Source: a virus. Taken from it: a stretch of DNA of 53,148 bases. Under the pieces are notes generated by a model, which worked only from the letters and a program-made list of their open reading frames with translations, ran no database searches and was not told where the DNA came from. The translations under genes were made by a program, and so were the position numbers. Positions 1 through 53,148 of the stretch are shown here, one piece after another. The DNA is taken from positions 1 through 53,148 of IMG/VR virus record IMGVR_UViG_3300044640_000694; one strand, given 5' to 3'. Position 1 is the stretch's first letter; every line of letters starts with the position of its first letter.

Positions 1-1
1 A

Positions 2-181
2 ACAAACCCATACCTATATGATCCATACATAGGAAATGTTCCACGTAATAGCAATTTAGACAAAACAAAAATAGAAAAAATGCTATTAAGCAAATATTCA
101 AAAGAACTAGATGAAATGCAAGTTAGTATTAATACTTTATATGAGAGATATTACTCAATAAAGAAAAGTTACAATTTATAA
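2..181 (+). CDS. C-terminal end of an unidentified protein (partial)
   Basis: An open frame enters from the left edge and ends at the TAA at 179-181, giving about 59 residues. The visible tail starts with an aromatic and proline-rich stretch (PYLYDPYIGNVPR) and then becomes a charged, probably helical segment with many Lys and Glu. I do not recognise the family. The gene faces the minus-strand block that follows and ends 12 bases before it, so the two are convergent. The start and any upstream domains lie outside the window. Confidence 0.5.
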   Translation, partial: TNPYLYDPYIGNVPRNSNLDKTKIEKMLLSKYSKELDEMQVSINTLYERYYSIKKSYNL

Positions 182-193
182 ATTTTTTCAGAT

Positions 194-376
194 TTAGACC
201 TTATCCCACATCCTGATATCAGTAATAGTCATTCTGATTTTATCAGCGGTATCCTCATCATCAGCTTCAATAACCAATATAGCATTAAACAACTCTATGT
301 CAAATGTAACGGTTTGTCCATTTTGTTTATAGATCTCTAGAGCGATATCTGGTTTAACCTGGTATTTAAATTGCAT
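194..376 (-). CDS. Small hypothetical protein
   Basis: A 60-residue acidic protein beginning MQFKYQVKPDIALEIYK, read on the minus strand from an ATG at 376. It alternates short hydrophobic and charged stretches, consistent with a small alpha/beta fold, and has no membrane segment, cysteine cluster or recognisable motif. It is the last gene of a minus-strand run of small genes (849, 652, 451, 376). No clear Shine-Dalgarno site precedes the ATG, so translation may depend on the gene upstream. Function unknown. Confidence 0.5.
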   Translation of the reverse strand: MQFKYQVKPDIALEIYKQNGQTVTFDIELFNAILVIEADDEDTADKIRMTITDIRMWDKV

Positions 377-388
377 ATGGTTTGCTAA

Positions 389-451
389 CTATTTTTCGGG
401 GGCATCAAGTTTTCTTGAATCGTAAAAGTCATCCTGACTAATCGAAGTCAT
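389..451 (-). CDS. Possible 20-residue peptide
   Basis: A short minus-strand frame, MTSISQDDFYDSRKLDAPEK, starts at an ATG 6 bases after the stop of the 458-652 gene and ends 12 bases before the next gene. Its composition looks protein-like and it fills an otherwise empty gap in a tightly packed operon. There is no good ribosome binding site and the length is too small for a firm call. It could equally be intergenic sequence. Confidence 0.25.
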   Translation of the reverse strand: MTSISQDDFYDSRKLDAPEK

Positions 452-457
452 TCTTGA

Positions 458-652
458 CTAATCGATAATACTAACAATACTCTCTTCTACCAAATGGTCC
501 AGAATCTCTTCCTGAATATTAAACAACTGCTGTCTGACTGAATCAGCCATAGCAATAATAGCTGCATCATCCATTCCAGCATTCTTCATAGCTTCTTGAT
601 TATTCTTTTCTGCGATAGCTACCATCTTAGCTACAATCAAATACTTATCCAT
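458..652 (-). CDS. Small helical hypothetical protein
   Basis: A 64-residue protein (MDKYLIVAKMVAIAEKNNQ...) that should be mostly alpha-helical, rich in Ala, Glu and Met and ending in an acidic segment. I place the start at the ATG at 652 because it overlaps the stop of the upstream zinc-ribbon gene as TAATG, a usual termination-reinitiation arrangement. A GTG at 673 would add seven residues and overlap the upstream gene by 22 bases. No motif is recognisable and function is unknown. Confidence 0.5.
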   Translation of the reverse strand: MDKYLIVAKMVAIAEKNNQEAMKNAGMDDAAIIAMADSVRQQLFNIQEEILDHLVEESIVSIID

Positions 653-849
653 TACCATTTTCCCATCGGACACTCCGCTTGCTTAAGCGTACTCTTTAGT
701 TTCATAAAGCAACCACATTTGCGACATTTGACAAGTCGTTTGTCAAACCATTCGCAGGTATTGCATATGGCTAGTCGGGATTCGATAAGCTCTTTATCGG
801 ACCTTGGTTGGTTTGGATCAAATAGATCAAAGAAGGTTACGTCTCCCAT
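652..849 (-). CDS. Small zinc-ribbon protein
   Basis: A 65-residue protein with a short N-terminal region (FFDLFDPNQPRS) and a cysteine cluster: C29, C32, C42, C45, C47 and C60. The CxxC...CxxCxC pattern indicates a zinc ribbon. The ending ECPMGKW matches ECPIGLW in the gene at 7640-7894, so the two are paralogues. Start choice: the ATG at 849 lies 6 bases after a TGTTATAAT element at 856-864 and so should be leaderless. A longer frame from 909 would read through that promoter and is less likely. Small proteins of this type are frequent in phages, and their partner, DNA or protein, is not known here. Confidence 0.7.
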   Translation of the reverse strand: MGDVTFFDLFDPNQPRSDKELIESRLAICNTCEWFDKRLVKCRKCGCFMKLKSTLKQAECPMGKW

Positions 850-855
850 GGATAT

Positions 856-861
856 ATTATA
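856..861 (-). promoter_or_regulatory. Extended -10 promoter for the 849 operon
   Basis: On the minus strand the sequence reads TGT TATAAT, then 6 bases, then the ATG at 849. The perfect -10 hexamer with a TG extension and the short distance predict a transcript beginning at or next to the start codon. It would drive the zinc-ribbon gene and the small genes after it. Confidence 0.55.
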
Positions 862-977
862 ACATAAGGTGAGGTTTGTCAATATCAGACATTTGTCAAT
901 ACCTGGCATATTTAGGATACTTGCACATAGGGCACGGGACGTGGGTGGGGTGCAGGGTATCTCTATATACCGCCGAA

Positions 978-1217
978 TTAATTTATCGAACGCTTTATGA
1001 GCGACTCAAATACCGCTCGTTTTAAAACCGAAAGATCTATTTTTGCCGAAGCCTCATACTTGTCTATTTCTTCAAGTGCCAGTAGCGTGAGGTCTTCTCT
1101 AACATAGGCCACTCGCTCGTAGAAGTTATCTAGATCTTCTTCTTTGATGTGTGGACCATCGCAATCCCAGCTGCTCACACAGAATGGACATAGGTATTTC
1201 CCATCATTCAGTTTCAT
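978..1217 (-). CDS. Small hypothetical protein with N-terminal Cys/His cluster
   Basis: A 79-residue protein with CPFC at residues 10-13, then C19 and H23, a possible small zinc site, followed by a charged helical C-terminal half. Its ATG overlaps the end of the beta-hydroxylase-like gene by 14 bases, so it is the third gene of the sulfotransferase operon (2443, 1797, 1217). The role is unknown. The 128 bases between its end and the 849 gene hold no further supported gene, only the promoter at 856-861. Confidence 0.55.
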   Translation of the reverse strand: MKLNDGKYLCPFCVSSWDCDGPHIKEEDLDNFYERVAYVREDLTLLALEEIDKYEASAKIDLSVLKRAVFESLIKRSIN

Positions 1218-1797
1218 CGATAAACCTTATTCCTTCCAGGTATTCGTTTGGTAAAACATCAAGGATTAGATGAATCCTGTTGTCATCACTAGCATTTTTG
1301 ACACTGTGATACTTTATGTTATTAAGCTCGTACAATATTCCAGTTTTTAAATTTCTAACGTCTATTCCAGAAGAAAACGTAACAAGATAATTTGTTTTAA
1401 TTGGAATATGAAATCTTCTAGCCACATATAGGACATCAGATCTATCTTTGTGTGTCCTTATTCTGCTTCTTGGCTTCATATTGATAAACTCTGCACGGAT
1501 AAGCTTTCCACCTGCCAAAGACTCTACATAGCTAACAATGTCAGCAAATTCTTTTCTGGCTGCATCTGATGACAGGTTTCTTTTAGTTACACAAATACCG
1601 TCTGTTCCAAAGCTGTGGAAATAGTCCAGGGACCTTATCTCAAAAGCAAAGGTATCTTTATGAGTCTCATATGAATTTTGACGACTTGTATCTATCAGCC
1701 ACTCATCATAATAGGATAATACTTCTTTAGATATAGATTCTATAGCTACCTCGCCAAATTCTTCAAAGCACCAGTCATCACGCTTGTTTTTTAGCAT
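1204..1797 (-). CDS. Aspartyl/asparaginyl beta-hydroxylase-like 2-oxoglutarate oxygenase
   Basis: A 197-residue protein whose second half matches the aspartyl/asparaginyl beta-hydroxylase (Asp_Arg_Hydrox) pattern. RTHKD supplies H116 and D118, FHIPI follows at about 130, and YHSVKNAS with H164 is followed by NRIHLILD with R174. In the family the two His (with or without the Asp) hold iron and the Arg binds 2-oxoglutarate. The fold is a double-stranded beta-helix. Family members hydroxylate Asp or Asn side chains in proteins, and the substrate here is unknown. The start overlaps the sulfotransferase gene by 20 bases, so the two are translated together. This is a different subfamily from the six oxygenases at 16271-21817. 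Confidence 0.75.
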   Translation of the reverse strand: MLKNKRDDWCFEEFGEVAIESISKEVLSYYDEWLIDTSRQNSYETHKDTFAFEIRSLDYFHSFGTDGICVTKRNLSSDAARKEFADIVSYVESLAGGKLIRAEFINMKPRSRIRTHKDRSDVLYVARRFHIPIKTNYLVTFSSGIDVRNLKTGILYELNNIKYHSVKNASDDNRIHLILDVLPNEYLEGIRFIDETE

Positions 1798-2443
1798 AAG
1801 CCCACACCTCCAGATCTAACATATTTAAATCTGTTATCAAATTGTTATATTTATTTATAACATTTTGTTCTATAATCGAAGATTCGTTAATCTTAAAACC
1901 ATTTAGATCAATATCAAGTATTTCACTTACCCTGGAATACTTTTCTTTATTGTCAAAATCTACAAGAATTGTTTTATTCTTTTGTATAGTATCTACAATA
2001 GACTCAATTTCAGTACCATAGTTTTTTACAAACCAACAGTTTTCAGCCATTTGTAGTAAATTTGTTATATTTTTGTTATATTTAGGCATATCAACTTCTC
2101 CAGTTAAAAACTTTGAGTTGATATTTACAAAGCTTTCTATTTTATTTGTGGTCAAATAGTATTCAATTAGTTCTTCAAGAGATAGATAGCTATGGAATTT
2201 ATCACGAATATAGTTTATGTAGCTAAAAGTAAGATCTACTGGATTTCTAAAAATTGCAAAATTAGTATCTACATCTTTTATTGGAGTAGTTGCGAAATGA
2301 CCACTAATAAAATCATAATTAGAAAAAGACTCTGGAAGCTCTCTTATGTGACCAGAAAAAACTTTTTTACCTGATTTATTTATTGCAAACTCTCTTACAA
2401 ATACCCCACTGGTCCTGGGTATGTGAAGGTGATAAATAGACAT
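1778..2443 (-). CDS. Sulfotransferase-like protein
   Basis: A 221-residue protein. The N-terminus MSIYHLHIPRTSG resembles the HIPKTGG loop that binds the 5'-phosphosulfate of PAPS, and FAIFRNPVDLTFSYI (R66, S74) resembles the 3'-phosphate-binding RDPxxRxxS motif of carbohydrate sulfotransferases. Such enzymes move sulfate from PAPS to a sugar or other hydroxyl. I chose the ATG at 2443 because TGATACAAT ends 7 bases before it. An upstream in-frame start would add eight residues lying over that promoter. It heads an operon with the beta-hydroxylase-like gene. Possible roles are modification of the virion glycan or host surface. The Lys of the classical loop is Arg here, so activity is uncertain. 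Confidence 0.65.
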   Translation of the reverse strand: MSIYHLHIPRTSGVFVREFAINKSGKKVFSGHIRELPESFSNYDFISGHFATTPIKDVDTNFAIFRNPVDLTFSYINYIRDKFHSYLSLEELIEYYLTTNKIESFVNINSKFLTGEVDMPKYNKNITNLLQMAENCWFVKNYGTEIESIVDTIQKNKTILVDFDNKEKYSRVSEILDIDLNGFKINESSIIEQNVINKYNNLITDLNMLDLEVWAYAKKQA

Positions 2444-2450
2444 ACTACAT

Positions 2451-2456
2451 ATTGTA
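2451..2456 (-). promoter_or_regulatory. Extended -10 promoter for the sulfotransferase operon
   Basis: Minus strand reads TGA TACAAT, 7 bases, then the ATG at 2443. It sits back to back with a + strand TATAAT at 2477-2482, so the 48 bases between the two genes form a compact divergent promoter. No good -35 element is visible. Confidence 0.5.
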
Positions 2457-2476
2457 TCAGAACTCAAAAAAGCAAC

Positions 2477-2482
2477 TATAAT
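2477..2482 (+). promoter_or_regulatory. -10 element for the holin-like gene
   Basis: TATAAT followed by 9 bases and the ATG at 2492. The TG extension is absent and no Shine-Dalgarno site fits in the gap, so the transcript would have almost no leader. Confidence 0.45.
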
Positions 2483-2491
2483 TGTAGTATT

Positions 2492-2770
2492 ATGTCAATA
2501 GAGTCCTGGATCGGTATTATTGTAGGAATTACTACCATCATCACATCAGCAGGGCTGGGAGTACGTTGGCTAACAAGACATTATTTTGATGAAATTAAAG
2601 CAGAGCTAAAACCAAACAGTGGATCAAGTATTAAGGATCAGATAACAAGACTTGAAGCAAAGCAGCAAGAGCTTGAAAAGAAAATGGATTCACAGCACAA
2701 TAAGCTTGAGAAAAAAATTGACAAGATGTTTGATGCATTAATTGATCACTTGTCATCCAACAACAAGTAA
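2492..2770 (+). CDS. Holin-like small membrane protein with coiled coil
   Basis: A 92-residue protein: MSIESW, one strongly hydrophobic segment (about residues 7-27, IGIIVGITTIITSAGLGVRWL), a basic turn, then a charged coiled coil with heptad-like Leu and Lys/Glu spacing (residues 40-92). This layout matches small single-span phage membrane proteins often annotated as holins (DUF2746-like). Holins permeabilise the inner membrane so that the endolysin can act. The peptidoglycan enzymes lie at 7899-9022, not next to it, so the holin call rests on architecture alone. The start at 2492 is preferred over a longer frame from 2423, which crosses the divergent promoters. Confidence 0.5.
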   Translation: MSIESWIGIIVGITTIITSAGLGVRWLTRHYFDEIKAELKPNSGSSIKDQITRLEAKQQELEKKMDSQHNKLEKKIDKMFDALIDHLSSNNK

Positions 2771-2805
2771 TATACTATATATAATATATTTAAGCATTTA
2801 TATAC

Positions 2806-2841
2806 CTAGATAACTAGATATATTTCTAGCTAGATATATTT
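2806..2841. repeat. Iterated CTAG/CTAGATA repeats
   Basis: CTAGATA occurs at 2806, 2814 and 2830, with a further CTAG at 2826. The 12-mer CTAGATATATTT is repeated exactly at 2814-2825 and 2830-2841. The spacings are multiples of four bases. The repeats could be protein-binding sites or an AT-rich unwinding element. The sequence alone does not say which. Confidence 0.45.
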
Positions 2842-2989
2842 ATTTAATTAATATATATACTACCAAATCCTGATGCGTTGTCAAGTCTTATTTTGATAAC
2901 ACTTTTGTAACAATTGTATATAATACTTATAACAACCCTTTATTTACTTGACTCGTTATAATTCTGTTATCTTGACTTTTATTTTCTGA

Positions 2990-2995
2990 TATAAT
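2990..2995 (+). promoter_or_regulatory. Extended -10 promoter just upstream of a hairpin
   Basis: TGATATAAT (2987-2995) would start RNA at about 3001-3002, which is the first base of the hairpin at 3002-3048. A TTGACT lies 12 bases upstream, too close to be a standard -35. Confidence 0.45.
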
Positions 2996-3001
2996 TTATA
3001 T

Positions 3002-3054
3002 GCTAGTGCTCAGGGTAGTCTCTCATACCCACCATCCTGGGTACTAGCTTTTTT
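3002..3054 (+). terminator. Intrinsic terminator or short structured RNA
   Basis: Bases 3002-3014 pair with 3036-3048 to give 13 pairs, two of them G-U. The 21-base loop can form a further small stem, and six T residues follow at 3049-3054. This is a strong intrinsic terminator on the + strand. It may end transcripts from the holin-like gene. Because a promoter fires at its first base, it could also be the whole of a roughly 50-base RNA. Confidence 0.65.
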
Positions 3055-3068
3055 ATTTATTATGGTTG

Positions 3069-3074
3069 TATAAT
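3069..3074 (+). promoter_or_regulatory. -10 element for fibre cassette A
   Basis: TATAAT, 6 bases, then the ATG at 3081, which predicts a leaderless mRNA. It comes 15 bases after the terminator, so cassette A is an independent transcription unit. Confidence 0.5.
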
Positions 3075-3080
3075 ATTACT

Positions 3081-3458
3081 ATGTCTTGTTCTCCTGAAAT
3101 CTTTGGTGCTAACCCTGCCAACATTAAATGGCAAGTTGTTAGAGGTGATACCTCATCCTTGCGTATTGAATTCTTTGAAAATGATGAAGTTACACCTTTT
3201 GATATTTCAGATTGGGAATTTGCTGCTACTACTTATGATTTCCGTGGTGATGTTCTAGACGAGCTAGAAACTGATGCTGGAAATGGTTACGTAGATATTA
3301 CTGCATGCTCAGACATTACATCTTTGTGGGGTACTGGATACTCTTCCACAGTTGCAGAGCTAGCTTTTGACCTTCAGGTAACCATTGATGATACAATTTG
3401 GACACCAGTTATTGGAACCATAACTGTTCTTGGTGATGTTACTGGGGGAAGTCTCTAA
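3081..3458 (+). CDS. Small Ig-like/BppU-N-type virion module, copy 1
   Basis: A 125-residue beta-rich protein. The stretch WQVVRGDTSSLRIEFF followed by PFDISDWEF matches WTVVRGDTASFRVYV...PLNIPDWDI in the gene at 9634, and more loosely the gene at 4295. Such small beta domains resemble the N-terminal domain of phage baseplate or receptor-binding proteins (BppU-like) that docks onto the tail tip. The start is the ATG at 3081, six bases after TATAAT. A TTG 15 bases upstream would put the promoter inside the gene. It is followed by a tiny gene with a TAATG overlap, an order repeated at 9634-10268. Confidence 0.6.
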   Translation: MSCSPEIFGANPANIKWQVVRGDTSSLRIEFFENDEVTPFDISDWEFAATTYDFRGDVLDELETDAGNGYVDITACSDITSLWGTGYSSTVAELAFDLQVTIDDTIWTPVIGTITVLGDVTGGSL

Positions 3459-3544
3459 TGCCAGTTATAAAAATTTCTAACAATACCCCAAGTCTTCCAC
3501 CAGTTGTAAAGATTAAGGGAAAAACTTTTAAGACTTCAAAGTAG
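3458..3544 (+). CDS. 28-residue basic peptide gene
   Basis: The frame MPVIKISNNTPSLPPVVKIK... starts at an ATG overlapping the preceding stop (TAATG) and ends 6 bases before the collagen-like gene. It is Lys- and Pro-rich. The gene in the equivalent place in cassette B (10044-10268) also starts at a TAATG overlap and encodes a longer Lys/Pro-rich protein. This conserved order supports it being real, although it is too short to assign a function. Confidence 0.45.
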   Translation: MPVIKISNNTPSLPPVVKIKGKTFKTSK

Positions 3545-3550
3545 GAAAAG

Positions 3551-4276
3551 ATGGCAATCAGTAAAAGCATGGACTTTCCGTCTAGCAAAAAAACTGGATA
3601 TGCTGAAGTTGCACAACAATCTCAAATTCTAGATCCTCAAATATCATATATACCAGTTCCAGGACCTCAAGGTCCAGCAGGCGATCCAGGTGCTCAGGGT
3701 CCTAGAGGAGAAAAGGGTGAGCGTGGAGAAAAGGGTGACCCTGGTCCACGTGGAGAGTCAGGAAAGCCTGGTAAAAATGGACAGGATGGAAAAACCTATT
3801 TACCAGTTTATGGACAGGATGCAGGGTGGGCAAGGTATTTTGATAAAAAAGAAAAGATAGTTCCTATAGGTGCAACCAGAGGAATCGATGGCTGGGTAAC
3901 TATTAATCTAGATATCTCAAAATCAGATGAGAAATATTTGCCAACAAACTCTGTTAGTCTTTATAATGAGAACTCAAAAAGAATAAATCTAAAATGGTTA
4001 AAGATAGGGTCTCAGGTAGACATTACCTACACATTTGAGGTAGAGACATTTTCAAATAATACTGAGTTGTGGTGTCGAACAATATTCCCAGGCACTGATA
4101 GTCAAACAACGTCTCTCGTTGGAACTCTTAAATATCAATATCTATATGAGTTTTCAATTACTCACAAGGTATATGTTGATAGTGAAATGATTAAGATTAA
4201 TGGAGCAGCTGTACAGCTACGTTCAGATATAGATGCCTTGGCCAGACTAACATCTATAGCAATTTCTGTATCTTAG
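3551..4276 (+). CDS. Collagen-like virion fibre protein
   Basis: A 241-residue protein. Residues 38-79 are fourteen uninterrupted Gly-X-Y triplets (GPQGPAGDPG... to GQDG), the sequence of a collagen triple helix. Pro occupies the Y position in three triplets (GDP twice, GKP) and Lys in two (GEK twice), the sites collagen prolyl and lysyl hydroxylases modify. About 35 N-terminal residues may anchor the protein. The C-terminal 160 residues look like a beta-rich head that could trimerise or bind a receptor. Collagen stalks are known in phage tail fibres. The six P4H-type oxygenases at 16271-21817 make it a candidate substrate, by inference only. The sequence AGGA precedes the ATG. Confidence 0.8.
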   Translation: MAISKSMDFPSSKKTGYAEVAQQSQILDPQISYIPVPGPQGPAGDPGAQGPRGEKGERGEKGDPGPRGESGKPGKNGQDGKTYLPVYGQDAGWARYFDKKEKIVPIGATRGIDGWVTINLDISKSDEKYLPTNSVSLYNENSKRINLKWLKIGSQVDITYTFEVETFSNNTELWCRTIFPGTDSQTTSLVGTLKYQYLYEFSITHKVYVDSEMIKINGAAVQLRSDIDALARLTSIAISVS

Positions 4277-4281
4277 CATGC

Positions 4282-4287
4282 TATAAT
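4282..4287 (+). promoter_or_regulatory. Extended -10 promoter
   Basis: TGCTATAAT (4279-4287), 7 bases, then the ATG at 4295. This is the common arrangement in this genome and predicts a leaderless transcript. Confidence 0.55.
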
Positions 4288-4294
4288 AATAGTT

Positions 4295-4642
4295 ATGGCA
4301 TTTCCAGGAACTTATAACATTAATTATTACGAGGGTGATACCTACGAGTTTAAGATCTACCCAAAAAATTCTGTTGGGGCAACCTTTGACCTATCTGGCT
4401 ACTCTGTTCAGTTTTTTATTGCTACTGCACGTGGCTCAGGGGCAACTCAATACGAGTGTCAAGCATCAATCAGCGTTGATAGCGTTGTAACCTGCAAGAT
4501 TCCTCCAGGAGTTGGAAGACAGCTAACAGCTGGAACTACATATTACTACGATGTTGAGGTTAGAAAGCCTGCAGATGGCACAGTCTACACTTTGCTTACT
4601 GGAACGGTATCGGTAACTGCAGATGTTTCTGGAGCAGCATAA
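4295..4642 (+). CDS. Small Ig-like/BppU-N-type virion module, copy 2
   Basis: A 115-residue beta-rich protein with YYEGDTYEFKIYPKN...FDLSGYSVQFFIA, the same layout as the genes at 3081 and 9634 (a [R/E]GDT turn, a strand, D[I/L]S, a strand, and a closing GTxxVxxDV). It is probably a tail-tip docking or decoration domain. The stop overlaps the next start (TAATG), so the two genes form a unit behind the promoter at 4282. Confidence 0.55.
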   Translation: MAFPGTYNINYYEGDTYEFKIYPKNSVGATFDLSGYSVQFFIATARGSGATQYECQASISVDSVVTCKIPPGVGRQLTAGTTYYYDVEVRKPADGTVYTLLTGTVSVTADVSGAA

Positions 4643-5220
4643 TGGCAGAAGTCTTACTATCTTCTGACGAGCTAACGGTTCTTGGTGGACCAGCAGAAAT
4701 TAGCGTAGACGTTGATTTTGGACCGCAGGGTGACCGTGGAAGCCTTATTCTTTATGGTTTGGGTAAGCCAGATGACGTAGTTTTGCCAGAAACACCACAA
4801 GTTTATGATTCGTATATTAATCTTTTGACATCTGACGATGAGTATCAGTTTATGTATCAGTTTATTGCTGGACCAAACAGCGGAACCCCAATATGGACAA
4901 AGCTATTTAAGCTTACTCCAAATATTTATTCTGAAAATGTTGTAAGAACTTTTGTGGCTGGTCAAATAGATATAAATATTCCAGTAGCAGCAATTGTACC
5001 AGGCGATCTTGTTGGAAACTACACAGCTGAAAATTTTAACATTCAAGCAAATGTTCTTGGAACATCTCCAATTTCTCTAGGAGTCTCAGTCTCTGAGATT
5101 CAGATTGTTAATGATTTAGTTTCTCTACCAATATCTATTAATGCTATTGAATATTCAGAATCCGAGTGGGTATCGGTAGAAGGTCAAAAAACAGTTCATT
5201 TGCTTATTACTGTGGTATAA
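4642..5220 (+). CDS. Putative minor tail/fibre protein
   Basis: A 192-residue beta-rich protein, translationally coupled to the Ig-like gene. Residues near 25-34 read DFGPQGDRGS, a collagen-like junction of the sort seen in phage fibre adaptors, followed by a region common in fibre proteins (P...YDSYINLLTSDDEYQFMYQF...W). No enzyme motif is present. Neighbours and composition suggest a virion surface component, but the family is not recognised with certainty. Confidence 0.5.
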   Translation: MAEVLLSSDELTVLGGPAEISVDVDFGPQGDRGSLILYGLGKPDDVVLPETPQVYDSYINLLTSDDEYQFMYQFIAGPNSGTPIWTKLFKLTPNIYSENVVRTFVAGQIDINIPVAAIVPGDLVGNYTAENFNIQANVLGTSPISLGVSVSEIQIVNDLVSLPISINAIEYSESEWVSVEGQKTVHLLITVV

Positions 5221-5221
5221 T
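5216..5221 (+). promoter_or_regulatory. Extended -10 promoter overlapping a stop codon
   Basis: TGGTATAAT overlaps the TAA of the 4642 gene. RNA would start near 5228, leaving about 11 bases before the ATG at 5240, which include GGTGAT as a possible ribosome site. Confidence 0.45.
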
Positions 5222-5239
5222 TTGAACTGGTGATAATTA

Positions 5240-5974
5240 ATGGCTTCTGAAAATATTGGATCTCTCTACCCCACAAAAATGCCAGGGTATGATGATGCAG
5301 CAGACATCCAAGCTGCACTCCGACTATATCACTATGGCTCAGACTCATATGAGCCAGACAATACTAACGAATCTCAGATTCCACCTAACTCTATTGCTGG
5401 CTATTTAAAGGCACTAGACACAAGGGTAGATGCTGTTGAGGGTACTGGAATTGGATCAGAATATTCGGCTACAGAGCCAACAAGTCCAGCAAATGGATTT
5501 ATTTGGGTAGATACAGACAGCGTTGTTCCAATAATTGAAAATCCTACTTGGCAACTTATCGACTCTGGAACTCTTTCTGGGTCTTCTCTTTCAGTTACTG
5601 GAATTTCTGGAGAAAAGTTCTACGTTGTCTTAAAAGACTGGAGTCACTCAAACACAGGCAGCGAGCTTGGCCTAGTGATTAGATTTAATTCTGATTCAGG
5701 ACCCAATTATGTAAACACTGGTGGTCTAATATCTGCTTCTGGACTTTCTTCTCCAACATTCCCAAATACGGCAACCCAAGACTTAACTATTGAGGTGGAT
5801 CTGTCAAATACAGGTGCTTTCTTGAAGCCAGTATCAACTATTGCAGACACTGCTGAAGGACCATATTTTGGATATTACAAGAATACAAATGAAATTACAT
5901 CAGTTCAGCTAACACTTTCTGGATCAGGTAATTTTGATGGCGGAAACTATCAGATTTGGAGCTATCAGGTATGA
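5240..5974 (+). CDS. Tail-fibre-like protein
   Basis: A 244-residue protein. Its N-terminal part (YPTKMPGYDDAADIQAALRLYHYG, then SIAGYLKALDTRVDAVEG) resembles attachment regions of phage fibres, and the C-terminal 140 residues (GTLSGSSLSVTGISG...) are a beta-sandwich-like head. A short linker ATEPTSPANGFIWVDTDS is of a type often found in tail fibres. The stop overlaps the next start (ATGA). It is probably a receptor-binding or fibre subunit, with no specific target visible. Confidence 0.55.
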   Translation: MASENIGSLYPTKMPGYDDAADIQAALRLYHYGSDSYEPDNTNESQIPPNSIAGYLKALDTRVDAVEGTGIGSEYSATEPTSPANGFIWVDTDSVVPIIENPTWQLIDSGTLSGSSLSVTGISGEKFYVVLKDWSHSNTGSELGLVIRFNSDSGPNYVNTGGLISASGLSSPTFPNTATQDLTIEVDLSNTGAFLKPVSTIADTAEGPYFGYYKNTNEITSVQLTLSGSGNFDGGNYQIWSYQV

Positions 5975-6606
5975 CAACTATTTCATCTAACTCAAAAGTA
6001 GCCTACATTTATGACGAAGCTACTGATACATGGTATCCAACTGCTGGTCTTGCTAGTACTTCTGCAAACTATTCCTGGACTGGGATTCACAACTTTTCTG
6101 AAACAGTATCTTTTGAAGAGTCTGTTGTTGCAAAAGGCGGAGTTAACAATTTTCAAAACGAAACCGCTCGTGATGCAGCAATGACTGCACCAGTTGCAAA
6201 TGGTACTGTTGTTTTTGTTAGGCAGGATAATCTTGGAAACACAATAAATCAAGTTCAATACTATAGTGGTGGATCATGGATTCCAGCTATGCTAACATTT
6301 ATTGATGAGAAGACTGCTTCCTACACCCTAGCACTACCAGACAATGGAAAGTTAATCAAGGTTAATAGCACATCAGATCTAGAAGTTACCATTCCAGCAG
6401 AAGCATCTGTTGCTTTCCCAATTGGCTCTAGGCTTGAAGTAATACGCTATGGAACTGGAGAAGTTAGCATAGCTGCAGCCTCTGGGTCTGGGGTAACAAT
6501 AAGAAGTAAAAACAATAATAAGAAAATTTCCGTTCAGTATTCTGGAGCAATGCTAACAAAGATTGGCTCTGATGAGTGGCATTTGATTGGTGATCTGAAG
6601 GCATAG
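5971..6606 (+). CDS. Fibre protein with C-terminal module shared with the 13708 fibre
   Basis: A 211-residue protein starting at the ATG that overlaps the preceding stop (ATGA). A TTG 15 bases upstream is less likely. Its last 100 residues (TASYTLALPDNGKLI... IPAEASVAFPIGSRLEVIRYGTGEVSIA) align with the end of the 13708-15423 fibre (TDSYTLSNLDERDTI... IPTNASVAYPVGTTLDIIQTGTGQVTIA). In both places the next gene encodes an FFP-repeat protein. This module therefore probably forms a fibre tip or an interface with that neighbour. Confidence 0.6.
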   Translation: MTTISSNSKVAYIYDEATDTWYPTAGLASTSANYSWTGIHNFSETVSFEESVVAKGGVNNFQNETARDAAMTAPVANGTVVFVRQDNLGNTINQVQYYSGGSWIPAMLTFIDEKTASYTLALPDNGKLIKVNSTSDLEVTIPAEASVAFPIGSRLEVIRYGTGEVSIAAASGSGVTIRSKNNNKKISVQYSGAMLTKIGSDEWHLIGDLKA

Positions 6607-6614
6607 GTGATGCA

Positions 6615-7595
6615 ATGGTAAATGCATTTGGTTACTATGCATCTGCAAAGGGAATGGTTTTGGTTCCAGATCTTTCTGGCCTTTCCTCTGCTGCAGCAAT
6701 TGCTTTGCTAGAGTCTAATGGCTTAAACTACTCTCTAGGTTCCGATGTAGATACAAACAACGGTGCCCTAGACAATCTAGTTGCTGAACAAAGTCCAGCT
6801 TCAAATACCCTAGTTGACTATGAAACAGTTGTTCAGTTTAGACTTTACAACCTAGTTGTAATTCCACCATTCTTCCCATTCTTCCCATCATTCCCACCAT
6901 CTGTGGCACTAACGCTGACCTCTCTTGGTGAAACTTCTGTGAGGGTAGAGTGGACAGCCTCTAACTTTACTCAAACATCCTTCAAAGTTAATCGTAATGG
7001 AAGTATTATTGGACCAAGCAATAGCACAGAGACATCATTCGTTGATAATGGTTTAGATTGTGGCGTTAATTATGCATATACTCTAACACTCTATAGTGGA
7101 CCAGATGGGACTGGAAGTGAAGTTTCAGACATAGAAAGCGTAACTACTGATGCCTGTACAAACCTATATACAGTAAACTATGAATGCAATGGTGGTACTG
7201 GATGTCCAAGCGATACCACTCATAATGGAAGCTTTACTATAACTGGATCAGCACCAACGCTATCTGGTTTTGTATTTAATGGATATCATGTTTACTGTAA
7301 TTCCAGCTTTATTGGAAACTATCAACCAGGTGCAACAGTTTCTTGTGCAGGAAACCTAGAAATCCAGGCACAGTGGTCATCAGCACCACCATTCTTCCCA
7401 TTCTTCCCATTCTTCCCAACATTCCAACCAACAATATATGGAACAGGATGCTGTGCTGATGGGGCGACTGTTACTGATACAAGCACATCAGAGCAGGTAC
7501 TGCTTGACTCCCTAGAAACTAAGTGTCTTAACAGGGGATCTATTCTAGTCAATTCAGCAACTAGCCTTGTTACCTACCCAACACTTAATTGCTAG
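6615..7595 (+). CDS. PASTA / Fn3 / InlB-repeat virion protein with FFP linkers
   Basis: A 326-residue multidomain protein. In order: a PASTA-like domain (about 15-78, VPDLSGLSSAAAIALLESNGL... AEQSPASNTLVDYETVVQF), a Phe-Pro linker (about 84-97, PPFFPFFPSFPPS), a fibronectin type III domain (about 98-180), an InlB/Listeria-Bacteroides-type repeat (about 184-256, VNYECNGGTG... FNGYHVYC... LEIQAQW), a second linker (PPFFPFFPFFPTF) and a Cys-containing C-terminal domain. PASTA domains bind cell-wall muropeptides and the other domains are adhesion modules, so a host-surface binding role is likely. The FFP linkers are shared with the 15443 protein. It ends cassette A, with AGGTGA before the ATG. 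Confidence 0.7.
   Translation: MVNAFGYYASAKGMVLVPDLSGLSSAAAIALLESNGLNYSLGSDVDTNNGALDNLVAEQSPASNTLVDYETVVQFRLYNLVVIPPFFPFFPSFPPSVALTLTSLGETSVRVEWTASNFTQTSFKVNRNGSIIGPSNSTETSFVDNGLDCGVNYAYTLTLYSGPDGTGSEVSDIESVTTDACTNLYTVNYECNGGTGCPSDTTHNGSFTITGSAPTLSGFVFNGYHVYCNSSFIGNYQPGATVSCAGNLEIQAQWSSAPPFFPFFPFFPTFQPTIYGTGCCADGATVTDTSTSEQVLLDSLETKCLNRGSILVNSATSLVTYPTLNC
6864..6902 (+). repeat. FFP repeat linker 1
   Basis: Imperfect 9-base repeats of cca-ttc-ttc encode PPFFPFFPSFPPS between the PASTA-like and Fn3 domains. Confidence 0.7.
7385..7430 (+). repeat. FFP repeat linker 2
   Basis: Near-identical cca-ttc-ttc units encode PPFFPFFPFFPTF between the InlB-type repeat and the C-terminal domain. The DNA-level similarity to linker 1 suggests recent unit duplication. 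Confidence 0.7.
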
Positions 7596-7627
7596 TAATA
7601 AGTATTTTGTAGTTACGGCTAAGATGA

Positions 7628-7633
7628 TATAAT
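7628..7633 (+). promoter_or_regulatory. Extended -10 promoter
   Basis: TGATATAAT, 6 bases, then the ATG at 7640. It predicts a leaderless mRNA for the second zinc-ribbon gene. Confidence 0.55.
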
Positions 7634-7639
7634 TTAGCA

Positions 7640-7894
7640 ATGAGTGATAAAAAAAGTGCGTGGGAGCTCTGGAAAGAAAGCCTTGGAGAGACACGTCCAT
7701 GGGATATGCTAAATCCAGCTATACAGCAGGTAGATGCCAGTGTTGCAGAACATAGATTTTCTATATGCAAGTCTTGTCCAGAGCTAATTAAGCCAACAAA
7801 TCAGTGCAAAAAGTGTGGGTGCATCATGAATCTAAAAACTAAGCTTCCACATGCAGAATGTCCTATTGGTCTTTGGGGTAAGCATCAAAATTAA
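7640..7894 (+). CDS. Small zinc-ribbon protein, paralogue of 652-849
   Basis: An 84-residue protein: a Trp-rich N-terminal helix (WELWKESLGETRPWDML) and a ribbon with C43, C46, C56, C59, C61 and C74, ending ECPIGLWG. Cysteine spacing and the terminal motif match the minus-strand protein at 652-849. It has its own promoter and ends four bases from the convergent transglycosylase gene. The function is unknown. It could be a small regulator or an adaptor for a host protein. Confidence 0.7.
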   Translation: MSDKKSAWELWKESLGETRPWDMLNPAIQQVDASVAEHRFSICKSCPELIKPTNQCKKCGCIMNLKTKLPHAECPIGLWGKHQN

Positions 7895-7898
7895 AAAT

Positions 7899-8402
7899 CT
7901 AGTTAATGCTTGACTTTGCCAGATATTCGGTAGACCAAGCAGACCAGTTCTTACCACCATTTGACATTTGATATGCAACCTGAGCACTAATGAGTGGATT
8001 GTATAAATCTTCATTAGACTTTAGCCCATACTTTTTTCTACGATCAGGTCCCATTGAACCAGTCATATTAATCTGAAATAGTCCATAGCAATTGCTAGAC
8101 TTGTTTAGTGCCATTGGTCTATTAGTAGATTCATAGAAGACAATGGCTTTTGCCATCTTTAGGCCATTACCAGAAAAACCAGCCTGTCTAAGTATTGAGT
8201 CAAGCTCATCATCAGACAGCTGGGTCTTCCTGTCGTAATTAGCCTCTACAAGCTCATATGAGCCACGATCAAAGCTAATGGCATAATTAGGCACAAAAAG
8301 TGTCTGAGTCGCTGAGAAATGATCCTCATCGCTTTGAGACACATTTGCGGTAGTTAGACTTGTAATCAAGCCCACTGTTGCTGTTATTGCGTATAGTCTC
8401 AT
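7899..8402 (-). CDS. Lytic transglycosylase / lysozyme-like cell-wall enzyme
   Basis: A 167-residue protein with an N-terminal hydrophobic signal-like segment (residues 3-20), a spacer, then a lysozyme-like SLT domain from about 80. KAIVFYEST carries the likely catalytic E91, followed by NCYGLFQINM (the family's S/C-YGLFQ motif) and NPLISAQVAYQM...WSAWS. Enzymes of this type cut the glycan strand of peptidoglycan. The ATG overlaps the stop of the NlpC/P60 gene (TAATG), so the two are co-translated as a lysis or wall-penetration pair. They run against the surrounding structural genes. Confidence 0.75.
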   Translation of the reverse strand: MRLYAITATVGLITSLTTANVSQSDEDHFSATQTLFVPNYAISFDRGSYELVEANYDRKTQLSDDELDSILRQAGFSGNGLKMAKAIVFYESTNRPMALNKSSNCYGLFQINMTGSMGPDRRKKYGLKSNEDLYNPLISAQVAYQMSNGGKNWSAWSTEYLAKSSIN

Positions 8403-9022
8403 TAGTTTTCGATAACCCTGACAAAAGAGATTTCACTGTTCTTGAATGCTGGTGAGTCAAGAGAAATCTTTTCTGTCTTTGTTCCTTTTCTAAATCCAGC
8501 GTGAATAATTTTATTGTTTCCCACATAGATTCCTACATGGTAGTACTTTTCTGAGTTGAGGTGGCTAAAGGCAACAATGTCGCCTAGCTTTGGGGTCTCT
8601 ACATGGTATCCTGCGTACTTACCCTGCTTAGATGCAGAATGCTCAATCTCAATGCCAAGACCTTCATAAAACCATCTCGTCATTCCAGAGCAGTCCCATC
8701 CTCTAGGGCTAGACCCACTAAAAACATACCAGGTCTTACCGACATGTTTTTGAAGTTCGGCAACCCTGTCTTTCAATGCTTGCTCATTTACAAGCTTTGC
8801 TCTGTTAGCCTCAGCCGCTTCAATTTTTAATCTTAGTGCTTCTGCAGCTTGCTGCTCTAGCATTGTTTGCTCTTTGTGTCTCTCAACAATTTGAGACATT
8901 TGGTTTACCTTGTAAACTGGCTTATATTCAATTATACTTGATGATTTATGGTCATCAGCCACGGTAGCTGCAGAACAGCCAAGTAATACTACTACCGCTC
9001 CTAGTATTGCAACCTTTTTCAA
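8402..9022 (-). CDS. NlpC/P60 peptidase with lipoprotein signal
   Basis: A 206-residue protein. Residues 1-16 form a lipoprotein signal with lipobox LLGC (C16). Residues 42-93 are a coiled coil. Residues 95-205 are an NlpC/P60 domain with catalytic C111 (GWDCSG), H162 (YHVGIYVG) and a third polar residue H174 (IIHAG). These enzymes cut peptide bonds in the peptidoglycan stem or cross-bridge. Lipidation would hold it on the outer face of the membrane, which is unusual for an endolysin. The start is a TTG six bases after AGGAGG, in a leader that also holds a terminator-like hairpin (9040-9063). It is the first gene of the lysis pair. Confidence 0.8.
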   Translation of the reverse strand: MKKVAILGAVVVLLGCSAATVADDHKSSSIIEYKPVYKVNQMSQIVERHKEQTMLEQQAAEALRLKIEAAEANRAKLVNEQALKDRVAELQKHVGKTWYVFSGSSPRGWDCSGMTRWFYEGLGIEIEHSASKQGKYAGYHVETPKLGDIVAFSHLNSEKYYHVGIYVGNNKIIHAGFRKGTKTEKISLDSPAFKNSEISFVRVIEN

Positions 9023-9039
9023 ATTGCACCTCCTAAAGC

Positions 9040-9063
9040 AAAAAGACCTTGTTTAAGGGTCTT
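9040..9063 (-). terminator. Attenuator-like hairpin in the lysis leader
   Basis: On the minus strand, AAGACCCTT pairs with AAGGTCTT (one bulge), directly followed by a run of T. It lies between the promoter at 9072-9077 and the AGGAGG of the NlpC/P60 gene. It could therefore stop transcription before the lysis genes unless overridden. Confidence 0.55.
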
Positions 9064-9071
9064 GTCCTAAA

Positions 9072-9077
9072 ATTATA
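9072..9077 (-). promoter_or_regulatory. Promoter of the lysis pair
   Basis: Minus strand TGGTATAAT with ATGACA (five of six bases of the -35 consensus) 17 bases upstream. This is one of the few promoters here with a recognisable -35. RNA would begin near 9065, leaving a leader of about 42 bases. The -35 lies against the + strand promoter at 9103, so the two may interfere. Confidence 0.55.
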
Positions 9078-9102
9078 CCACTTTTTAGTCATTTTGTCAT
9101 GC

Positions 9103-9108
9103 TATAAT
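9103..9108 (+). promoter_or_regulatory. Extended -10 promoter
   Basis: TGCTATAAT, 7 bases, then the ATG at 9116, predicting a leaderless transcript at the head of cassette B. Confidence 0.55.
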
Positions 9109-9115
9109 TAAATTT

Positions 9116-9619
9116 ATGGCTACTGGCGAATCTCAAACATATGAACTACCATACCCAGAATCTGACGACCCAGTCAACGTTCATGGGGATATCAGGCAAC
9201 TAGTTGAAAAGCTAGAGGCAGTATTGCCACTTGCATCATATTCGCAAATTAGGGTGTCAAATGATAGTGGACAGGCCATCACCGCAGGTGATCCAGTCTA
9301 TGTCACTGGTTATGAAACTGCAACAACGGTTGCTAAGGCAACCTCTTCAACAACACAGCCAATTTTGGGTCTAGCTAAAGCAAACATTGCTAATGGTGCA
9401 AATGGTATTGTTGTTGTTTCTGGAATTCTAGAAAATGTTAATACTTCTGGATTTACTGCTGGAGACATTCTATATGCAGGAACCTCTGGCGGTTTGACAA
9501 CTCAGCAAGATGTTGGTGGTGCAGTAGGAATCGTTGCTTATGCAGCTTCTGAAGGACTTATTATTGTTGAGGCAAAGGGAAATGGAACTTGGGGGGCACT
9601 TAAAGCTGGCTTGGCTTAG
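9116..9619 (+). CDS. Virion surface protein with repeated beta units
   Basis: A 167-residue protein. After a short N-terminal part (ELPYPESDDPVNVHGDIRQLVEKLEAV) it has a run of GDPVYVTG, ILGLAKANIANGANGIVVVSGIL, GDILYAGTSGGLT and VGIVAY, the pattern of small beta domains found in phage fibre and capsid decoration proteins. No enzyme motif is present. It is the first gene of cassette B and divergent from the lysis pair. A fibre adaptor or decoration role is inferred. Confidence 0.5.
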   Translation: MATGESQTYELPYPESDDPVNVHGDIRQLVEKLEAVLPLASYSQIRVSNDSGQAITAGDPVYVTGYETATTVAKATSSTTQPILGLAKANIANGANGIVVVSGILENVNTSGFTAGDILYAGTSGGLTTQQDVGGAVGIVAYAASEGLIIVEAKGNGTWGALKAGLA

Positions 9620-9621
9620 TG

Positions 9622-9627
9622 TATAAT
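9622..9627 (+). promoter_or_regulatory. -10 element
   Basis: TATAAT, 6 bases, then the ATG at 9634. It starts three bases after the preceding stop codon. Confidence 0.5.
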
Positions 9628-9633
9628 AAACTT

Positions 9634-10044
9634 ATGGCTACTACTAGAGGATCTGCTTCGTCTTATGACGTTGGAAACAAACCACCGATTGTTAACTGGA
9701 CAGTCGTTCGTGGTGATACCGCTTCGTTCAGGGTATATGTAACTGATGATGCTAAGCAACCACTTAACATTCCAGACTGGGATATCTCTATGAAGATTAA
9801 GCGACCAAACTCTGTTGCAAACCTTGGAGTCATTACAGATGATGCAACGTTGGTTATGACCCTTACCCCTGAGGCTGACCTTGATGATGCTCCAGGAGAG
9901 TTTACCGTATCTTTAACAGCATCTGAGTCACACGATCTAGAAACTGGAGACATCTTTGATATTCAGTTATCAACAGACAATGATTTAATTGTTTGGACGG
10001 TAGCTCAGGGCAAGATGATCATCCTTGAGGATGTAACTGACTAA
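9634..10044 (+). CDS. Small Ig-like/BppU-N-type virion module, copy 3
   Basis: A 136-residue beta-rich protein with WTVVRGDTASFRVYV and PLNIPDWDISMKIK, clearly related to the 3081 gene. The start at ATG 9634 is fixed by the TATAAT six bases before it. An in-frame GTG at 9619 would include the promoter. It is probably a tail-tip docking domain. It overlaps the next small gene (TAATG), the same order as 3081-3544. Confidence 0.6.
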   Translation: MATTRGSASSYDVGNKPPIVNWTVVRGDTASFRVYVTDDAKQPLNIPDWDISMKIKRPNSVANLGVITDDATLVMTLTPEADLDDAPGEFTVSLTASESHDLETGDIFDIQLSTDNDLIVWTVAQGKMIILEDVTD

Positions 10045-10268
10045 TGGCTAAAGCAGTCATTATAGATGAGCAGAAGGTTAAGACCAGAAAGCTATCATCT
10101 AAACTTTTCCCAATTTTTAATATTGTTCGTCCAAAAAGAACGGTATTGATAAACCAAACAATCCCATTTAGAGTAAAGTTTACTAATATTGGAATTGAGG
10201 GCTACGGTCCTAACAATGTGCCAGGTATTGGCATTCAGGTCATTGGCTACAGCAACTACATCCTATAA
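10044..10268 (+). CDS. Small basic protein following the Ig-like module
   Basis: A 74-residue, Lys- and Pro-containing protein (KTRKLSSKLFPIFNIVRPKRTVLINQ...), translationally coupled to the 9634 gene. It sits in the place occupied by the 28-residue gene at 3458 in cassette A. No motif is recognised. The positive charge and position suggest a small structural adaptor. Confidence 0.5.
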   Translation: MAKAVIIDEQKVKTRKLSSKLFPIFNIVRPKRTVLINQTIPFRVKFTNIGIEGYGPNNVPGIGIQVIGYSNYIL

Positions 10269-10276
10269 AATGCCTG

Positions 10277-10282
10277 TATAAT
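10277..10282 (+). promoter_or_regulatory. -10 element
   Basis: TATAAT, 6 bases, then the ATG at 10289. Confidence 0.5.
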
Positions 10283-10288
10283 TAAACC

Positions 10289-10735
10289 ATGGCAAGAACC
10301 TCTATACCCTATGTAAAAACACGCTTTGAGACTGGAGATCGTCCATCTCAGGAAGACTATGCGGATCTTATTGATACCGCTTCTGGTCAGGCTACTGACC
10401 TTGGAACATCTGGCAATAATGAAACCACAATAAATGGTATCGAAAACCCAACTGTAGTAGATAGCTTTGATGCAACGGTATGGAGAATGGTTAAGTATAT
10501 TATTTCATTATCAAAAACTTCTCAGGGAGATAATTACTTCTATGCCACAGAGTTGACCATCCTAGTAGACGGAGAAAATGTTTCCGTTTCTGAGTATGGC
10601 ACAATAGACAACGATGGGAATATGGGCACCATTAGTGTCTCTAGGGCTGGAGATACTGTAGCACTTACAGTTACCCCAGATTCAGTCATAAAGCCAGTCA
10701 CCGTACGTTATGCACGTATGGGACTTAAGGCATAA
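10289..10735 (+). CDS. Fibre-associated protein with module shared with the 10752 fibre
   Basis: A 148-residue protein. The N-terminus (YVKTRFETGDRPSQEDYADLIDTA) is of a type found at the start of phage fibres. The C-terminal half (ATVWRMVKYIISLSKTSQGDNYFYATELTILVDGENVSVSEYGTI) aligns with the end of the 10752 fibre (SAEFLVKVAYGTHTEVSKVLLTLDTSDNIAITEYGIV). It is probably a short fibre or a cap that mimics the long fibre's tip domain. Confidence 0.5.
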   Translation: MARTSIPYVKTRFETGDRPSQEDYADLIDTASGQATDLGTSGNNETTINGIENPTVVDSFDATVWRMVKYIISLSKTSQGDNYFYATELTILVDGENVSVSEYGTIDNDGNMGTISVSRAGDTVALTVTPDSVIKPVTVRYARMGLKA

Positions 10736-10751
10736 TTAAAAGGAGATAAAA

Positions 10752-13112
10752 ATGGCTACAGTCGTAAAAGACTTTAAAATTAAGAGTGGGCTTATTGTCG
10801 AAGGTACCACTGGTAAGATTAACAACTTCGACATTCTAACCAAGAAGCAGGCAGACCAGGACTTCATCATCGATCTAATCGGTGGAGAAACTCTAGTCAA
10901 GTCTGTAACAGGAAATTTGTCAGTAGATGGTGCAGGAGCACTTTCGCTTGACCAGGTATCACTTGCTGGAGAAATGGCAGGAAATTACCTAACCACTAGC
11001 GGTGACAACCTTGATGTTGATATTGACTCAATTTCAGATGACCTGATTGGCTCTTATGACTTTGCAACAAACTCAGATATCACATTTGCAGTTGGACAAG
11101 AAGCCACAAACCGTGATACTGCAATTTCAAACCACAGCTCTGAGACAACTGGTGTACACGGAGTAACAGGCAACGTTGTAGGAACTTCTGACTCTCAGAC
11201 TCTAACTAACAAGACTCTAGGTTCAGGAACCAACCTCTCTGTAGCTCTAGATATGAACGGTAACAAGATTGAAGATCTTGGAACACCTACTGCTGGTACA
11301 GATGCTACAACTAAGAACTATGTAGACGATGCAGACACCGCAACTCTTGGCTCTGCAAACGAGTATACCGATGACGAGATTACTGCTCTAGACACATCCC
11401 TAAGGACATATGCAGACCAAGCAGAAACAGACGCAAAGGCATACACTGATACTCGTGAAGGTGTTATCACAACAGCTTATCAGCTATATGCAGACACAGC
11501 TGAGGCAGATGCTATTTCAACAGCTGCAGCATATACTGACCAGGCTGAGCTTGATGCAATTGATGCAGCAGCCACTGCTGCAGCAGCTCTATATGCACCA
11601 CTTGCTGGAGCAACCTTTACTGGAGAAGTTCTGCTTCACGCAGATCCAACTCAGGCACTTGGTGCAGTTACAAAGCAGTACGTAGATGCAATTGCAGAAG
11701 GTCTGCACGTTCACGCATCTACAGTTGCAGCTACTACCGCAAACGTAGACCTTGCAACAGGTGGATTGCTAACAATTGATGGCGTAGGTCTGAATGAAGA
11801 TGAGCGTGTTCTTGTTAAGAATCAGTCAAATGCTACTCAGAATGGTATCTATCTAGCCAAGCCTGGTGCTTGGGTACGTGCAGATGACTACAATTCTGCT
11901 GCAGAAATTCAGGGTGGTGACTTTACCTTCGTAACTGGCGGTAATACTTATGCAAGTACTGGATGGGTTCAGACAAACGTTGTAACAACTCTAGGCACTT
12001 CAACAATTAACTTTGAACAGTTCTCTGGTGCTGGTGAGTATGTTGCAGGTACTGGTCTAACTCTAAGTGGAAACTCATTCGCAATTGATGACACCGTTAC
12101 AGCTACAAGGTCCTATGTTGACGGAGAAATCTCAGACCTAGACATCGCTGCTCAGGGCTATGCAGATACTGCAGAAGGTAATGCAAATGACTATACAGAC
12201 ACTCGTGAGGCTGCAATTACTGCTGCTTATGAGGGTTATGCAGATCAGGCAGAAGCAGATGCAAAAACATATGCTGACGGCGTAGCTCTTACTGCAGAAA
12301 ATAATGCAAAGTCTTACACAGATACTCGTGAAACAGCAATTACAACTGCTTACCAGAACTATGCTGACCTAGCTGAAGCTGATGCAAAGCTTTACACAGA
12401 TGACGAAATTGCTGCACTAGATAGTGATGACATTGAAGAGGGTGCAACAAACCTCTACTTCACTAACCAGCGAGCAATCGATGCAGTAGGTGGAACCATT
12501 GGAGACGCTATTGATGCCCTAGACACAGACGACATTGAAGAAGGAGCAACTAACCTATACTTCACTGATGGTCGTGCTAAGACATCTGCAGCAGAGCTTC
12601 TAACTGGTGCAACACTAACTAACATCACAATCACTGGTAACGGTTCTGGTCTTACCATTACTGCAGAAAACGGTGTTGCAGACTCTGACACTGACGACTT
12701 GACTGAGGGTACAAACAATCTTTACTTTACAGATCAGCGAGCAGTAGATGCACTTCAGGGCACTGACTCAATGTTCAACACAGTAAGCATTGATGAGGTT
12801 GCTCTTCAGGTTGCCTCCACTCTATCAGCAGCAACAGCAGGCGTTCAGTCAGCCTACACCTGGAACTCGGCAGACTACAGCTCTGCAGAATTCCTAGTAA
12901 AGGTAGCATATGGAACTCACACAGAGGTATCAAAGGTTCTTTTGACTCTAGACACTTCTGATAACATTGCTATTACTGAGTATGGAATTGTTGGAACCAA
13001 TGGTTCTGCATCTAGCATCTCTGCTAGTGTGGCTGCTGGTGTAGTTAGCCTAGACGTAACTACAGTCAACAACAACTCTACAGTTACCGTAGTCGGTACA
13101 CTGCTAGCATAA
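10752..13112 (+). CDS. Long tail fibre
   Basis: A 786-residue fibre. The N-terminus (MATVVKDFKIKSGLIVEG) is shared with the 13183 protein. The shaft contains three units like YTDTREAAIT-AY-YADQAEADA (about 230, 480 and 520), which should form coiled coils. Three DDIEEGATNLYFTNQRA-type units (about 555-665) also occur, a motif common in fibres of T4-like and marine phages. The last 100 residues form a tip domain shared with the 10289 protein. It probably trimerises and carries receptor recognition. AAAGGAG precedes the ATG, and an intrinsic terminator follows at 13129. Confidence 0.75.
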   Translation: MATVVKDFKIKSGLIVEGTTGKINNFDILTKKQADQDFIIDLIGGETLVKSVTGNLSVDGAGALSLDQVSLAGEMAGNYLTTSGDNLDVDIDSISDDLIGSYDFATNSDITFAVGQEATNRDTAISNHSSETTGVHGVTGNVVGTSDSQTLTNKTLGSGTNLSVALDMNGNKIEDLGTPTAGTDATTKNYVDDADTATLGSANEYTDDEITALDTSLRTYADQAETDAKAYTDTREGVITTAYQLYADTAEADAISTAAAYTDQAELDAIDAAATAAAALYAPLAGATFTGEVLLHADPTQALGAVTKQYVDAIAEGLHVHASTVAATTANVDLATGGLLTIDGVGLNEDERVLVKNQSNATQNGIYLAKPGAWVRADDYNSAAEIQGGDFTFVTGGNTYASTGWVQTNVVTTLGTSTINFEQFSGAGEYVAGTGLTLSGNSFAIDDTVTATRSYVDGEISDLDIAAQGYADTAEGNANDYTDTREAAITAAYEGYADQAEADAKTYADGVALTAENNAKSYTDTRETAITTAYQNYADLAEADAKLYTDDEIAALDSDDIEEGATNLYFTNQRAIDAVGGTIGDAIDALDTDDIEEGATNLYFTDGRAKTSAAELLTGATLTNITITGNGSGLTITAENGVADSDTDDLTEGTNNLYFTDQRAVDALQGTDSMFNTVSIDEVALQVASTLSAATAGVQSAYTWNSADYSSAEFLVKVAYGTHTEVSKVLLTLDTSDNIAITEYGIVGTNGSASSISASVAAGVVSLDVTTVNNNSTVTVVGTLLA

Positions 13113-13128
13113 ATTAAATAAAGGTTTC

Positions 13129-13155
13129 TGGTGGGGTTCCTCAAAAACCCCACCA
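13129..13155 (+). terminator. Hairpin terminator after the long fibre gene
   Basis: A 10-bp perfect stem (13129-13138 with 13146-13155) and a 7-base loop, centred on GGTGGGGTT/AACCCCACC. The following T tract is weak, so termination may be partial. Confidence 0.6.
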
Positions 13156-13182
13156 CTTATAAGTTTTAATTAGGAGAATGCA

Positions 13183-13632
13183 ATGGCTACAACAGAAAAA
13201 GACTTCAAAGTCAAAAATGGGCTAATCGTTACAGACGGCGGTAGCTTTGGAGGGACTGTTGCAGTTGCTGAACCAACAGAATCAACACATGCAGTAACTA
13301 AGTCATATGTAGACTCTAGACTATTGATAGTTCAAGAGACAGCACCAGAAAATCCAACTGTTGGAATGCAGTGGTTGAATACAGCTAATTCTAGAGTACA
13401 CATTTATTTTGATGATGAATGGATTGTGTTAGCAACATACAACGATGTCCTCAATCTGCCTCAGCACATCCACGATACATCAATTGGTGGAGATGGACTT
13501 ATTGTTAGTATTTTCCAGGATGGTGGATTCTACGATGGAGATTTTGTATCTGTTACGGATGCAGGCTATTACAACCTAAATGAATGGGCAATGACCTGGA
13601 ATGGTGGAATAGCAATAGATAACTTTAATTAA
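13183..13632 (+). CDS. Short fibre protein
   Basis: A 149-residue protein. Its start (MATTEKDFKVKNGLIVTDGG) is nearly the same as that of the 10752 fibre, so both probably attach to the same tail site. It continues with THAVTKSYVDSR, a linker (TAPENPTVGMQWLNTANSRVHIYFDDEWI) frequent in phage fibres, and a small C-terminal domain. TTAGGAG precedes the ATG. It looks like a shortened alternative fibre. Confidence 0.55.
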   Translation: MATTEKDFKVKNGLIVTDGGSFGGTVAVAEPTESTHAVTKSYVDSRLLIVQETAPENPTVGMQWLNTANSRVHIYFDDEWIVLATYNDVLNLPQHIHDTSIGGDGLIVSIFQDGGFYDGDFVSVTDAGYYNLNEWAMTWNGGIAIDNFN

Positions 13633-13651
13633 GCGTTCATAAAAGGAATGT

Positions 13652-13657
13652 TATAAT
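13652..13657 (+). promoter_or_regulatory. Extended -10 promoter with a true leader
   Basis: TGTTATAAT would start RNA near 13664, giving a leader of about 44 bases with TTAGGAG before the ATG at 13708. This contrasts with the leaderless arrangement elsewhere. Confidence 0.5.
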
Positions 13658-13707
13658 TATAAAAGAATAGTAAGGGTTAGAGCCCAAATATTAGGAGATA
13701 AAATACT

Positions 13708-15423
13708 ATGGCAACAAGAATGCAGCAACGTAGAGGAACAGAGTCTCAGTGGGGCACTGCTAACCCTATTCTAGCAGCTGGTGAGATCGGTTTTGAAATC
13801 GATACAAATAAATTTAAGATTGGTGACGGAATCAATCACTGGGATGACCTTGACTACTTTACTAGCTCATCTGAGCTACTAGCTATTGTTGATGGTGCAC
13901 CAGAGCTTTTGGATACCCTTAACGAAATAGCTGCAGCAATTGGTGATGACCCAAACTTCTCATCTAAGGTTGTTCCTATTGTCAAGAAGACTACCGTTCA
14001 GTGGACTGCAGACACATCTGCTATCGCAGCAGGAACCCTGGCATATGACACAACCACAGGAAAGTTTAAGATTGGAAACGGTACTGATACCTGGAGCAAT
14101 ACATCCTATCTAATCAATGCTCTAGAGATGAATGAGTCTATTACCTCAGGAATTACAGCTAGAATCGGAAGTCTTACAGTAACAGAGGCTGAGTATCTAT
14201 CTGGTGCTACAGCATCTATTCAGGGACAACTAGATGATCTTGCTGCTGCTGACGTAAGCATTCAAAGTGAGCTAGATGATAAGGCAACAACCTCTAACCC
14301 TACTTTTACTGGAACAGTAGTATTGCCAACAAGCACATCTATTGGCGATGTTTCTTCTACAGAAATTGGCTATCTAAATGGCGTAACTTCTGGAATTCAG
14401 ACTCAACTAGATGCAAAGCTTGCATCAGCTACTGCATCATCAACATATGCACCACTAAGCGGACCAACCTTTACAGGAACAGTAGTTCTTCCAAGCACTA
14501 CCTCGATCGGAGATGTTTCATCTACTGAGCTTGGATATGTAAATGGTGTTACATCTGCCATTCAGACACAGCTAGATGCTAAGGCACCTACAGCAGATCC
14601 AACATTTACTGGAACTGTTTCTGGTGTCACAAAGACTCACGTAGGACTTGGTAACGTAGACAACACATCTGACGCTAACAAGCCAGTATCTACAGCCACT
14701 CAAACTGCACTTGATGCGAAGGCAAACCTTTCTGGTGCAACTTTTACTGGTGATGTAACTGTAGAAACAGACCTAATTGTTGATGGTAACCTAACTGTTT
14801 CTGGTACTACAACTACAGTTTCTGCACAAGACCTAGTTGTTTCTGACCCACTAATCTATATTGGTGAGGGAAATACCGCTAATCTAGTTGACATTGGTCT
14901 AGTTGGATCATTCGACAATGGAACCTATCAGCACTCAGGTATCGTTCGTGATGCCTCTGCTGGAAAGTGGAAGCTTTTCAAGGGCGTAACTGATGAACCA
15001 ACAACTACTGTTAACTTTGGACAAGGATCTCTTGATGACCTTGCTGTTAATAATGTTGAGGTTTCTGGAGTTGTATTCTCTGACGGCACTCAGACAAAGC
15101 AGGGTGTTCCATCTATCACTACAATCAGTGCAAAGACAGACTCATATACACTTTCTAACCTAGATGAACGTGATACAATTGTTGAGATTAATAAGTCAAC
15201 TGCAACTACTTTGACTATTCCAACAAATGCTTCAGTAGCTTATCCAGTAGGAACAACGCTTGATATTATTCAAACTGGTACTGGGCAGGTGACAATTGCT
15301 GGAGCAGGTGGGGTTACTGTAAATGCAACTCCAGGACTAAAGCTTAGAACCCAGTGGTCTTCTGCAACACTTCTAAAGCGAGCAGAAAACACATGGTTGG
15401 TCTACGGAGACCTAACAGCATAA
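13708..15423 (+). CDS. Tail fibre with RRGT-type N-terminal domain
   Basis: A 571-residue fibre. Residues 6-50 (QQRRGTESQWG...GEIGFEIDTNKFKIGDG) form the domain found at the start of many phage tail fibres, and a degenerate second copy (about 93-130) follows. The shaft has repeats of TSIGDVSSTEIGYLNGVTSGIQTQLDAK type. A THVGLGNVDNTSDANKPVS unit, typical of tail fibres, follows. The final 100 residues are the module shared with the 5971 protein. The next gene encodes an FFP-repeat protein, as in cassette A. Confidence 0.75.
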   Translation: MATRMQQRRGTESQWGTANPILAAGEIGFEIDTNKFKIGDGINHWDDLDYFTSSSELLAIVDGAPELLDTLNEIAAAIGDDPNFSSKVVPIVKKTTVQWTADTSAIAAGTLAYDTTTGKFKIGNGTDTWSNTSYLINALEMNESITSGITARIGSLTVTEAEYLSGATASIQGQLDDLAAADVSIQSELDDKATTSNPTFTGTVVLPTSTSIGDVSSTEIGYLNGVTSGIQTQLDAKLASATASSTYAPLSGPTFTGTVVLPSTTSIGDVSSTELGYVNGVTSAIQTQLDAKAPTADPTFTGTVSGVTKTHVGLGNVDNTSDANKPVSTATQTALDAKANLSGATFTGDVTVETDLIVDGNLTVSGTTTTVSAQDLVVSDPLIYIGEGNTANLVDIGLVGSFDNGTYQHSGIVRDASAGKWKLFKGVTDEPTTTVNFGQGSLDDLAVNNVEVSGVVFSDGTQTKQGVPSITTISAKTDSYTLSNLDERDTIVEINKSTATTLTIPTNASVAYPVGTTLDIIQTGTGQVTIAGAGGVTVNATPGLKLRTQWSSATLLKRAENTWLVYGDLTA

Positions 15424-15442
15424 TTAAGGGAAGGCACATAAC

Positions 15443-16210
15443 ATGGCAGCAGGAAAAAGATCAGGAAGAAAGTCTCAGGCATCCAATGACTTTTTGGAGC
15501 CATTGGCACCAACAAGCGTAACTGCAACTGACGTTGGCACTAACAGAGCATTCAACAATGGAGCTGCTTCTGTAAGCTTTTCATTACCAGCACTTTCTCC
15601 TGCAGCAACTTCCTATACAGTAACTGCAACTGCAGCAGGTCAGACAACTAGAACTGCTACTGGATCTTCATCTCCGATTGTTGTAGAAAATCTTTCTTCT
15701 AACGTTACCTATACGGTTAGTGTGACCGCTACAAATGCAGCTGGAACATCTCCAGCATCATCTACTACTACCGTCACAGCTACAACAGTTCCTGCAACTA
15801 TGTCAGCCCCAACAGCTACTGCTCAAACCAATCAGGACAAGCTTGACTGGACGGCTCCAAGCGATGGAGGTAAGTCAATTACACTATATCGCTGGACATC
15901 TTCTGACAATAAGACTGGTACAGTAAATGCTCCTGCTACTACAACCAATATTACTCAGGAAGGCGGAACAGCTCAGACATATCAGATTCGTGCTGAAAAT
16001 GCAAATGGTGTTGGTGTGTATTCTCCTGACTCTAATAGCGTAACAACTATTTCTCCATTTTTCCCACCGTTCTTCCCACCATTTTTCCCACCAAGCTTCC
16101 CATACTTTCCACCGTTCTTCCCGTTCTTCCCGTTCTTCCCAGGGTTTGGACCTTACTTCCCACCTTACTTCCCACCATTCTTTAGGAGTGGAGTGGGTGG
16201 ACCATTCTAA
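15443..16210 (+). CDS. Fn3 virion protein with FFPP-repeat tail
   Basis: A 255-residue protein. A basic start (MAAGKRSGRKSQ) is followed by two fibronectin type III domains (about 22-115 and 116-200). The C-terminus (about 203-255) is an extreme low-complexity sequence of FFPP and FFP units ending RSGVGGPF. About 80% of this tail is Phe or Pro, so it should be a stiff, very hydrophobic, surface-active extension. It lacks the PASTA and InlB-type domains of the 6615 protein but shares the Fn3 and FFP features. AAGGGAAGG precedes the ATG. If the oxygenases downstream hydroxylate proline, this tail is the densest target in the window. Confidence 0.7.
   Translation: MAAGKRSGRKSQASNDFLEPLAPTSVTATDVGTNRAFNNGAASVSFSLPALSPAATSYTVTATAAGQTTRTATGSSSPIVVENLSSNVTYTVSVTATNAAGTSPASSTTTVTATTVPATMSAPTATAQTNQDKLDWTAPSDGGKSITLYRWTSSDNKTGTVNAPATTTNITQEGGTAQTYQIRAENANGVGVYSPDSNSVTTISPFFPPFFPPFFPPSFPYFPPFFPFFPFFPGFGPYFPPYFPPFFRSGVGGPF
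16054..16185 (+). repeat. FFPP repeat array
   Basis: Tandem 9- and 12-base units (ttc-ttc-cca-cca) encode FFPP and FFP repeats. Third-position differences between units show the array is not a very recent slippage product. Confidence 0.75.
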
Positions 16211-16226
16211 TCTAAAATAAAAGCAG

Positions 16227-16252
16227 GGGCCTAGGTGAAATATCCTAGGCCC
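16227..16252 (+). terminator. Palindromic hairpin between fibre and oxygenase genes
   Basis: A 9-bp perfect stem GGGCCTAGG/CCTAGGCCC with an 8-base loop. No T run follows on the + strand and an A-rich stretch precedes it. It may act as a terminator on either strand or a processing site. The promoter of the oxygenase block starts six bases later. Confidence 0.5.
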
Positions 16253-16257
16253 TATGC

Positions 16258-16263
16258 TATAAT
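16258..16263 (+). promoter_or_regulatory. Extended -10 promoter of the oxygenase block
   Basis: TGCTATAAT, 7 bases, then the ATG at 16271. It directly follows the hairpin, so the oxygenase genes are transcribed separately from the fibres. Confidence 0.55.
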
Positions 16264-16270
16264 TGAGGAT

Positions 16271-17005
16271 ATGAATACTTGGCTAACAAAAGATAGATCA
16301 GAAACAGACTCAAACAGAATGCCATCTAGGGTAACTCCTAGTGGTATTGTAGTAACTAATCCAGCATTAGGTATTAATGTTTATAACAATGCTATTAGTG
16401 AATCCCTATGTGATTTTATTATTAATACATTAGAAGACAACCTTAATGGTCAAACTAAGTATACTTGGCAGGGTGCTAAGGTTACAGAAGCAGACGATGT
16501 TCTGGAAGAGGCTAGAAAGTGTTTAGACTTTAAGGTAAGTTCTCAAAACCTTGGCCCTAGAGATAACGACAACGCAAAGCTATATGATATGCATGAATTG
16601 GCATTTAGATCAATTCAGCCAAACGTTGATGACTATGGTCGATACTGGGGTGTTGGCGTTAATTTCTTTGAGGCATTTAACTTTGTAAAGTATGATGGTG
16701 CAGGCACACACTTTAAGATACACGCTGACCATGGTCCAGCTTACGTAACTACCATTTCTGTAGTAGCATATGTTAATGATGACTATGAGGGTGGAGAATT
16801 GTACTTTCCAAGATTTAATCTAACCCTTAAGCCAAAGAAGGGCGATGTTATGGTCTTCCCATCAACATATATTTATGAGCATGCCTCTAATGATATGATT
16901 TCTGGCACTAAGTATGCAATTGTTATTATGACTGACTATAATGACCGTGGTGGACTAAGAAACTTTAACTATCGTCAAGAAGACATGAATAGACTAACTT
17001 ATTAA
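16271..17005 (+). CDS. 2-oxoglutarate/Fe(II) oxygenase, P4H type, copy 1
   Basis: A 244-residue protein with the prolyl-4-hydroxylase catalytic pattern: HFKIHADHG gives the iron ligands H151 and D153, YVNDDYEGGELYFPR (about 168-181) is the family signature, and H204 (third ligand) is followed by K214 (2-oxoglutarate) in SGTKYAIVIM. Such enzymes use O2, iron and 2-oxoglutarate to hydroxylate a side chain, most often proline, but some act on nucleic acid bases or small molecules. All catalytic residues are present. The start at 16271 follows from the leaderless promoter. A GTG at 16235 would read through the hairpin. It is the first of six homologues. Confidence 0.8.
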   Translation: MNTWLTKDRSETDSNRMPSRVTPSGIVVTNPALGINVYNNAISESLCDFIINTLEDNLNGQTKYTWQGAKVTEADDVLEEARKCLDFKVSSQNLGPRDNDNAKLYDMHELAFRSIQPNVDDYGRYWGVGVNFFEAFNFVKYDGAGTHFKIHADHGPAYVTTISVVAYVNDDYEGGELYFPRFNLTLKPKKGDVMVFPSTYIYEHASNDMISGTKYAIVIMTDYNDRGGLRNFNYRQEDMNRLTY

Positions 17006-17015
17006 GGAGAATTTA

Positions 17016-17720
17016 ATGTCTGATCAAGAAGATCTAAATAAAAGAATTCAAGATTTTTACAAAATAGATGAAATTACGTGGTCCTCTATTGAAGATTTTG
17101 GTAACGGCATTATTGTTTATCGTGATGTTCTGCCAAAGAGCATGGATATTATCAATAGGCTTGAAGAAGTTTTAAATGATCCAACAAATTTTTATGAGTA
17201 TCAAGAGGCCATGGTTGGCTACGGTATGAAGATTCCAGAATACCGTGACTGTAAAGATTTTAAATACAAGAAGTCAGATATTGCCGATCACCCAGGTGAG
17301 GCAGCAGAAAAACTACGTCAGTTATGGGATGATGTATACTTTAGACAGCTACAGGCAGTAAAGCACTATTGCAAGATGCACAATATTGGTGAACTTAGGT
17401 ATTGGGAAGCAATGAACTTTATTAAGTATGGACCAGGCCAGCACTTCCAGGAACATCATGACAATGGCTACTCATACAACTGTGTTCTTTCTGCAGTATC
17501 TTATCCAAATGATGACTACGAAGGCGGAGAGCTTTTCTTTAGACTTCAAAACCTCAACATTAAGGCAAGGGCTGGAGACTTATATCTTTTCCCATCTAAC
17601 TTTATGTATCCGCATCGTGCTATGCCAGTACATTCTGGAGTCAAGTATTCAATCGTTACAATGCTTGACTATTCGGACAAATACCACAAACCAGAATTTT
17701 ATATGGAGACGGGTAATTAG
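17016..17720 (+). CDS. 2-oxoglutarate/Fe(II) oxygenase, P4H type, copy 2
   Basis: A 234-residue paralogue with iron ligands H147 and D149 (HFQEHHDNG), the signature YPNDDYEGGELFF (163-175), and H200 with K210 in HSGVKYSIVTMLDY. About 130 N-terminal residues precede the core and differ from copy 1, so substrate recognition may differ. AAGGAG precedes the ATG, 10 bases after copy 1. The stop overlaps the GTG of the next gene (TAGTG), tying it to the DUF6065-like pair. Confidence 0.8.
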   Translation: MSDQEDLNKRIQDFYKIDEITWSSIEDFGNGIIVYRDVLPKSMDIINRLEEVLNDPTNFYEYQEAMVGYGMKIPEYRDCKDFKYKKSDIADHPGEAAEKLRQLWDDVYFRQLQAVKHYCKMHNIGELRYWEAMNFIKYGPGQHFQEHHDNGYSYNCVLSAVSYPNDDYEGGELFFRLQNLNIKARAGDLYLFPSNFMYPHRAMPVHSGVKYSIVTMLDYSDKYHKPEFYMETGN

Positions 17721-18430
17721 TGAAAGATATAGCTGTCTATAGACTAGGTAGCAGCTCTGCAAATATAGATCAGCTACCACTTAAAAGAGATTGGATGGAT
17801 CTAACCTTTGATAGACACGCATATCAGTGCTTTCCAGTTTCTTTAGCAAATCGTTTAGGATGGTATGTATCGTTTCCAGAAGACATATCTTTTATTTGGG
17901 ACGGTATAAATGACTCAACCTCTGGACACGTATCAATACTCTCTGGAGAAAGATATGTTCATCCAAATAGAGGTAACAGAACTATAAGCTTTAATACTGG
18001 AATATACTTCTCATCTAAGAAAAATGTGTCACTTTTAACAATGCCAGTGCCAAACCAATTTATAGAAGGCACACAGTGTTTTACCACTTTGCTGAGTACA
18101 TCAGTTCTAGAGAATGATTTTCCAATAGCCTGGATAGTAAACAAGCCAAATGAAGTTATCACTATTCCAGCAAACACACCAATAGCTGCAATTCTGCCAA
18201 TATCTCTAAATGATGTTCAGTCTTATAGTCTTAATGTTATAGACGGAATTCCAGAATTGTGGAAATCATCTGAATGGTCAAAAAGAATGAGCGATAGGGC
18301 AAAAGCTTCTGAAGCAAAAAATTCAGTAGGCGATTGGACACATTATTATCGTGATGCAGTTGATCATAACGGAGATATTGTTGGTGAGCACGAAGCTAAA
18401 AAGATTATAATGAAAGTTACAAATGGCTAA
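17720..18430 (+). CDS. DUF6065-like protein, copy 1
   Basis: A 236-residue protein with a GTG start overlapping the stop of oxygenase copy 2. Features are FPVSLANRLGWYVSFPEDISFIWDG near 38-62 and a later IPANTPIAAILPISL (about 152-166). The layout (a FP..AN..GW motif, then a G/P-rich loop with IPxxTPxAxIxP) reminds me of DUF6065, a family of unknown function. No catalytic residues can be named. It is related to the next gene and lies inside the oxygenase block, so it may supply or bind the same substrate. The stop overlaps the next start by 8 bases. Confidence 0.5.
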   Translation: MKDIAVYRLGSSSANIDQLPLKRDWMDLTFDRHAYQCFPVSLANRLGWYVSFPEDISFIWDGINDSTSGHVSILSGERYVHPNRGNRTISFNTGIYFSSKKNVSLLTMPVPNQFIEGTQCFTTLLSTSVLENDFPIAWIVNKPNEVITIPANTPIAAILPISLNDVQSYSLNVIDGIPELWKSSEWSKRMSDRAKASEAKNSVGDWTHYYRDAVDHNGDIVGEHEAKKIIMKVTNG

Positions 18431-19151
18431 GTCTATTAAGTTTATTTCAAATAGATCTTGGTTAACATCAGATAGTCAATCAAAACCAACTCCTACTAGC
18501 AAGTCTATTCCAGTATGGTATAAAGACGCTGATAGATATGCTATGAGACCAGATGGTGAGCCTTGGATAGGACAGGATGGTGGCAGAGTTGTTACATGGA
18601 AAGCTTGTCCTGCACTTTATGACATCATGACAACTGGATATGTTTATCGAACACCATGCGATATTGAATTTTATCTTAATGATTCTGGAGTAATCTCAGT
18701 AAAAATTTTAGATGATCAGTACAAGGATTTTATTCAAGCCAGGGATCCAATGCCACAGTTTGAGGTTCCTTGGGGATATTATGAGAATCACTTTGCTTGG
18801 TGGGCAGACTGGGCAGTCGAACTGCCATCTGGATATAGTGCTCTATACTCACAGCCATTTAATAGATTTGACCTGCCATTTTTAACTACTAGTGGAATCA
18901 TTGATAATGATAAGGTTCATCTGCCTGGAACAATGCCATTTTTTATAGCCAAGGGATTTGCTGGGGTAATTCCAGCAGGAACTCCATATGCACAAATAGT
19001 TCCATTTAAGCGTGAAGACTGGAAGTCAGAAATAGTAATAGAGGACCCTAAAGAGCTTTATACAAAGAATATGGCAAATACTTTTAAGTATAGAAAACCA
19101 AGCGGTGGCATATACCAGCGTGACGTTTGGGAAAGACGTAAGTACGAGTAA
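18423..19151 (+). CDS. DUF6065-like protein, copy 2
   Basis: A 242-residue protein, divergent paralogue of the 17720 gene. Both contain a W/F-rich central sheet and a closing loop: here MPFFIAKGFAGVIPAGTPYAQIVPFKRE (about 178-205), there IPANTPIAAILPISL. The N-terminal part has IPVWYKDADRY and CPALYDIMTTGY. It is translationally coupled to its partner, which suggests the two act together, perhaps as a heterodimer. The reaction is unknown. Confidence 0.5.
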   Translation: MAKSIKFISNRSWLTSDSQSKPTPTSKSIPVWYKDADRYAMRPDGEPWIGQDGGRVVTWKACPALYDIMTTGYVYRTPCDIEFYLNDSGVISVKILDDQYKDFIQARDPMPQFEVPWGYYENHFAWWADWAVELPSGYSALYSQPFNRFDLPFLTTSGIIDNDKVHLPGTMPFFIAKGFAGVIPAGTPYAQIVPFKREDWKSEIVIEDPKELYTKNMANTFKYRKPSGGIYQRDVWERRKYE

Positions 19152-19156
19152 CGTGC

Positions 19157-19162
19157 TATAAT
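19157..19162 (+). promoter_or_regulatory. Extended -10 promoter, second oxygenase unit
   Basis: TGCTATAAT, 6 bases, then the ATG at 19169. It splits the block into a first unit (16271-19151) and a second (19169-21817). Confidence 0.55.
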
Positions 19163-19168
19163 TGATTT

Positions 19169-19852
19169 ATGGAAAATCAATATACTAATAATCATAACGA
19201 GAACCCCGTATCAATAACGCCATCTGGATTCTTTGGAAATGGCCCAGAGATGATAGGAACTCTTGAAAATTTTTTAACGGAAGAAGAGCTTCAGGCATTA
19301 AATGGATTTATTCGCAACAATGAAACTTGGGATGTTACTCAAACACACTATAACGAAGACGGAACTGTAATCTATGATTCTGGATATTGGGACGGTCGTG
19401 TAGCAACCTATCCAACAATTAATCAGACAAGCCCTGAAACGGTACAAATGATTAGATCAATCGTTAAAAGATTGAAGGTTGAGATTGATAAGTTCTTTAA
19501 TGTAAGTGCTTCCCCAACATCGCCAGCACTTGTCCGCTGGCTTCCAGGCAATTTACAGATGCCTCACGCAGACAAAGAATTACATGAGGGAGATAATGCA
19601 GGAAAGCCTAATGACTTTCCTTGGTACGACATTGCTACAATTATCTATCTAAATGATGACTATGAAGGTGGAGAGCTATATTTTCCAAACCAGGGAATCC
19701 AATTTAAGCCAAAGCGTGGAGCTGCTTACTTCTTCCCTGGAGACATGAACTATATTCATGGCATAACTACAATAGAGTCTGGAATTAGGTATACCTGCCC
19801 ATTCTTCTGGACTATCACTGCTCACAATAATTCGGAGGTAGGCAATGTCTAA
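19169..19852 (+). CDS. 2-oxoglutarate/Fe(II) oxygenase, P4H type, copy 3
   Basis: A 227-residue paralogue. Iron ligands are H133 and D135 (MPHADKELHEGDN), the signature is YLNDDYEGGELYFP (160-173), and H197 with R207 follow in IHGITTIESGIRYTCPFFW. The 2-oxoglutarate anchor is Arg here and Lys in copies 1, 2 and 6. The longer loop after HxD (ELHEGDNAGKPNDF) is shared with copies 4 and 5, which suggests that copies 3-5 form one subgroup. The end overlaps copy 4 by 8 bases. Confidence 0.8.
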   Translation: MENQYTNNHNENPVSITPSGFFGNGPEMIGTLENFLTEEELQALNGFIRNNETWDVTQTHYNEDGTVIYDSGYWDGRVATYPTINQTSPETVQMIRSIVKRLKVEIDKFFNVSASPTSPALVRWLPGNLQMPHADKELHEGDNAGKPNDFPWYDIATIIYLNDDYEGGELYFPNQGIQFKPKRGAAYFFPGDMNYIHGITTIESGIRYTCPFFWTITAHNNSEVGNV

Positions 19853-20570
19853 TATTATCAATAAAGATAGTTTTATATATTATAAGGATGAGCCAATAGA
19901 GAATAGCATTCTTGGAATCAAAGATAATAGAATCGTAGAGATTCCAAACTTTGTAAGTCCAGAAGATGCAAAAAATATGATTAACTACTTTGAGGCAAAG
20001 GCTGAAATGTGGGGAGATATTGCTTTTTATGGTTCTTCTGGCATGGGGTTGCAACCAAATGACCCAATGCTTGCAGACTATCACTTGCCTGGAGACTTTT
20101 TCGATAACTTGCGTGAGCAGTTTAAGGCAAATGTAGAGGCTGTTTTTGGTAGAGAAGTAAAGGCAAACACTTCGCATGCACAAAAGTGGGATGTTGGAGG
20201 ATTTGCCAATCCACACTCAGACAACTCTGATAACCACGGAGAACCCAATGCCTTTGAGATTAACAAGTATGTGGCAATCCTGTACCTAAATGGAGATTAT
20301 GAAGGCGGAGACCTCTATTTCCCAGATCACGACATTTCGTTCAAGCCAACCCCATATGCACTAATTACTTTTCCTGGTGGGGTAGAGAATATTCACGGAG
20401 TTACAGAAATTACTGCTGGCACTAGATATACTATGGTTTCTTTCTGGGACTTTGCTGACGCAGAGTATTCTGAAGAAAAGAAGACTTGGTGGGAAGAAGA
20501 GACAAGAAAAGTTAGAGAGCAACAAGCTAAGCAAAAAGAGGAGTGGGCTAAGGGCAATAAGCTTGCCTAA
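19845..20570 (+). CDS. 2-oxoglutarate/Fe(II) oxygenase, P4H type, copy 4
   Basis: A 241-residue paralogue. H124 and D126 (NPHSDNSDNHGEPNAF), the signature YLNGDYEGGDLYFPDHDISFKP (147-168), and H184 with R194 (IHGVTEITAGTRYTM) complete the site. The N-terminus (VEIPNFVSPEDAKNMINYFE) is the usual start of the P4H fold. A highly charged helical tail (about 207-241) is added. GGAGG lies eight bases before the ATG. It is closest to copy 5. Confidence 0.8.
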   Translation: MSNIINKDSFIYYKDEPIENSILGIKDNRIVEIPNFVSPEDAKNMINYFEAKAEMWGDIAFYGSSGMGLQPNDPMLADYHLPGDFFDNLREQFKANVEAVFGREVKANTSHAQKWDVGGFANPHSDNSDNHGEPNAFEINKYVAILYLNGDYEGGDLYFPDHDISFKPTPYALITFPGGVENIHGVTEITAGTRYTMVSFWDFADAEYSEEKKTWWEEETRKVREQQAKQKEEWAKGNKLA

Positions 20571-20575
20571 TAATT

Positions 20576-21226
20576 ATGGAAAAGATTGTTCATAAACACG
20601 ATATTGTAGAGTTTCCAAACTTTTTATCAGGCGAGGAATGTCAAAAGCTTATAAGCTATTATGATGCTGGAGACTCTTTGTGGCAAGAAACTTGTTTCTT
20701 TAATGCCCGTGTAATGGATCCAAACGGACCAAAGAGCCAGCTTGGCATAGAGTTATTTAATCCAAACTTTTTTGAAGAGTTGAGACAGTCTCTAAAAAAT
20801 ATGGCTGAAGATGTTATGGGTAGACCAGTAAGAAATCTTACACTGAGTGCTCACAAGTGGCTTCCAGGAGCTTACGCAGGAGACCATGCAGACAATGCAG
20901 AGCTAGATGGAACCCCAAATGCCTGGCAAGATAATAAGCTTGTTACAATTATTTATCTTAATGATAACTATGAGGGCGGAAATCTCGCATTTAGAGATCA
21001 TGATATTTCTATTGCACCAAAGGCAGGAACGGTAATTGTATTTGATGTTGGCATTGATAATGTTCATTCAGTAACTGAGGTTACATCTGGAGAGCGTTAT
21101 ACGATGCTTCTATCTTGGGACTATGCAGATATAGACTATCCAGAAGGATTCCTAGAAGAGCTTGCAAGATTAAAGATGGCTGAGCAGCCAAAGCAAGATG
21201 AGCAAAAGAAGCAATGGAAGTCTTAA
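20576..21226 (+). CDS. 2-oxoglutarate/Fe(II) oxygenase, P4H type, copy 5
   Basis: A 216-residue paralogue, closest to copy 4: VEFPNFLSGEECQKLISYYD at the N-terminus, H104 and D106 (GDHADNAELDGTPNAW), the signature YLNDNYEGGNLAFRDHDISIAP, and H164 with R174 (VHSVTEVTSGERYTM). It also ends in a charged tail. It begins five bases after copy 4 and its stop abuts copy 6, so all are expressed together. No key residue is lost. Confidence 0.8.
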   Translation: MEKIVHKHDIVEFPNFLSGEECQKLISYYDAGDSLWQETCFFNARVMDPNGPKSQLGIELFNPNFFEELRQSLKNMAEDVMGRPVRNLTLSAHKWLPGAYAGDHADNAELDGTPNAWQDNKLVTIIYLNDNYEGGNLAFRDHDISIAPKAGTVIVFDVGIDNVHSVTEVTSGERYTMLLSWDYADIDYPEGFLEELARLKMAEQPKQDEQKKQWKS

Positions 21227-21817
21227 ATGTCATCTAAGCCTATAGTGTTTTCAGAAAAAATATTTTACTACGAATCTGTCATTGAAGATCCAAAAGGCCT
21301 AATAGAGGCAATTGAGTTATCAAACAATGACCTGTCCGAAGCCTCGTTAATATCTAGCTGGCATTCCTGGTCATCTAGTAATGGCTCTTATGTATTTGGT
21401 GAAAGAAAAACTACAAATCCAGATGCCTATATTTCAGCAGCTGAAAATGTAAGGCTCATCTTTTCACTATTGAAGGATACCCTTTCAGAATATGGTCAAG
21501 ATTACGCAAATACTCTTGGAATAAAATTAGGAACACAGATGCCAATAAGCATAAGTAAGTATTTTACGGGGGCATCCATGGGACCGCATACAGATTCTTC
21601 ACCAAATCCTACAACAGAGCATATTTCTGCTGTCCTATATCTCAATGATGACTATTCTGGTGGAGAAATTGCCTTTCCAGATCAGGAAGTAGTCATTAAG
21701 CCAACTGCTGGCAGTCTGGTAATCTTTCCATCAATACCGCCATTCTTTCATGAGTCTAGAGAGATTTTGAGTGGAACAAAGTACATGTCGCCAGCCTTTT
21801 GGCATTTGTTGGCTTAG
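21227..21817 (+). CDS. 2-oxoglutarate/Fe(II) oxygenase, P4H type, copy 6
   Basis: A 196-residue paralogue, the shortest and most divergent. Iron ligands are H121 and D123 (MGPHTDSSPNPTTEH), the signature is YLNDDYSGGEIAFPDQEVVIKP (138-159), and H175 with K185 follow (FFHESREILSGTKYMSPAFWH). The ATG immediately follows the previous stop. It closes the oxygenase block, and the next gene is a large minor tail protein. Confidence 0.8.
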   Translation: MSSKPIVFSEKIFYYESVIEDPKGLIEAIELSNNDLSEASLISSWHSWSSSNGSYVFGERKTTNPDAYISAAENVRLIFSLLKDTLSEYGQDYANTLGIKLGTQMPISISKYFTGASMGPHTDSSPNPTTEHISAVLYLNDDYSGGEIAFPDQEVVIKPTAGSLVIFPSIPPFFHESREILSGTKYMSPAFWHLLA

Positions 21818-21844
21818 TCTATGGTAAACTATAGGTGGTGAACA

Positions 21845-24800
21845 ATGTCTAATCCATCTAATCTTTATGCAGAAAAAGTCTTTTCTGAACACCCCATTGC
21901 CCTTTGGCCACTAGATGATTCTGCTGACTATATTTCTCTAATTTCTGAGGCTCAAAGAAATATGGAATCTTGGCAGATTGATAACGGTTTAGCAGAGCTT
22001 GTAACTGGAATTATTGACGAGCCATTTCCCACAAGTCATGTATCTAAAATAACTGTAGACGATACTTCTGGAAGAGAGTTCTATGTAACATCTGTTAGCC
22101 CAGACATTGTTTCTTTTAACAACTTGAGCCAGGAGCTATCAACAATAAATGTTGGCGTTTTCTTATATTCTAATACACCATATGTTTCTGGATTTGATAT
22201 TGGGTATGAATATTATGATAGCGTTAGTGGAGCTATTGTACAAGACCTAAAGTTTTTCTCTACTGAAATATATGAAAGCTGGATCTTTATATCAGAAACC
22301 TTTACGCCAGTAATCCAGTCATCAATGATGAGACTTGTTATTCGTGCTAGGTTCTATGAGGGTGATGATGCAGAAAACTATAGCTTTTTAGTGAATGGTA
22401 TTTCTCTCGGCCAGTGGTCTGAAGAATTTAATTCATCCTCTTTAGGACAAACCCTTGAATCAATACCATCAAATATTTTTGGAGAGTCTGGGCTTTATGG
22501 AATTCCAGTACAGTCATACGGTCTTCAAAATTTTGACGGGTATTACATTGTAGAAAACTATGCACTTAAAGCTAAAAATAGTGGTTTCCCTATGGTTTAT
22601 GGAACTAACAATGTAACTACTATGCAGGGTGTGGGAAGCAGCAAGCCATCTCTTATATTGCCTTCCCTAGGCTTTTTGAATGAGTCTGGAAAATATAAAG
22701 ACTACACTGTTGAGTTCTGGATCAGGGCTAACTCAGACAGCATTATTGACAAAAAGATTTTTGGTAGCATTAGGGGTACTGATGGTGTTTATGTTGGTGG
22801 ACCATTCATTTCTTTCAAGGTAGGAGATAACTTTATTAAGCACTTTGTTGGTGAGTGGTACAGACCAATGCTTGTTCAGCTCAGGTACTCTCCATCATCA
22901 ATATCAATGATCATTAATGGTGAGCAGGTTGGAGAGGTCTTTATAGACGCTACTGAAATTGAGATGACAGAAATAACTTCCATTATCAATAACATTACGG
23001 TAGATAATGACTGGATGGCATTTTGGTCATACCAAGATGTGTCTCCAGTAGAGATAGATGCAGTTGCAATATATGGATATAAGGTACCACTTCAAGTTGC
23101 CAAGAGAAGGTTTATTTATGGTCAAGGTGTTGAGTTTCCAGAAAACATAAACAACTCTTATAGCGGAAGCTCTGTATTTATAGACTATCCATTCTCTAAG
23201 TATTCCAAAAACTATACCTATCCAAATATTGGCAAATGGTCACAGGGTGCTTATGATAATTTCAGAATAAACGGAAATACTTTAGCATTCCCAGGGTATA
23301 GCAATGCCTTAGCAGTCTTTGATAACAAAACTCAGGATCAGTGGCTTAATGATGTTAAACTAATTCAAAACGGAGATGATAGCATAATTTCTCTTAGGCC
23401 AAACTCTGGGTGGAATAATACAAACGGATATATTTATGTAAACAATTTTTCCCTATCTTCCAGCCAGGCAAAAGCTTTTTATGTTACTTGCAAAGAAGTA
23501 TCATCAGTCCCATTACAAACAAAGCAAACGGTACTTCTGATAGAAGATAATGTATTTGGGTCATACTTTGAAATAGCCATATCTCAGGATAAGATAGAGT
23601 ATATTCTAAAAGATGGAGATGGAATTACTATAGTAGATTCAAAAGAGAGATACTTCTTGGGCGAAGACTTTGCTATTGGTATAGACATACAAAGATTCTC
23701 CGATTACTATGGTGAAAAGGTTGCACAGTTTTTTGGAAGACTTTCAAATATGTCTTTGTATATAGGTGGAAGAAAAGACTTTACTCAAACATTTACTGGA
23801 AACATTTATTCTATTGGTGTATGTTCAGAAAAGAACCTAGCTGAAATACAGTCTATCTTTGGTGAGTCTGGACTAATGTTTACTGATGAATTTGTAGATG
23901 GAAATATTCTTTCTTCAACCGCAGATGCAGAATTTTATAATACTGCTGTGTATGAGTTTCTTTATGATGGCGGATCTCTTGGACAATATGCTAACAGTAT
24001 AATATTTTCTCATATAGCAAGTTATCACCTATCTTTAGTAGACTCTCAAATTTCTGGATTTGGTTTAGCTGTAGGATCAAACTCTTACTGGCAAGACTAT
24101 GTTCCATTATCTACATTTGCCAAGCTAGTTCCTGATGCCAAGGGAGACAGCAGACTGGATTTAGACTTTTTGCAGTTTAATATTGACTACCCAGCACCAT
24201 CGATTTTTATTCAAGAGCAAACAACGGGATCGTGGAGTTACGAAGAGCTGGCTTCTGAATATGCTACGCCAATTCAAAGATCATACGAATCTCTCGACAA
24301 CCATTTATTTACAGGATTTGATAGCTATGAAGATTTAAAAAACAGAGCTGAAAATACCTATAAATATGACACATCTTCTTCAATCGTAAAAACATACGTC
24401 ACATTCCAGCTGATAGAGGATAACCCAAATAAAAACCTAAACTCATTTATTAATGAAGAGAGACCATCAAAGGACGGAATTCTAAAGCCAGGAGATAACT
24501 GGCTAAATACAAAGTATGAGGTAGTAGATAACATGATTATCTACCCACCAAACTCCATACCCTTTGAAGATCTAGCAATAGTAACTCACATAGAAGCAAA
24601 GACATTAAGCATCGCTGACAGCCCAATATCAATTAGAAGGCTAGAGTACTGCTCCCTATCTTTGTCTGAAACTTCGCCAACTGCTATTGGAACTAGGTTT
24701 GGGAATGACATCTATCCATATAGAAAAGATGGATTCTACTTTACATACAATCAGGATAATCCTTTTACAATTTACAAGGGTAGCACACCATACCTTTACA

Positions 24801-25543
24801 TGACAAGAAACAGCGGAATAACCATAAAGGGACAGTACGATCCAATAGTAAACCGTGGAATAGCTGTTCCAATCAACCAGTCAAGATCTGACAATCACAA
24901 GGTAATTGCTATGCAAATGTTTCTTAGATTTGATCAAGACTTTTTCCCATACGCCCCAACACAAATCTTTGAGTTGCAAAGCAAAAACTCGTATATTAAG
25001 TTTTATATGGTTGCCACCCATCCATCTGGAAAACGTGCAAAAATCTATGCCATTAATTCCAGGGGACAAGTAGAAAATGGTTTAGCCTTCTACTTAAATG
25101 GAAAGCTAGTAAAGGATCCAACTATTACGATTAAAGAATGGGCAACTCTTGGAATTAGGTTTGCAAATACTCAAGATTTTAATAACTATGAGGGTGCTTT
25201 GCGTATAAATGGTCCACTAACCTTTAATAGTTTGTCTTATTATAAGTCTACAAACCTACAAGAAGTACAGAACGTTGTTCAAAGACCATGGTTTAAGGTA
25301 GAAAAGGCTGGCTCGCTAACGCTAGATTGGAACTATTGGAATGCAATTCCATATCTTTGGGAAGAGGTGTTGGTTATATCAACCACTAGCTATTACGGAG
25401 TTGACCCTTCAGACATCTACAAGGCTTACACAGGAACCAATAAAATTATCGTAGATGACTCAGTAGAGACAACATTTGGTGACTATGCTTATAAATTCTA
25501 TCAAAATGTTTCATGGAAGACTAATACCTACCAAGCCGTATAA
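21845..25543 (+). CDS. Large minor tail protein with LamG-like domains
   Basis: A 1232-residue protein starting MSNPSNLYAEKVFSEHPIALWPLDD, the typical opening of actinophage-type minor tail proteins that carry concanavalin/LamG folds. At least one LamG-like sandwich is visible (about 278-395: YTVEFWIRANSDS... ISMIINGEQVGEVFID) and another part near the end (about 1010-1130: MQMFLRFDQDF... FYLNGKLVKDPTITIKEWATLGIRF). Such proteins usually sit at the tail tip or shaft and bind cell-surface sugars. GGTGGTG lies before the ATG and a weak TGGTAAACT element just upstream. It stands between the oxygenases and the head genes. Confidence 0.65.
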   Translation: MSNPSNLYAEKVFSEHPIALWPLDDSADYISLISEAQRNMESWQIDNGLAELVTGIIDEPFPTSHVSKITVDDTSGREFYVTSVSPDIVSFNNLSQELSTINVGVFLYSNTPYVSGFDIGYEYYDSVSGAIVQDLKFFSTEIYESWIFISETFTPVIQSSMMRLVIRARFYEGDDAENYSFLVNGISLGQWSEEFNSSSLGQTLESIPSNIFGESGLYGIPVQSYGLQNFDGYYIVENYALKAKNSGFPMVYGTNNVTTMQGVGSSKPSLILPSLGFLNESGKYKDYTVEFWIRANSDSIIDKKIFGSIRGTDGVYVGGPFISFKVGDNFIKHFVGEWYRPMLVQLRYSPSSISMIINGEQVGEVFIDATEIEMTEITSIINNITVDNDWMAFWSYQDVSPVEIDAVAIYGYKVPLQVAKRRFIYGQGVEFPENINNSYSGSSVFIDYPFSKYSKNYTYPNIGKWSQGAYDNFRINGNTLAFPGYSNALAVFDNKTQDQWLNDVKLIQNGDDSIISLRPNSGWNNTNGYIYVNNFSLSSSQAKAFYVTCKEVSSVPLQTKQTVLLIEDNVFGSYFEIAISQDKIEYILKDGDGITIVDSKERYFLGEDFAIGIDIQRFSDYYGEKVAQFFGRLSNMSLYIGGRKDFTQTFTGNIYSIGVCSEKNLAEIQSIFGESGLMFTDEFVDGNILSSTADAEFYNTAVYEFLYDGGSLGQYANSIIFSHIASYHLSLVDSQISGFGLAVGSNSYWQDYVPLSTFAKLVPDAKGDSRLDLDFLQFNIDYPAPSIFIQEQTTGSWSYEELASEYATPIQRSYESLDNHLFTGFDSYEDLKNRAENTYKYDTSSSIVKTYVTFQLIEDNPNKNLNSFINEERPSKDGILKPGDNWLNTKYEVVDNMIIYPPNSIPFEDLAIVTHIEAKTLSIADSPISIRRLEYCSLSLSETSPTAIGTRFGNDIYPYRKDGFYFTYNQDNPFTIYKGSTPYLYMTRNSGITIKGQYDPIVNRGIAVPINQSRSDNHKVIAMQMFLRFDQDFFPYAPTQIFELQSKNSYIKFYMVATHPSGKRAKIYAINSRGQVENGLAFYLNGKLVKDPTITIKEWATLGIRFANTQDFNNYEGALRINGPLTFNSLSYYKSTNLQEVQNVVQRPWFKVEKAGSLTLDWNYWNAIPYLWEEVLVISTTSYYGVDPSDIYKAYTGTNKIIVDDSVETTFGDYAYKFYQNVSWKTNTYQAV

Positions 25544-25548
25544 TATGG

Positions 25549-25554
25549 TATACT
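25549..25554 (+). promoter_or_regulatory. Extended -10 promoter of the head genes
   Basis: TGGTATACT, 7 bases, then the ATG at 25562. A second TATAAT nine bases upstream (25540-25545) may contribute. Confidence 0.5.
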
Positions 25555-25561
25555 ATTGGTT

Positions 25562-25930
25562 ATGAATAAGGAAAATCTCAATCAAATTGGTAACTCTAAG
25601 GTTACAGTTCTAGACAAAAATTATGATTGGGGTATCTATGTTTGGCAGAGAGAAAACGGTAAATGGTTTACGGATGGTCAGGGAAACATCTTAAACATTC
25701 CGTCTCATAGGGGTGACGAAATACAGCTGCAGAGACTTCGCCAAGCTGCAGCATATCATGGTGAGCCTAACGGCAAGCCGATCTTCTTTCCAGGAATGGG
25801 AAGGGTAACAGATGAAGAATATTCAGAACAAGTAGACAGAATGAAGCAAGGTCTAATTCCAAACCTCAATGACCTTGGTGCAGTTAAGGCAGCACAGGAT
25901 ACACTAAAGCTATATGGAGATGAAGGCTAA
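25562..25930 (+). CDS. Small protein preceding the portal gene
   Basis: A 122-residue protein: a Trp/Tyr-rich N-terminal half (YDWGIYVWQRENGKWFTDGQG) and a helical, charged C-terminal half. The start at 25562 is set by the leaderless promoter, and the stop overlaps the portal start (TAATG). The coupling suggests a role in head assembly, but I do not recognise the family. In many phages this place holds the terminase large subunit, which is not present here. Confidence 0.55.
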   Translation: MNKENLNQIGNSKVTVLDKNYDWGIYVWQRENGKWFTDGQGNILNIPSHRGDEIQLQRLRQAAAYHGEPNGKPIFFPGMGRVTDEEYSEQVDRMKQGLIPNLNDLGAVKAAQDTLKLYGDEG

Positions 25931-27558
25931 TGTCAGACGAATTATATATTAGGGATATTGGCCTACCAGAGTTTGGAAGCCAAGAAGACGTTTTCAAAGC
26001 ACAAGACCCATTCAATAAGAACTGGGACGAACTAAAAAACCTTAATGGTCTAGAGAAGAACTTTAAGCGTCGTTCAGAAAGAATGGCTAAGGCTTATGAG
26101 ACTCAGATTCCTAAAGACTTGGATGTAAATAACCCACTATATCTTGACAGTGCTTACTCAGTTAGCCGTGGTATTGATGGTGCAAGGTCTAAAGAAATCA
26201 ATCCAGGAAGTGTATACCGTAATGGCTATGGCATGTTTGACGTTATTACACCACCCTGGAATCTATACGAATTGGCTAATTTCTACGACACATCATTTGC
26301 TAACCACGCAGCTATTGATGCAAAGGTAGAAAACATTGTTGGTCTTGGATATGACTTCCACGTTTCTGATCGCACAATGATGGCCATTGAGGCTAACGAT
26401 AATGATTCAGCACGTGAGAAAGCCCGTCGTCGTATTGAGCGTATGAAGATTGAGATGCGTGACTGGCTAGAGAATCTTAATGACGAAGAGTCGTTTACCA
26501 ATGTTATGATGAAAGTCTTGACAGATTATGAGTCCACTGGAAATGGATATCTTGAAATAGGTAGAACCATCCGTGGAGAGATTGGTTACATTGGTCACAT
26601 CCCTGCAACCACAATGCGTGTCCGTAGACTAAAGGATGGATATGTTCAGATTATTGGTCACAAGGTTGTTTACTTCCGTAACTTTGGTGCTAATAACCCT
26701 AACCCAATTACTGGTGACCCTCGTCCAAACGAAATTATTCACTTTAAGCAATACTCGCCACTAAACACTTATTACGGAATTCCAGATATTATGTCTGCCG
26801 TATCCTCGCTACATGGAGACCAGCTAGCGTCACAATACAATATTGACTACTTTAGCAACAAGGCTGTGCCACGTTATGTTGTAACCCTTAAGGGTGCAAA
26901 GCTATCATCTGAGGCAGAAGACAAGCTATTCAGATTCCTTCAGACAAATCTAAAGGGGCAGTCGCACAGAACTCTGTACATCCCTCTTCCTGGAGATACA
27001 GACCAGAATAAGGTGGAATTTGAGATGAAGCCTATTGAGAATGGTGTCCAGGAAGCATCCTTTAATGAGTATAGACTTCGCAACCGTGATGACATTCTAA
27101 TTGCACACCAGGTTCCGCTATCTAAGATTGGTGGATCTGATGCTTCTAACATTGCAGCTGCACTTGCTCAAGACCGTACCTTCAAAGAGCAGGTTGCGAG
27201 GCCAATGCAGAGAAACATTGAAAAGTTTATTGGAAGAATCATTAGAGAAAAAACAGATATTCTTGAGCTACGTTTTAATGAGCTAACTCTTACAGACGAG
27301 GTTACGCAGTCTCAAATTCTTGAACGTTATGTTAAGACTCAAATTATGGTTCCTAATGAGGCACGTGAAGCTCTTGGTCTGCCACAGCGTCCAGATGGCG
27401 ATGAGCCATTTGAGATGTCTCCACGACAGGCTACAGACGCTAGAGCTAATCTAGCAGACAATCGCCAAAGAGATACAGAGCGTATGAACAATCAATCAGA
27501 TGGTCCAGCAACAACTTCTGGAAGAAATCCTCAAGGTGAGGGAAATTCTTCAGAATAA
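25930..27558 (+). CDS. Portal protein
   Basis: A 542-residue protein of the HK97/SPP1 portal class. Evidence: the central region around residues 190-290 (YLEIGRTIRGEIGYIGHIPATTMRV... PNEIIHFKQYSPLNTYYGIPDI), followed by YNIDYFSNKAVPRYVVTLKG, the stem region NRDDILIAHQVPLSKIGG, a helical segment, and a polar C-terminal tail. Twelve copies normally form the ring through which DNA enters and leaves the capsid. The position directly before the protease and capsid genes fits. The stop-start overlap with the 25562 gene couples their translation. Confidence 0.85.
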   Translation: MSDELYIRDIGLPEFGSQEDVFKAQDPFNKNWDELKNLNGLEKNFKRRSERMAKAYETQIPKDLDVNNPLYLDSAYSVSRGIDGARSKEINPGSVYRNGYGMFDVITPPWNLYELANFYDTSFANHAAIDAKVENIVGLGYDFHVSDRTMMAIEANDNDSAREKARRRIERMKIEMRDWLENLNDEESFTNVMMKVLTDYESTGNGYLEIGRTIRGEIGYIGHIPATTMRVRRLKDGYVQIIGHKVVYFRNFGANNPNPITGDPRPNEIIHFKQYSPLNTYYGIPDIMSAVSSLHGDQLASQYNIDYFSNKAVPRYVVTLKGAKLSSEAEDKLFRFLQTNLKGQSHRTLYIPLPGDTDQNKVEFEMKPIENGVQEASFNEYRLRNRDDILIAHQVPLSKIGGSDASNIAAALAQDRTFKEQVARPMQRNIEKFIGRIIREKTDILELRFNELTLTDEVTQSQILERYVKTQIMVPNEAREALGLPQRPDGDEPFEMSPRQATDARANLADNRQRDTERMNNQSDGPATTSGRNPQGEGNSSE

Positions 27559-27563
27559 TCTGA

Positions 27564-27569
27564 TATAAT
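27564..27569 (+). promoter_or_regulatory. Extended -10 promoter after the portal gene
   Basis: TGATATAAT begins five bases after the portal stop. It would give a leader of about 50 bases before the protease ATG. Confidence 0.45.
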
Positions 27570-27610
27570 AGTTTCTTATACAAATATAACAATTTAATAA
27601 AAACGTACAT

Positions 27611-27616
27611 TATAAT
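27611..27616 (+). promoter_or_regulatory. -10 element before the protease gene
   Basis: TATAAT followed by 9 bases and the ATG at 27626, so the leader would be 2-3 bases at most. The gene may therefore have both a leadered (27564) and a near-leaderless transcript. Confidence 0.45.
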
Positions 27617-27625
27617 TAAGGTAGT

Positions 27626-28978
27626 ATGACTATATCAAAGGCTCAGTGGGATACAGAGGGGGACAACGTTCGTCTCTCAATGCCCTTTAGTAAGGTAGAT
27701 CAGGAACGACGTATCGTTTCTGGATTTGCCACACTTGACAACGTTGATAAGCAGTCTGACATTGTTACCACAGAGGCATCTCTAAGGGCATTCGCTAAGT
27801 TCCGTGGCAATATCCGTGAAATGCACCAGCCAATATCTGTTGGCAAGATGGTGTCTTTTAAAGAAGATAAGTATTTCGATTCAGAGACTAAGAAGTTTTA
27901 CACAGGCGTTTATGTTTCTGCATATGTTTCAAAGGGTGCTCAGGATACTTGGGAAAAGGTCCTGGATGGCACCCTTTCTGGCTTTTCTATTGGTGGCCGT
28001 ATGAATAAGTACGAAGATGCTTATGATGAAAAGATGGATAAGACTGTCCGCATTATTAAGGAATACGACCTTATTGAGCTATCCCTTGTAGATAATCCAG
28101 CAAATCAGTTTGCTAATATTCTTTCTGTACAAAAGGTTGATGGCGTAGATGTGATTAAGGGCGAAACCCTAGACACTGAATTTGAAAACGTGTTCTGGGA
28201 TAGTTCAAACGGTATCGTAAAGGTATCAGATTCAGACGTAGAGGTAAGCCCTATTGATGGCACTCCGATGAAGAATATTGGTTTCGTTGAAAAGAATGAC
28301 AACGAGAAAACAGAAATGATAAAGTTCTTAGTTGATAGTGCTAAAGGCATTAATCTTTCTAAGATGACGAAGGAGGAAGATCCTATGAACGAAACAACTG
28401 AAGATGTCGTTAAGAACGATGATGTAGTTGAAGAAGCAAAGGTCGCTCCAGAGGCAGATACTGCAACCGAAGATACAGTAGAAAAGTCTTATTCTGAGGA
28501 CAAGACCATGGAAGAGGAGTCTAAGACTGAAAAGTCTGGACACGCCATGGACGAGGAAGAGAAGAAGTCTGACGACATGGATGAGGACGATGAGGAAACT
28601 CTAAAGGCCGATGACATGAAGGAAGAGGACGAGGCTGTAAAGGAAGAAGTATCTAAGTCAGAGGATATCGTTGCATCAGCAGTAGCTGAAATTCGTGACG
28701 GTATCGCAACAGCCTTTAGCGATCTAACATCAGTAGTAAAGTCACTAAATGACGAAGTTGCTGAACTAAAGAAGTCCCTCGGCATGGTTAACGCCAAGCT
28801 AAATGATGCTGAGAGTGATTTCAACAATATTGGAAAGCGTATTGATGCCGTAGAGGCAGATACAGCTTTCCGTAAGTCTGGCGATCTAGGCGAGATCGTA
28901 CAGGAACAGCCTGCAAAGCAGGTTGAAAAATCCCTATGGGGCGGACGTTTCCTCAAAACTGCCGACTTATTTAATTAA
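27626..28978 (+). CDS. Prohead protease with C-terminal scaffold domain
   Basis: A 450-residue protein. Residues 1-175 are a prohead serine protease of the XkdF/HK97 type: likely catalytic H67 (REMHQ) and S120 (GFSIGG), with the closing motif IELSLVDNPANQFA at about 150-165. The rest is very acidic and Lys-rich with a predicted coiled coil (about 350-420), typical of a scaffolding domain. The protease trims scaffold and capsid during head maturation. A strong internal start at 28385 would make the scaffold part alone. Confidence 0.8.
   Translation: MTISKAQWDTEGDNVRLSMPFSKVDQERRIVSGFATLDNVDKQSDIVTTEASLRAFAKFRGNIREMHQPISVGKMVSFKEDKYFDSETKKFYTGVYVSAYVSKGAQDTWEKVLDGTLSGFSIGGRMNKYEDAYDEKMDKTVRIIKEYDLIELSLVDNPANQFANILSVQKVDGVDVIKGETLDTEFENVFWDSSNGIVKVSDSDVEVSPIDGTPMKNIGFVEKNDNEKTEMIKFLVDSAKGINLSKMTKEEDPMNETTEDVVKNDDVVEEAKVAPEADTATEDTVEKSYSEDKTMEEESKTEKSGHAMDEEEKKSDDMDEDDEETLKADDMKEEDEAVKEEVSKSEDIVASAVAEIRDGIATAFSDLTSVVKSLNDEVAELKKSLGMVNAKLNDAESDFNNIGKRIDAVEADTAFRKSGDLGEIVQEQPAKQVEKSLWGGRFLKTADLFN
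28370..28376 (+). promoter_or_regulatory. Internal ribosome binding site
   Basis: AAGGAGG inside the protease gene, 8 bases before an in-frame ATG at 28385. This is the strongest Shine-Dalgarno match in the gene and is placed ideally for a nested start. Confidence 0.6.
28385..28978 (+). CDS. Nested scaffold protein (in-frame internal start)
   Basis: Starting at Met254 of the protease frame, this product would be 197 residues (MNETTEDVVKNDD...). It consists of the acidic region and coiled coil only. The AAGGAGG at 28370 supports translation. Nested scaffolds in the same frame as a head protease are established in lambda (Nu3 inside C). Here the inference rests on the ribosome site and the domain boundary. 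Confidence 0.55.
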   Translation: MNETTEDVVKNDDVVEEAKVAPEADTATEDTVEKSYSEDKTMEEESKTEKSGHAMDEEEKKSDDMDEDDEETLKADDMKEEDEAVKEEVSKSEDIVASAVAEIRDGIATAFSDLTSVVKSLNDEVAELKKSLGMVNAKLNDAESDFNNIGKRIDAVEADTAFRKSGDLGEIVQEQPAKQVEKSLWGGRFLKTADLFN

Positions 28979-29005
28979 GACACATATCACTTAGGAGGTG
29001 ACAAT

Positions 29006-30136
29006 ATGTCGGAAGAGATTATCAAAAACCAGCCAGGAGAATCTGGCGAACTAGGTGGCACAGCTCCTGGTCTTTACCAAGGTCAGGGTGCATTTGCATC
29101 TGGTGGCATTGGTGGTGTAACAGAGCCAGGTGCTAACACACTTGGAAACATCCCAAATGCTGAATACGGTCTAACAACTGGACCAAACTCTGTAAATCCT
29201 TCGGGTGATGCAGGCAGTGGTATTCTACGCCCTGAACAGGCACGTCGTTTTATTGACTACGTATGGGATGCAACTGTACTCGCCAAGGACGGTCGTCGTG
29301 TAACTATGCGAGCGAACACTATGGAGCTAGAGAAGGTGAACGTTGGTGAGCGTGTTATCCGTGCAGCTGCTCAGGCTGTTGGTAACTACGAGAACACTGG
29401 TGCTCAGTTCTCTAAGGTTGAGCTATCAACCAAGAAGCTACGTCTCGACTGGGAGGTCTCAGCTGAGGCTCTCGAAGATGGTATTGAGGGTGCAGCCCTT
29501 GAAGACCACCTAGTCCGTTTGATGACAAATGCATTTGCAAATGACATCGAAGATCTAGCGATCAACGGAACTGGAACAGGCAACGACGCATTCTTGTCAA
29601 TCATGAACGGTTTTGTAAACCGTGTCACGACTAACGGAGATGCACACGAAGCTGTTGTTACAGTAGCAGACAACGCATGGACACCAGAGGTAATGCAGCA
29701 GATTATTCTTGCAATGCCACGTAAGTACCGTGCAATCAAGTCTAACCTGAAGTTCTACGCAGGTACAGACGCTTTCCAGGGCATCGTTAAGAACAACGGT
29801 ACCCTATCTGACGCTATTGCTGAGGCACTAGGCAAGAATGGTAACACCCAGGCTAACACCCAGGCTTACCTAGATGGCCAGGGCCAGACATTCGGTGGTG
29901 CTCGCACTACCCGTGTTCTAGGCATTGATGTTCAGGAAGTTCCTTACTACCCTGAGGGCTATGTCGACTTGACATTCCCACAGAACCGTGTATGGGGATT
30001 CCAGCGTGACATCACTGTAAACCGTCAGTACCAGCCAAAGAAGGACACCATTGAATACACAGTATTCGTCCGCTTTGGTGTACAGTGGGAAGAAGAGGAC
30101 GCAATTGCGTTCGCTGATGCTGCTGCAGATGACTAA
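29006..30136 (+). CDS. Major capsid protein
   Basis: A 376-residue protein of HK97-fold type. A Gly-rich N-terminal arm (about 1-70) is followed by GILRPEQARRFIDYVWDATVLAKDGRRVTM, a helical and beta core (ALEDHLVRLMTNAFANDIEDLAINGTG), and a C-terminal segment with VLGIDVQEVPYYPEGYVDLTFPQNRVWGFQRDITVNRQYQP. It follows the protease and scaffold and is preceded by a perfect TTAGGAGGTGA, which fits very high expression. It is followed by an intrinsic terminator. Its codon use is more GC-rich than the fibre genes, as expected for a highly expressed gene. Confidence 0.85.
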   Translation: MSEEIIKNQPGESGELGGTAPGLYQGQGAFASGGIGGVTEPGANTLGNIPNAEYGLTTGPNSVNPSGDAGSGILRPEQARRFIDYVWDATVLAKDGRRVTMRANTMELEKVNVGERVIRAAAQAVGNYENTGAQFSKVELSTKKLRLDWEVSAEALEDGIEGAALEDHLVRLMTNAFANDIEDLAINGTGTGNDAFLSIMNGFVNRVTTNGDAHEAVVTVADNAWTPEVMQQIILAMPRKYRAIKSNLKFYAGTDAFQGIVKNNGTLSDAIAEALGKNGNTQANTQAYLDGQGQTFGGARTTRVLGIDVQEVPYYPEGYVDLTFPQNRVWGFQRDITVNRQYQPKKDTIEYTVFVRFGVQWEEEDAIAFADAAADD

Positions 30137-30154
30137 TCTGTAACAAAAACCATT

Positions 30155-30190
30155 GAGGGGGCAGGGGCATCTAGCCTCTGCCCTCTTCTT
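30155..30190 (+). terminator. Intrinsic terminator after the capsid gene
   Basis: A GC-rich stem (from 30155 to 30168 pairing with about 30174-30185, two-base bulge, 5-base loop) followed by a T/C-rich tract. The placement directly after the capsid gene limits its high expression to that gene. Confidence 0.65.
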
Positions 30191-30201
30191 CATTAATCTG
30201 T

Positions 30202-30207
30202 TATAAT
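30202..30207 (+). promoter_or_regulatory. Extended -10 promoter
   Basis: TGTTATAAT after the terminator. RNA from near 30214 would contain AAAGGAG and the ATG at 30231. Confidence 0.5.
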
Positions 30208-30230
30208 TATGAATGACAAAGGAGAATATT

Positions 30231-30746
30231 ATGTCTGAAGAAATCAAGAACGAAGACGTTATCGAAGAGACTCCAGTTATTCCTGCAATGCTTCAGGAAG
30301 GTGAGCCAGTTATTCCAGCCGAAAAGGTAGAGGAATTTAAGGCTGTTATCGAAGAAATTATTGCAAAGAATGCTGAAGAGACTGTCGTTGAGCCAGTAGT
30401 TGAAGATGTTAAGCCAGTAGAGGCTGAAGAACCTAAGAATGTTATTTCTTCTGGTAGCCAGAACCCTGGCAAGCCAGCTGAAGAAGTAGCAGGAATTACA
30501 TCTGTAGAAAACGGTGTTATTGGCACTGGAAAGGTGGCAAGGAAGCCAAAGGCAGCACCAGTAAAGGAAGCTGCTAAGGAAGAGAAGGTTGCCCTACACT
30601 CTACCAAGAATGTAACTTGGAGTGGCGTTGGTAAGGTTTACCGTGGCTACAACATTGTTACAAAGGCTGCAGCTGACAAGTGGTTGACTCGTGATCACGT
30701 ACGACTAGCAACACCAGAAGAGGTTGCTAAGGAGTTCGGCCAGTAA
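30231..30746 (+). CDS. Acidic head-associated protein
   Basis: A 171-residue protein with a long acidic Glu/Val/Pro-rich part (1-80), a flexible Lys/Ala-rich middle, and a compact C-terminus (WSGVGKVYRGYNIVTKAAADKWLTRDHVRLATPEEVAKEFG). I start it at the ATG 10 bases after GGAG. An ATG 18 bases upstream precedes the ribosome site. Position suggests a capsid decoration or head-completion factor, but the family is not recognised. Confidence 0.55.
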   Translation: MSEEIKNEDVIEETPVIPAMLQEGEPVIPAEKVEEFKAVIEEIIAKNAEETVVEPVVEDVKPVEAEEPKNVISSGSQNPGKPAEEVAGITSVENGVIGTGKVARKPKAAPVKEAAKEEKVALHSTKNVTWSGVGKVYRGYNIVTKAAADKWLTRDHVRLATPEEVAKEFGQ

Positions 30747-30747
30747 A

Positions 30748-31620
30748 ATGGAAATATTGAGGGTTCCGCCATATCCAGTTCAGGCGGTATTAGAAGTTGG
30801 TGCCCCAGCAGGCACATATGAATATACCGTTATAGATATGGCGGACCTCTCCATAACCACAGGAAGCGTTATATCTTCAAACCAGTCTAAGGTAACTATT
30901 AACCTACCTTCTGACTATGATAACGATTACACCATTGAGATAGATGGTGAAGAGCATCTGGTGACCGTTGTTAGGCCATATGTAGATGCCAATACAAAAG
31001 GAACTACTGCTAGCGAAATAGCAGACTACAAGAAGCATGAAGAGCTTGCTAGAGCCATCATAGACTCTGTAGTAACTGATGGATTTTATTATAAAAAGGG
31101 TACTCACGATACCGTTGGTCTTGGTGCAGATATCCTTCCAATATGGCCAGATCTAAGGCAGATTATAGCTATTTATGAAAACAATGCTCTTGTCTTTGAA
31201 ACAGAGAATGCAGAAGATTATTCTGTTCAGTACGAGCTAAATAAGCTTGGAATTCAGCAGAAGTATGCTGGCGTAATTGATCGAAGTGAGTCAGCACCAA
31301 ACATGCTACCAGCAGGTGGATCAGACATGCTAGATTTAAACTTCGTATATCGTGGTTTTCCAAAGGGATTTGACTATAAGGTAGTTGGCCTATTTGGATA
31401 CAAAAAGCTTCCATCAGAAATTGTTAGGGCAACAGAGCTGTTGATTGATGATATTGCTTGTGGCAAGCTAGATTATTACAAGAGATATATCTCTGACTAC
31501 AACACTGATCAGTTTAAGATTAAGTTTGATCCAGGAGTTTTTGAGGGAACAGGAAACATTTTGGTTGACAAGATACTATCTAAGTATCTTAAGCCAATCA
31601 TAACACTTGGGGTGCTATAA
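30748..31620 (+). CDS. Putative head-tail adaptor
   Basis: A 290-residue protein. The N-terminal 95 residues are beta-rich (an extra domain), and the C-terminal part is mainly helical (SEIADYKKHEELARAIIDSVVTDGFYY... IVRATELLIDDIACGKLDYYKRYISDY... KYLKPIITLGVL), like adaptor proteins that bind below the portal. The ATG at 30748 follows the preceding stop by one base. A TTG 24 bases upstream lies within the previous gene. Genome order strongly supports a connector role. Confidence 0.6.
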   Translation: MEILRVPPYPVQAVLEVGAPAGTYEYTVIDMADLSITTGSVISSNQSKVTINLPSDYDNDYTIEIDGEEHLVTVVRPYVDANTKGTTASEIADYKKHEELARAIIDSVVTDGFYYKKGTHDTVGLGADILPIWPDLRQIIAIYENNALVFETENAEDYSVQYELNKLGIQQKYAGVIDRSESAPNMLPAGGSDMLDLNFVYRGFPKGFDYKVVGLFGYKKLPSEIVRATELLIDDIACGKLDYYKRYISDYNTDQFKIKFDPGVFEGTGNILVDKILSKYLKPIITLGVL

Positions 31621-32070
31621 ATGGCATGTGGCGATAAGACAGATTTTATGTTCCCAATGGAGGCAGATGTCTACCATCCAATTGTTGAGCAGGGTGCTCT
31701 AGGTAACGTAAAGAAAACTTGGGTATTGGATCGCACAATCGCTTGTAGCCTAAACTCTGCTGGAGCAGCTTTAAAAGAAGATGTCAAGCCAAATGTTAAT
31801 ATTACACAAGAAGGCCTGTTGATAGGTCGTGTAAGAGATGACATTAGATTTTCTAGCAGGGAATCTGGAAATGCAATTACTAACGTAATCATTACTAATA
31901 TTCGTGATAAGAACTGCAATCCAATATACGTAGAAACCTCTGGTCCAAGAGCAGGAAAGTCAACAATCTTTGAGATTGCAACTAATGAACCGTTTATGGG
32001 ACCATTTGGAAACGTAGAGTATTTCAAGTTGGTGGTTCGTAGATCAGAGAACCAGGCAGCTGATATATAA
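31621..32070 (+). CDS. Putative head-closure (stopper) protein
   Basis: A 149-residue beta-rich protein that begins directly after the previous stop and overlaps the next start (TAATG). The place between the adaptor and the tail-completion gene, and its size, match the stopper that seals DNA in the filled head. There is no enzyme motif and the assignment is by order. Confidence 0.5.
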   Translation: MACGDKTDFMFPMEADVYHPIVEQGALGNVKKTWVLDRTIACSLNSAGAALKEDVKPNVNITQEGLLIGRVRDDIRFSSRESGNAITNVIITNIRDKNCNPIYVETSGPRAGKSTIFEIATNEPFMGPFGNVEYFKLVVRRSENQAADI

Positions 32071-32735
32071 TGTTGAAGATAACAATAGATGACACTCAGT
32101 TTAATAAGGATATGAGAAATGTCATTCAGTATAGCTTAGGATTCTTTGAGGGTGTTAAGCAAGGCGTTCCAGATTTTTTAAGAGGTACTGGTGTCTCTGT
32201 AGTTGAAAGTCTAAAACAATATATAGACGCTAACGCTAGGGTTTCCCCTCAGCTGCTACACCACGTATATGAGTGGAGTCAAACTGGTTCTCCAAACGCA
32301 AGACTATTTGATGTTGACTTTATAGTTTCTGGAGATAGAATCTCTTTTGTATCTTCGTTTAGACAGTCATCAAGTATTCAAAAAGGATCAAGCACCCCGT
32401 TTATTGATAAAGCAAGAGTCATGGAAGCTGGAATACCAGTAACGATTGTGCCAAAGCGAAGGGTATTGGCCTTTCAGGATGATAATGGTGAACAGGTGTT
32501 TACATCTAACCCAGTAACAGTTGCAAACCCTGGAGGCAATGTTTCTGGGGAATACGAAAGAACATTTAGGTCATTCTTCAATTCATACTTTGCACAGTCA
32601 TACTTGCAATCAGCTGGTATACTTACATATCTAAGAAATCCAGCAGCCTTTGATCTAGGTTTGTCAAAGCGTGGCGGTAGGTCTAAGGGCGTAGCTGTTG
32701 GTAGAGGCTGGATTGCAAAGGCAGGAGATCTATAA
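32070..32735 (+). CDS. Putative tail-completion/neck protein
   Basis: A 221-residue protein whose early part (MLKITIDDTQFNKDMRNVIQYSLGFFEGV) resembles HK97 gp10-like neck or tail-completion proteins, with a long beta-rich second half and a basic, Gly-rich end. It is coupled to its neighbours by TAATG overlaps on both sides. The role is inferred from order and N-terminal similarity. Confidence 0.5.
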   Translation: MLKITIDDTQFNKDMRNVIQYSLGFFEGVKQGVPDFLRGTGVSVVESLKQYIDANARVSPQLLHHVYEWSQTGSPNARLFDVDFIVSGDRISFVSSFRQSSSIQKGSSTPFIDKARVMEAGIPVTIVPKRRVLAFQDDNGEQVFTSNPVTVANPGGNVSGEYERTFRSFFNSYFAQSYLQSAGILTYLRNPAAFDLGLSKRGGRSKGVAVGRGWIAKAGDL

Positions 32736-33298
32736 TGGCTATTTCGTACCCACCTATTTTTATAAATGACTATCTTAAGGAAAAGATTTTAAACATTGCA
32801 GATAACGATGTCCCATTTTTTCCAACTAGCCCATCAACCATTGAGCAGCTAACGCAGACAGCCACACTAAACAATACTGGCAACTTGTTTGCGGTATACG
32901 ACAGAATGTTTAAGATGCGTCGAAAAGCTTTCCCACATATTAAGGATGAGCAACTTTTGTACTACTTCTATTCTTTGGACATTCCTGTAATGGTAGATAC
33001 TACCCAGTACATTGCTGACCTACTAGATCGTGGAGACGAGTCTGCTCAGGATCTAAATTCCTGGATTAGCAGTAAGCTTACTAATGGTGTATACGTAAAG
33101 CCAGACGGAAATACTACTAAAGAATTCTTGCCAGTCTACTTCCATGACATTAAGATTTATCAGCTAGAAGAGACCAGGGACATTGTTGACTTTGGTACTG
33201 CTAGAACATTTGCTGGTAATAAGATTATCATTGATTATTGCTACCACACCAAGGGGTATTCTACAGGAAATACATCCTATAATGACACTACTATATAA
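32735..33298 (+). CDS. Putative tail terminator
   Basis: A 187-residue protein placed immediately before the tail tube gene. It starts with YPPIFINDYLKEKILNIADNDVPFFPTSPSTIEQL, contains a helical middle (YYFYSLDIPVMVDTTQYIADLLDRGDESAQDLNSWI), and ends in a strand-rich part. Tail terminators cap the tail tube and join it to the head. The call relies on gene order and size. Confidence 0.5.
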   Translation: MAISYPPIFINDYLKEKILNIADNDVPFFPTSPSTIEQLTQTATLNNTGNLFAVYDRMFKMRRKAFPHIKDEQLLYYFYSLDIPVMVDTTQYIADLLDRGDESAQDLNSWISSKLTNGVYVKPDGNTTKEFLPVYFHDIKIYQLEETRDIVDFGTARTFAGNKIIIDYCYHTKGYSTGNTSYNDTTI

Positions 33299-33306
33299 AA
33301 CCATGC

Positions 33307-33312
33307 TATAAT
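33307..33312 (+). promoter_or_regulatory. Extended -10 promoter of the tail tube gene
   Basis: TGCTATAAT would start RNA near 33319, giving a leader of about 48 bases that contains AAGAGGTGA just before the ATG at 33367. The tail tube therefore has its own promoter and ribosome site. Confidence 0.55.
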
Positions 33313-33366
33313 TAGCATGAGGAAACATCGCCCACTTATTCCATACAGAAAAAAGAGGTGAAAATT

Positions 33367-33990
33367 ATGGCATATACACGTGGTAACAGCTCCCAGATTA
33401 TTGTTGGTGCAGCTGCTCTATTTACACACGAGGCTGGCGTTCTAGAAGACGCTGACCTTCCAGCATACGTGGAGGACGTATCGTTCAGAGAGACACTTTC
33501 TAACGACGCTGACTTCCGTAACGTTGGTTACACAATGAACGGTCTAGAGATCCAGTTCCAGCCTGACTTCGGTGAGGTCCAGGTTGACCAGGTTCTAGAC
33601 GTTGCAAAGTTGTACAAGCAGGGCATGCAGGTAAACCTAAACACTACATTTGCTGAAGCTACCCTAGAAAACCTTTTGTTTGCACTAGCTGCAAATGATG
33701 GCGACCTAACCACTGTTTCTGGTAACCCAACCCTAAACCTGTCCGCAGGTGACATCGGTGAGTGCCCAGTTGAGCGTGGTCTAGTAGCTGTTGGTCCTGG
33801 TACAGGTGACTGTGCAGCTTCGGACCAGATTGAGCGTGTTTACGTAGCTTACCGTGCTCTCTCTATCGAGAGCGTAACAGTAGGTGCAAAGCGTGACGAA
33901 GCAACAATGTTCGAGGTATCGTTCCGTTTGCTTCCAAACGACAGTGCATCCTACGGTAAGATTGTAGACCGTACTATCCCAGCTGCTTAA
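33367..33990 (+). CDS. Major tail (tube) protein
   Basis: A 207-residue beta-rich protein with YVEDVSFRETLSNDADFRNVGYTMNGLEIQFQPDFGEVQVDQVLDVAKLY and a final MFEVSFRLLPNDSASYGKIVDRTIP, as expected for a tail tube subunit. More GC-rich codon choice than the surrounding fibre genes matches high expression. I start it at the ATG after AGAGGTGA. A GTG nine bases upstream overlaps that site. It is followed by a terminator and then the chaperone genes, the standard order. Confidence 0.75.
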   Translation: MAYTRGNSSQIIVGAAALFTHEAGVLEDADLPAYVEDVSFRETLSNDADFRNVGYTMNGLEIQFQPDFGEVQVDQVLDVAKLYKQGMQVNLNTTFAEATLENLLFALAANDGDLTTVSGNPTLNLSAGDIGECPVERGLVAVGPGTGDCAASDQIERVYVAYRALSIESVTVGAKRDEATMFEVSFRLLPNDSASYGKIVDRTIPAA

Positions 33991-34014
33991 TAGCAACTGC
34001 TTATAACTTAATAG

Positions 34015-34054
34015 AACTGCCCTGGCATTAACTTGCTGGGGCAGTTTGCTTTTG
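34015..34054 (+). terminator. Intrinsic terminator after the tail tube gene
   Basis: AACTGCCC (34015-34022) pairs with GGGCAGTT (34039-34046), followed by a T-rich tract. As after the capsid gene, it isolates a highly expressed structural gene. Confidence 0.6.
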
Positions 34055-34055
34055 G

Positions 34056-34061
34056 TATACT
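34056..34061 (+). promoter_or_regulatory. Extended -10 promoter
   Basis: TGGTATACT, 6 bases, then the ATG at 34068. It predicts a leaderless mRNA for the first chaperone. Confidence 0.5.
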
Positions 34062-34067
34062 ATATGA

Positions 34068-34763
34068 ATGCCTAATAAAATTTATGACTCAGAAACCATC
34101 TTTCTGATCGACGGTACTGAAGTCTTTATGACTCCCTTAAAGATTAAATATCTTAGAGAGTTCATGCAACAGTTTGAAAACCTAGACAAAGCCAACTCAG
34201 AAGACGACACGCTAAGCATATTGATAGAATGCTCTAGGGTAGCAATGAAACAGTACTGCCCAAGGCTAAAGACTACAGAAGATGTAGAAGATAACCTAGA
34301 CATCAAGTCAATGTATAAGCTATTAGAGATTGCAGCAGGCATAAAGATTAATGGCGAAGATAAAGAGCCTGTAAAACAACAAGCCCAGGAAAGCTCTCCA
34401 AAGTGGAGCGAGATGGATTTAGTTACTCTTGAGTCTGAAGTATTTTTGCTGGGTATCTGGAAAGACTATGACGAACTAGAAACATCTTTATCAATGCCAG
34501 AGCTAACGGTAACTCTTAATGCTAAAAGAGACTCAGACTACAGGGACAAGAAGTTTATGGCAGCAATGCAGGGTGTTGATCTTGACAAACAAACTGGTAA
34601 GAGTGAGCAAAACGCCTGGGAAAAGATGAAGGCTAAGTTTTTCAGTGGTGGCAAAACAGGTGACTCAAATGATATCACAGCACTACAAGGATATAATGCC
34701 CAGAAGGCTGGCTTTGGTATTGGAATGGGTCTTGGTTACGAAGATTTAACTAAAAAATCCTAG
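34068..34763 (+). CDS. Tail assembly chaperone 1 (long)
   Basis: A 231-residue protein. Residues 1-100 (IFLIDGTEVFMTPLKIKYLREFMQQFENL... IECSRVAMKQYCPRL... MYKLLEIAAGIKI) match the whole of the 34808 protein. Residues 115-231 are an added segment including LGIWKDYDELETSLSMPEL and a Lys/Gly-rich end. Tail chaperones coat the tape measure while the tube polymerises. The long form usually arises by frameshift, but here it is a single uninterrupted gene. Confidence 0.7.
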   Translation: MPNKIYDSETIFLIDGTEVFMTPLKIKYLREFMQQFENLDKANSEDDTLSILIECSRVAMKQYCPRLKTTEDVEDNLDIKSMYKLLEIAAGIKINGEDKEPVKQQAQESSPKWSEMDLVTLESEVFLLGIWKDYDELETSLSMPELTVTLNAKRDSDYRDKKFMAAMQGVDLDKQTGKSEQNAWEKMKAKFFSGGKTGDSNDITALQGYNAQKAGFGIGMGLGYEDLTKKS

Positions 34764-34773
34764 ACCTTTGTGC

Positions 34774-34779
34774 TATAAT
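34774..34779 (+). promoter_or_regulatory. Extended -10 promoter
   Basis: TGCTATAAT starting RNA near 34786, with a 22-base leader containing CAGGAGG before the ATG at 34808. The second chaperone thus has leadered, Shine-Dalgarno-driven expression. Confidence 0.55.
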
Positions 34780-34807
34780 ATACTGTAAATAAAGCTCAGG
34801 AGGCACT

Positions 34808-35134
34808 ATGACTGTAACAGTCAATGAAGAAAAGATCATCAAGTTAATCGATGGAACAGAGATCAGCGTACGACCGCTAAAGATTTCACTATTGCGTGAC
34901 TTCATGAACAAGTTTGCCGACATTGCAAAGGTTGCCGATAATAACGATAAGGCAATGGACGTGCTTATGGCATGTGTACAGATTGCAATGAAGCAGTACA
35001 AGCCAGAACTTGCAGAAGATTTGGCAAAGCTAGAGGAAAGTTTGGATCTTCCGACAGTATACAAGATTGTAGAAGAGGCATCTGGAATCAATCTTGGCGA
35101 TACTGCTCTGATGGGAGCCATTCCTACCGCCTAG
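34808..35134 (+). CDS. Tail assembly chaperone 2 (short)
   Basis: A 108-residue protein aligned with the first 100 residues of chaperone 1: KLIDGTEISVRPLKISLLRDFMNKFADI... ACVQIAMKQYKPEL... VYKIVEEASGINL. It lacks the C-terminal extension, so the pair corresponds to the short and long chaperones of other siphoviruses, but as two genes. CAGGAGG precedes the ATG. A short frame in the other register (34972-35157) does not look like a frameshift extension. Confidence 0.7.
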   Translation: MTVTVNEEKIIKLIDGTEISVRPLKISLLRDFMNKFADIAKVADNNDKAMDVLMACVQIAMKQYKPELAEDLAKLEESLDLPTVYKIVEEASGINLGDTALMGAIPTA

Positions 35135-35156
35135 CCTACAGGAGTAAAATAGGTTA

Positions 35157-38100
35157 ATGGCTGATATAGAATCAAATATTAGATTTGGAGTAGATACTTC
35201 CGATGCTATAGCGTCTATCAAGATGCTACAGGCACAGATATCAGCCTTCCAAAAACAGATGGCCTCGTCCTCAGTTGCCAATGCAGAATCTGCTAGGAAG
35301 CTGAGGCGAGGTCTTATCGATGACCTCAATGCTAGTGGCCAGTGGTCAGCCTCAATAAAAAATATTCAGAGCTCTTCTGAGAGCTTTACCAACGCCCTTG
35401 AAAAGAACAAGCTCTCCATGGGAGAGTACTTTAGATATGGTGCATCTCAAGTTGGTGGGTTTAGAAAAACCTTCACCAAAGAGTTTGATACGATTGAAAA
35501 GGTTGCAAGAGAACGAGTCAAAGACTTACAGACTCAGTACATATCTCTTGGCCGAGATGCTAACGGTGCACTAAAGGCAATTGCTGTAAGACCACTAAAG
35601 CTAGATATGGAAAGTCTGGCTACCCAGACAGCAATCAATGCTCAAAGACAGCAAATATTTAATCAGCTACTAAAGCAGGGTTCTACTAATCTTCTAAACT
35701 TTGGTAAGAACACTCAGTGGGCTGGTCGCCAGCTTATGGTTGGTTTTACAATTCCTTTATCCATATTTGGAACAATGGCTTCCAAAACATTCATGGAACT
35801 AGAGCAGCAAGCAATTAGATTCAAGCGTGTTTATGGAGAGTTGTTTACTCCTCCTGAAGAAGCCGATGAGATGATTGATACTCTTAAGGAGCTTGCAAAA
35901 GAATTTACTAAGTATGGTGTAGCGGTAGAAAAGACTCTTGGTCTAGCAGCTGATGCAGCAGCCATGGGTAAGACTGGAGTGGAACTTCTTGACCAGGTAA
36001 CAGAAGCAAACCGCCTAGCAGTTCTTGGTAATGTAGAGCAGCAGCAAGCACTTGAAACAACCATCTCTCTAACTAACGCATTTGGAACTGCAACTGAGGA
36101 TTTGGCAAAGAAGATTGACTTCCTAAACGCAGTTGAAAACCAAACGGTAGTTAGCATTGAAGACCTAACCATTGCTATTCCTAAAGCAGGTCCAGTTGTA
36201 CAACAGCTAGGTGGAGACGTAGAAGACCTTGCATTCTTCTTGACAGCCATGAAAGAAGGTGGAATTAATGCCTCTGAAGGTGCTAACGCCCTAAAGTCTG
36301 GTCTTGCATCCTTGATTAATCCAACTGGTCAAGCAGCAAACATGCTAAAGGTTTTTGGTATTAATGTCAAGGAAATTGTTGATGGCTCACGTGGAGACGT
36401 ACGTAAGCTAGTTGTAGACTTTGCTTCTGCACTAGATACACTGGACCCGTCACAAAGAGCACAAGCTATTGAGCAGCTATTTGGTAAGTTCCAGTTCTCT
36501 CGTCTATCTACGTTGTTCCAGAACGTAATTCAAGAGGGCACTCAGGCATCTCGTGTTCTAGAGCTAACTAATGCAACAACTCAAGAGCTTGCACAACTAT
36601 CCTCAAAAGAGTTGAAGCGTGTAGAAGAGTCTACAACATTTAGATTCAAGAAAGCCATTGAAGAATTTAATGCAGCTGTTGCTCCAGTCGGAGAGCAGTT
36701 CCTAAAACTAATTACCCCAATTATTGAGTTTGCCACAAAGATCATTGAGCAGTTTAACTCTCTAAGTGACAATGCAAAGGGATTTATTACTGGACTTACT
36801 GTTTTGCTTGGTGCCGTAGGTCCAGTAGCACTTATGACATTTGGTCTATTGGCCAACGGTGTTGCAAACATTATTAAGGGATTTACCTTTGTAAGAGAGC
36901 TATTCCAAAGAACTGGTAAGCAATCAACTATTCTTGGAGAGCAGTTTGACTATCTGACAACAGAGCAGCTTCAGGCAGCTGCAGTTTCAGCGTCTCTTGA
37001 TCAAGTTCACCAGACATTAATTCAGACATTCTCATCAGAAGCAAGTGCTGTAAAGAAGCTTGGCGATGTTTATAGAATGGCATTTAATGAACAGCAAAGA
37101 TTCGATACTGGTAGAGCAATTGCAAAGCAAGCAGGTCTAAAGCTTGCATCTGGAATTGTTTCCGTTCCAGGACCTAAGGGTGCAGGAGATATTGTACCAG
37201 CAGTCTTGTCCCCAGGCGAAGCAGTTATTCCTGCCGATGCAGCAAAGAAGTATGCTCCTATTATTCAGGGTATGATTGCAGGAAACCTTCCTGGATTTAG
37301 CCAAGGTGTAATGCTTGGTATGCCTCGCTCTGGTAAGGGCACTCAGAAGGACAGAGAAGCAGCTGAGCAGATCTATGAAATGTTCCTTCAGAGCTCTTAT
37401 GCCAGTGTTCCTCCTAGAAAGTATGGGCACCAGCTTGCTAAGACTACTGGACACAGCTTCCCAATTTTTGGTCTTGGCGGAGTATACATGTCTCCAGAAG
37501 GCGAAAAGGTATTCGTAAAGCCAGTACTTGATGAAAGAGCTGCAGTTGCAGAAATGAGAGCAACAGAGATTGCTCGTAGGGCTCATGGACTAAAGTCACC
37601 TGAGCAGCGAATTGTGGTGATGCAAGACCCTACAGATGTTAGGAGACAAAGAAGATTCCTTGCCCTTGAGTCACCGCTAGACCCCACATTTGCCAACAAC
37701 CAGCCAATGGCACTATTTAATGAAGAGCAGTACTTTAGACAGTTAGTTGCCTCTCTTCTTCGTGTAGACAAAGACTTGTCAGCATCTAACGTCTTTGGAG
37801 ATGTTGTTGCAGACGTAGGTCCTGCAGGTGTATTTACTAGAGCATCTGGTCTAAGAGACTATGCAGAAAATCTTCCATCTATGGAAGAGCAGGCAATGAT
37901 AAATCTACTTGGAATCAAGGGTGGTGCAAAGAGGGCATTTGCGGAATCAACACTGTCGTTGATGGCTGGACTAACACCACAGCAGTACCAGCAAAGAATG
38001 GTCTCTGAAATTCAAAGGGTTATTCCACTTCTAGAAGAAACAATAGCTAGCTTTAACCTAACAGACCCAAGAGAAGTCAAGGTATACCAAGATATGGTAG

Positions 38101-41100
38101 CTAGACTTCGCCAGGGACTAGGTGTTGATTGGTCTAAGTTCCACGCTATTCACTCTGCTGTAAAGCCAACTCAGCCAAAGCAAACTACAGTTCCAGGCTA
38201 CAAGAATGGTGTTGTTAGCGTACCAGGACCAAAGGGTGCTGGAGATGTTATGCCAGCGATGCTGTCTCCTGGAGAAGCAGTTATCCCAGCAGACAAGGCT
38301 AAAAAGTATGCTGGATTTATTCAGCAAATGATTTATGGAAAGATTCCTGGATATGAAGATAGCAATGTTGTAAAGGTAACTCAAACTAGACTAAGGCAGT
38401 CATTTGGAGATTCTGGAACAACTAGACTGCAGGCAAGTCACTTCCAAGGACTGACTCCAGAAGAAGCACTTGAAACATTAAGAAAAGATTTAGCTCTGCT
38501 TGGCAAAGAGGCAAAAGATTCATCTGTTCTGGTTAGAGAGTATTATGAAGAAGTTGATGAGTCTGGCAAAAAGGTTGTTGTTGCTAAAGATAGCATAATG
38601 ACACTTTCCGAAGTTGTTGAAAAGTTTGCAGATGGAAAAACAAAAATGGCATTTGGAGGTCAAACCTTTGGAGCCTCTACAGTTTTAGAGTCAGCAGTAA
38701 GAAATCAAAAAGCATATGCAAAGATGGAGTCTGCCATGTCTCCAGAAGAACGTGCTACGATTGGAAAATTGGGTGCTCCAGAAACTCTTCAAGACCTAGT
38801 TGTTCAAGGAGATCTTGCTGCTAGAGCCTTGGTACAGTTTAAAGGAAAGCTTACAAAAGAAGTTCAAACGGTTTTAGAGAATATTGTAAATGAAGGAAAT
38901 AATGCTAAGGCTGCCCTAGCCTCCACAAACTCGGCAGAAGAGCAATTGGCATTTGCAATTTCTCAAAGAGAAAAGTCTATTAAAACACACATACAGTATG
39001 CGGATGCTACGCTAACAGCTTCTCAAAAAGAAGAAAAGATAGCAGCAGTAAATCAAGAACTTGAAAATATTAAACAAATGTATGTAAAAGAACTTCAAGA
39101 GGGAATGTCTGAGCAAGATGCACTAAATAAGGCAGTTGCAAGATTAAGAATGTTAGCACTAGAGAATTCTTCATATGGTCCAGAAGGCATGATGGCACTG
39201 CATGTGGGAGATGTGCCTAATAGTGTTATAAAGCAGGCAGCAGGAAACAAGATTTCTGAAACAAGCTCATCTGGTAGAGAGACCGTTTCAAACTTTAAGT
39301 CTTTGCAAAGACTTCCAGTAGGACTTCCAACTACAGCTGTAGTGGCAAATATTGCACAGGATATGATTTTGGCAGGAGCCGAATCAGCAAGAGTTAATGC
39401 AGAAAGTCTTGATGCATTTGCACGACAAGCCGTGGTTGATTACTTAGACAGCTTCTATAATGGCATAACTGATGGAATGATGGACTTTGCACAAATCAAC
39501 TCTCCATCAGACAGAACAGATGACACAATTGGTAAGCCTTTGGTTGAGGGTATGGAGGCTGGTGCCCTATCTGGTAAAGATGACATGCAGCAGGCTGGTG
39601 CTATTTTGGCAGAAACCGCTGCAGATTCCGCTGCAGCAGCTGCAGGTGGAGCAGGAACACGTGGACCATCAGGTGCAGTTAAAGTTGGAAAGAGAAGAGT
39701 TACAACAAATCCAGCAGCTATCGCTGCATATCAAGAAGAGCAGGGACTACAGACACAGACCAAGCCTGGTCCACGTAGAGCATCTAGACCATCAACAGAT
39801 CTAGGGGCAGCAGCTAGAGAACAGGCAATGACATCAGCACTAGTTGCAGAAGCAAACCAAAGTCAGGCAAGAGCAGCCACAGAGTCTGCTGCAAAGATGC
39901 AAGCAATGAACTCCATGATCATGAACGGCACATTTGCACTGAGCTCTTTAACTGGTGTTCTATCGCTATTTGGTGGGGAATTTGCAGAACTGAACCAAAC
40001 TCTATTTGGTATAACCACAGCACTGTTTACCTTAATGCAAGTTACTCAAATGCTTACTCAGGCAAAGGTAGTAGAGATTGCTAAAACTCAATTTAGTGCA
40101 GCTACTGCCAGGGTAGAGGGTTTAACAAGAGCAGCAAATATGGCTGGCAAACCTTTGGTAGGATTTGGAGGTATGCTATTAAAGGCTGGAACTTTTGTAG
40201 CTAGATTCCTTGGACCAATGGGTCTAGCAATAACAGCAGTATCAGTATTTGCTGCCCTTATTGGATTTGCGATTGATAAAGAGAATAAGAGAAGGGCTGC
40301 ACTAGAAGCATTTGCGAAGACTGTAAAGCTTGCAGATGAACAGCTAGATTATTTAGCAAGTAAGTTTAATGTCACTGCAAAAGAGATCTCGTTTGGTGAG
40401 CCAATTGCTCCAGGAGAAGAACCAAGTGGTGCTCCAACATCATCACAGCTAAGATCTGATGAAGACTTCTTGACTAAGTTTGAGGCACAGATTAACTCCC
40501 TAAAGAGTGCTACAGATGAAGCTGCAGTTCAGCAAATTGAAGGCCTCTCAATGAACCTAAGCTCACAGGGATACTCTGCTGCAGCAATTAAGGAAATTAC
40601 AGAAGCTCTGCTTAAAGAGGCTGGCAAGAACCAAATAGAACTTGACATATTTAAGAAAAATCCAGACGGCACACTATTTATTGATGTAGACCCAAAGAAA
40701 ACCGTTGAGGATCTAGTTACAAATATTCAAAAGAGCGGTGCAGAACTTGTAGCTGCCAAGCGAGGCAGTATGGGTGCTGGCAATGCAGAAGACCAGTATC
40801 TGTCAGATGTTGGTTCTGCAGTAGCATATACAGATGCTGCATTGCGTCAAATAAGAGCAGGGCTTGAAGACGGTACGCTAGAAGCTCAAGATTATCAAGA
40901 TCAGCTAGCACAAATATTTACTCCGATCACAGAACTTCAGGGAGATGACTTAACTACCTTTATCGAAAGTCTAGCCGAGTCAATGGACATAGATGTTGAT
41001 GCACTTACCTCAGACTATGACAAAGTGCTTGCAGCTAAGATGGCAGTTGCAGGACTAGAAATCTCAGATGATGATGTTAAGACTCTTAATGCAGGTGGAA

Positions 41101-44100
41101 AAGAAGCAGAAGCGGTCAGAAAGAGACTAAATAAGTTAATTTTAGGTCAGGCTGACAATATCAAGAAGGTTGTTAATGAAAGAGCACAAGAAAAGCTAAT
41201 TGATGAAAACTATGGAACAGCAACCGCAGCACTAAATGACAGAGTAGTTGCACTTCAAAATCAATCTGGTGCATACCAGACCCTGATTGATCAGGGCTAT
41301 GATGCAGAGACAGCGTTTGAACTTGCTGGAGACTCTGCCTTAGCTGCTGGTATTCAAGCTGCTATTGGTGCTGGTGTTGGTAGCCAAGAGTGGAAAGACC
41401 TAAAGGCACTACTTGATCAGGTAATTGATTTAGAGGCTAAGGCACCTAAGGGTCCAGGCGGAGCTGGTGACAAGTCAGATTATCAGAAGTCAATAGAGTC
41501 TTTGCAGGATCAAAGAAAAGAAATTATTAACAACAATGTTGCACTTAATAAGCTAAGGCAGGCTGGTTTTGATATCGCCAGTGCAATGAAGGCAGCAGAA
41601 GACCCAATTACTGCAGCAGCTCTAGCCAGCACTAAGGTCGGAACTGATAAGTGGAAAAACCTAATTAGCTCTATTAGACAGACACAGGCACTGTTGTCTA
41701 AGAAAGAAATTAAGGACTTGCTACTTGGCAAACAGATTGAAATTGCAGACAAGAAGTCACAAGCCATTGTGTCTACTGCACTTTCTAGACTGGGGTACAC
41801 GGCAGAACAGATTGACGATGTTCTATCTAATCAAGAATTTACAAACACTCTAGCTAAAGATCTTCAAGATGGTTCTATTAATTCTAAAGAGTTGCGAGAT
41901 GTGCTTATTGAGATTAAGAAACTAGGAAAGCTAGAGATTACAGCTAACCTTGCAACCAAGGAAGGTGCTGCAGAAGAATTCCAGAAGAGTTACGATAAAG
42001 TTGTTGGATACCTCCAGGCCAAGCAGGAAACAATTGAAATAGGCTTCCAGCTAAAAACTGATGCTGATAGAACTATTGTTCGTGAAGCAGAAGACCTAAT
42101 TGCAGCAATTCAGTACAAGATTGATGACTATGAGGCAGAGCTTGTCGGTATTGAAGAGCAAGAAGAGCTTATTAACAAGAAGTATGATGATAGAAAAGCA
42201 GCCCTTGATAAAATCGCTAAGGCAAATGATAGAATTGCCAAGCAGCAAAAGGGTCAGCTAACTCTTGCAGATGCTCTTAGCAAGGGTGATATGGCTGCTG
42301 CTGCCCAGGCTATTCAGGACATTAGAGCACAGCAAGCAGAAGACAGTGTAGCTGGACAGGGAGACCTTCTAGAAGCTTCAAAGCAGCGAGAACTTGATGC
42401 AGTGCGATCTTCAAGCGGTAAGAGCAGAAAGCAACTTGAAGAAGATATTAAGAAGCTTAAGAAGGATATTTTTGATATTGAAGAAAAGACTCTTGAGCCA
42501 GCTAATGAAAGAATCCGACTTGCAGGCGTAGAAAAGGCAGCAGCTGTAGCTAGTCTAGATTCACAAATTTTAAAGTGGGAAGAACTTGCTGCAAAGGTAA
42601 ATGAGGCAAAACTTAAGCTTACCCCAGAAGAAATGACTGCAATGCAGACACAAGCAGGTCTTATTGCAGATATGCTACAAAATTGGGATGACATTGATAG
42701 TAAGGAAGCTACTCTTACAATTAGAAAGAAAATAATTGGGGATGTCGTAGATGGGCCTAAGCCTCCTAAGCCTCCAGTTGTTCCTGGTGATAGTGGCGGT
42801 GGAAGTGGTAGCGATAGTGATAGCGGAAATACAGATAGTTCTACTAACTTTAGAGATTCTGGTCTAAGTACTGCTGGATATATTAATAGAACAGACGAAG
42901 GCACTTTGGCAAGAATTCCAACAAAGCCAACTTCAGATGCTGGTATTGGTAAGACCTGGCAGCTAGATGCTACAAATACTTGGAGAGCTGTTACAAGTCC
43001 TAAGCCACCGTACAACCCTGGAATTGGAAATACTTGGTATTGGGATACCTTTACGGATACCTGGAGAATTCAGCCAATTGCTGGACCTAAAAAGCTAGCA
43101 GTAGGTGGGTCCGTAACTGGGCCTGGCACATCAACTTCTGACTCTATTCCTGCAATGCTTTCTGACGGAGAATATGTTGTTCGTGCCTCTAGTGTTGACA
43201 AGCTTGGAACAGGATTCCTAAACTTTATTAATGAAAATGGTAAGCTGCCAGGATTTGCTATTGGGGGTGCTGTAAGTAAGCAAAAGCCAAAACCAAAACC
43301 TGGTGATGCAGGATTCTATAAGCCAAGAACCACATCTGAGGCTATCAGCATGGGTATGCAGATGGTTATGGATAACATAACTAGAGGCATGTTTGGTCAA
43401 GCTGGTGCAAATGCTAAGTACGGTGTTAAAAATACAGCTGGAGATGTCGTTGATTCAGTTGCCACAACACTACTAAATGCTTTGCCAATTCCTGCAGTAA
43501 AGGGAGTTATGTCTACTGCAAAGTTTGGTAAAGCAGTTAAAAACTCATTAGATAAAGATTATGTTTTAAGAAGAACACAAATGGTAGATACGCTACCAGC
43601 AATTCCTGGAATGCCACCTCAGAAGGTTACCCCTTACCCAGTCACAAAGAGAGTAGAGGCTCTTTCTCCATCTCTCTATGCCAGCATTCTAAAGGATAAA
43701 AAAGCTGGAACTCGCTCAGCCGATGATTTCTTGCAAACGTTGCCACTAAGAGGGTTTGAAGATTATTCGGTTAGAACGCAAAACTTTATGGGTAACATGT
43801 TGGGGTCCAACCTACCATATCAAATGAGGAGAAAAGTTGAAACTGGAATCTCTAGTTTGGTTAACAAGGTCGCATCTCCTGGGATAAGATCAATTCCAGA
43901 AACGTTAAGACTTCGCCACAGAAGCACTCAGCCATTGCTAGAAGACTTTGTGACCCACCCATCAGCAGTTCCTGTTGCATCTGGTAGAACTTATGGCCCA
44001 GGAACATACTTTGCAAAAGATCCAAGAACCTCTAAAAGGCTTTTCCGTGGCTTTGGAGATAACGTATATAAACCAAAATTGACTATTCAGGGCATGGTAG

Positions 44101-44633
44101 AGCAGGCAAAAAGTAAGGGATACCTAAAACTTGGCGAAGACAGCCTACCACCTTTGGGAAATATGGATTGGAATGATCCATTTATTCAGGATGCCATGAA
44201 GCAGGGGTATATTGGGATAAAGCATAACGATGCGTACACTAACTGGCTAATTGGAACTAGTGAAGACTTTAGTCTAAAGAAGGTTACTAAGTTTAAGTTG
44301 CCTCAATTAGGAAACCCATATGCAATGGGTGGGCTAGTAAAGCCAAAGTACTTTAATGCTGGTGGAATGGTTAAGGGATATGCTATGGGTGGGGACATCG
44401 TGCCATCTATGCTTACCCCTGGAGAATTTGTAATGAGCAAGTATGCTGTTCAAAATTATGGACTAGATAAGATGAAAGCTATAAATTCTGGCACATACAA
44501 CGGAGATTCCATGTATAATTATGAGATAAATGTTAATGTTCAAACAGATGCAAACGCAGATCAAATTGCCAAGGCAGTTATTGGACAAATTAAGCAGATT
44601 GATTCTCAAAAAATTAGGGGGAATAGGTTCTAA
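35157..44633 (+). CDS. Tape measure protein with inserted enzyme-like domains
   Basis: A 3158-residue tail tape measure. The first 450 residues match the TP901-type tape measure core (GRQLMVGFTIPLSIFGTMASKTF... AAMGKTGVELLDQVTEANRLAVLGN... LTAMKEGGINASEGANALKSGLASLINPTG). Hydrophobic spans lie near 540-575, 1585-1630 and 1680-1705, and there are long charged coiled coils. The motif PGPKGAGD..PA.LSPGEAVIPAD occurs at about 667 and 1019, with related GEYVV/GEFVM copies near 2665 and 3085. Between the first two lies a kinase-like domain (716-1000). Residues about 2880-3045 look like an ADP-ribosyltransferase. The protein sets tail length and may be ejected into the host. It follows the chaperones as expected. 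Confidence 0.85.
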   Translation: MADIESNIRFGVDTSDAIASIKMLQAQISAFQKQMASSSVANAESARKLRRGLIDDLNASGQWSASIKNIQSSSESFTNALEKNKLSMGEYFRYGASQVGGFRKTFTKEFDTIEKVARERVKDLQTQYISLGRDANGALKAIAVRPLKLDMESLATQTAINAQRQQIFNQLLKQGSTNLLNFGKNTQWAGRQLMVGFTIPLSIFGTMASKTFMELEQQAIRFKRVYGELFTPPEEADEMIDTLKELAKEFTKYGVAVEKTLGLAADAAAMGKTGVELLDQVTEANRLAVLGNVEQQQALETTISLTNAFGTATEDLAKKIDFLNAVENQTVVSIEDLTIAIPKAGPVVQQLGGDVEDLAFFLTAMKEGGINASEGANALKSGLASLINPTGQAANMLKVFGINVKEIVDGSRGDVRKLVVDFASALDTLDPSQRAQAIEQLFGKFQFSRLSTLFQNVIQEGTQASRVLELTNATTQELAQLSSKELKRVEESTTFRFKKAIEEFNAAVAPVGEQFLKLITPIIEFATKIIEQFNSLSDNAKGFITGLTVLLGAVGPVALMTFGLLANGVANIIKGFTFVRELFQRTGKQSTILGEQFDYLTTEQLQAAAVSASLDQVHQTLIQTFSSEASAVKKLGDVYRMAFNEQQRFDTGRAIAKQAGLKLASGIVSVPGPKGAGDIVPAVLSPGEAVIPADAAKKYAPIIQGMIAGNLPGFSQGVMLGMPRSGKGTQKDREAAEQIYEMFLQSSYASVPPRKYGHQLAKTTGHSFPIFGLGGVYMSPEGEKVFVKPVLDERAAVAEMRATEIARRAHGLKSPEQRIVVMQDPTDVRRQRRFLALESPLDPTFANNQPMALFNEEQYFRQLVASLLRVDKDLSASNVFGDVVADVGPAGVFTRASGLRDYAENLPSMEEQAMINLLGIKGGAKRAFAESTLSLMAGLTPQQYQQRMVSEIQRVIPLLEETIASFNLTDPREVKVYQDMVARLRQGLGVDWSKFHAIHSAVKPTQPKQTTVPGYKNGVVSVPGPKGAGDVMPAMLSPGEAVIPADKAKKYAGFIQQMIYGKIPGYEDSNVVKVTQTRLRQSFGDSGTTRLQASHFQGLTPEEALETLRKDLALLGKEAKDSSVLVREYYEEVDESGKKVVVAKDSIMTLSEVVEKFADGKTKMAFGGQTFGASTVLESAVRNQKAYAKMESAMSPEERATIGKLGAPETLQDLVVQGDLAARALVQFKGKLTKEVQTVLENIVNEGNNAKAALASTNSAEEQLAFAISQREKSIKTHIQYADATLTASQKEEKIAAVNQELENIKQMYVKELQEGMSEQDALNKAVARLRMLALENSSYGPEGMMALHVGDVPNSVIKQAAGNKISETSSSGRETVSNFKSLQRLPVGLPTTAVVANIAQDMILAGAESARVNAESLDAFARQAVVDYLDSFYNGITDGMMDFAQINSPSDRTDDTIGKPLVEGMEAGALSGKDDMQQAGAILAETAADSAAAAAGGAGTRGPSGAVKVGKRRVTTNPAAIAAYQEEQGLQTQTKPGPRRASRPSTDLGAAAREQAMTSALVAEANQSQARAATESAAKMQAMNSMIMNGTFALSSLTGVLSLFGGEFAELNQTLFGITTALFTLMQVTQMLTQAKVVEIAKTQFSAATARVEGLTRAANMAGKPLVGFGGMLLKAGTFVARFLGPMGLAITAVSVFAALIGFAIDKENKRRAALEAFAKTVKLADEQLDYLASKFNVTAKEISFGEPIAPGEEPSGAPTSSQLRSDEDFLTKFEAQINSLKSATDEAAVQQIEGLSMNLSSQGYSAAAIKEITEALLKEAGKNQIELDIFKKNPDGTLFIDVDPKKTVEDLVTNIQKSGAELVAAKRGSMGAGNAEDQYLSDVGSAVAYTDAALRQIRAGLEDGTLEAQDYQDQLAQIFTPITELQGDDLTTFIESLAESMDIDVDALTSDYDKVLAAKMAVAGLEISDDDVKTLNAGGKEAEAVRKRLNKLILGQADNIKKVVNERAQEKLIDENYGTATAALNDRVVALQNQSGAYQTLIDQGYDAETAFELAGDSALAAGIQAAIGAGVGSQEWKDLKALLDQVIDLEAKAPKGPGGAGDKSDYQKSIESLQDQRKEIINNNVALNKLRQAGFDIASAMKAAEDPITAAALASTKVGTDKWKNLISSIRQTQALLSKKEIKDLLLGKQIEIADKKSQAIVSTALSRLGYTAEQIDDVLSNQEFTNTLAKDLQDGSINSKELRDVLIEIKKLGKLEITANLATKEGAAEEFQKSYDKVVGYLQAKQETIEIGFQLKTDADRTIVREAEDLIAAIQYKIDDYEAELVGIEEQEELINKKYDDRKAALDKIAKANDRIAKQQKGQLTLADALSKGDMAAAAQAIQDIRAQQAEDSVAGQGDLLEASKQRELDAVRSSSGKSRKQLEEDIKKLKKDIFDIEEKTLEPANERIRLAGVEKAAAVASLDSQILKWEELAAKVNEAKLKLTPEEMTAMQTQAGLIADMLQNWDDIDSKEATLTIRKKIIGDVVDGPKPPKPPVVPGDSGGGSGSDSDSGNTDSSTNFRDSGLSTAGYINRTDEGTLARIPTKPTSDAGIGKTWQLDATNTWRAVTSPKPPYNPGIGNTWYWDTFTDTWRIQPIAGPKKLAVGGSVTGPGTSTSDSIPAMLSDGEYVVRASSVDKLGTGFLNFINENGKLPGFAIGGAVSKQKPKPKPGDAGFYKPRTTSEAISMGMQMVMDNITRGMFGQAGANAKYGVKNTAGDVVDSVATTLLNALPIPAVKGVMSTAKFGKAVKNSLDKDYVLRRTQMVDTLPAIPGMPPQKVTPYPVTKRVEALSPSLYASILKDKKAGTRSADDFLQTLPLRGFEDYSVRTQNFMGNMLGSNLPYQMRRKVETGISSLVNKVASPGIRSIPETLRLRHRSTQPLLEDFVTHPSAVPVASGRTYGPGTYFAKDPRTSKRLFRGFGDNVYKPKLTIQGMVEQAKSKGYLKLGEDSLPPLGNMDWNDPFIQDAMKQGYIGIKHNDAYTNWLIGTSEDFSLKKVTKFKLPQLGNPYAMGGLVKPKYFNAGGMVKGYAMGGDIVPSMLTPGEFVMSKYAVQNYGLDKMKAINSGTYNGDSMYNYEINVNVQTDANADQIAKAVIGQIKQIDSQKIRGNRF

Positions 44634-45274
44634 TGGCTACTGAAGCTTACATGATTGGTCGTAAAAAGTATAAGCGTCCACAGGCAATGATGTGGTCAGA
44701 TAACTCTGGCACCCTTATTAATGGACTATTTGTTCCAAACGGTTTTGAGGTTGGATCAGATCCAGGTTCTGAGACTGACGAATCACTGTTCGATCAGTTT
44801 CTAATTTTGTCAGATGACAATAGGTCATCGCTAGAATTTAAGCCAACAAGAATTGAGACTCGTAAGCGAATGGTCAATGGGCGTATGCGTTCTTATCACG
44901 TTGCAGATAAGCTAACAATTTCAACTTCTTGGGATATGCTACCATCAAGATCTTATCACCTAAGACCAGACTTTAGTCAGCAAGACGGCAAGTCAGAGTA
45001 TTACAATAACAGAAGTCTAGAGTATACGACTGACGGCGGTGCAGGTGGTGTCGATATTCTTGACTGGTATGAAAATCACAAAGGTCCTTTCTGGGTATAC
45101 CTTGCTTATGATAAGCATTCAGTATTTGGTGACACCAACGATGCATATTCTAAGCTAGCTCAGTACAATCAGATAGTTGAAATGTATATTTCAGATTTTT
45201 CATATTCTGTCGTAAAGCGTGGTGGGACGAACTATGACTTTTGGAATATCTCTGTAACGCTGGAAGAGGTGTAA
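44633..45274 (+). CDS. Distal tail (Dit-like) protein
   Basis: A 213-residue protein directly after the tape measure (TAATG overlap), the usual place of the distal tail protein that caps the tube and carries the tip. Strand-rich sequence such as SSLEFKPTRIETRKRMVNGRMRSYHVADKLTISTSWDMLPSR and a final SDFSYSVVKRGGTNYDFWNISVTLEEV resemble tube-like domains. The assignment is mainly by order. Confidence 0.6.
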   Translation: MATEAYMIGRKKYKRPQAMMWSDNSGTLINGLFVPNGFEVGSDPGSETDESLFDQFLILSDDNRSSLEFKPTRIETRKRMVNGRMRSYHVADKLTISTSWDMLPSRSYHLRPDFSQQDGKSEYYNNRSLEYTTDGGAGGVDILDWYENHKGPFWVYLAYDKHSVFGDTNDAYSKLAQYNQIVEMYISDFSYSVVKRGGTNYDFWNISVTLEEV

Positions 45275-48200
45275 ATGTTTCAAGATAATGATTTGAAAAA
45301 TCATCTAGAAACTTCTTCAACTATCAGAACTCAGTCAGCGGTTATCGCTGAGTGGAACATGAATATTGCAGAAAATATTTCTTTGGTTGGTAACTATAGA
45401 TACCGTCCTACAGAGGGGCCTGCTGCAAAGTACGGCTTGCCAATAAGTTCTTTTGATGCAAACGATTCTGGGAATTTTTATACTAATGCCACTAACGCTG
45501 ACGTTATTATTGATGGTGGAATTGGTGACGATGATGAAACACCAACTGTGTTCCAAAGTAAGAAAGAAAAAGAAAGACAGCTATACTCCCTTGAGGAATG
45601 CTTTGGAAAGTTCCGTCCACGATCTGGAATAAATAAGCTACGCTATTTTCCTGGGGCATACAGTCATTTTACAAACATAAACATGATTCGTAGACCTAGA
45701 TACTACATGGCACACAAAGATGACTCGTTTAAGTATTGGTCATCTTATAGGACAGAGGATGGTATTGAGAGAGGAATTGCTAATAAACTCGTTAACGGTC
45801 AATACTTTATTGATGATGCCTCTCCATTTATTGTTTACAAAAATTCTGTTCCATCTAATCGTATTGTAGTAAAGATGCAGACAAACGTTGGCGAGGTTGA
45901 CCTTGGACCATTTAGAACTACAGCTGGATCTTTCCAGGACCCCTTCTACGGCAATTCAAGAAAGACAACGCCAACTCGCTGGAAGGTTCAAGTCCTAAAA
46001 AACAACAACTGGTTTGATGCCGTATCCTTTAATTCTGGATCCACAAGATCAGACGGCAGTCCAATTATAGGTCCTGATGGCTATGTAGAGTTATCTTATG
46101 GACTAATTGTTCCAGAAAAATATAGAAGCATTTTTGTTAAGGCAGAAGAGTATTTTACTGAAAGCTTTTTGCCAGAAAAATCTACAAATGGTTATGCTTA
46201 TTTAGTTAAGCAAAATGAATCAGATGTTGGTGTGTTTCATATTTGGATTGATTCTGCACAAGACTATGAGACATTTGTTCCACAGTATAACTGGTATCTA
46301 GAAGAGTCATCGGTAGACAGACTTACCAACTTTGTAACTGACCTAACATCTCCAAATACATATCTAGACACTAACTCTGGAGGAACTAGGTACCGTGAGT
46401 TTGACCAAATTTCTGGTCTAAGAATTGTTGTTGACACAATGAATCGTGTTGATTCAATATTTGATTTGATTGAGCTGTCACCTAGACTTACGGTAAATCT
46501 ATCAGAAAAGGTTGAGTCATTCAGCATTACAAAGGCAGCATCGGATCTTGGAAATAGCGGAATGCCAGTTGGTCAACTTTTAGCAGGTGTGGGATCTCTA
46601 ACCTTATTTGACTATGACTTAGCATTTAGTTCGTTAAACCAGAACAGTCTTGTATCTAAGTATTTGTCTAAAAACATACAGATTAAGCTTTATGAAATTA
46701 TTGTAGATGTAGATGGTTATGATTATTATATTCCACTAAAGACCATGTACTCAGAGGGTATTCCAGAGATAACTAATAATGACAGATCTGTAAGTCTTGA
46801 GCTAAGAGATTTCTTTTTCTACTTTGAGTCTAAGTCAGCACCACAAATCTTAATTCAAAATGCGTCATTGAGTTATGCAGTATCGCTACTTCTAGACTCA
46901 GTTGGATTTTCCAATTATGTATTTAAGAGAATGTCTGGTGATGCAGAGGCAATCATTCCATTTTTCTTTGTTTCCCCAGACAAAACAATTGCTGAAGTCT
47001 TGAATGATATTGCAGTATCAACTCAGACTGCAATGTTTTTTGATGAATACAACAATCTAGTTTTGATGAGTAAAGAATATATGCTACCAGAAAAAACAGA
47101 TGAAAGGCCAACAGACATAACGCTATATGGGTCCAATGACTTTGCTTCTGATGGTCAGATTCATAACAAAACAACAAAACCAAAACTTGCAAACATAGTA
47201 GAACTATCTTCTCAACAAGATTCAATATTTAATAATGGAAAGATTTCTTATACAACAAGATACATTCGAAGATCTATTAGCTCAACAGAACAAGCCAGCA
47301 TGGTTGATAATTATAGAACCTGGGGATATGAAGCTGCACTGATTTGGGAAGTTACTGGAGAAAGTACCGTCAAGTCAATAAATGATGAGGTATCAGACCA
47401 GTCAAAGTTTGTTCTTGCTGCTCTTCCTCTAGAGTCAGATCTATCAAGTGATGTTCCTGTTGTTGAAAATGGCGTTATTAAAAATAACGTTTTTAGTTTT
47501 GGAGAGGCTGCCTATTTCCTAACTAGGTATAATGGATATTTCTATGCAAATGGAGAAATTATTAAGTTTGATGCCGTTGAGTATGAAATTCCAGGTGTAG
47601 ATAGAAGTGTATTCCAAAGAACAGATAATGGGAATGTGGCAGTATCTACCACAAATAGTGGAGCCATTGGAAGGGTTTGGATTACAAGCGTTAGGGAGTA
47701 TCAAAAGTATTTTGCGAAGCTACCGTTTAATGGAAAGATGTATCCTACTGGTCGTGTAAGAATTTATTCTGAACCTAACTATGTCACAGTTAATGGAGTC
47801 GAAAAGTTGGCTAATGGTCCAGTAGCAAAGCATGGCCGTGGACAATTTGGAACCCCAATTGTATCTCACTCTGCTGGTCTATCATCTTATTGGACATCCG
47901 CCTTATCTGTTAGAGGATGTTCCATGAAGTCTTCTCAGCTGTTTGGAGTTCCAACAGAAACTCAAATTAGGGTTGGTCAAGCAGGTCAAAGTAATTCTAC
48001 AGCAACAAATGCTACCAGAACGGGTGTTCTAAAAAATCATATGGCCTATACTCCATCTCTAGAAACGATTGCTCAAAATAGGGTTGCTCCTGGAACAGTG
48101 CAATCTTCTGCTCTTATATTTACAGGACCATCTTTCACAACTACGCAAAAACCCATTGACTTTATATCTTATGTATATAAGCCACTAGATAATAGATACA

Positions 48201-49642
48201 AACATTTTGGTACTAGGCTTAGGATTATTGGAAAGATTGAAAATAACGAAAACAGCGGTCAGACTCCAACTGGTGCATCTCAATACTATGTAGCAAATCC
48301 AAATAGTCCAACTCAGCCAGTTACCATTAATGGTGCATCTGGCGGACTGGGGGTAATGATTAATCCAGAGACCAACAATGGATACTACTTTGAAATTGCT
48401 GCACTTACAGAAAATAACATTAATTCATACGACAATGCAGATAATATTCACAACATTCTTTTCTACAAGGTAGGAAGGTCCCTAGATGACTCGGCAACTC
48501 AGGCAGTGCCAATTAAGCTATGGGGAGGACTGTCTTCAGGAATCACAGTAGATAGTGGAGACTTTGTTGGTCAGTACAGAATGGTAGATGAAAAAATTCC
48601 AACAGTTTACGATCTATCGGTTGAGTATCAAGACGTTGGATCATCAAGAAGGTTCTTTTTATATATAAATAATAGACTTATTGCAACGGTGCTAGATGAT
48701 TCACCGCTACCAGTTTATAATAATATGGCATTGTTTGTTCGTGGCTCTTCCAGGCTAATGTTTGAAAATATTTATGCTATTACAAATAACTATTCTCAGA
48801 ATACAGTCTATGCCCTTGACACCCCAGTAAATGCTGCATTTTCTGATGACGAGATTAACATGAATGAGTCCCTAAGAAGATATGCAATGAGTGGGGTTAT
48901 TCAGTCTAGCTATCTGTCTGGCATTAGCCCTGCAGAATCACCAAAGTATAATATTTACTTTGATGAGTTTGGAACAATTATGCGTGAAGCTTCATACTTT
49001 AATATTAAGTATGACAAAGCATTCCCAGCACTATATGCAAAGCTATCTCCAACCTTCAACAAGATTAAGGGTTATACAACTTCTGGATTTATTGCTAGTG
49101 CTTACGGGGCTGAGTTCATGGTATTTAATGCAACAGATACCATGCTAAGTCTTGATGAAAAAAGCGGAAACTATTTGAGGATTCAAGGAGTGGTATTTAC
49201 ACAGCAATCAACACACGAGTATACTGTTGATGAATACTTTGATAAAAAGACCGATTATTCTAACCCACAATTTTCTGGTGGGCAGCTAGTGTCTTATCCG
49301 ACTAAGGCAAAAAAGGACTATCAGGATATTAAGGTTAGCAGGCTTACTCATGGATCTAAGGAGTTTACTTTGGATGCACCATATATTCAGTCACACGATG
49401 AGGCAGAAAATCTTCTAGGTTGGATGATATCTAAGATTATGAAACCAAGAAAATCTATTGGACTCCAGGTATTTGGAATGCCCATCCTACAACTTGGTGA
49501 TATAGTAGAGATTGACTATAAAGATAATGAAGGAATAAACCAGGCATCTCTTGACGGTGCTAGGTTTGTTGTTTATCAAATAGAGTATGCGAAAACATCG
49601 GATGGACCAGAGATGACAGTATTTTTGAGCGAGGTGGCATAA
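45275..49642 (+). CDS. Large tail-tip/hub protein
   Basis: A 1455-residue protein. The part from about 400-640 (LTVNLSEKVESFSITKAASDLG... NIQIKLYEIIVDVDGYDYYIPLKTMYSEG... FFFVSPDKTIAEVLNDIAVSTQTAMFFDEYNNLVLMS) resembles gp27/Tal-type hub domains. A ConA/LamG-like part follows near 970-1160, and the end (MPILQLGDIVEIDYKD... FVVYQIEYAKTSDGPEMTVFLSEV) returns to the hub fold. GAGGTG precedes the ATG. It probably forms the ring at the tail tip, and no peptidase motif is visible. Confidence 0.65.
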   Translation: MFQDNDLKNHLETSSTIRTQSAVIAEWNMNIAENISLVGNYRYRPTEGPAAKYGLPISSFDANDSGNFYTNATNADVIIDGGIGDDDETPTVFQSKKEKERQLYSLEECFGKFRPRSGINKLRYFPGAYSHFTNINMIRRPRYYMAHKDDSFKYWSSYRTEDGIERGIANKLVNGQYFIDDASPFIVYKNSVPSNRIVVKMQTNVGEVDLGPFRTTAGSFQDPFYGNSRKTTPTRWKVQVLKNNNWFDAVSFNSGSTRSDGSPIIGPDGYVELSYGLIVPEKYRSIFVKAEEYFTESFLPEKSTNGYAYLVKQNESDVGVFHIWIDSAQDYETFVPQYNWYLEESSVDRLTNFVTDLTSPNTYLDTNSGGTRYREFDQISGLRIVVDTMNRVDSIFDLIELSPRLTVNLSEKVESFSITKAASDLGNSGMPVGQLLAGVGSLTLFDYDLAFSSLNQNSLVSKYLSKNIQIKLYEIIVDVDGYDYYIPLKTMYSEGIPEITNNDRSVSLELRDFFFYFESKSAPQILIQNASLSYAVSLLLDSVGFSNYVFKRMSGDAEAIIPFFFVSPDKTIAEVLNDIAVSTQTAMFFDEYNNLVLMSKEYMLPEKTDERPTDITLYGSNDFASDGQIHNKTTKPKLANIVELSSQQDSIFNNGKISYTTRYIRRSISSTEQASMVDNYRTWGYEAALIWEVTGESTVKSINDEVSDQSKFVLAALPLESDLSSDVPVVENGVIKNNVFSFGEAAYFLTRYNGYFYANGEIIKFDAVEYEIPGVDRSVFQRTDNGNVAVSTTNSGAIGRVWITSVREYQKYFAKLPFNGKMYPTGRVRIYSEPNYVTVNGVEKLANGPVAKHGRGQFGTPIVSHSAGLSSYWTSALSVRGCSMKSSQLFGVPTETQIRVGQAGQSNSTATNATRTGVLKNHMAYTPSLETIAQNRVAPGTVQSSALIFTGPSFTTTQKPIDFISYVYKPLDNRYKHFGTRLRIIGKIENNENSGQTPTGASQYYVANPNSPTQPVTINGASGGLGVMINPETNNGYYFEIAALTENNINSYDNADNIHNILFYKVGRSLDDSATQAVPIKLWGGLSSGITVDSGDFVGQYRMVDEKIPTVYDLSVEYQDVGSSRRFFLYINNRLIATVLDDSPLPVYNNMALFVRGSSRLMFENIYAITNNYSQNTVYALDTPVNAAFSDDEINMNESLRRYAMSGVIQSSYLSGISPAESPKYNIYFDEFGTIMREASYFNIKYDKAFPALYAKLSPTFNKIKGYTTSGFIASAYGAEFMVFNATDTMLSLDEKSGNYLRIQGVVFTQQSTHEYTVDEYFDKKTDYSNPQFSGGQLVSYPTKAKKDYQDIKVSRLTHGSKEFTLDAPYIQSHDEAENLLGWMISKIMKPRKSIGLQVFGMPILQLGDIVEIDYKDNEGINQASLDGARFVVYQIEYAKTSDGPEMTVFLSEVA

Positions 49643-50148
49643 TGAGTTCTGTGCCACAATCATTAGGCAATAACACATATAATTCTGATACTAGCGATTC
49701 TGTAAAAATTGCTACACCAGACATAATGTTGGTAGAAGATGTTATTCCTCAACAAATAATGCCAAACCTTGTTTTTGAAGAAATCGGTGGCCAAGAGATA
49801 ATTAATATTTCTAGAAACGATATTATCAATGGACAGAATGTTCTCTATCAGCCAATCAAAAACATAACTAGTCTTTTCTATCAATACAATCCACAAAACA
49901 TTGTGGCATTGCCAAAAACAGATAGGGATTATTTTAAAAACTTTACCGTATCTCTACAATCTCATATTCCAAATTGTGGAAGTGGATATGACATTGTTAA
50001 TGGGGTTCAGGTGCCAAACTGCAAATACGTTTATATTGACCCAGTAACTAGCAACTTGATAATCAATGTTGTAAATATGCTACCTGGTCAAGAAGTAGAG
50101 GTTCAAATAATGAACACTTCTACCGTTCTAGATGATACAATATATTAG
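49642..50148 (+). CDS. Small tail-tip protein
   Basis: A 168-residue protein coupled to the hub gene by a TAATG overlap. The N-terminal half is polar and Pro/Gln-containing (DIMLVEDVIPQQIMPNLVFEEIGGQEIINISRNDI), and the C-terminal half carries a single CGSGYD...PNCKYVYIDP loop with two Cys that could pair. Family not recognised. A tail-tip structural role is inferred from position. Confidence 0.5.
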   Translation: MSSVPQSLGNNTYNSDTSDSVKIATPDIMLVEDVIPQQIMPNLVFEEIGGQEIINISRNDIINGQNVLYQPIKNITSLFYQYNPQNIVALPKTDRDYFKNFTVSLQSHIPNCGSGYDIVNGVQVPNCKYVYIDPVTSNLIINVVNMLPGQEVEVQIMNTSTVLDDTIY

Positions 50149-50154
50149 GATATT

Positions 50155-51543
50155 ATGATTACTAACACTGGAAAAGGCATTCTTGCCAAATACTTGATCG
50201 GACAAGCACCATCATACGCTTCTTACATTGCTGTTGGCTGTGGGCCCCAGGCACTTACAAGTGGCACAGCCTTCACTACACTGCAAAAAGAAGAATACTC
50301 TGCAAAAAACTCACTAGACTTTGAGATGTTTCGTGTTCCAGTTATTTCTAGAGGATATGTAAATGAGGATGACAATGTAAAGCTAGTCCTTACAGCAGAG
50401 CTTCCAACAGAGGAGCGATATGAAATTACAGAAGTTGGTGTTTTCTCTGCAGGATCTAATCCATCTGCAGGTGCATTTGACAGCAAGAATGTTTATTCGT
50501 TTACTGAGACAGAGGGCTGGGAGTATCATACTAAGACTGGCGTGAAAGCAATTCCAACCATATACTCACCGCTAGACGATAGGGTTGTTAAAATAATTGG
50601 GGCAACGGCATCTGGTGTAAATATAACGTATACTACCGATGCCACACATGGTCTTACTGTTGGAACTGTCATTTCTGTATCTGGAATATCTCCAAGTGCA
50701 TTTAACTTATCTGGAAAAACAATTGCAGCTGTTCCAACTTCAACAACTTTTACACTTATTGCAGACTCTGAAGTAACTGGAACATTTGCATCTTCTGGTT
50801 ACCTAATTAATGATGTTGACACAAACATTATAAATCAGATTTATCCAGTGTTTCATACAAATGCTGACAACAAAACCTTTACAAATACAACAAGGCTTGC
50901 TCGAAATGAACGATGCAGGTTCCTAAATAATATTGTTATGATTGCTGGAAATGATTCTGTTTTGTCTAAGAATCCAGACGGGTCTCTTAATGTCGATTCT
51001 GGAAACCACATTCACATTACAAACGCATCTTTTAATTTTAATAAGAATGCCCCAACAGATGAGCTAAGGCTTGCGTTTTCTGTTGTCAATAAAGATTCTG
51101 CGTATAACATAAATCCAGACAATGTAAAGATTTTAGTAGAGTTTTCATCTTCTGACACATCTTCGTCTGGAGAAAGTGCAAAGTTTTCTGTAAATCTTGA
51201 CAACCAGGGATTCTCTGGAGATGGAGACAAGGCTGTTAATTTTGCTACTAACAGATATTTTGTAGTTTCCAAGCAACTGCAGGAGCTATCATACACATCA
51301 GGATTCAACTGGGGTGTTGTAACAACCGTTAGAGTATATGTTTCTGTAAAAAGTAACGGTGAAGTATCTGACAAATACTATGTAGCTTTGGATGCACTAA
51401 GGCTAGAGAACACATCAACCAGCAATCCTCTATATGGTCTGACTGGATATTCTGTTATGAAAACAGATGGAGCTTTGCCAATTATAAAGCTTGCAAACAC
51501 ATCTAACTTTATAGAGTTTAGAATTGCAGTGGGGGTAGAATAG
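50155..51543 (+). CDS. Minor tail protein with inserted Ig-like domain
   Basis: A 462-residue protein beginning MITNTGKGILAKYLIGQAPSYASYIAVGCG, a start common in minor tail proteins of Gram-positive phages, continuing with LTAELPTEERYEITEVGVFSAG. At about 145-220 a separate domain (VNITYTTDATHGLTVGTVISVSGI... FNLSGKTIAAVPTSTTFTLIA) of a type found inserted in many phage structural proteins interrupts it. A large C-terminal beta domain follows. The stop overlaps the next gene (TAGTG). Confidence 0.6.
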   Translation: MITNTGKGILAKYLIGQAPSYASYIAVGCGPQALTSGTAFTTLQKEEYSAKNSLDFEMFRVPVISRGYVNEDDNVKLVLTAELPTEERYEITEVGVFSAGSNPSAGAFDSKNVYSFTETEGWEYHTKTGVKAIPTIYSPLDDRVVKIIGATASGVNITYTTDATHGLTVGTVISVSGISPSAFNLSGKTIAAVPTSTTFTLIADSEVTGTFASSGYLINDVDTNIINQIYPVFHTNADNKTFTNTTRLARNERCRFLNNIVMIAGNDSVLSKNPDGSLNVDSGNHIHITNASFNFNKNAPTDELRLAFSVVNKDSAYNINPDNVKILVEFSSSDTSSSGESAKFSVNLDNQGFSGDGDKAVNFATNRYFVVSKQLQELSYTSGFNWGVVTTVRVYVSVKSNGEVSDKYYVALDALRLENTSTSNPLYGLTGYSVMKTDGALPIIKLANTSNFIEFRIAVGVE

Positions 51544-51965
51544 TGGCAGACAAAGGAATAAAGAATGTAGTTATTTTAAAGCAAGACCTGCCTTCTGTAA
51601 ATTCCCAAAACCAGTATAGCGTCAGATATAGGATAGTTACAGATGACAGAAACAGATACTCAGAATGGTCTCCAGCGTTTCTTGTAAACGGTAATGCTGT
51701 AACTCAGGTAACTGCTGAAGCATCTATTTCTGGCAAGGTTATTTTTATTGTTTGGAACGATTCACAGCTAAGAGCTGGATACGATATTTTTGTTAAGTTT
51801 GATAATGGACAATACGCCTACCACGGCAAGTCTACAACCACAAGCTACTCTTTGATTAGCACAGGCACAACCTCTTTTAGATTTTTAATTCAGGTAGAGA
51901 GCATGTCTAAAGAGGTTAATCAATCAATCAAAATCTATGAATCTCAAGTGATTCCTCTGGTATAA
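51543..51965 (+). CDS. Small Fn3-like tail protein
   Basis: A 140-residue protein with a GTG start overlapping the previous stop. Sequences such as YSVRYRIVTDDRNRYSEWSPAFLV and GTTSFRFLIQVES look like a fibronectin type III fold, frequent on tail tips. It is likely to be a surface accessory domain. No catalytic motif. Confidence 0.55.
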   Translation: MADKGIKNVVILKQDLPSVNSQNQYSVRYRIVTDDRNRYSEWSPAFLVNGNAVTQVTAEASISGKVIFIVWNDSQLRAGYDIFVKFDNGQYAYHGKSTTTSYSLISTGTTSFRFLIQVESMSKEVNQSIKIYESQVIPLV

Positions 51966-51966
51966 T
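51961..51966 (+). promoter_or_regulatory. Extended -10 promoter overlapping a stop codon
   Basis: TGGTATAAT overlaps the TAA of the preceding gene. RNA would start at about 51973, at the AGGAGA ribosome site that precedes the ATG at 51983. Confidence 0.45.
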
Positions 51967-51982
51967 TTTCTTAGGAGAAAAC

Positions 51983-52438
51983 ATGGCAAACATTCCAGTA
52001 CCAGAACGTGGTCAGCCACTAGATCTGGCATACATTTATCAGCTAGCAAATGCTGTAAACCAGCTATCGCTTCAAGCTTCTTACTCTGCAAACAAGTTTG
52101 TGTCTATTGAAAGTCCAGGATCTAATATTTCTAGGCAAGACATCAAGATTACAGACAGCAGAATGGTTGGTGGTTTTCATCAGCTTCTTGCACAAAACAG
52201 CAACGTAACTGCAGGATCATCTGTTGACTTTGCTTATGACTTTCCTGGTGCTGACTTTAGGTACCCACCAATCGTAACTGCAACCCCAGTAAATATTTCT
52301 GGGACAGAGGCAGGTAGCGATGTCACAATTATTCTTAAGCTTATTACTACCGCTCGTGTAGAGGGTGTGGTTAAGTTTGGAACAAGCGGTACTGCGTCTA
52401 TAGGCATTAACTTGATTGCTCTAGGTGTGCCAAACTAG
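51983..52438 (+). CDS. Small tail protein
   Basis: A 151-residue protein: MANIPVPERGQPLDLAYIYQLANAVNQLSLQAS is a helical start seen in tail-tip proteins, and the rest is a beta sandwich with FRYPPIVTATPVNISG and VEGVVKFGTSGTASIGINLIALG. AGGAGA precedes the ATG. Probably the last structural gene of the tail operon. Confidence 0.55.
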   Translation: MANIPVPERGQPLDLAYIYQLANAVNQLSLQASYSANKFVSIESPGSNISRQDIKITDSRMVGGFHQLLAQNSNVTAGSSVDFAYDFPGADFRYPPIVTATPVNISGTEAGSDVTIILKLITTARVEGVVKFGTSGTASIGINLIALGVPN

Positions 52439-52446
52439 GATACCTT

Positions 52447-52977
52447 ATGGCTTTAGTAGACATGAAGTCCTACAATGATGCACCAGTAATTCCTGGTAGC
52501 AAAAAAGTATGGTTTTTAAATGGCGACCTTGTTAGAGTTCATCACCTGAATAAGTCTAATGGAATTATGTCTGTTTATAACATAACAAAAGACCAGCTTG
52601 AAAGTTGCCTAATATCTGACTTTAAAAGAAATAGAGAACGTGCCTATACTGTTGGTGAGACAGCACAGTTAGTAAATAGACACAAGAAGTACTTGCCAAA
52701 CTTAATGAAGCGTGGTATAATTCCACATCCAACAGGATCTCAAAAGGGTGGGGCAACTGGCTGGCAGGTAAGAAGTTATTATTCAGAGTCGCAAGTTCGT
52801 GATATTCGTGATATACTAGCTTCCTACCATATGGGAAGACCCCGTAAGGACAAGCTAATTACAAATGATATAACACCTTCGCCACAAGAGTTGACACGGC
52901 GTATGGGTGATGGTATACTGACTTATACAAGGACCGAAGACGGTCGATTCATTCCAGTATGGTCTGAATCAATTTAA
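52447..52977 (+). CDS. DNA-binding protein (MerR/excisionase-like HTH)
   Basis: A 176-residue protein. Residues 65-125 (RAYTVGETAQLVNRHKKYLPNLMKRGIIPHPTG... RSYYSESQVRDIRDIL) match a winged helix-turn-helix of MerR or excisionase type, and GRPRKDK at about 129-135 is like an AT-hook. The N-terminal 50 residues form a small beta domain (KKVWFLNGDLVRVHHLNKSNGIMSVYNI). It lies at the junction between the structural genes and whatever follows, so it may regulate transcription of one of these regions. AGGA precedes the ATG. Confidence 0.65.
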   Translation: MALVDMKSYNDAPVIPGSKKVWFLNGDLVRVHHLNKSNGIMSVYNITKDQLESCLISDFKRNRERAYTVGETAQLVNRHKKYLPNLMKRGIIPHPTGSQKGGATGWQVRSYYSESQVRDIRDILASYHMGRPRKDKLITNDITPSPQELTRRMGDGILTYTRTEDGRFIPVWSESI

Positions 52978-52993
52978 CAGAAAGAAAACGGGT

Positions 52994-53148
52994 ATGAATA
53001 ACGAAGACACTAAGGTACGTGTAGCACTAGGCTATACTCTTAATCTAGGCAACTTCCAGTCACTGCGTATTGATCTTGAGGTATCAGACAATAAGCGTGA
53101 GGGTGAAAACACTAATGACGCATTTGAGCGTGTGTACAAGTTTGTTGA
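52994..53148 (+). CDS. N-terminal part of an unidentified protein (partial)
   Basis: The frame starts at an ATG 16 bases after the HTH gene and runs off the window with 51 full codons visible: MNNEDTKVRVALGYTLNLGN, then LRIDLEVSDNKREGENTNDAFERVYKFV. Short phage proteins with an LGYTLNLGxxxSLR start are familiar to me without a known function. No motif can be assigned from this fragment. Confidence 0.55.
   Translation, partial: MNNEDTKVRVALGYTLNLGNFQSLRIDLEVSDNKREGENTNDAFERVYKFV

What the first reader, a model, noticed from the sequence alone, without database searches (positions are those of the whole stretch)
15443..16210. Extreme FFPP tail on a virion Fn3 protein
The last 50 or so residues are almost only Phe and Pro, with a few Tyr, Gly and Ser. 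I know of no standard domain with this composition. A Phe/Pro-dense, solvent-exposed extension could insert into or stick to a mycolate or other lipid surface, stack into an aromatic polyproline rod, or serve as a hydroxylation substrate. The gene sits 61 bases before the first oxygenase gene.
Basis: partly seen in the sequence, partly recalled or inferred. Interest (0 to 1): 0.72.

Follow-up and report, generated by a model that had tools for sequence, protein, structure and literature searches.

The report
Phe/Pro stalk with dedicated prolyl hydroxylase
A tail-region protein of this uncultured phage ends in a run of almost pure phenylalanine and proline; hundreds of related environmental phages carry such runs, almost always next to a gene for a prolyl-hydroxylase-like enzyme, so the run is probably a stalk that the phage chemically modifies, which would give viral prolyl hydroxylases a candidate target.

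Summary
Residues 203-249 of the 255-aa product hold 19 Phe and 18 Pro in 47 (binomial P about 1e-32), after Fn3 domains. Arrays sit C-terminally, before Cys-rich caps or intein-like Hint domains, or between domains, so they behave as spacers. They track 2OG-Fe(II) oxygenases of prolyl-hydroxylase type: 43/44 array contigs carry them, against 0/23 random viral contigs. An oxygenase-seeded search that ignored the array found one upstream in 71 of 73 testable loci. The array-adjacent enzymes mostly form one clade, and array unit type covaries with enzyme subtype. Collagen-like genes do not track the enzymes. Best explanation: an aromatic polyproline stalk that is the hydroxylation substrate of the neighbouring enzymes. 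Linkage is shown; hydroxylation, rod structure and virion location are inferred. Lipid insertion has no support. A hairpin plus extended -10 promoter separates the two genes, so they are probably not co-transcribed.

The parts
15443..16210 (+). Fn3-array protein, 255 aa; basic N-terminus with conserved NDFLEP motif, Fn3 domains, Phe/Pro array, 8-residue C-terminal end
16055..16183 (+). Phe/Pro array proper (residues 205-247)
16227..16252 (.). hairpin (9-bp perfect stem) between array gene and oxygenase 1; stem sequence differs among close relatives but mostly stays paired
   Evidence: (z -5.2)
16255..16263 (+). extended -10 promoter TGCTATAAT, 7 nt before the conserved ATG of oxygenase 1 (leaderless start inferred)
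16271..17005 (+). oxygenase 1 (array-linked clade), PF13640, HxD...H...K intact
17016..17720 (+). oxygenase 2 (sister type; adjacent enzyme of FFxPP arrays in relatives)
17720..18430 (+). DUF6065 protein, near-constant in the cassette (29/30)
18423..19151 (+). phrog_7084 protein of unknown function, constant in the cassette (30/30)
19169..19852 (+). oxygenase 3 (PF13640)
19845..20570 (+). oxygenase 4 (PF13640)
20576..21226 (+). oxygenase 5 (PF13640)
21227..21817 (+). oxygenase 6 (PF13640)
13708..15423 (+). Mtd_N-type minor tail protein upstream of the array gene (27/30 in relatives)
6615..7595 (+). second array-bearing protein: PASTA + array linker + Fn3-like + array linker + Cys-containing end
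3551..4276 (+). collagen-like Gly-X-Y protein, rival substrate for the oxygenases

Best explanation
The array is an extended aromatic polyproline spacer (stalk). It carries the far end of a tail-region Fn3 protein away from the virion and is the substrate of the prolyl-hydroxylase-like 2OG-Fe(II) oxygenases encoded just downstream, oxygenase 1 first among them. Hydroxylated prolines would make an otherwise greasy Phe/Pro run soluble and stiff, as hydroxyproline does in collagen and extensins. Shown: the array, its spread, its spacer-like positions, its tight linkage to one enzyme clade, intact catalytic residues. Inferred: hydroxylation of its Pro, a polyproline-II rod, presence in virions, solubility or stiffness as the benefit.
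For: Array contigs >=20 kb with PF13640: 43/44, most with 5-12 copies; random viral contigs 0/23 and 0 in 635 kb. Major-capsid relatives >=20 kb: 10/10 array-positive have >=5 copies vs 2/27 array-negative (p 1.9e-7); >=50 kb only: 5/5 vs 1/10 (p 0.002). Oxygenase-1-seeded, array-blind search: 71 of 73 testable loci have the array gene upstream. Fn3-seeded search: 74/80 have an array by the strict test; of the six others, L458 is cut within an array, L493, L495 and L499 have FGFTPF or SF[TV]P[FY] arrays, and two were not resolved by the script. Array-adjacent enzymes largely form one clade: 32 of 45 in a clade of 36 rows with one array-less row. FFPP arrays pair with oxygenase-1 type (99 vs 13), FFxPP arrays with oxygenase-2 type (0 vs 8; p 2e-7, not corrected for kinship). 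HxD...H...K/R kept in all six enzymes; best PDB profile matches are prolyl 3-hydroxylase 1 and Bacillus-type P4H, with chlorella virus P4H lower. Collagen-like genes do not track: 10/44 array contigs over cut-off, 0/30 within 5 kb of oxygenase 1.
Against: Linkage is not activity. Fn3 scaffold, array and oxygenase 1 travel as one cassette (63/63 testable pre-array regions are one family), and the Mtd_N tail protein is nearly as well linked (27/30), so another tail protein could be the substrate. Phylogenetically independent pairs agree 3/3 but are too few (p 0.25). Contig fragments inflate joint absence. Six oxygenases are many for one simple array. Prolyl-hydroxylase-like genes of many other phages lack arrays nearby (about 10 of 120 motif-sampled stretches have one, though many are short fragments). 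No hydroxyproline was found in chlorella virus PBCV-1 particles although that virus has a P4H (reference 162 in PMC7019647). A hairpin and own promoter separate the genes.
Confidence: 0.5

Rival explanations
1. The array is a structural spacer only; the oxygenases modify another protein of the same tail module, such as the Mtd_N tail protein, and share the locus because the module moves as a block.
For: Mtd_N gene 27/30 and array gene 30/30 near oxygenase 1; one scaffold family throughout; P4H-like genes exist without arrays.
Against: Array unit type covaries with the adjacent enzyme subtype; arrays on the few non-Fn3 scaffolds also have an oxygenase within 5 kb (7 of 8 evaluable); Pro-rich sequence is the expected substrate of the nearest enzyme families.
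Confidence: 0.27
2. The array is a membrane- or envelope-adhesive tail that sticks to a lipid surface of the host.
For: Extreme hydrophobicity; array at or within 15 residues of the C-terminus in 57 of 146 uncut unique proteins.
Against: 89 of the 146 have further residues: Cys-rich caps (32 of 46 short caps have >=4 Cys), Hint/intein domains, S74 chaperone, further Fn3/Ig domains. Same-window protein 6615-7595 uses arrays as inter-domain linkers. The tight link to oxygenases is unexplained.
Confidence: 0.08
3. The array is the target of the oxygenases for another residue (Phe or Tyr hydroxylation) or primes further modification, e.g. glycosylation of hydroxyproline.
For: Phe is the commonest residue and 5-12 different oxygenases per phage suggest more than one product; DUF6065 and phrog_7084 are constant unexplained partners.
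Against: Nearest characterised relatives act on Pro or Lys; no glycosyltransferase was recognised among the cassette genes scanned.
Confidence: 0.1
4. A slippage-generated low-complexity run with no function.
For: Tandem repeats of 9-24 bp are present; array length varies 33-185 residues.
Against: Kept in nearly all complete family members in some aromatic/Pro form; neighbouring units use different codons; codon choice inside arrays differs sharply from the rest of the protein (TTC 90% vs 27%, CCG 24% vs 2.6%); nearly absent from the cellular genome hits.
Confidence: 0.03

Closest known systems
Chlorella virus PBCV-1 prolyl 4-hydroxylase (PDB 5c5t; Eriksson et al. 1999)
   Same: Virus-encoded P4H, profile match 3.5e-6; from memory, acts on proline-rich peptides
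   Different: Single enzyme of an algal virus; no dedicated adjacent array substrate known to me; no hydroxyproline detected in its virions
Collagen with collagen prolyl 3-/4-hydroxylases
   Same: Pro-rich rod plus dedicated hydroxylases; prolyl 3-hydroxylase 1 is the best PDB match to the window's enzymes (2.2e-11)
   Different: No Gly-X-Y; bulky Phe in place of Gly, so a collagen triple helix is excluded for the array
Plant extensins / Hyp-rich proteins and Chlamydomonas P4H
   Same: Non-collagen polyproline-type repeat modified by P4H (from general knowledge)
   Different: Ser/Pro-based and glycosylated; here Phe/Pro, in a phage tail module; profile match to Chlamydomonas P4H is weak (E 0.34)
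Phage tail Fn3 proteins (phrog_31, phrog_6977)
   Same: Fn3 domains in tail proteins (8e-5)
   Different: No Phe/Pro array in the matched parts; only weak Fn3-level similarity

Membership tests
Collagen-like repeat protein | Gly every third residue over a long run (PF01391) | tested here: not met
   Array has 2 Gly in 47; no PF01391 match in P0001
Fibronectin type III tail protein | PF00041 above curated cut-off | tested here: met
   33.8 bits vs 25
Fibronectin type III tail protein | Located in phage tail | tested here: inconclusive
   Weak PHROG tail hits, strong tail neighbour; no proteomics
2OG-Fe(II) oxygenase PF13640 (neighbour genes) | Profile match and HxD...H...K/R active site | tested here: met
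Prolyl hydroxylase (neighbour genes) | Sequence closest to enzymes that hydroxylate peptidyl Pro | tested here: met
   P3H1 2e-11, Bacillus-type P4H 7e-11; PKHD and lysyl hydroxylase relatives score lower; sequence only
Prolyl hydroxylase (neighbour genes) | Hydroxylates peptidyl proline | not testable with these tools
   needs biochemistry
Polyproline-II rod | Left-handed extended helix | not testable with these tools
   structure prediction switched off; needs CD/NMR
Dedicated enzyme-substrate cassette | Enzyme found with the array gene when searched without regard to it | tested here: met
   71/73

The most novel reading that the evidence does not exclude
A virus-specific structural polymer, aromatic-proline arrays post-translationally hydroxylated by a dedicated multi-enzyme phage cassette, is widespread in environmental phages and is the missing substrate of a large share of phage 'auxiliary' prolyl hydroxylases.
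Probability: 0.4. Interest if true: 0.88.

Novelty: new variant of a known kind. Interest (0 to 1): 0.7.

Why it matters
Prolyl-hydroxylase genes are abundant in aquatic phages, are filed as auxiliary metabolic genes, and one paper says that how viruses use them 'remains cryptic' (PMC9301287). The array gives a concrete, directly adjacent candidate substrate and a one-experiment test. If true, these genes move from host metabolism to virion construction. The Phe/Pro array itself appears undescribed in the papers held and could be a new kind of protein rod.

Tried and rejected
(1) BLAST of the protein and tail against cultured phages and plasmids: no match; the tail-only search is uninformative because the low-complexity filter masks it, but the Fn3 part also finds nothing. 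DNA search of the array gave only a 27-bp match in a Streptococcus satellite phage, probably a coincidence. (2) Cellular origin: the genome scan gave chance single hits apart from L164 and L195, which look like phage DNA in metagenome bins. (3) Collagen as the usual oxygenase partner: not supported. (4) G012 seemed to have oxygenases without an array; it has an HFPP array that the exact pattern missed. (5) Structure prediction: job interrupted, then tool switched off. (6) Phage tRNAs explaining the codon bias: none in the window. (7) Literature: no paper on such arrays found; DUF6065 has no paper. (8) Independent-pairs test: right direction, underpowered. (9) Clustering arrays by scaffold: single linkage lumped 90 of 98, so independence of scaffolds rests on few cases.

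Full report
WHAT IS THERE. The ORF at 15443-16210 (+) encodes 255 residues: a basic N-terminus, a Pfam fn3 domain (3.9e-8), a second Fn3-like stretch, and from residue 203 a run ISPFFPPFFPPFFPPSFPYFPPFFPFFPFFPGFGPYFPPYFPPFFRS with 19 Phe and 18 Pro in 47 residues, followed by GVGGPF. F+P make up 7.7% of the window's large proteins; the chance of such a run is about 1e-32. The window is a virus record of 53,148 bases. Its major capsid protein is 42% identical to those of Streptomyces phages, which hints at an actinobacterial host; nothing proves it.

IT IS WIDESPREAD AND VIRAL. In 257 Gb of cellular genomes the same pattern also reached its limit, but with scattered single hits; only two of the returned contigs have true arrays, and both look like phage DNA. 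No cultured phage or plasmid in the collections matched the protein. Units vary: FFPP, FFPFFP, HFPP, YFPP, FF[AS]PPG, [FY]SF[TV]P, always aromatic plus Pro. Arrays use TTC (90% vs 27% outside) and CCG (24% vs 2.6%), so codon choice there differs from the rest of the proteins.

ANATOMY. Of 159 unique array proteins, 13 are cut by contig ends; of the other 146, 57 end within 15 residues of the array, 46 have a 16-60-residue cap (32 with four or more Cys), and 43 have longer C-terminal parts. Among those 43, Pfam finds Fn3 (15), Intein_splicing (8), Hint_2 (3), PT-HINT (2), PASTA, Ig-like and Peptidase_S74 domains. In this same window, protein 6615-7595 carries two short arrays between PASTA, Fn3-like and C-terminal parts. 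A spacer or stalk fits these placements better than a free sticky tail.

LINK TO OXYGENASES. Six PF13640 proteins lie at 16235-21817, all with HxD...H...K/R. As a profile they resemble prolyl 3-hydroxylase 1 and bacterial prolyl 4-hydroxylases best. Several samplings agree. Array-seeded: 43/44 contigs of 20 kb or more carry PF13640, and an oxygenase lies within 1 kb downstream on the same strand in 54 of 84 evaluable cases. Random viral contigs: 0/23. Capsid-seeded: array and oxygenase cluster go together (10/10 vs 2/27, p 1.9e-7; >=50 kb: 5/5 vs 1/10, p 0.002); of the two exceptions one contig starts inside the cluster and the other has scattered genes. Fn3-seeded: 68 of 80 with array and oxygenase within 1 kb. 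Oxygenase-1-seeded, blind to arrays: 71 of 73 loci with enough upstream DNA have the array gene upstream. Most array-adjacent enzymes form one clade, and array unit type covaries with adjacent enzyme subtype.

WHAT THIS DOES NOT SHOW. Array, Fn3 scaffold and oxygenase 1 travel together, the Mtd_N tail protein is almost as tightly linked (27/30), and DUF6065 and phrog_7084 proteins are near-constant too. Linkage therefore names the module; the array is the most Pro-rich and most constant candidate, not a proven substrate. Independent pairs on the capsid tree agree 3/3, which cannot reach significance. Joint absence on fragments inflates the capsid-seeded test; the oxygenase-seeded test is free of that flaw. 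PBCV-1 is a warning: it has a P4H, yet no hydroxyproline was found in its particles.

REGULATION. Between the array stop and oxygenase 1 lies a 9-bp hairpin (16227-16252; z -5.2). Most close relatives keep a hairpin with a different, still paired stem, followed by TGnTATAAT and an ATG 6-7 nt later. The same promoter-ATG arrangement occurs before ORFs 4295, 7640, 9116 and 19169. Across 64 wider relatives an extended -10 is found near the start in 28, against 5% of random 151-base stretches, so it is common but not universal. The oxygenase block is thus probably transcribed on its own here, with a leaderless start.

MECHANISM. Most likely: the N-terminal part and Fn3 domains anchor the protein in the tail module, the array projects as an aromatic polyproline stalk, and oxygenase 1 with its neighbours hydroxylates it so that it is soluble and stiff. 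Shown steps are the sequence facts and linkage; all chemistry and structure are inference. Lipid insertion remains possible but has no positive evidence.

COMPARISON. It works like collagen or extensin with a dedicated hydroxylase, but is not collagen (no Gly-X-Y). I found no description of Phe/Pro arrays in the papers held. The use of viral prolyl hydroxylases is called cryptic in PMC9301287; this cassette makes that question directly testable.

Noticed in passing
window 16211-16271; also before ORFs 4295, 7640, 9116, 19169: Extended -10 TGnTATAAT followed 6-8 nt later by the start codon: a repeated leaderless-promoter arrangement; before oxygenase 1 it is preceded by a hairpin whose stem differs yet stays paired in most close relatives.
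   Followed up: partly
e.g. L009, L051, L081, L098, L107, L109, L446, L495, L499: Intein/Hint-type domains directly after the array, with Cys at the junction and, in several, HN near the C-terminus (...VHNK); self-cleavage at the end of the stalk, hedgehog- or BIL-like, is possible.
   Followed up: partly
window 17720-18430 and 18423-19151: DUF6065 and phrog_7084 proteins are near-constant members of the oxygenase cassette; function unknown.
   Followed up: partly
arrays in L421-L499: Strong codon bias inside arrays: TTC and CCG favoured against the rest of the same proteins.
   Followed up: partly
window 6615-7595: Second array protein, with PASTA and Fn3-like domains separated by Phe/Pro linkers.
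   Followed up: partly
window 1204-1797 (-): Aspartyl/asparaginyl beta-hydroxylase homologue (PF05118, 7e-11), a seventh putative 2OG oxygenase, of another family.
   Followed up: no
window 3551-4276: Collagen-like Gly-X-Y protein; collagen genes do not track the oxygenase cluster in relatives.
   Followed up: yes
L017, L031: A different scaffold with PPPPFFPPYFPP arrays followed by a Cys/Tyr/Gly-rich region, about 4.5 kb from an oxygenase.
   Followed up: no

Follow-up and report, generated by a model that had tools for sequence, protein, structure and literature searches.

Divergent 2OG-Fe(II) oxygenases beside a proline-repeat fibre gene suggest hydroxylation of virion proteins in a lake siphovirus

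Positions 16271-21817 of the window, the 53,148-nucleotide stretch of viral DNA analyzed here in full, hold six intact genes for 2OG-Fe(II) oxygenases (PF13640) of the prolyl-hydroxylase type, all on the forward strand. They lie directly behind a gene for a fibre or tail protein with a proline-containing repeat. Oxygenase arrays adjoin proline-repeat fibre genes in other lake-water phages as well, and the type of enzyme shifts with the type of repeat, suggesting that these phages finish their own fibres chemically. Judging from the sequences, we consider it probable that the array serves a lake siphovirus as a virion-finishing cassette, its enzymes hydroxylating the adjacent fibre protein within the repeat, most likely at the proline in FFP. 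The window is placed among relatives of the Streptomyces siphoviruses MindFlayer and Yaboi because its portal protein is about 48% identical.

Results

Organization of the array

The oxygenase array is broken into groups of two and four genes by two DUF6065-type genes. OX1 (16271-17005; 42 bits) and OX2 (17016-17720; 51 bits) are followed by D6065a (17720-18430) and D6065b (18423-19151), and then by OX3 (19169-19852; 30.6 bits), OX4 (19845-20570; 31.7 bits), OX5 (20576-21226; 46.8 bits) and OX6 (21227-21817; 44.9 bits). For OX1, the ATG at 16271 is favoured over an alternative GTG at 16235, which falls within a hairpin. The first-pass annotation had described six paralogous oxygenases with intact sites, and this description held: all six copies exceed the Pfam cut-off of 27 bits, and the iron triad (H-x-D and a distal H) together with the K/R for 2OG is complete in every one. 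The catalytic residues are also preserved in 997 of 1019 relatives.

The extended -10 promoter motif TGCTATAAT occurs at 16255-16263, 7 nt 5' of the OX1 ATG, and again at 19154-19162, 5' of the OX3 ATG at 19169, and was found 5' of no other array gene, in agreement with the two transcription units originally proposed. The first of these motifs is kept in close relatives, and the motif precedes 80 of 153 OX3 orthologues compared to only 2 of 147 OX2 orthologues. The same motif also precedes structural genes; the window contains 16 copies of TGNTATAAT, compared to an expectation of 3.55 (0 of 100 shuffles). A hairpin with a 9-bp stem (16227-16252, forward strand) fills part of the gap between the fibre gene and the array, and its stem letters vary on both sides among relatives, the arms being GGGCCTAGG/CCTAGGCCC in the window, AGACCCAGGA/TCCTGGGTCT in L009 and AGAGCCTAGG/CCTAGGCTCT in L023.

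Divergence and selection of the oxygenases

OX2 to OX6 share only 24-39% identity with OX1. A recent tandem duplication as the origin of the six copies was ruled out because the copies are old positional orthologue groups: the gene order behind the fn3/FFP protein recurs in IMG/VR phages, where the median number of oxygenases is 6-7, and array positions 1-3 are conserved orthologues across these phages. The number of oxygenases climbs with repeat length (rho 0.47, uncorrected for kinship and given no weight here). All six copies are under purifying selection, with omega values of 0.02-0.12 overall: 0.02-0.07 for OX1 (against its orthologues in L020 and L023), 0.03-0.04 for OX2, 0.03-0.06 for OX3, 0.04-0.05 for OX4, 0.07-0.09 for OX5, and 0.05-0.12 for OX6, for which dS was saturated in one of the two pairs. 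The closest PDB profile matches were prolyl 3-hydroxylase (P3H1) and the Bacillus anthracis P4H, followed by PKHD-type hydroxylases, LH3 and EGLN1. These matches support a role as protein hydroxylases, and do not imply specificity for the 4-position.

Other genes of the window

D6065a matches PF19541 at 95 bits (cut-off 26.6), and genes of its kind recur inside arrays. D6065b matches phrog_7084 at 115.5 bits; by itself it matched nothing in Pfam, and it was included among the seeds of the same iterated DUF6065 profile. Its AlphaFold model (pLDDT 93.1) has a predicted beta-clip core resembling those of dUTPase and dCTP deaminase. Foldseek returned two matches with E<0.001 (best E 7e-4, with low TM to the query), those listed were all dUTPase or dCTP deaminase, and no sequence-level match to these enzymes was found. 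The predicted fold gives a weak hint as to DUF6065 function. Both DUF6065-type genes had been omitted from the first-pass annotation, as had a reverse-strand pair consisting of a seventh oxygenase-like gene (PF05118; 1204-1797) and an adjoining sulfotransferase-like gene (1778-2467).

The three repeat proteins named in that annotation are real, and all are encoded on the forward strand. FFP2 (15443-16210), the proposed substrate, is an fn3 protein (PF00041, 33.8 bits) whose C-terminal FFPP/FFPFFP repeat can be read directly from the translation; its gene lies among structural genes, and it has about 250 relatives in IMG/VR. FFP1 (6615-7595) is a PASTA protein (PF03793, 33.5 bits; fn3 match below cut-off) with FFP stretches; 8.6 kb separate its gene from the closest one in the array, and the protein is possibly a second substrate in trans. 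The third is a collagen-like protein (3551-4276; PF01391, 37.9 bits). In the phage collection, neither the DNA of the array region nor the FFP2 protein found a match. A search of bacterial genomes for FFPP gave 17 matches. Four of them (L287, L291, L298 and L299) are long FFP repeats encoded on MAG contigs together with PF13640 and/or DUF6065 genes. Neither kind of gene accompanies L296, a short protein rich in FFP, and most of the others looked like chance matches or reverse-strand frames.

Enzyme class follows repeat class

The strongest evidence for fibre modification is that the class of enzyme tracks the class of repeat across phages, with repeat patterns and thresholds that were fixed only after inspection of the data. 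After near-identical enzymes were thinned, the first gene of the array was accompanied by FFP in 45 of 55 cases and by other repeats in none. A second 2OG family was found with F-x-P-F repeats in 64 of 80 cases and with FFP in 3, while a solitary PF13640 subfamily was found with TP repeats (TPTP/APTPV) in 34 of 43 and with FFP in 6; the solitary subfamily was collected by a profile scan, which took the place of a search seeded with a single member that yielded 5 loci. Among 1078 random ORFs from the same loci, used as a control, 88% were without such a repeat. The second family has no Pfam match, but its AlphaFold model (pLDDT 94.5) has the double-stranded beta-helix fold of 2OG oxygenases. 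The model gave 81 structural matches with E<0.001, mostly named 2OG oxygenases among the matches listed, and H127, H129, H177 and R188 are invariant in the family.

The same pairing appeared in loci selected by their portal genes, blind to both repeat and enzyme: 10 of 10 FFP loci had PF13640 genes and none had the second family, while 7 of 7 F-x-P-F loci had the second family. Clear-call loci on the portal tree comprised 18 with FFP and the array, 72 with F-x-P-F and the second family, and none off the diagonal; repeat and enzyme changed jointly in all 5 independent switches (sign test p 0.0625). The first-pass annotation had named relatives with oxygenases but neither collagen nor FFP proteins as evidence against its reading, and an FFP protein was present in 38 of 38 enzyme-driven array loci. 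An FFP protein lacked a PF13640 gene in its vicinity in 13 of 70 pattern loci no shorter than 8 kb and in 17 of 161 loci with 3 kb downstream, partly on fragments. Mixed loci also occur: L442 and L444 combine F-x-P-F repeats with both enzyme families, and L270 and L274 have F-x-P-F and DUF6065 with neither enzyme nearby.

A clean swap of repeat and enzyme at the FFP1 (PASTA) locus was also considered and set aside, the cases being too few and mixed: FFP without an enzyme in the window, TP with a solitary enzyme in G006, FFP with a solitary enzyme in G001, and TP without an enzyme in L274.

Discussion

The proposal that virion proteins are hydroxylated is supported by the agreement between enzyme and repeat class, by the preserved active sites, and by the promoter motif shared with structural genes. 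Weighing against it are the FFP proteins with no PF13640 gene close by, the mixed loci, the small number of independent switches, and the cyanophage and PBCV-1 observations given below. Separate enzymes for separate fibre proteins, in the form originally suggested, are not supported by the comparison across phages: the whole array pairs with FFP alone, and other repeats have other enzymes. We postulate that, during assembly, the oxygenases hydroxylate the FFP2 repeat, and perhaps that of FFP1, prior to incorporation into the virion, most likely on proline. Hydroxylation could make an otherwise very hydrophobic rod stiffer or more hydrated, or a better adhesin. The six paralogs would probably target distinct residues or sequence contexts within one repeat, and the DUF6065 proteins may be partners in the cassette. 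With less assurance, we lean towards a more general conjecture for tailed phages, in which virion modification is repeat-specific, with one oxygenase class for each proline/aromatic repeat class (FFP, F-x-P-F, TP/APTPV), co-swapped like lock and key, and with several enzymes sharing the work on a single repeat.

Among the alternatives, we give most weight to one that retains the fibre protein as substrate and differs in the chemistry, although it is unlikely: the enzymes may modify a residue other than proline, such as Phe or Tyr, or oxidize one residue successively. Aromatic residues abound in FFP and F-x-P-F repeats, the PF13640 family covers a broad chemistry, and six copies acting on one simple repeat invite differing positions; however, the nearest solved relatives modify Pro or Lys, and the solitary subfamily pairs with TP/AP repeats, leaving proline as the common residue. 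It is rather improbable that repeat and oxygenases simply travel as a block while the enzymes act on another target such as host proteins, the host surface or 2OG pools, a role of the kind suggested for the 2OG oxygenases of cyanophages. The genes are contiguous, and therefore one recombination could exchange repeat and enzymes without functional coupling; moreover, only five independent switches are available, and cyanophage 2OG oxygenases have been interpreted as metabolic genes (PMC9602691, PMC3037559). Against this stand three enzyme classes, each behind its own repeat class, in many phages, and six divergent, catalytically intact copies held in order, which exceed what 2OG draw-down would need.

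The first-pass annotation had also linked the oxygenases to the collagen-like protein, which the window encodes, as do 12 of the 22 records with an array. We find this link very improbable: collagen was also present in 3 of 8 records without an array (p 0.68, 30 records), the arrays of G003, G023, G024, G026 and G030 lack collagen, and the 112-kb record G011 has collagen and no PF13640 gene. The least probable reading, in our judgement, is that the enzymes are TET/JBP-like hydroxylases of nucleotides or DNA bases with DUF6065 as a dUTPase-like partner. OX3, OX4 and OX5 do match PF12851 (Tet_JBP), but their scores of 16-19.5 bits fall short of the 34.9-bit cut-off, and the resemblance of the D6065b model to beta-clip proteins is as weak as described above. 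In addition, the PDB profile matches are protein hydroxylases, and the array sits among virion genes and tracks the type of fibre repeat.

Phage oxygenase genes are usually classed as auxiliary metabolic genes of unknown role, and the pairing of enzyme with repeat supplies named substrates and a direct test. If fibre hydroxylation is correct, post-translational modification of this kind would be common among the phages of lakes, and such fibre proteins made in standard expression hosts would be without their native chemistry. The pairing also bears on the still open question of what purpose prolyl hydroxylases serve in viruses.

Prolyl hydroxylases of bacteria and animals are encoded by single or few genes. 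The B. anthracis P4H, prolyl 3-hydroxylase 1 and EGLN1 share with the window copies a similar catalytic-core profile and the HxD...H...K/R site, but unlike the window's enzymes, those of bacteria and animals are not known to have a tie to phage fibre repeats. In the literature searched, FFPPFFP or DUF6065 appeared in no paper, and no paper combined phage, proline hydroxylation, tail and 2-oxoglutarate. What is new relative to this literature is the enzyme-repeat pairing, and not the possession of several oxygenases, which is already known in phages (PMC9602691). T4-like cyanophages typically have 1-5 2OG-Fe(II) oxygenases, of PF13640 and related families like those of the window, and S-SCSM1 has 24, three of them directly after short tail fibre genes. 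The cyanophage enzymes are at most 39% identical to the window copies, and no FFP repeat was found in the stretches checked of cyanophages with PF13640 genes. Viral prolyl hydroxylases are likewise known: that of the chlorovirus PBCV-1 has proline-containing peptide substrates, and purified PBCV-1 virions showed no hydroxyproline despite the active viral P4H (PMC7019647). PBCV-1 is, however, a eukaryotic virus with one enzyme, whereas the window presents a phage array beside a repeat protein of the matching class.

Organization and conservation of the oxygenase array

The viral record is linear, 53 kb long, and encodes a portal with 48% identity to those of Streptomyces siphoviruses; its relatives in IMG/VR number in the hundreds. 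Eight same-strand genes, in the order OX1, OX2, DUF6065, DUF6065-like, OX3, OX4, OX5, OX6, have on one side a fibre gene whose product carries an N-terminus of the Mtd type (13708-15423) and a gene for an fn3 protein with the Phe-Phe-Pro (FFP) repeat (15443-16210), and on the other a gene for a tail-like protein of 1232 aa (21845-25543). All six OX proteins passed the PF13640 (2OG-Fe(II) oxygenase) cut-off, and each keeps the H-x-D, distal His and K/R residues, confirming the six intact active sites reported in the first-pass annotation.

The array is more than a chance arrangement: both it and its gene order recur. Where 7 kb of downstream sequence was available (117 distinct FFP loci), the median number of oxygenases per locus was 6-7, the commonest order was 1-D-2-D-3-P-P-P-P (27 loci; D, DUF6065-type gene), and the window's order, 1-2-D-D-3-4-5-6, occurred in 8. 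Genes at positions 1, 2 and 3 each clustered by position across phages in a tree of 152 enzymes. Active-site residues were retained in 997 of 1019 non-identical relatives, and dN/dS was 0.02-0.12 for OX genes compared with their orthologues in two relatives (L020 and L023).

An extended -10 promoter motif, TGCTATAAT, precedes OX1, with 7 nt between its end and ATG 16271, and also stands before ATG 19169 of OX3. The alternative OX1 start, GTG 16235, falls within a hairpin (16227-16252), and for both reasons ATG 16271 is the better choice. Because TGNTATAAT, with 16 occurrences in the window (3.55 expected), is found upstream of several structural genes, the array has two promoters of the structural-gene type, in agreement with the two transcription units proposed earlier. 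The hairpin covaries, its stem being altered on both sides among relatives. The promoters at 16227-16271 and at other TGNTATAAT sites look leaderless, with TGCTATAAT a few nt 5' of the ATG, which would fit an actinobacterial host.

Pairing of enzyme class with repeat class

The association was approached from four entry points, with repeat patterns and thresholds set post hoc, the data already in view. In portal-selected loci, PF13640 genes occurred in 10 of 10 FFP clusters and a second 2OG oxygenase family in none of them; the latter was present in 7/7 clusters with F-x-P-F repeats. A DNA pattern encoding FFPPFFPPFFP identified 70 loci spanning 8 kb or more. A PF13640 gene was present in 57, and in these the FFP gene lay nearer to it than other ORFs did (median 121 vs 1433 bases). 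Enzyme-driven scans recovered an FFP protein in 38/38 distinct PF13640-array loci and in 0/51 second-family loci. Of 47 distinct loci with an enzyme of a solitary PF13640 subfamily, 43 encoded a TP/APTPV repeat protein immediately upstream of it. Many contigs are fragmentary, which makes absences soft in all these counts. After similar enzymes were thinned, the first array gene was paired with FFP in 45 cases and with no repeat in 10; the second family with F-x-P-F in 64, FFP in 3 and none in 13; and the solitary subfamily with TP in 34, FFP in 6 and none in 3. Random ORFs, the control, had no repeat in 948/1078 cases. Exceptions to the pairing exist.

On the portal tree, repeat class and enzyme class changed together in 5/5 independent pairs. 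These concordant switches are few and could result from neighbouring genes being exchanged as a block, so we place more weight on how widely the pairing extends across lineages than on their number. We infer throughout that the oxygenases are enzymatically active, and would hydroxylate the repeat of the neighbouring fibre protein. Collagen, the partner suggested earlier, did not hold up, being encoded in 12/22 records with the array and 3/8 without it. The oxygenases score far below the PF12851 (TET/JBP) cut-off, and a TET/JBP identity was rejected. The confident predicted model of the DUF6065 partner weakly resembles dUTPase/dCTP deaminase, which leaves a nucleotide-related role with low probability.

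DUF6065 proteins (17720-19151 in the window; L301:7860-8744) are constant companions of FFP arrays. Their model suggests a beta-clip fold, and their GIIDxD and GTPxxQ motifs recall those of dUTPase.

The second family and neighbouring genes

The second family had no Pfam match. Its confident AlphaFold model (pLDDT 94.5) matched 2OG oxygenases in the PDB, including PHD2 and other prolyl hydroxylases, and by this modelled likeness the family is a separate 2OG oxygenase lineage linked to a separate repeat class. In F-x-P-F phages (L029, L030, L049), a PF13640-like gene of ~200 aa has the second-family enzymes on one side and the 1232-aa homologue on the other; its iron site is often changed (e.g. 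Q-x-D), and it is possibly a pseudoenzyme. A gene of ~195 aa with an HKDD motif, perhaps another oxygenase, lies immediately 3' of the solitary enzyme (L459:5172-5768, L461:5698-6276, L463:6150-6728).

Many FFP or F-x-P-F fibre proteins have an apparent Hint/intein-like C-terminal domain or a Cys-rich tail (L231:9992-11263, with a PF13403 match under the cut-off; L040:2691-3995; L456:14997-16271), and the repeat proteins may therefore self-process. In the window, an aspartyl/asparaginyl hydroxylase (PF05118, 42.6 bits) adjoins a sulfotransferase-like gene (phrog_3347) at 1204-2467 on the minus strand. A similar pair adjoins the second family in L405, L414 (PF03567) and L418, hinting at virion parts that are both hydroxylated and sulfated.

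Comparison with known viral 2OG oxygenases

The enzyme-repeat pairing was not described in the papers found, with most subscription papers and all preprints outside the search. The prolyl 4-hydroxylase of PBCV-1, encoded by all chloroviruses, is active, its role is not known, and virions yielded no detectable hydroxyproline (PMC7019647); a Baltic virome study called the purpose of viral P4H cryptic (PMC9301287). Halovirus HF2 has a DUF6065 relative with a ribonucleotide reductase on one side and, a few genes away on the opposite side, genes for a minor virion protein and the baseplate. Cyanophages are rich in 2OG oxygenases, with 24 in S-SCSM1 (PMC9602691), and these have been interpreted as metabolic genes (PMC9602691, PMC3037559). 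Three of those in S-SCSM1 come after short tail fibre genes.

What the first reader, a model, noticed from the sequence alone, without database searches (positions are those of the whole stretch)
43790..44290. ADP-ribosyltransferase-like domain near the end of the tape measure
Residues about 2918-3042 read LRHRST, then YGPGTYFAKDPRTSKRLF, YKPKLTIQG and QGYIGIKHNDAY. The GTYFA with following S/T and the preceding H match PARP/ART folds, which use such residues to bind NAD. Tape measure ends can be ejected into the host, so this may be an effector delivered with DNA, or a relic.
Basis: inference. Interest (0 to 1): 0.7.

Follow-up and report, generated by a model that had tools for sequence, protein, structure and literature searches.

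The report
Enzyme-like module in phage tape measure
The tail-ruler protein of this uncultured virus of bacteria carries, near its end, a removable module that looks like a distant ADP-ribose-transferring enzyme, and relatives carry this and other enzyme-like modules in different slots of the same protein, which suggests that the ruler doubles as a carrier of injected enzymes.

Summary
In detail: tape-measure (TMP) residues 2918-3030 read as reported. Single-sequence and Pfam/PHROG/PDB searches find nothing, but stepwise searching recovered a family: 20 distinct sequences on 31 viral contigs, window included, always inside a TMP, with invariant HR, GPGxY, GYxG and T[N/S]W. AlphaFold2 on the 20-sequence alignment gives a moderate model (pLDDT 70, pTM 0.69) with the His on the first strand and the Tyr on a short second strand. 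Only two solved chains reach Z 2, weakly (2.5 and 2.0); both are ADP-ribosyltransferase-fold enzymes (AcrIF11, a RES toxin). A divergent ART-like domain is likely, not proven; the usual third catalytic acid is not conserved (Asn, or Ser in two members). The domain is swappable cargo: absent from 55-56%-identical TMPs, in an internal slot in others, and flanked by repeats of a "GxGDxVPAMLSPGEAVIP" motif that also bracket a kinase-like domain in the window and a HAD phosphatase in one relative. Related pairs mostly show purifying selection, arguing against a relic. Best reading: the TMP is a modular carrier of enzyme effectors ejected during infection. NAD use and delivery are untested.

The parts
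35157..44633 (+). tape measure protein, 3158 aa
   Evidence: ORF list; PF10145; PHROG tape-measure families; 27-32% identical over the N-terminal 660 aa to Streptomyces phage tape measures
43833..44315 (+). ART-like domain (TMP aa 2893-3053)
   Evidence: 20-member family, AlphaFold2 model, VIA-align matches 6kyf and 8gug
43917..43919 (+). His2921, invariant, strand 1 of the model
44007..44009 (+). Tyr2951 of GPGTY, invariant, strand 2 of the model (low local confidence)
44238..44246 (+). Thr3028-Asn3029-Trp3030, third conserved motif (T and W invariant, N in 18 of 20, S in 2 of 20), candidate third active-site segment
43284..43832 (+). linker/helical segment between framing motif 3 and the ART-like domain, no family match
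   Evidence: protein 8
43095..43283 (+). framing motif copy 3 (VTGPGTSTSDSIPAMLSDGEYVV...)
44352..44534 (+). framing motif copy 4, terminal (GGDIVPSMLTPGEFVMSKYAV...)
37143..37328 (+). framing motif copy 1 (VSVPGPKGAGDIVPAVLSPGEAVIPADAAKKYAP...)
37314..38159 (+). kinase-like cargo domain (TMP aa 720-1001; VFVKP, AE, D-L-xxx-N, D-V-G)
   Evidence: conserved in a 14-sequence alignment; no Pfam, PDB or Kinase-PolyVal match
38199..38381 (+). framing motif copy 2 (VSVPGPKGAGDVMPAMLSPGEAVIPADKAKKYAG...), 71% DNA identity to copy 1

Best explanation
[quoted passage not shown] Shown: it is a conserved, separable domain that was found only inside tape measures, next to copies of a glycine/proline-rich framing motif; related copies mostly evolve under purifying selection; a moderate-confidence model resembles, weakly, two ART-fold enzymes. 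Inferred: the domain is packed in the tail tube with the rest of the tape measure, is ejected into the cell envelope or cytoplasm when the genome is delivered, refolds there, binds NAD+ through the His/Tyr pair and either transfers ADP-ribose to a host target or consumes NAD+ at the start of infection, alongside a kinase-like domain in the same protein. The framing motif copies act as boundaries at which cargo domains are gained, lost or moved.
For: Conserved family of 20 distinct sequences on 31 contigs (window included), all within tape-measure ORFs, with invariant HR, GPGxY, GYxG, T[NS]W. Model with pLDDT 70.3, pTM 0.69, His on strand 1, Tyr on strand 2, third motif at the strand 5-6 hairpin. 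The only two of 16 re-aligned PDB chains with Z of 2 or more are 6kyf = AcrIF11, an ART whose key residues are H-F-H-D (PMC12421852), and 8gug = VPA0770, a RES-domain NADase toxin (PMC12204516); RES is an ART family in which the third catalytic residue is Asn (PMC9503650), as in most members here. Modularity: absent from tape measures 55-56% identical over about 2700 aa (L003, L004); located in the internal slot after framing motif 1 in L117 and after motif 2 in L118, C-terminal elsewhere. Companion cargo: kinase-like domain in the window, HAD phosphatase PF03767 E 1.8e-7 in L118. Selection: dN/dS 0.09-0.31 in seven of nine homologue pairs. Precedents: virion-packaged ARTs (T4 Alt; polyvalent proteins, PMC5512222), tape-measure-like CIS effector with an active C-terminal domain (PMC13277306), lambda TMP at the inner membrane during genome entry (PMC13190303).
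Against: Z of 2.5 and 2.0 are weak and Foldseek lists no ART at E up to 10; the loop around GPGTY has pLDDT under 50, and three of the five AlphaFold models were poor. Profile comparison with ART-PolyVal is not significant and PF18760 does not match. The third acidic residue of the H-Y-[EDQ] clade is not conserved. One homologue pair has dN/dS 0.48 and one 1.75, the latter on a dS of only 0.03. No evidence here on packaging, ejection or NAD use.
Confidence: 0.66

Rival explanations
1. The domain has the ART fold but has lost transferase activity and serves as a nucleotide- or ligand-binding or purely adhesive module of the tape measure (for example binding NAD+/ADP-ribose or docking to a tail-tip or host protein).
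For: Third catalytic acid replaced by Asn/Ser; some human PARPs without the Glu are inactive (general knowledge). His and Tyr could be kept for binding alone.
Against: His, Arg and Tyr invariant in 20 of 20; RES enzymes with Asn at the third position are active on NAD+ (PMC9503650, PMC12204516); AcrIF11 is active with a non-canonical set (PMC12421852).
Confidence: 0.17
2. The domain is a tape-measure structural or envelope-interaction module unrelated to ARTs, and the likeness to the ART His and GxGxYFA motifs is a local resemblance.
For: No significant sequence or Foldseek match to any ART.
Against: Both chains that pass Z 2 are ART-fold; strand positions of His and Tyr fit; sequence searches are uninformative here because a Pfam-recognised ART-PolyVal profile likewise finds no ART in the PDB; it is dispensable and moves between slots, unlike a structural tail part.
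Confidence: 0.15
3. It is a decaying relic of an ART fused by accident.
For: Patchy distribution; the window copy lacks the insert that relatives have between SKG and DP.
Against: Open frame in every copy, invariant residues kept in the window, dN/dS mostly 0.09-0.31 among relatives.
Confidence: 0.02

Closest known systems
ART-PolyVal (PF18760) domains of polyvalent proteins, e.g. in the virion RNA polymerase of Roseovarius Plymouth podovirus 1 (PMC5512222)
   Same: ART-like domain in a very large multidomain virion protein thought to be injected with the genome; His early, aromatic in a GxxF/Y motif, GYDG-like segment near the end; kinase domains also occur in polyvalent proteins
   Different: No match to PF18760 or Kinase-PolyVal PF18762, no significant profile-profile match; carrier is the tape measure, not a vRNAP or MuF-type protein; third acid missing. 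The paper does not mention tape measures
AcrIF11 (6KYF), phage ART anti-CRISPR (PMC12421852)
   Same: best VIA-align match, Z 2.5 over 91 residues; small divergent ART with a non-canonical active site
   Different: 12% identity, free-standing protein, catalytic Asp present
RES-domain toxins (8GUG, VPA0770)
   Same: second VIA-align match, Z 2.0; ART superfamily; Asn at the third catalytic position (PMC9503650)
   Different: Arg-Tyr-Asn rather than His-Tyr-Asn; toxin-antitoxin context; 12% identity
Phage T4 Alt and VIP2-like ARTs fused to MuF in actinophages (PMC7302621)
   Same: ART in the virion, delivered (Alt) or predicted to be a virion part (MuF fusion)
   Different: R-S-E clade for Alt, head proteins; not in a tape measure
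Tape measures with peptidoglycan-hydrolase motifs (mycobacteriophage TM4, cited in PMC13277306) and the tape-measure-like CIS effector Sle1 (PMC13277306)
   Same: functional domain within a tape-measure-type protein of actinobacterial systems
   Different: cell-wall hydrolase or helical growth-modulating domain, not ART/kinase/HAD; no exchangeable slots described in what I read

Membership tests
Phage tail tape measure protein | PhageMin_Tail / tape-measure profile match within a tail operon | tested here: met
   PF10145 E 4.5e-27, phrog_10030 E 6e-101, Streptomyces phage TMP matches
ART superfamily | ART fold (split six-stranded sheet) | tested here: inconclusive
   model pLDDT 70; only ART-fold chains reach Z 2, but weakly; Foldseek lists none
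ART superfamily, H-Y-[EDQ] clade | catalytic His on strand 1 | tested here: met
   His2921 invariant in 20 of 20, on strand 1 of the model
ART superfamily, H-Y-[EDQ] clade | catalytic Tyr on strand 2 | tested here: met
   Tyr2951 invariant in 20 of 20, in short strand 50-51 of the model, but pLDDT under 50 there
ART superfamily, H-Y-[EDQ] clade | Glu/Asp/Gln at the third position (strand 5) | tested here: not met
   no invariant acid in the GY..TNW segment; the candidate position is Asn (18) or Ser (2)
ART superfamily | binds NAD+ and transfers or releases ADP-ribose | not testable with these tools
   needs biochemistry
ART-PolyVal (PF18760) | match to the family profile | tested here: not met
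   no match at E 10 in 11 records; hhalign probability 13% and 2%
Polyvalent proteins | several disparate enzymatic domains in one virion-delivered polypeptide | tested here: inconclusive
   ART-like plus kinase-like in the window, plus HAD phosphatase in L118; catalytic nature and delivery not shown
Protein-kinase-like fold (companion domain) | Lys, Glu, D-L-xxx-N catalytic loop, D-[FV]-G | tested here: inconclusive
   motif residues conserved in the covering sequences but no profile test positive and no model made

The most novel reading that the evidence does not exclude
Tape measure proteins of a group of uncultured phages are modular effector carriers: a repeated framing motif (GPxGxGDxVPAMLSPGEAVIP...KKYxxxI) marks slots into which enzyme domains (ART-like, kinase-like, HAD phosphatase and others without a name) are shuffled, so the ruler of tail length is also a polyvalent effector that is ejected first into the host.
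Probability: 0.5. Interest if true: 0.85.

Novelty: new variant of a known kind. Interest (0 to 1): 0.7.

Why it matters
Phage enzymes that arrive with the genome are known mainly from the head (T4 Alt, polyvalent proteins). A tape measure that carries exchangeable enzyme domains would be a further delivery route, by the protein that leaves the tail with the DNA. It would also give a clear case of domain shuffling in tape measures (a survey of phage protein mosaicism, PMC10684548, could not confirm a genuine recent case in that class), and would make early host takeover by uncultured actinophage-like viruses testable with small purified domains.

Tried and rejected
Single-sequence searches of the domain: no relative in viral contigs, GenBank phages, PDB, Pfam or PHROGs. 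Relatives were reached only through the neighbouring kinase-like domain and then through alignments. GenBank phages stay negative with three different family members at E up to 1 or 10 and GTDB genomes with two alignments. The first AlphaFold job with 11 sequences failed (pLDDT 36) and was not used. Comparison with a 4-sequence ART-PolyVal profile failed and aligned the wrong parts; a control shows that the ART-PolyVal profile itself finds no ART in the PDB by sequence, so these negatives carry little weight. Foldseek against PDB and BFVD gave no significant match. The idea that this is unique to the window or a sequence coincidence was rejected by the family. Karimac, SparkleGoddess and Ankus tape measures were checked and carry neither cargo domain (one clear framing motif in Karimac).

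Full report
Observation. The window is a 53,148-base virus record. ORF 35157-44633 encodes a 3158-aa tape measure protein. The reported residues are present at the reported place. Neighbours are portal, maturation protease, capsid and minor tail genes, and the N-terminal 660 aa resemble tape measures of Streptomyces phages such as Karimac at about 32%.

Family. Nothing matches the domain alone. A second globular segment of the same protein, residues about 720-1001, has 21 relatives in viral contigs. Two of their tape measures (L019, L021) also carry the finding's domain at 30-32% identity. Alignment-based searches then raised the total to 30 contigs besides the window; window and contigs together give 20 distinct sequences. 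Invariant in all: His-Arg, Gly-Pro-Gly-x-Tyr, Gly-Tyr-x-Gly, Thr-x-Trp and a few glycines. Of 15 whole records searched, 10 hold the domain, once each, in an open frame without stops; nine of these frames exceed 2300 codons and the tenth (564 codons, L100) lies at a contig end. It was not found in 50,697 GenBank phages or 84,980 species genomes.

Fold. AlphaFold2 with the 20 sequences gave pLDDT 70.3 and pTM 0.69 (two of five models near 70, three at 42-46); an earlier 11-sequence run had failed. Strands of the model (residue 1 = aa 2902): 20-22 (His2921, Arg2922), 50-51 (Tyr2951), 68-74, 87-90, 117-122, 125-128, 137-141; so the His is on the first strand, the Tyr on the second and the TNW motif at the hairpin of strands 5-6. 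This is the order of catalytic residues described for the ARTs of polyvalent proteins (PMC5512222). Foldseek lists no convincing PDB or viral match. VIA-align over Foldseek's 16 best chains gives Z 2 or more for just two: 6kyf (Z 2.5, rmsd 4.7, 91 residues) and 8gug (Z 2.0, rmsd 4.6, 96 residues). Both are ART-fold: 6KYF is AcrIF11, an ART with key residues H-F-H-D (PMC12421852); 8GUG is VPA0770, a RES-family NADase toxin (PMC12204516). A Z under 8 may mean only a common arrangement, so I count this as supportive and not decisive. Sequence negatives weigh little: a profile of ART-PolyVal domains, anchored on one that PF18760 recognises in a roseophage, also finds no ART in the PDB.

Active site. 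His2921 and Tyr2951 are invariant. The third acid of the H-Y-[EDQ] clade is not: the segment reads GDAFTNW, GTEFTNW, NDAYTNW, GLSMTNW or GDAFTSW. Asn3029 (Ser in L117 and L118) is the likeliest stand-in, by its position before an aromatic residue (my inference). RES enzymes have Asn at the third position and act on NAD+ (PMC9503650). I therefore do not file it as a member of the H-Y-[EDQ] clade or of ART-PolyVal (no match), but hold that it probably works like an ART or an ART-type NADase.

Modularity. Tape measures L003 and L004 are 55-56% identical to the window's along its length and share its terminal motif, yet lack about 350 residues containing this domain and one motif copy. A motif of about 60 residues (of the type GGVVRGPGSGTSDSIPAMLSNGEAVIPAKQTKKY) recurs one to five times per tape measure. 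The architecture table: window, motif-KIN-motif-stalk-motif-ART-motif; L003 and L004, motif-KIN-motif-stalk-motif; L117, motif-ART-motif-stalk-motif (ART in the KIN slot, no KIN); L118, motif-KIN-HAD-motif-ART-motif-stalk-motif; L122, motif-stalk-motif-ART-motif; L019 and others, motif-KIN-stalk-motif-ART-motif. The HAD domain matches PF03767 at 1.8e-7, above its cut-off. KIN shows Lys, Glu, D-L-xxx-N and D-V-G conserved, but no profile test supports it yet. Copies 1 and 2 of the motif in the window are 71% identical in DNA, so recombination at the motif is plausible but not shown.

Selection. Nei-Gojobori dN/dS between related ART-like sequences is 0.09-0.31 in seven of nine pairs, 0.48 in one and 1.75 in one whose dS is only 0.03. 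GC of the segment (0.42) equals that of the whole gene.

Mechanism. Tape measures fill the tail tube and leave it on infection; lambda's is found near the inner-membrane channel during genome entry (PMC13190303), and a tape-measure-like CIS effector acts through its C-terminal domain, proposed to refold after ejection (PMC13277306). Inferred steps: packaging of the ART-like domain in the tail, ejection, refolding, NAD+-dependent modification of a host target or NAD+ consumption early in infection. None of these was tested here. Rivals: an ART fold kept for binding only; an unrelated structural module; a relic (least likely).

Novelty. Virion-borne ARTs and polyvalent proteins are known. The two surveys consulted do not mention tape measures, searches of the paper library brought up no ART-bearing tape measure, and a survey of phage protein mosaicism could not confirm recent shuffling in tape measures (PMC10684548). 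I rate it a new variant of a known kind. The library is partial, so an earlier description elsewhere cannot be excluded.

Noticed in passing
window 37314-38159 (TMP aa 720-1001): Kinase-like domain in the same tape measure, with Lys/Glu/D-L-xxx-N/D-V-G conserved in a 14-sequence alignment, between two framing motif copies; no Pfam, PDB or Kinase-PolyVal match.
   Followed up: partly
L118:4543-5160: HAD acid-phosphatase-like domain (PF03767, E 1.8e-7) in a tape measure between a kinase-like and an ART-like domain.
   Followed up: partly
L015:10721-11803, L013:10841-11707, L126:1590-2657, L126:8349-9296: Further segments of about 290-360 aa between framing motifs of related tape measures with no Pfam match above cut-off; possible other cargo domains.
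   Followed up: no
window 16235-17005, 17016-17720, 19845-20570: Three genes with 2OG-Fe(II) oxygenase domains (PF13640) in one cluster near tail-fibre-like genes.
   Followed up: no
window 21845-25543: 1232-aa ORF with no Pfam or PHROG match, upstream of the portal gene.
   Followed up: no
window 1778-2467 (-): Sulfotransferase-like ORF (phrog_3347, E 1.8e-5).
   Followed up: no
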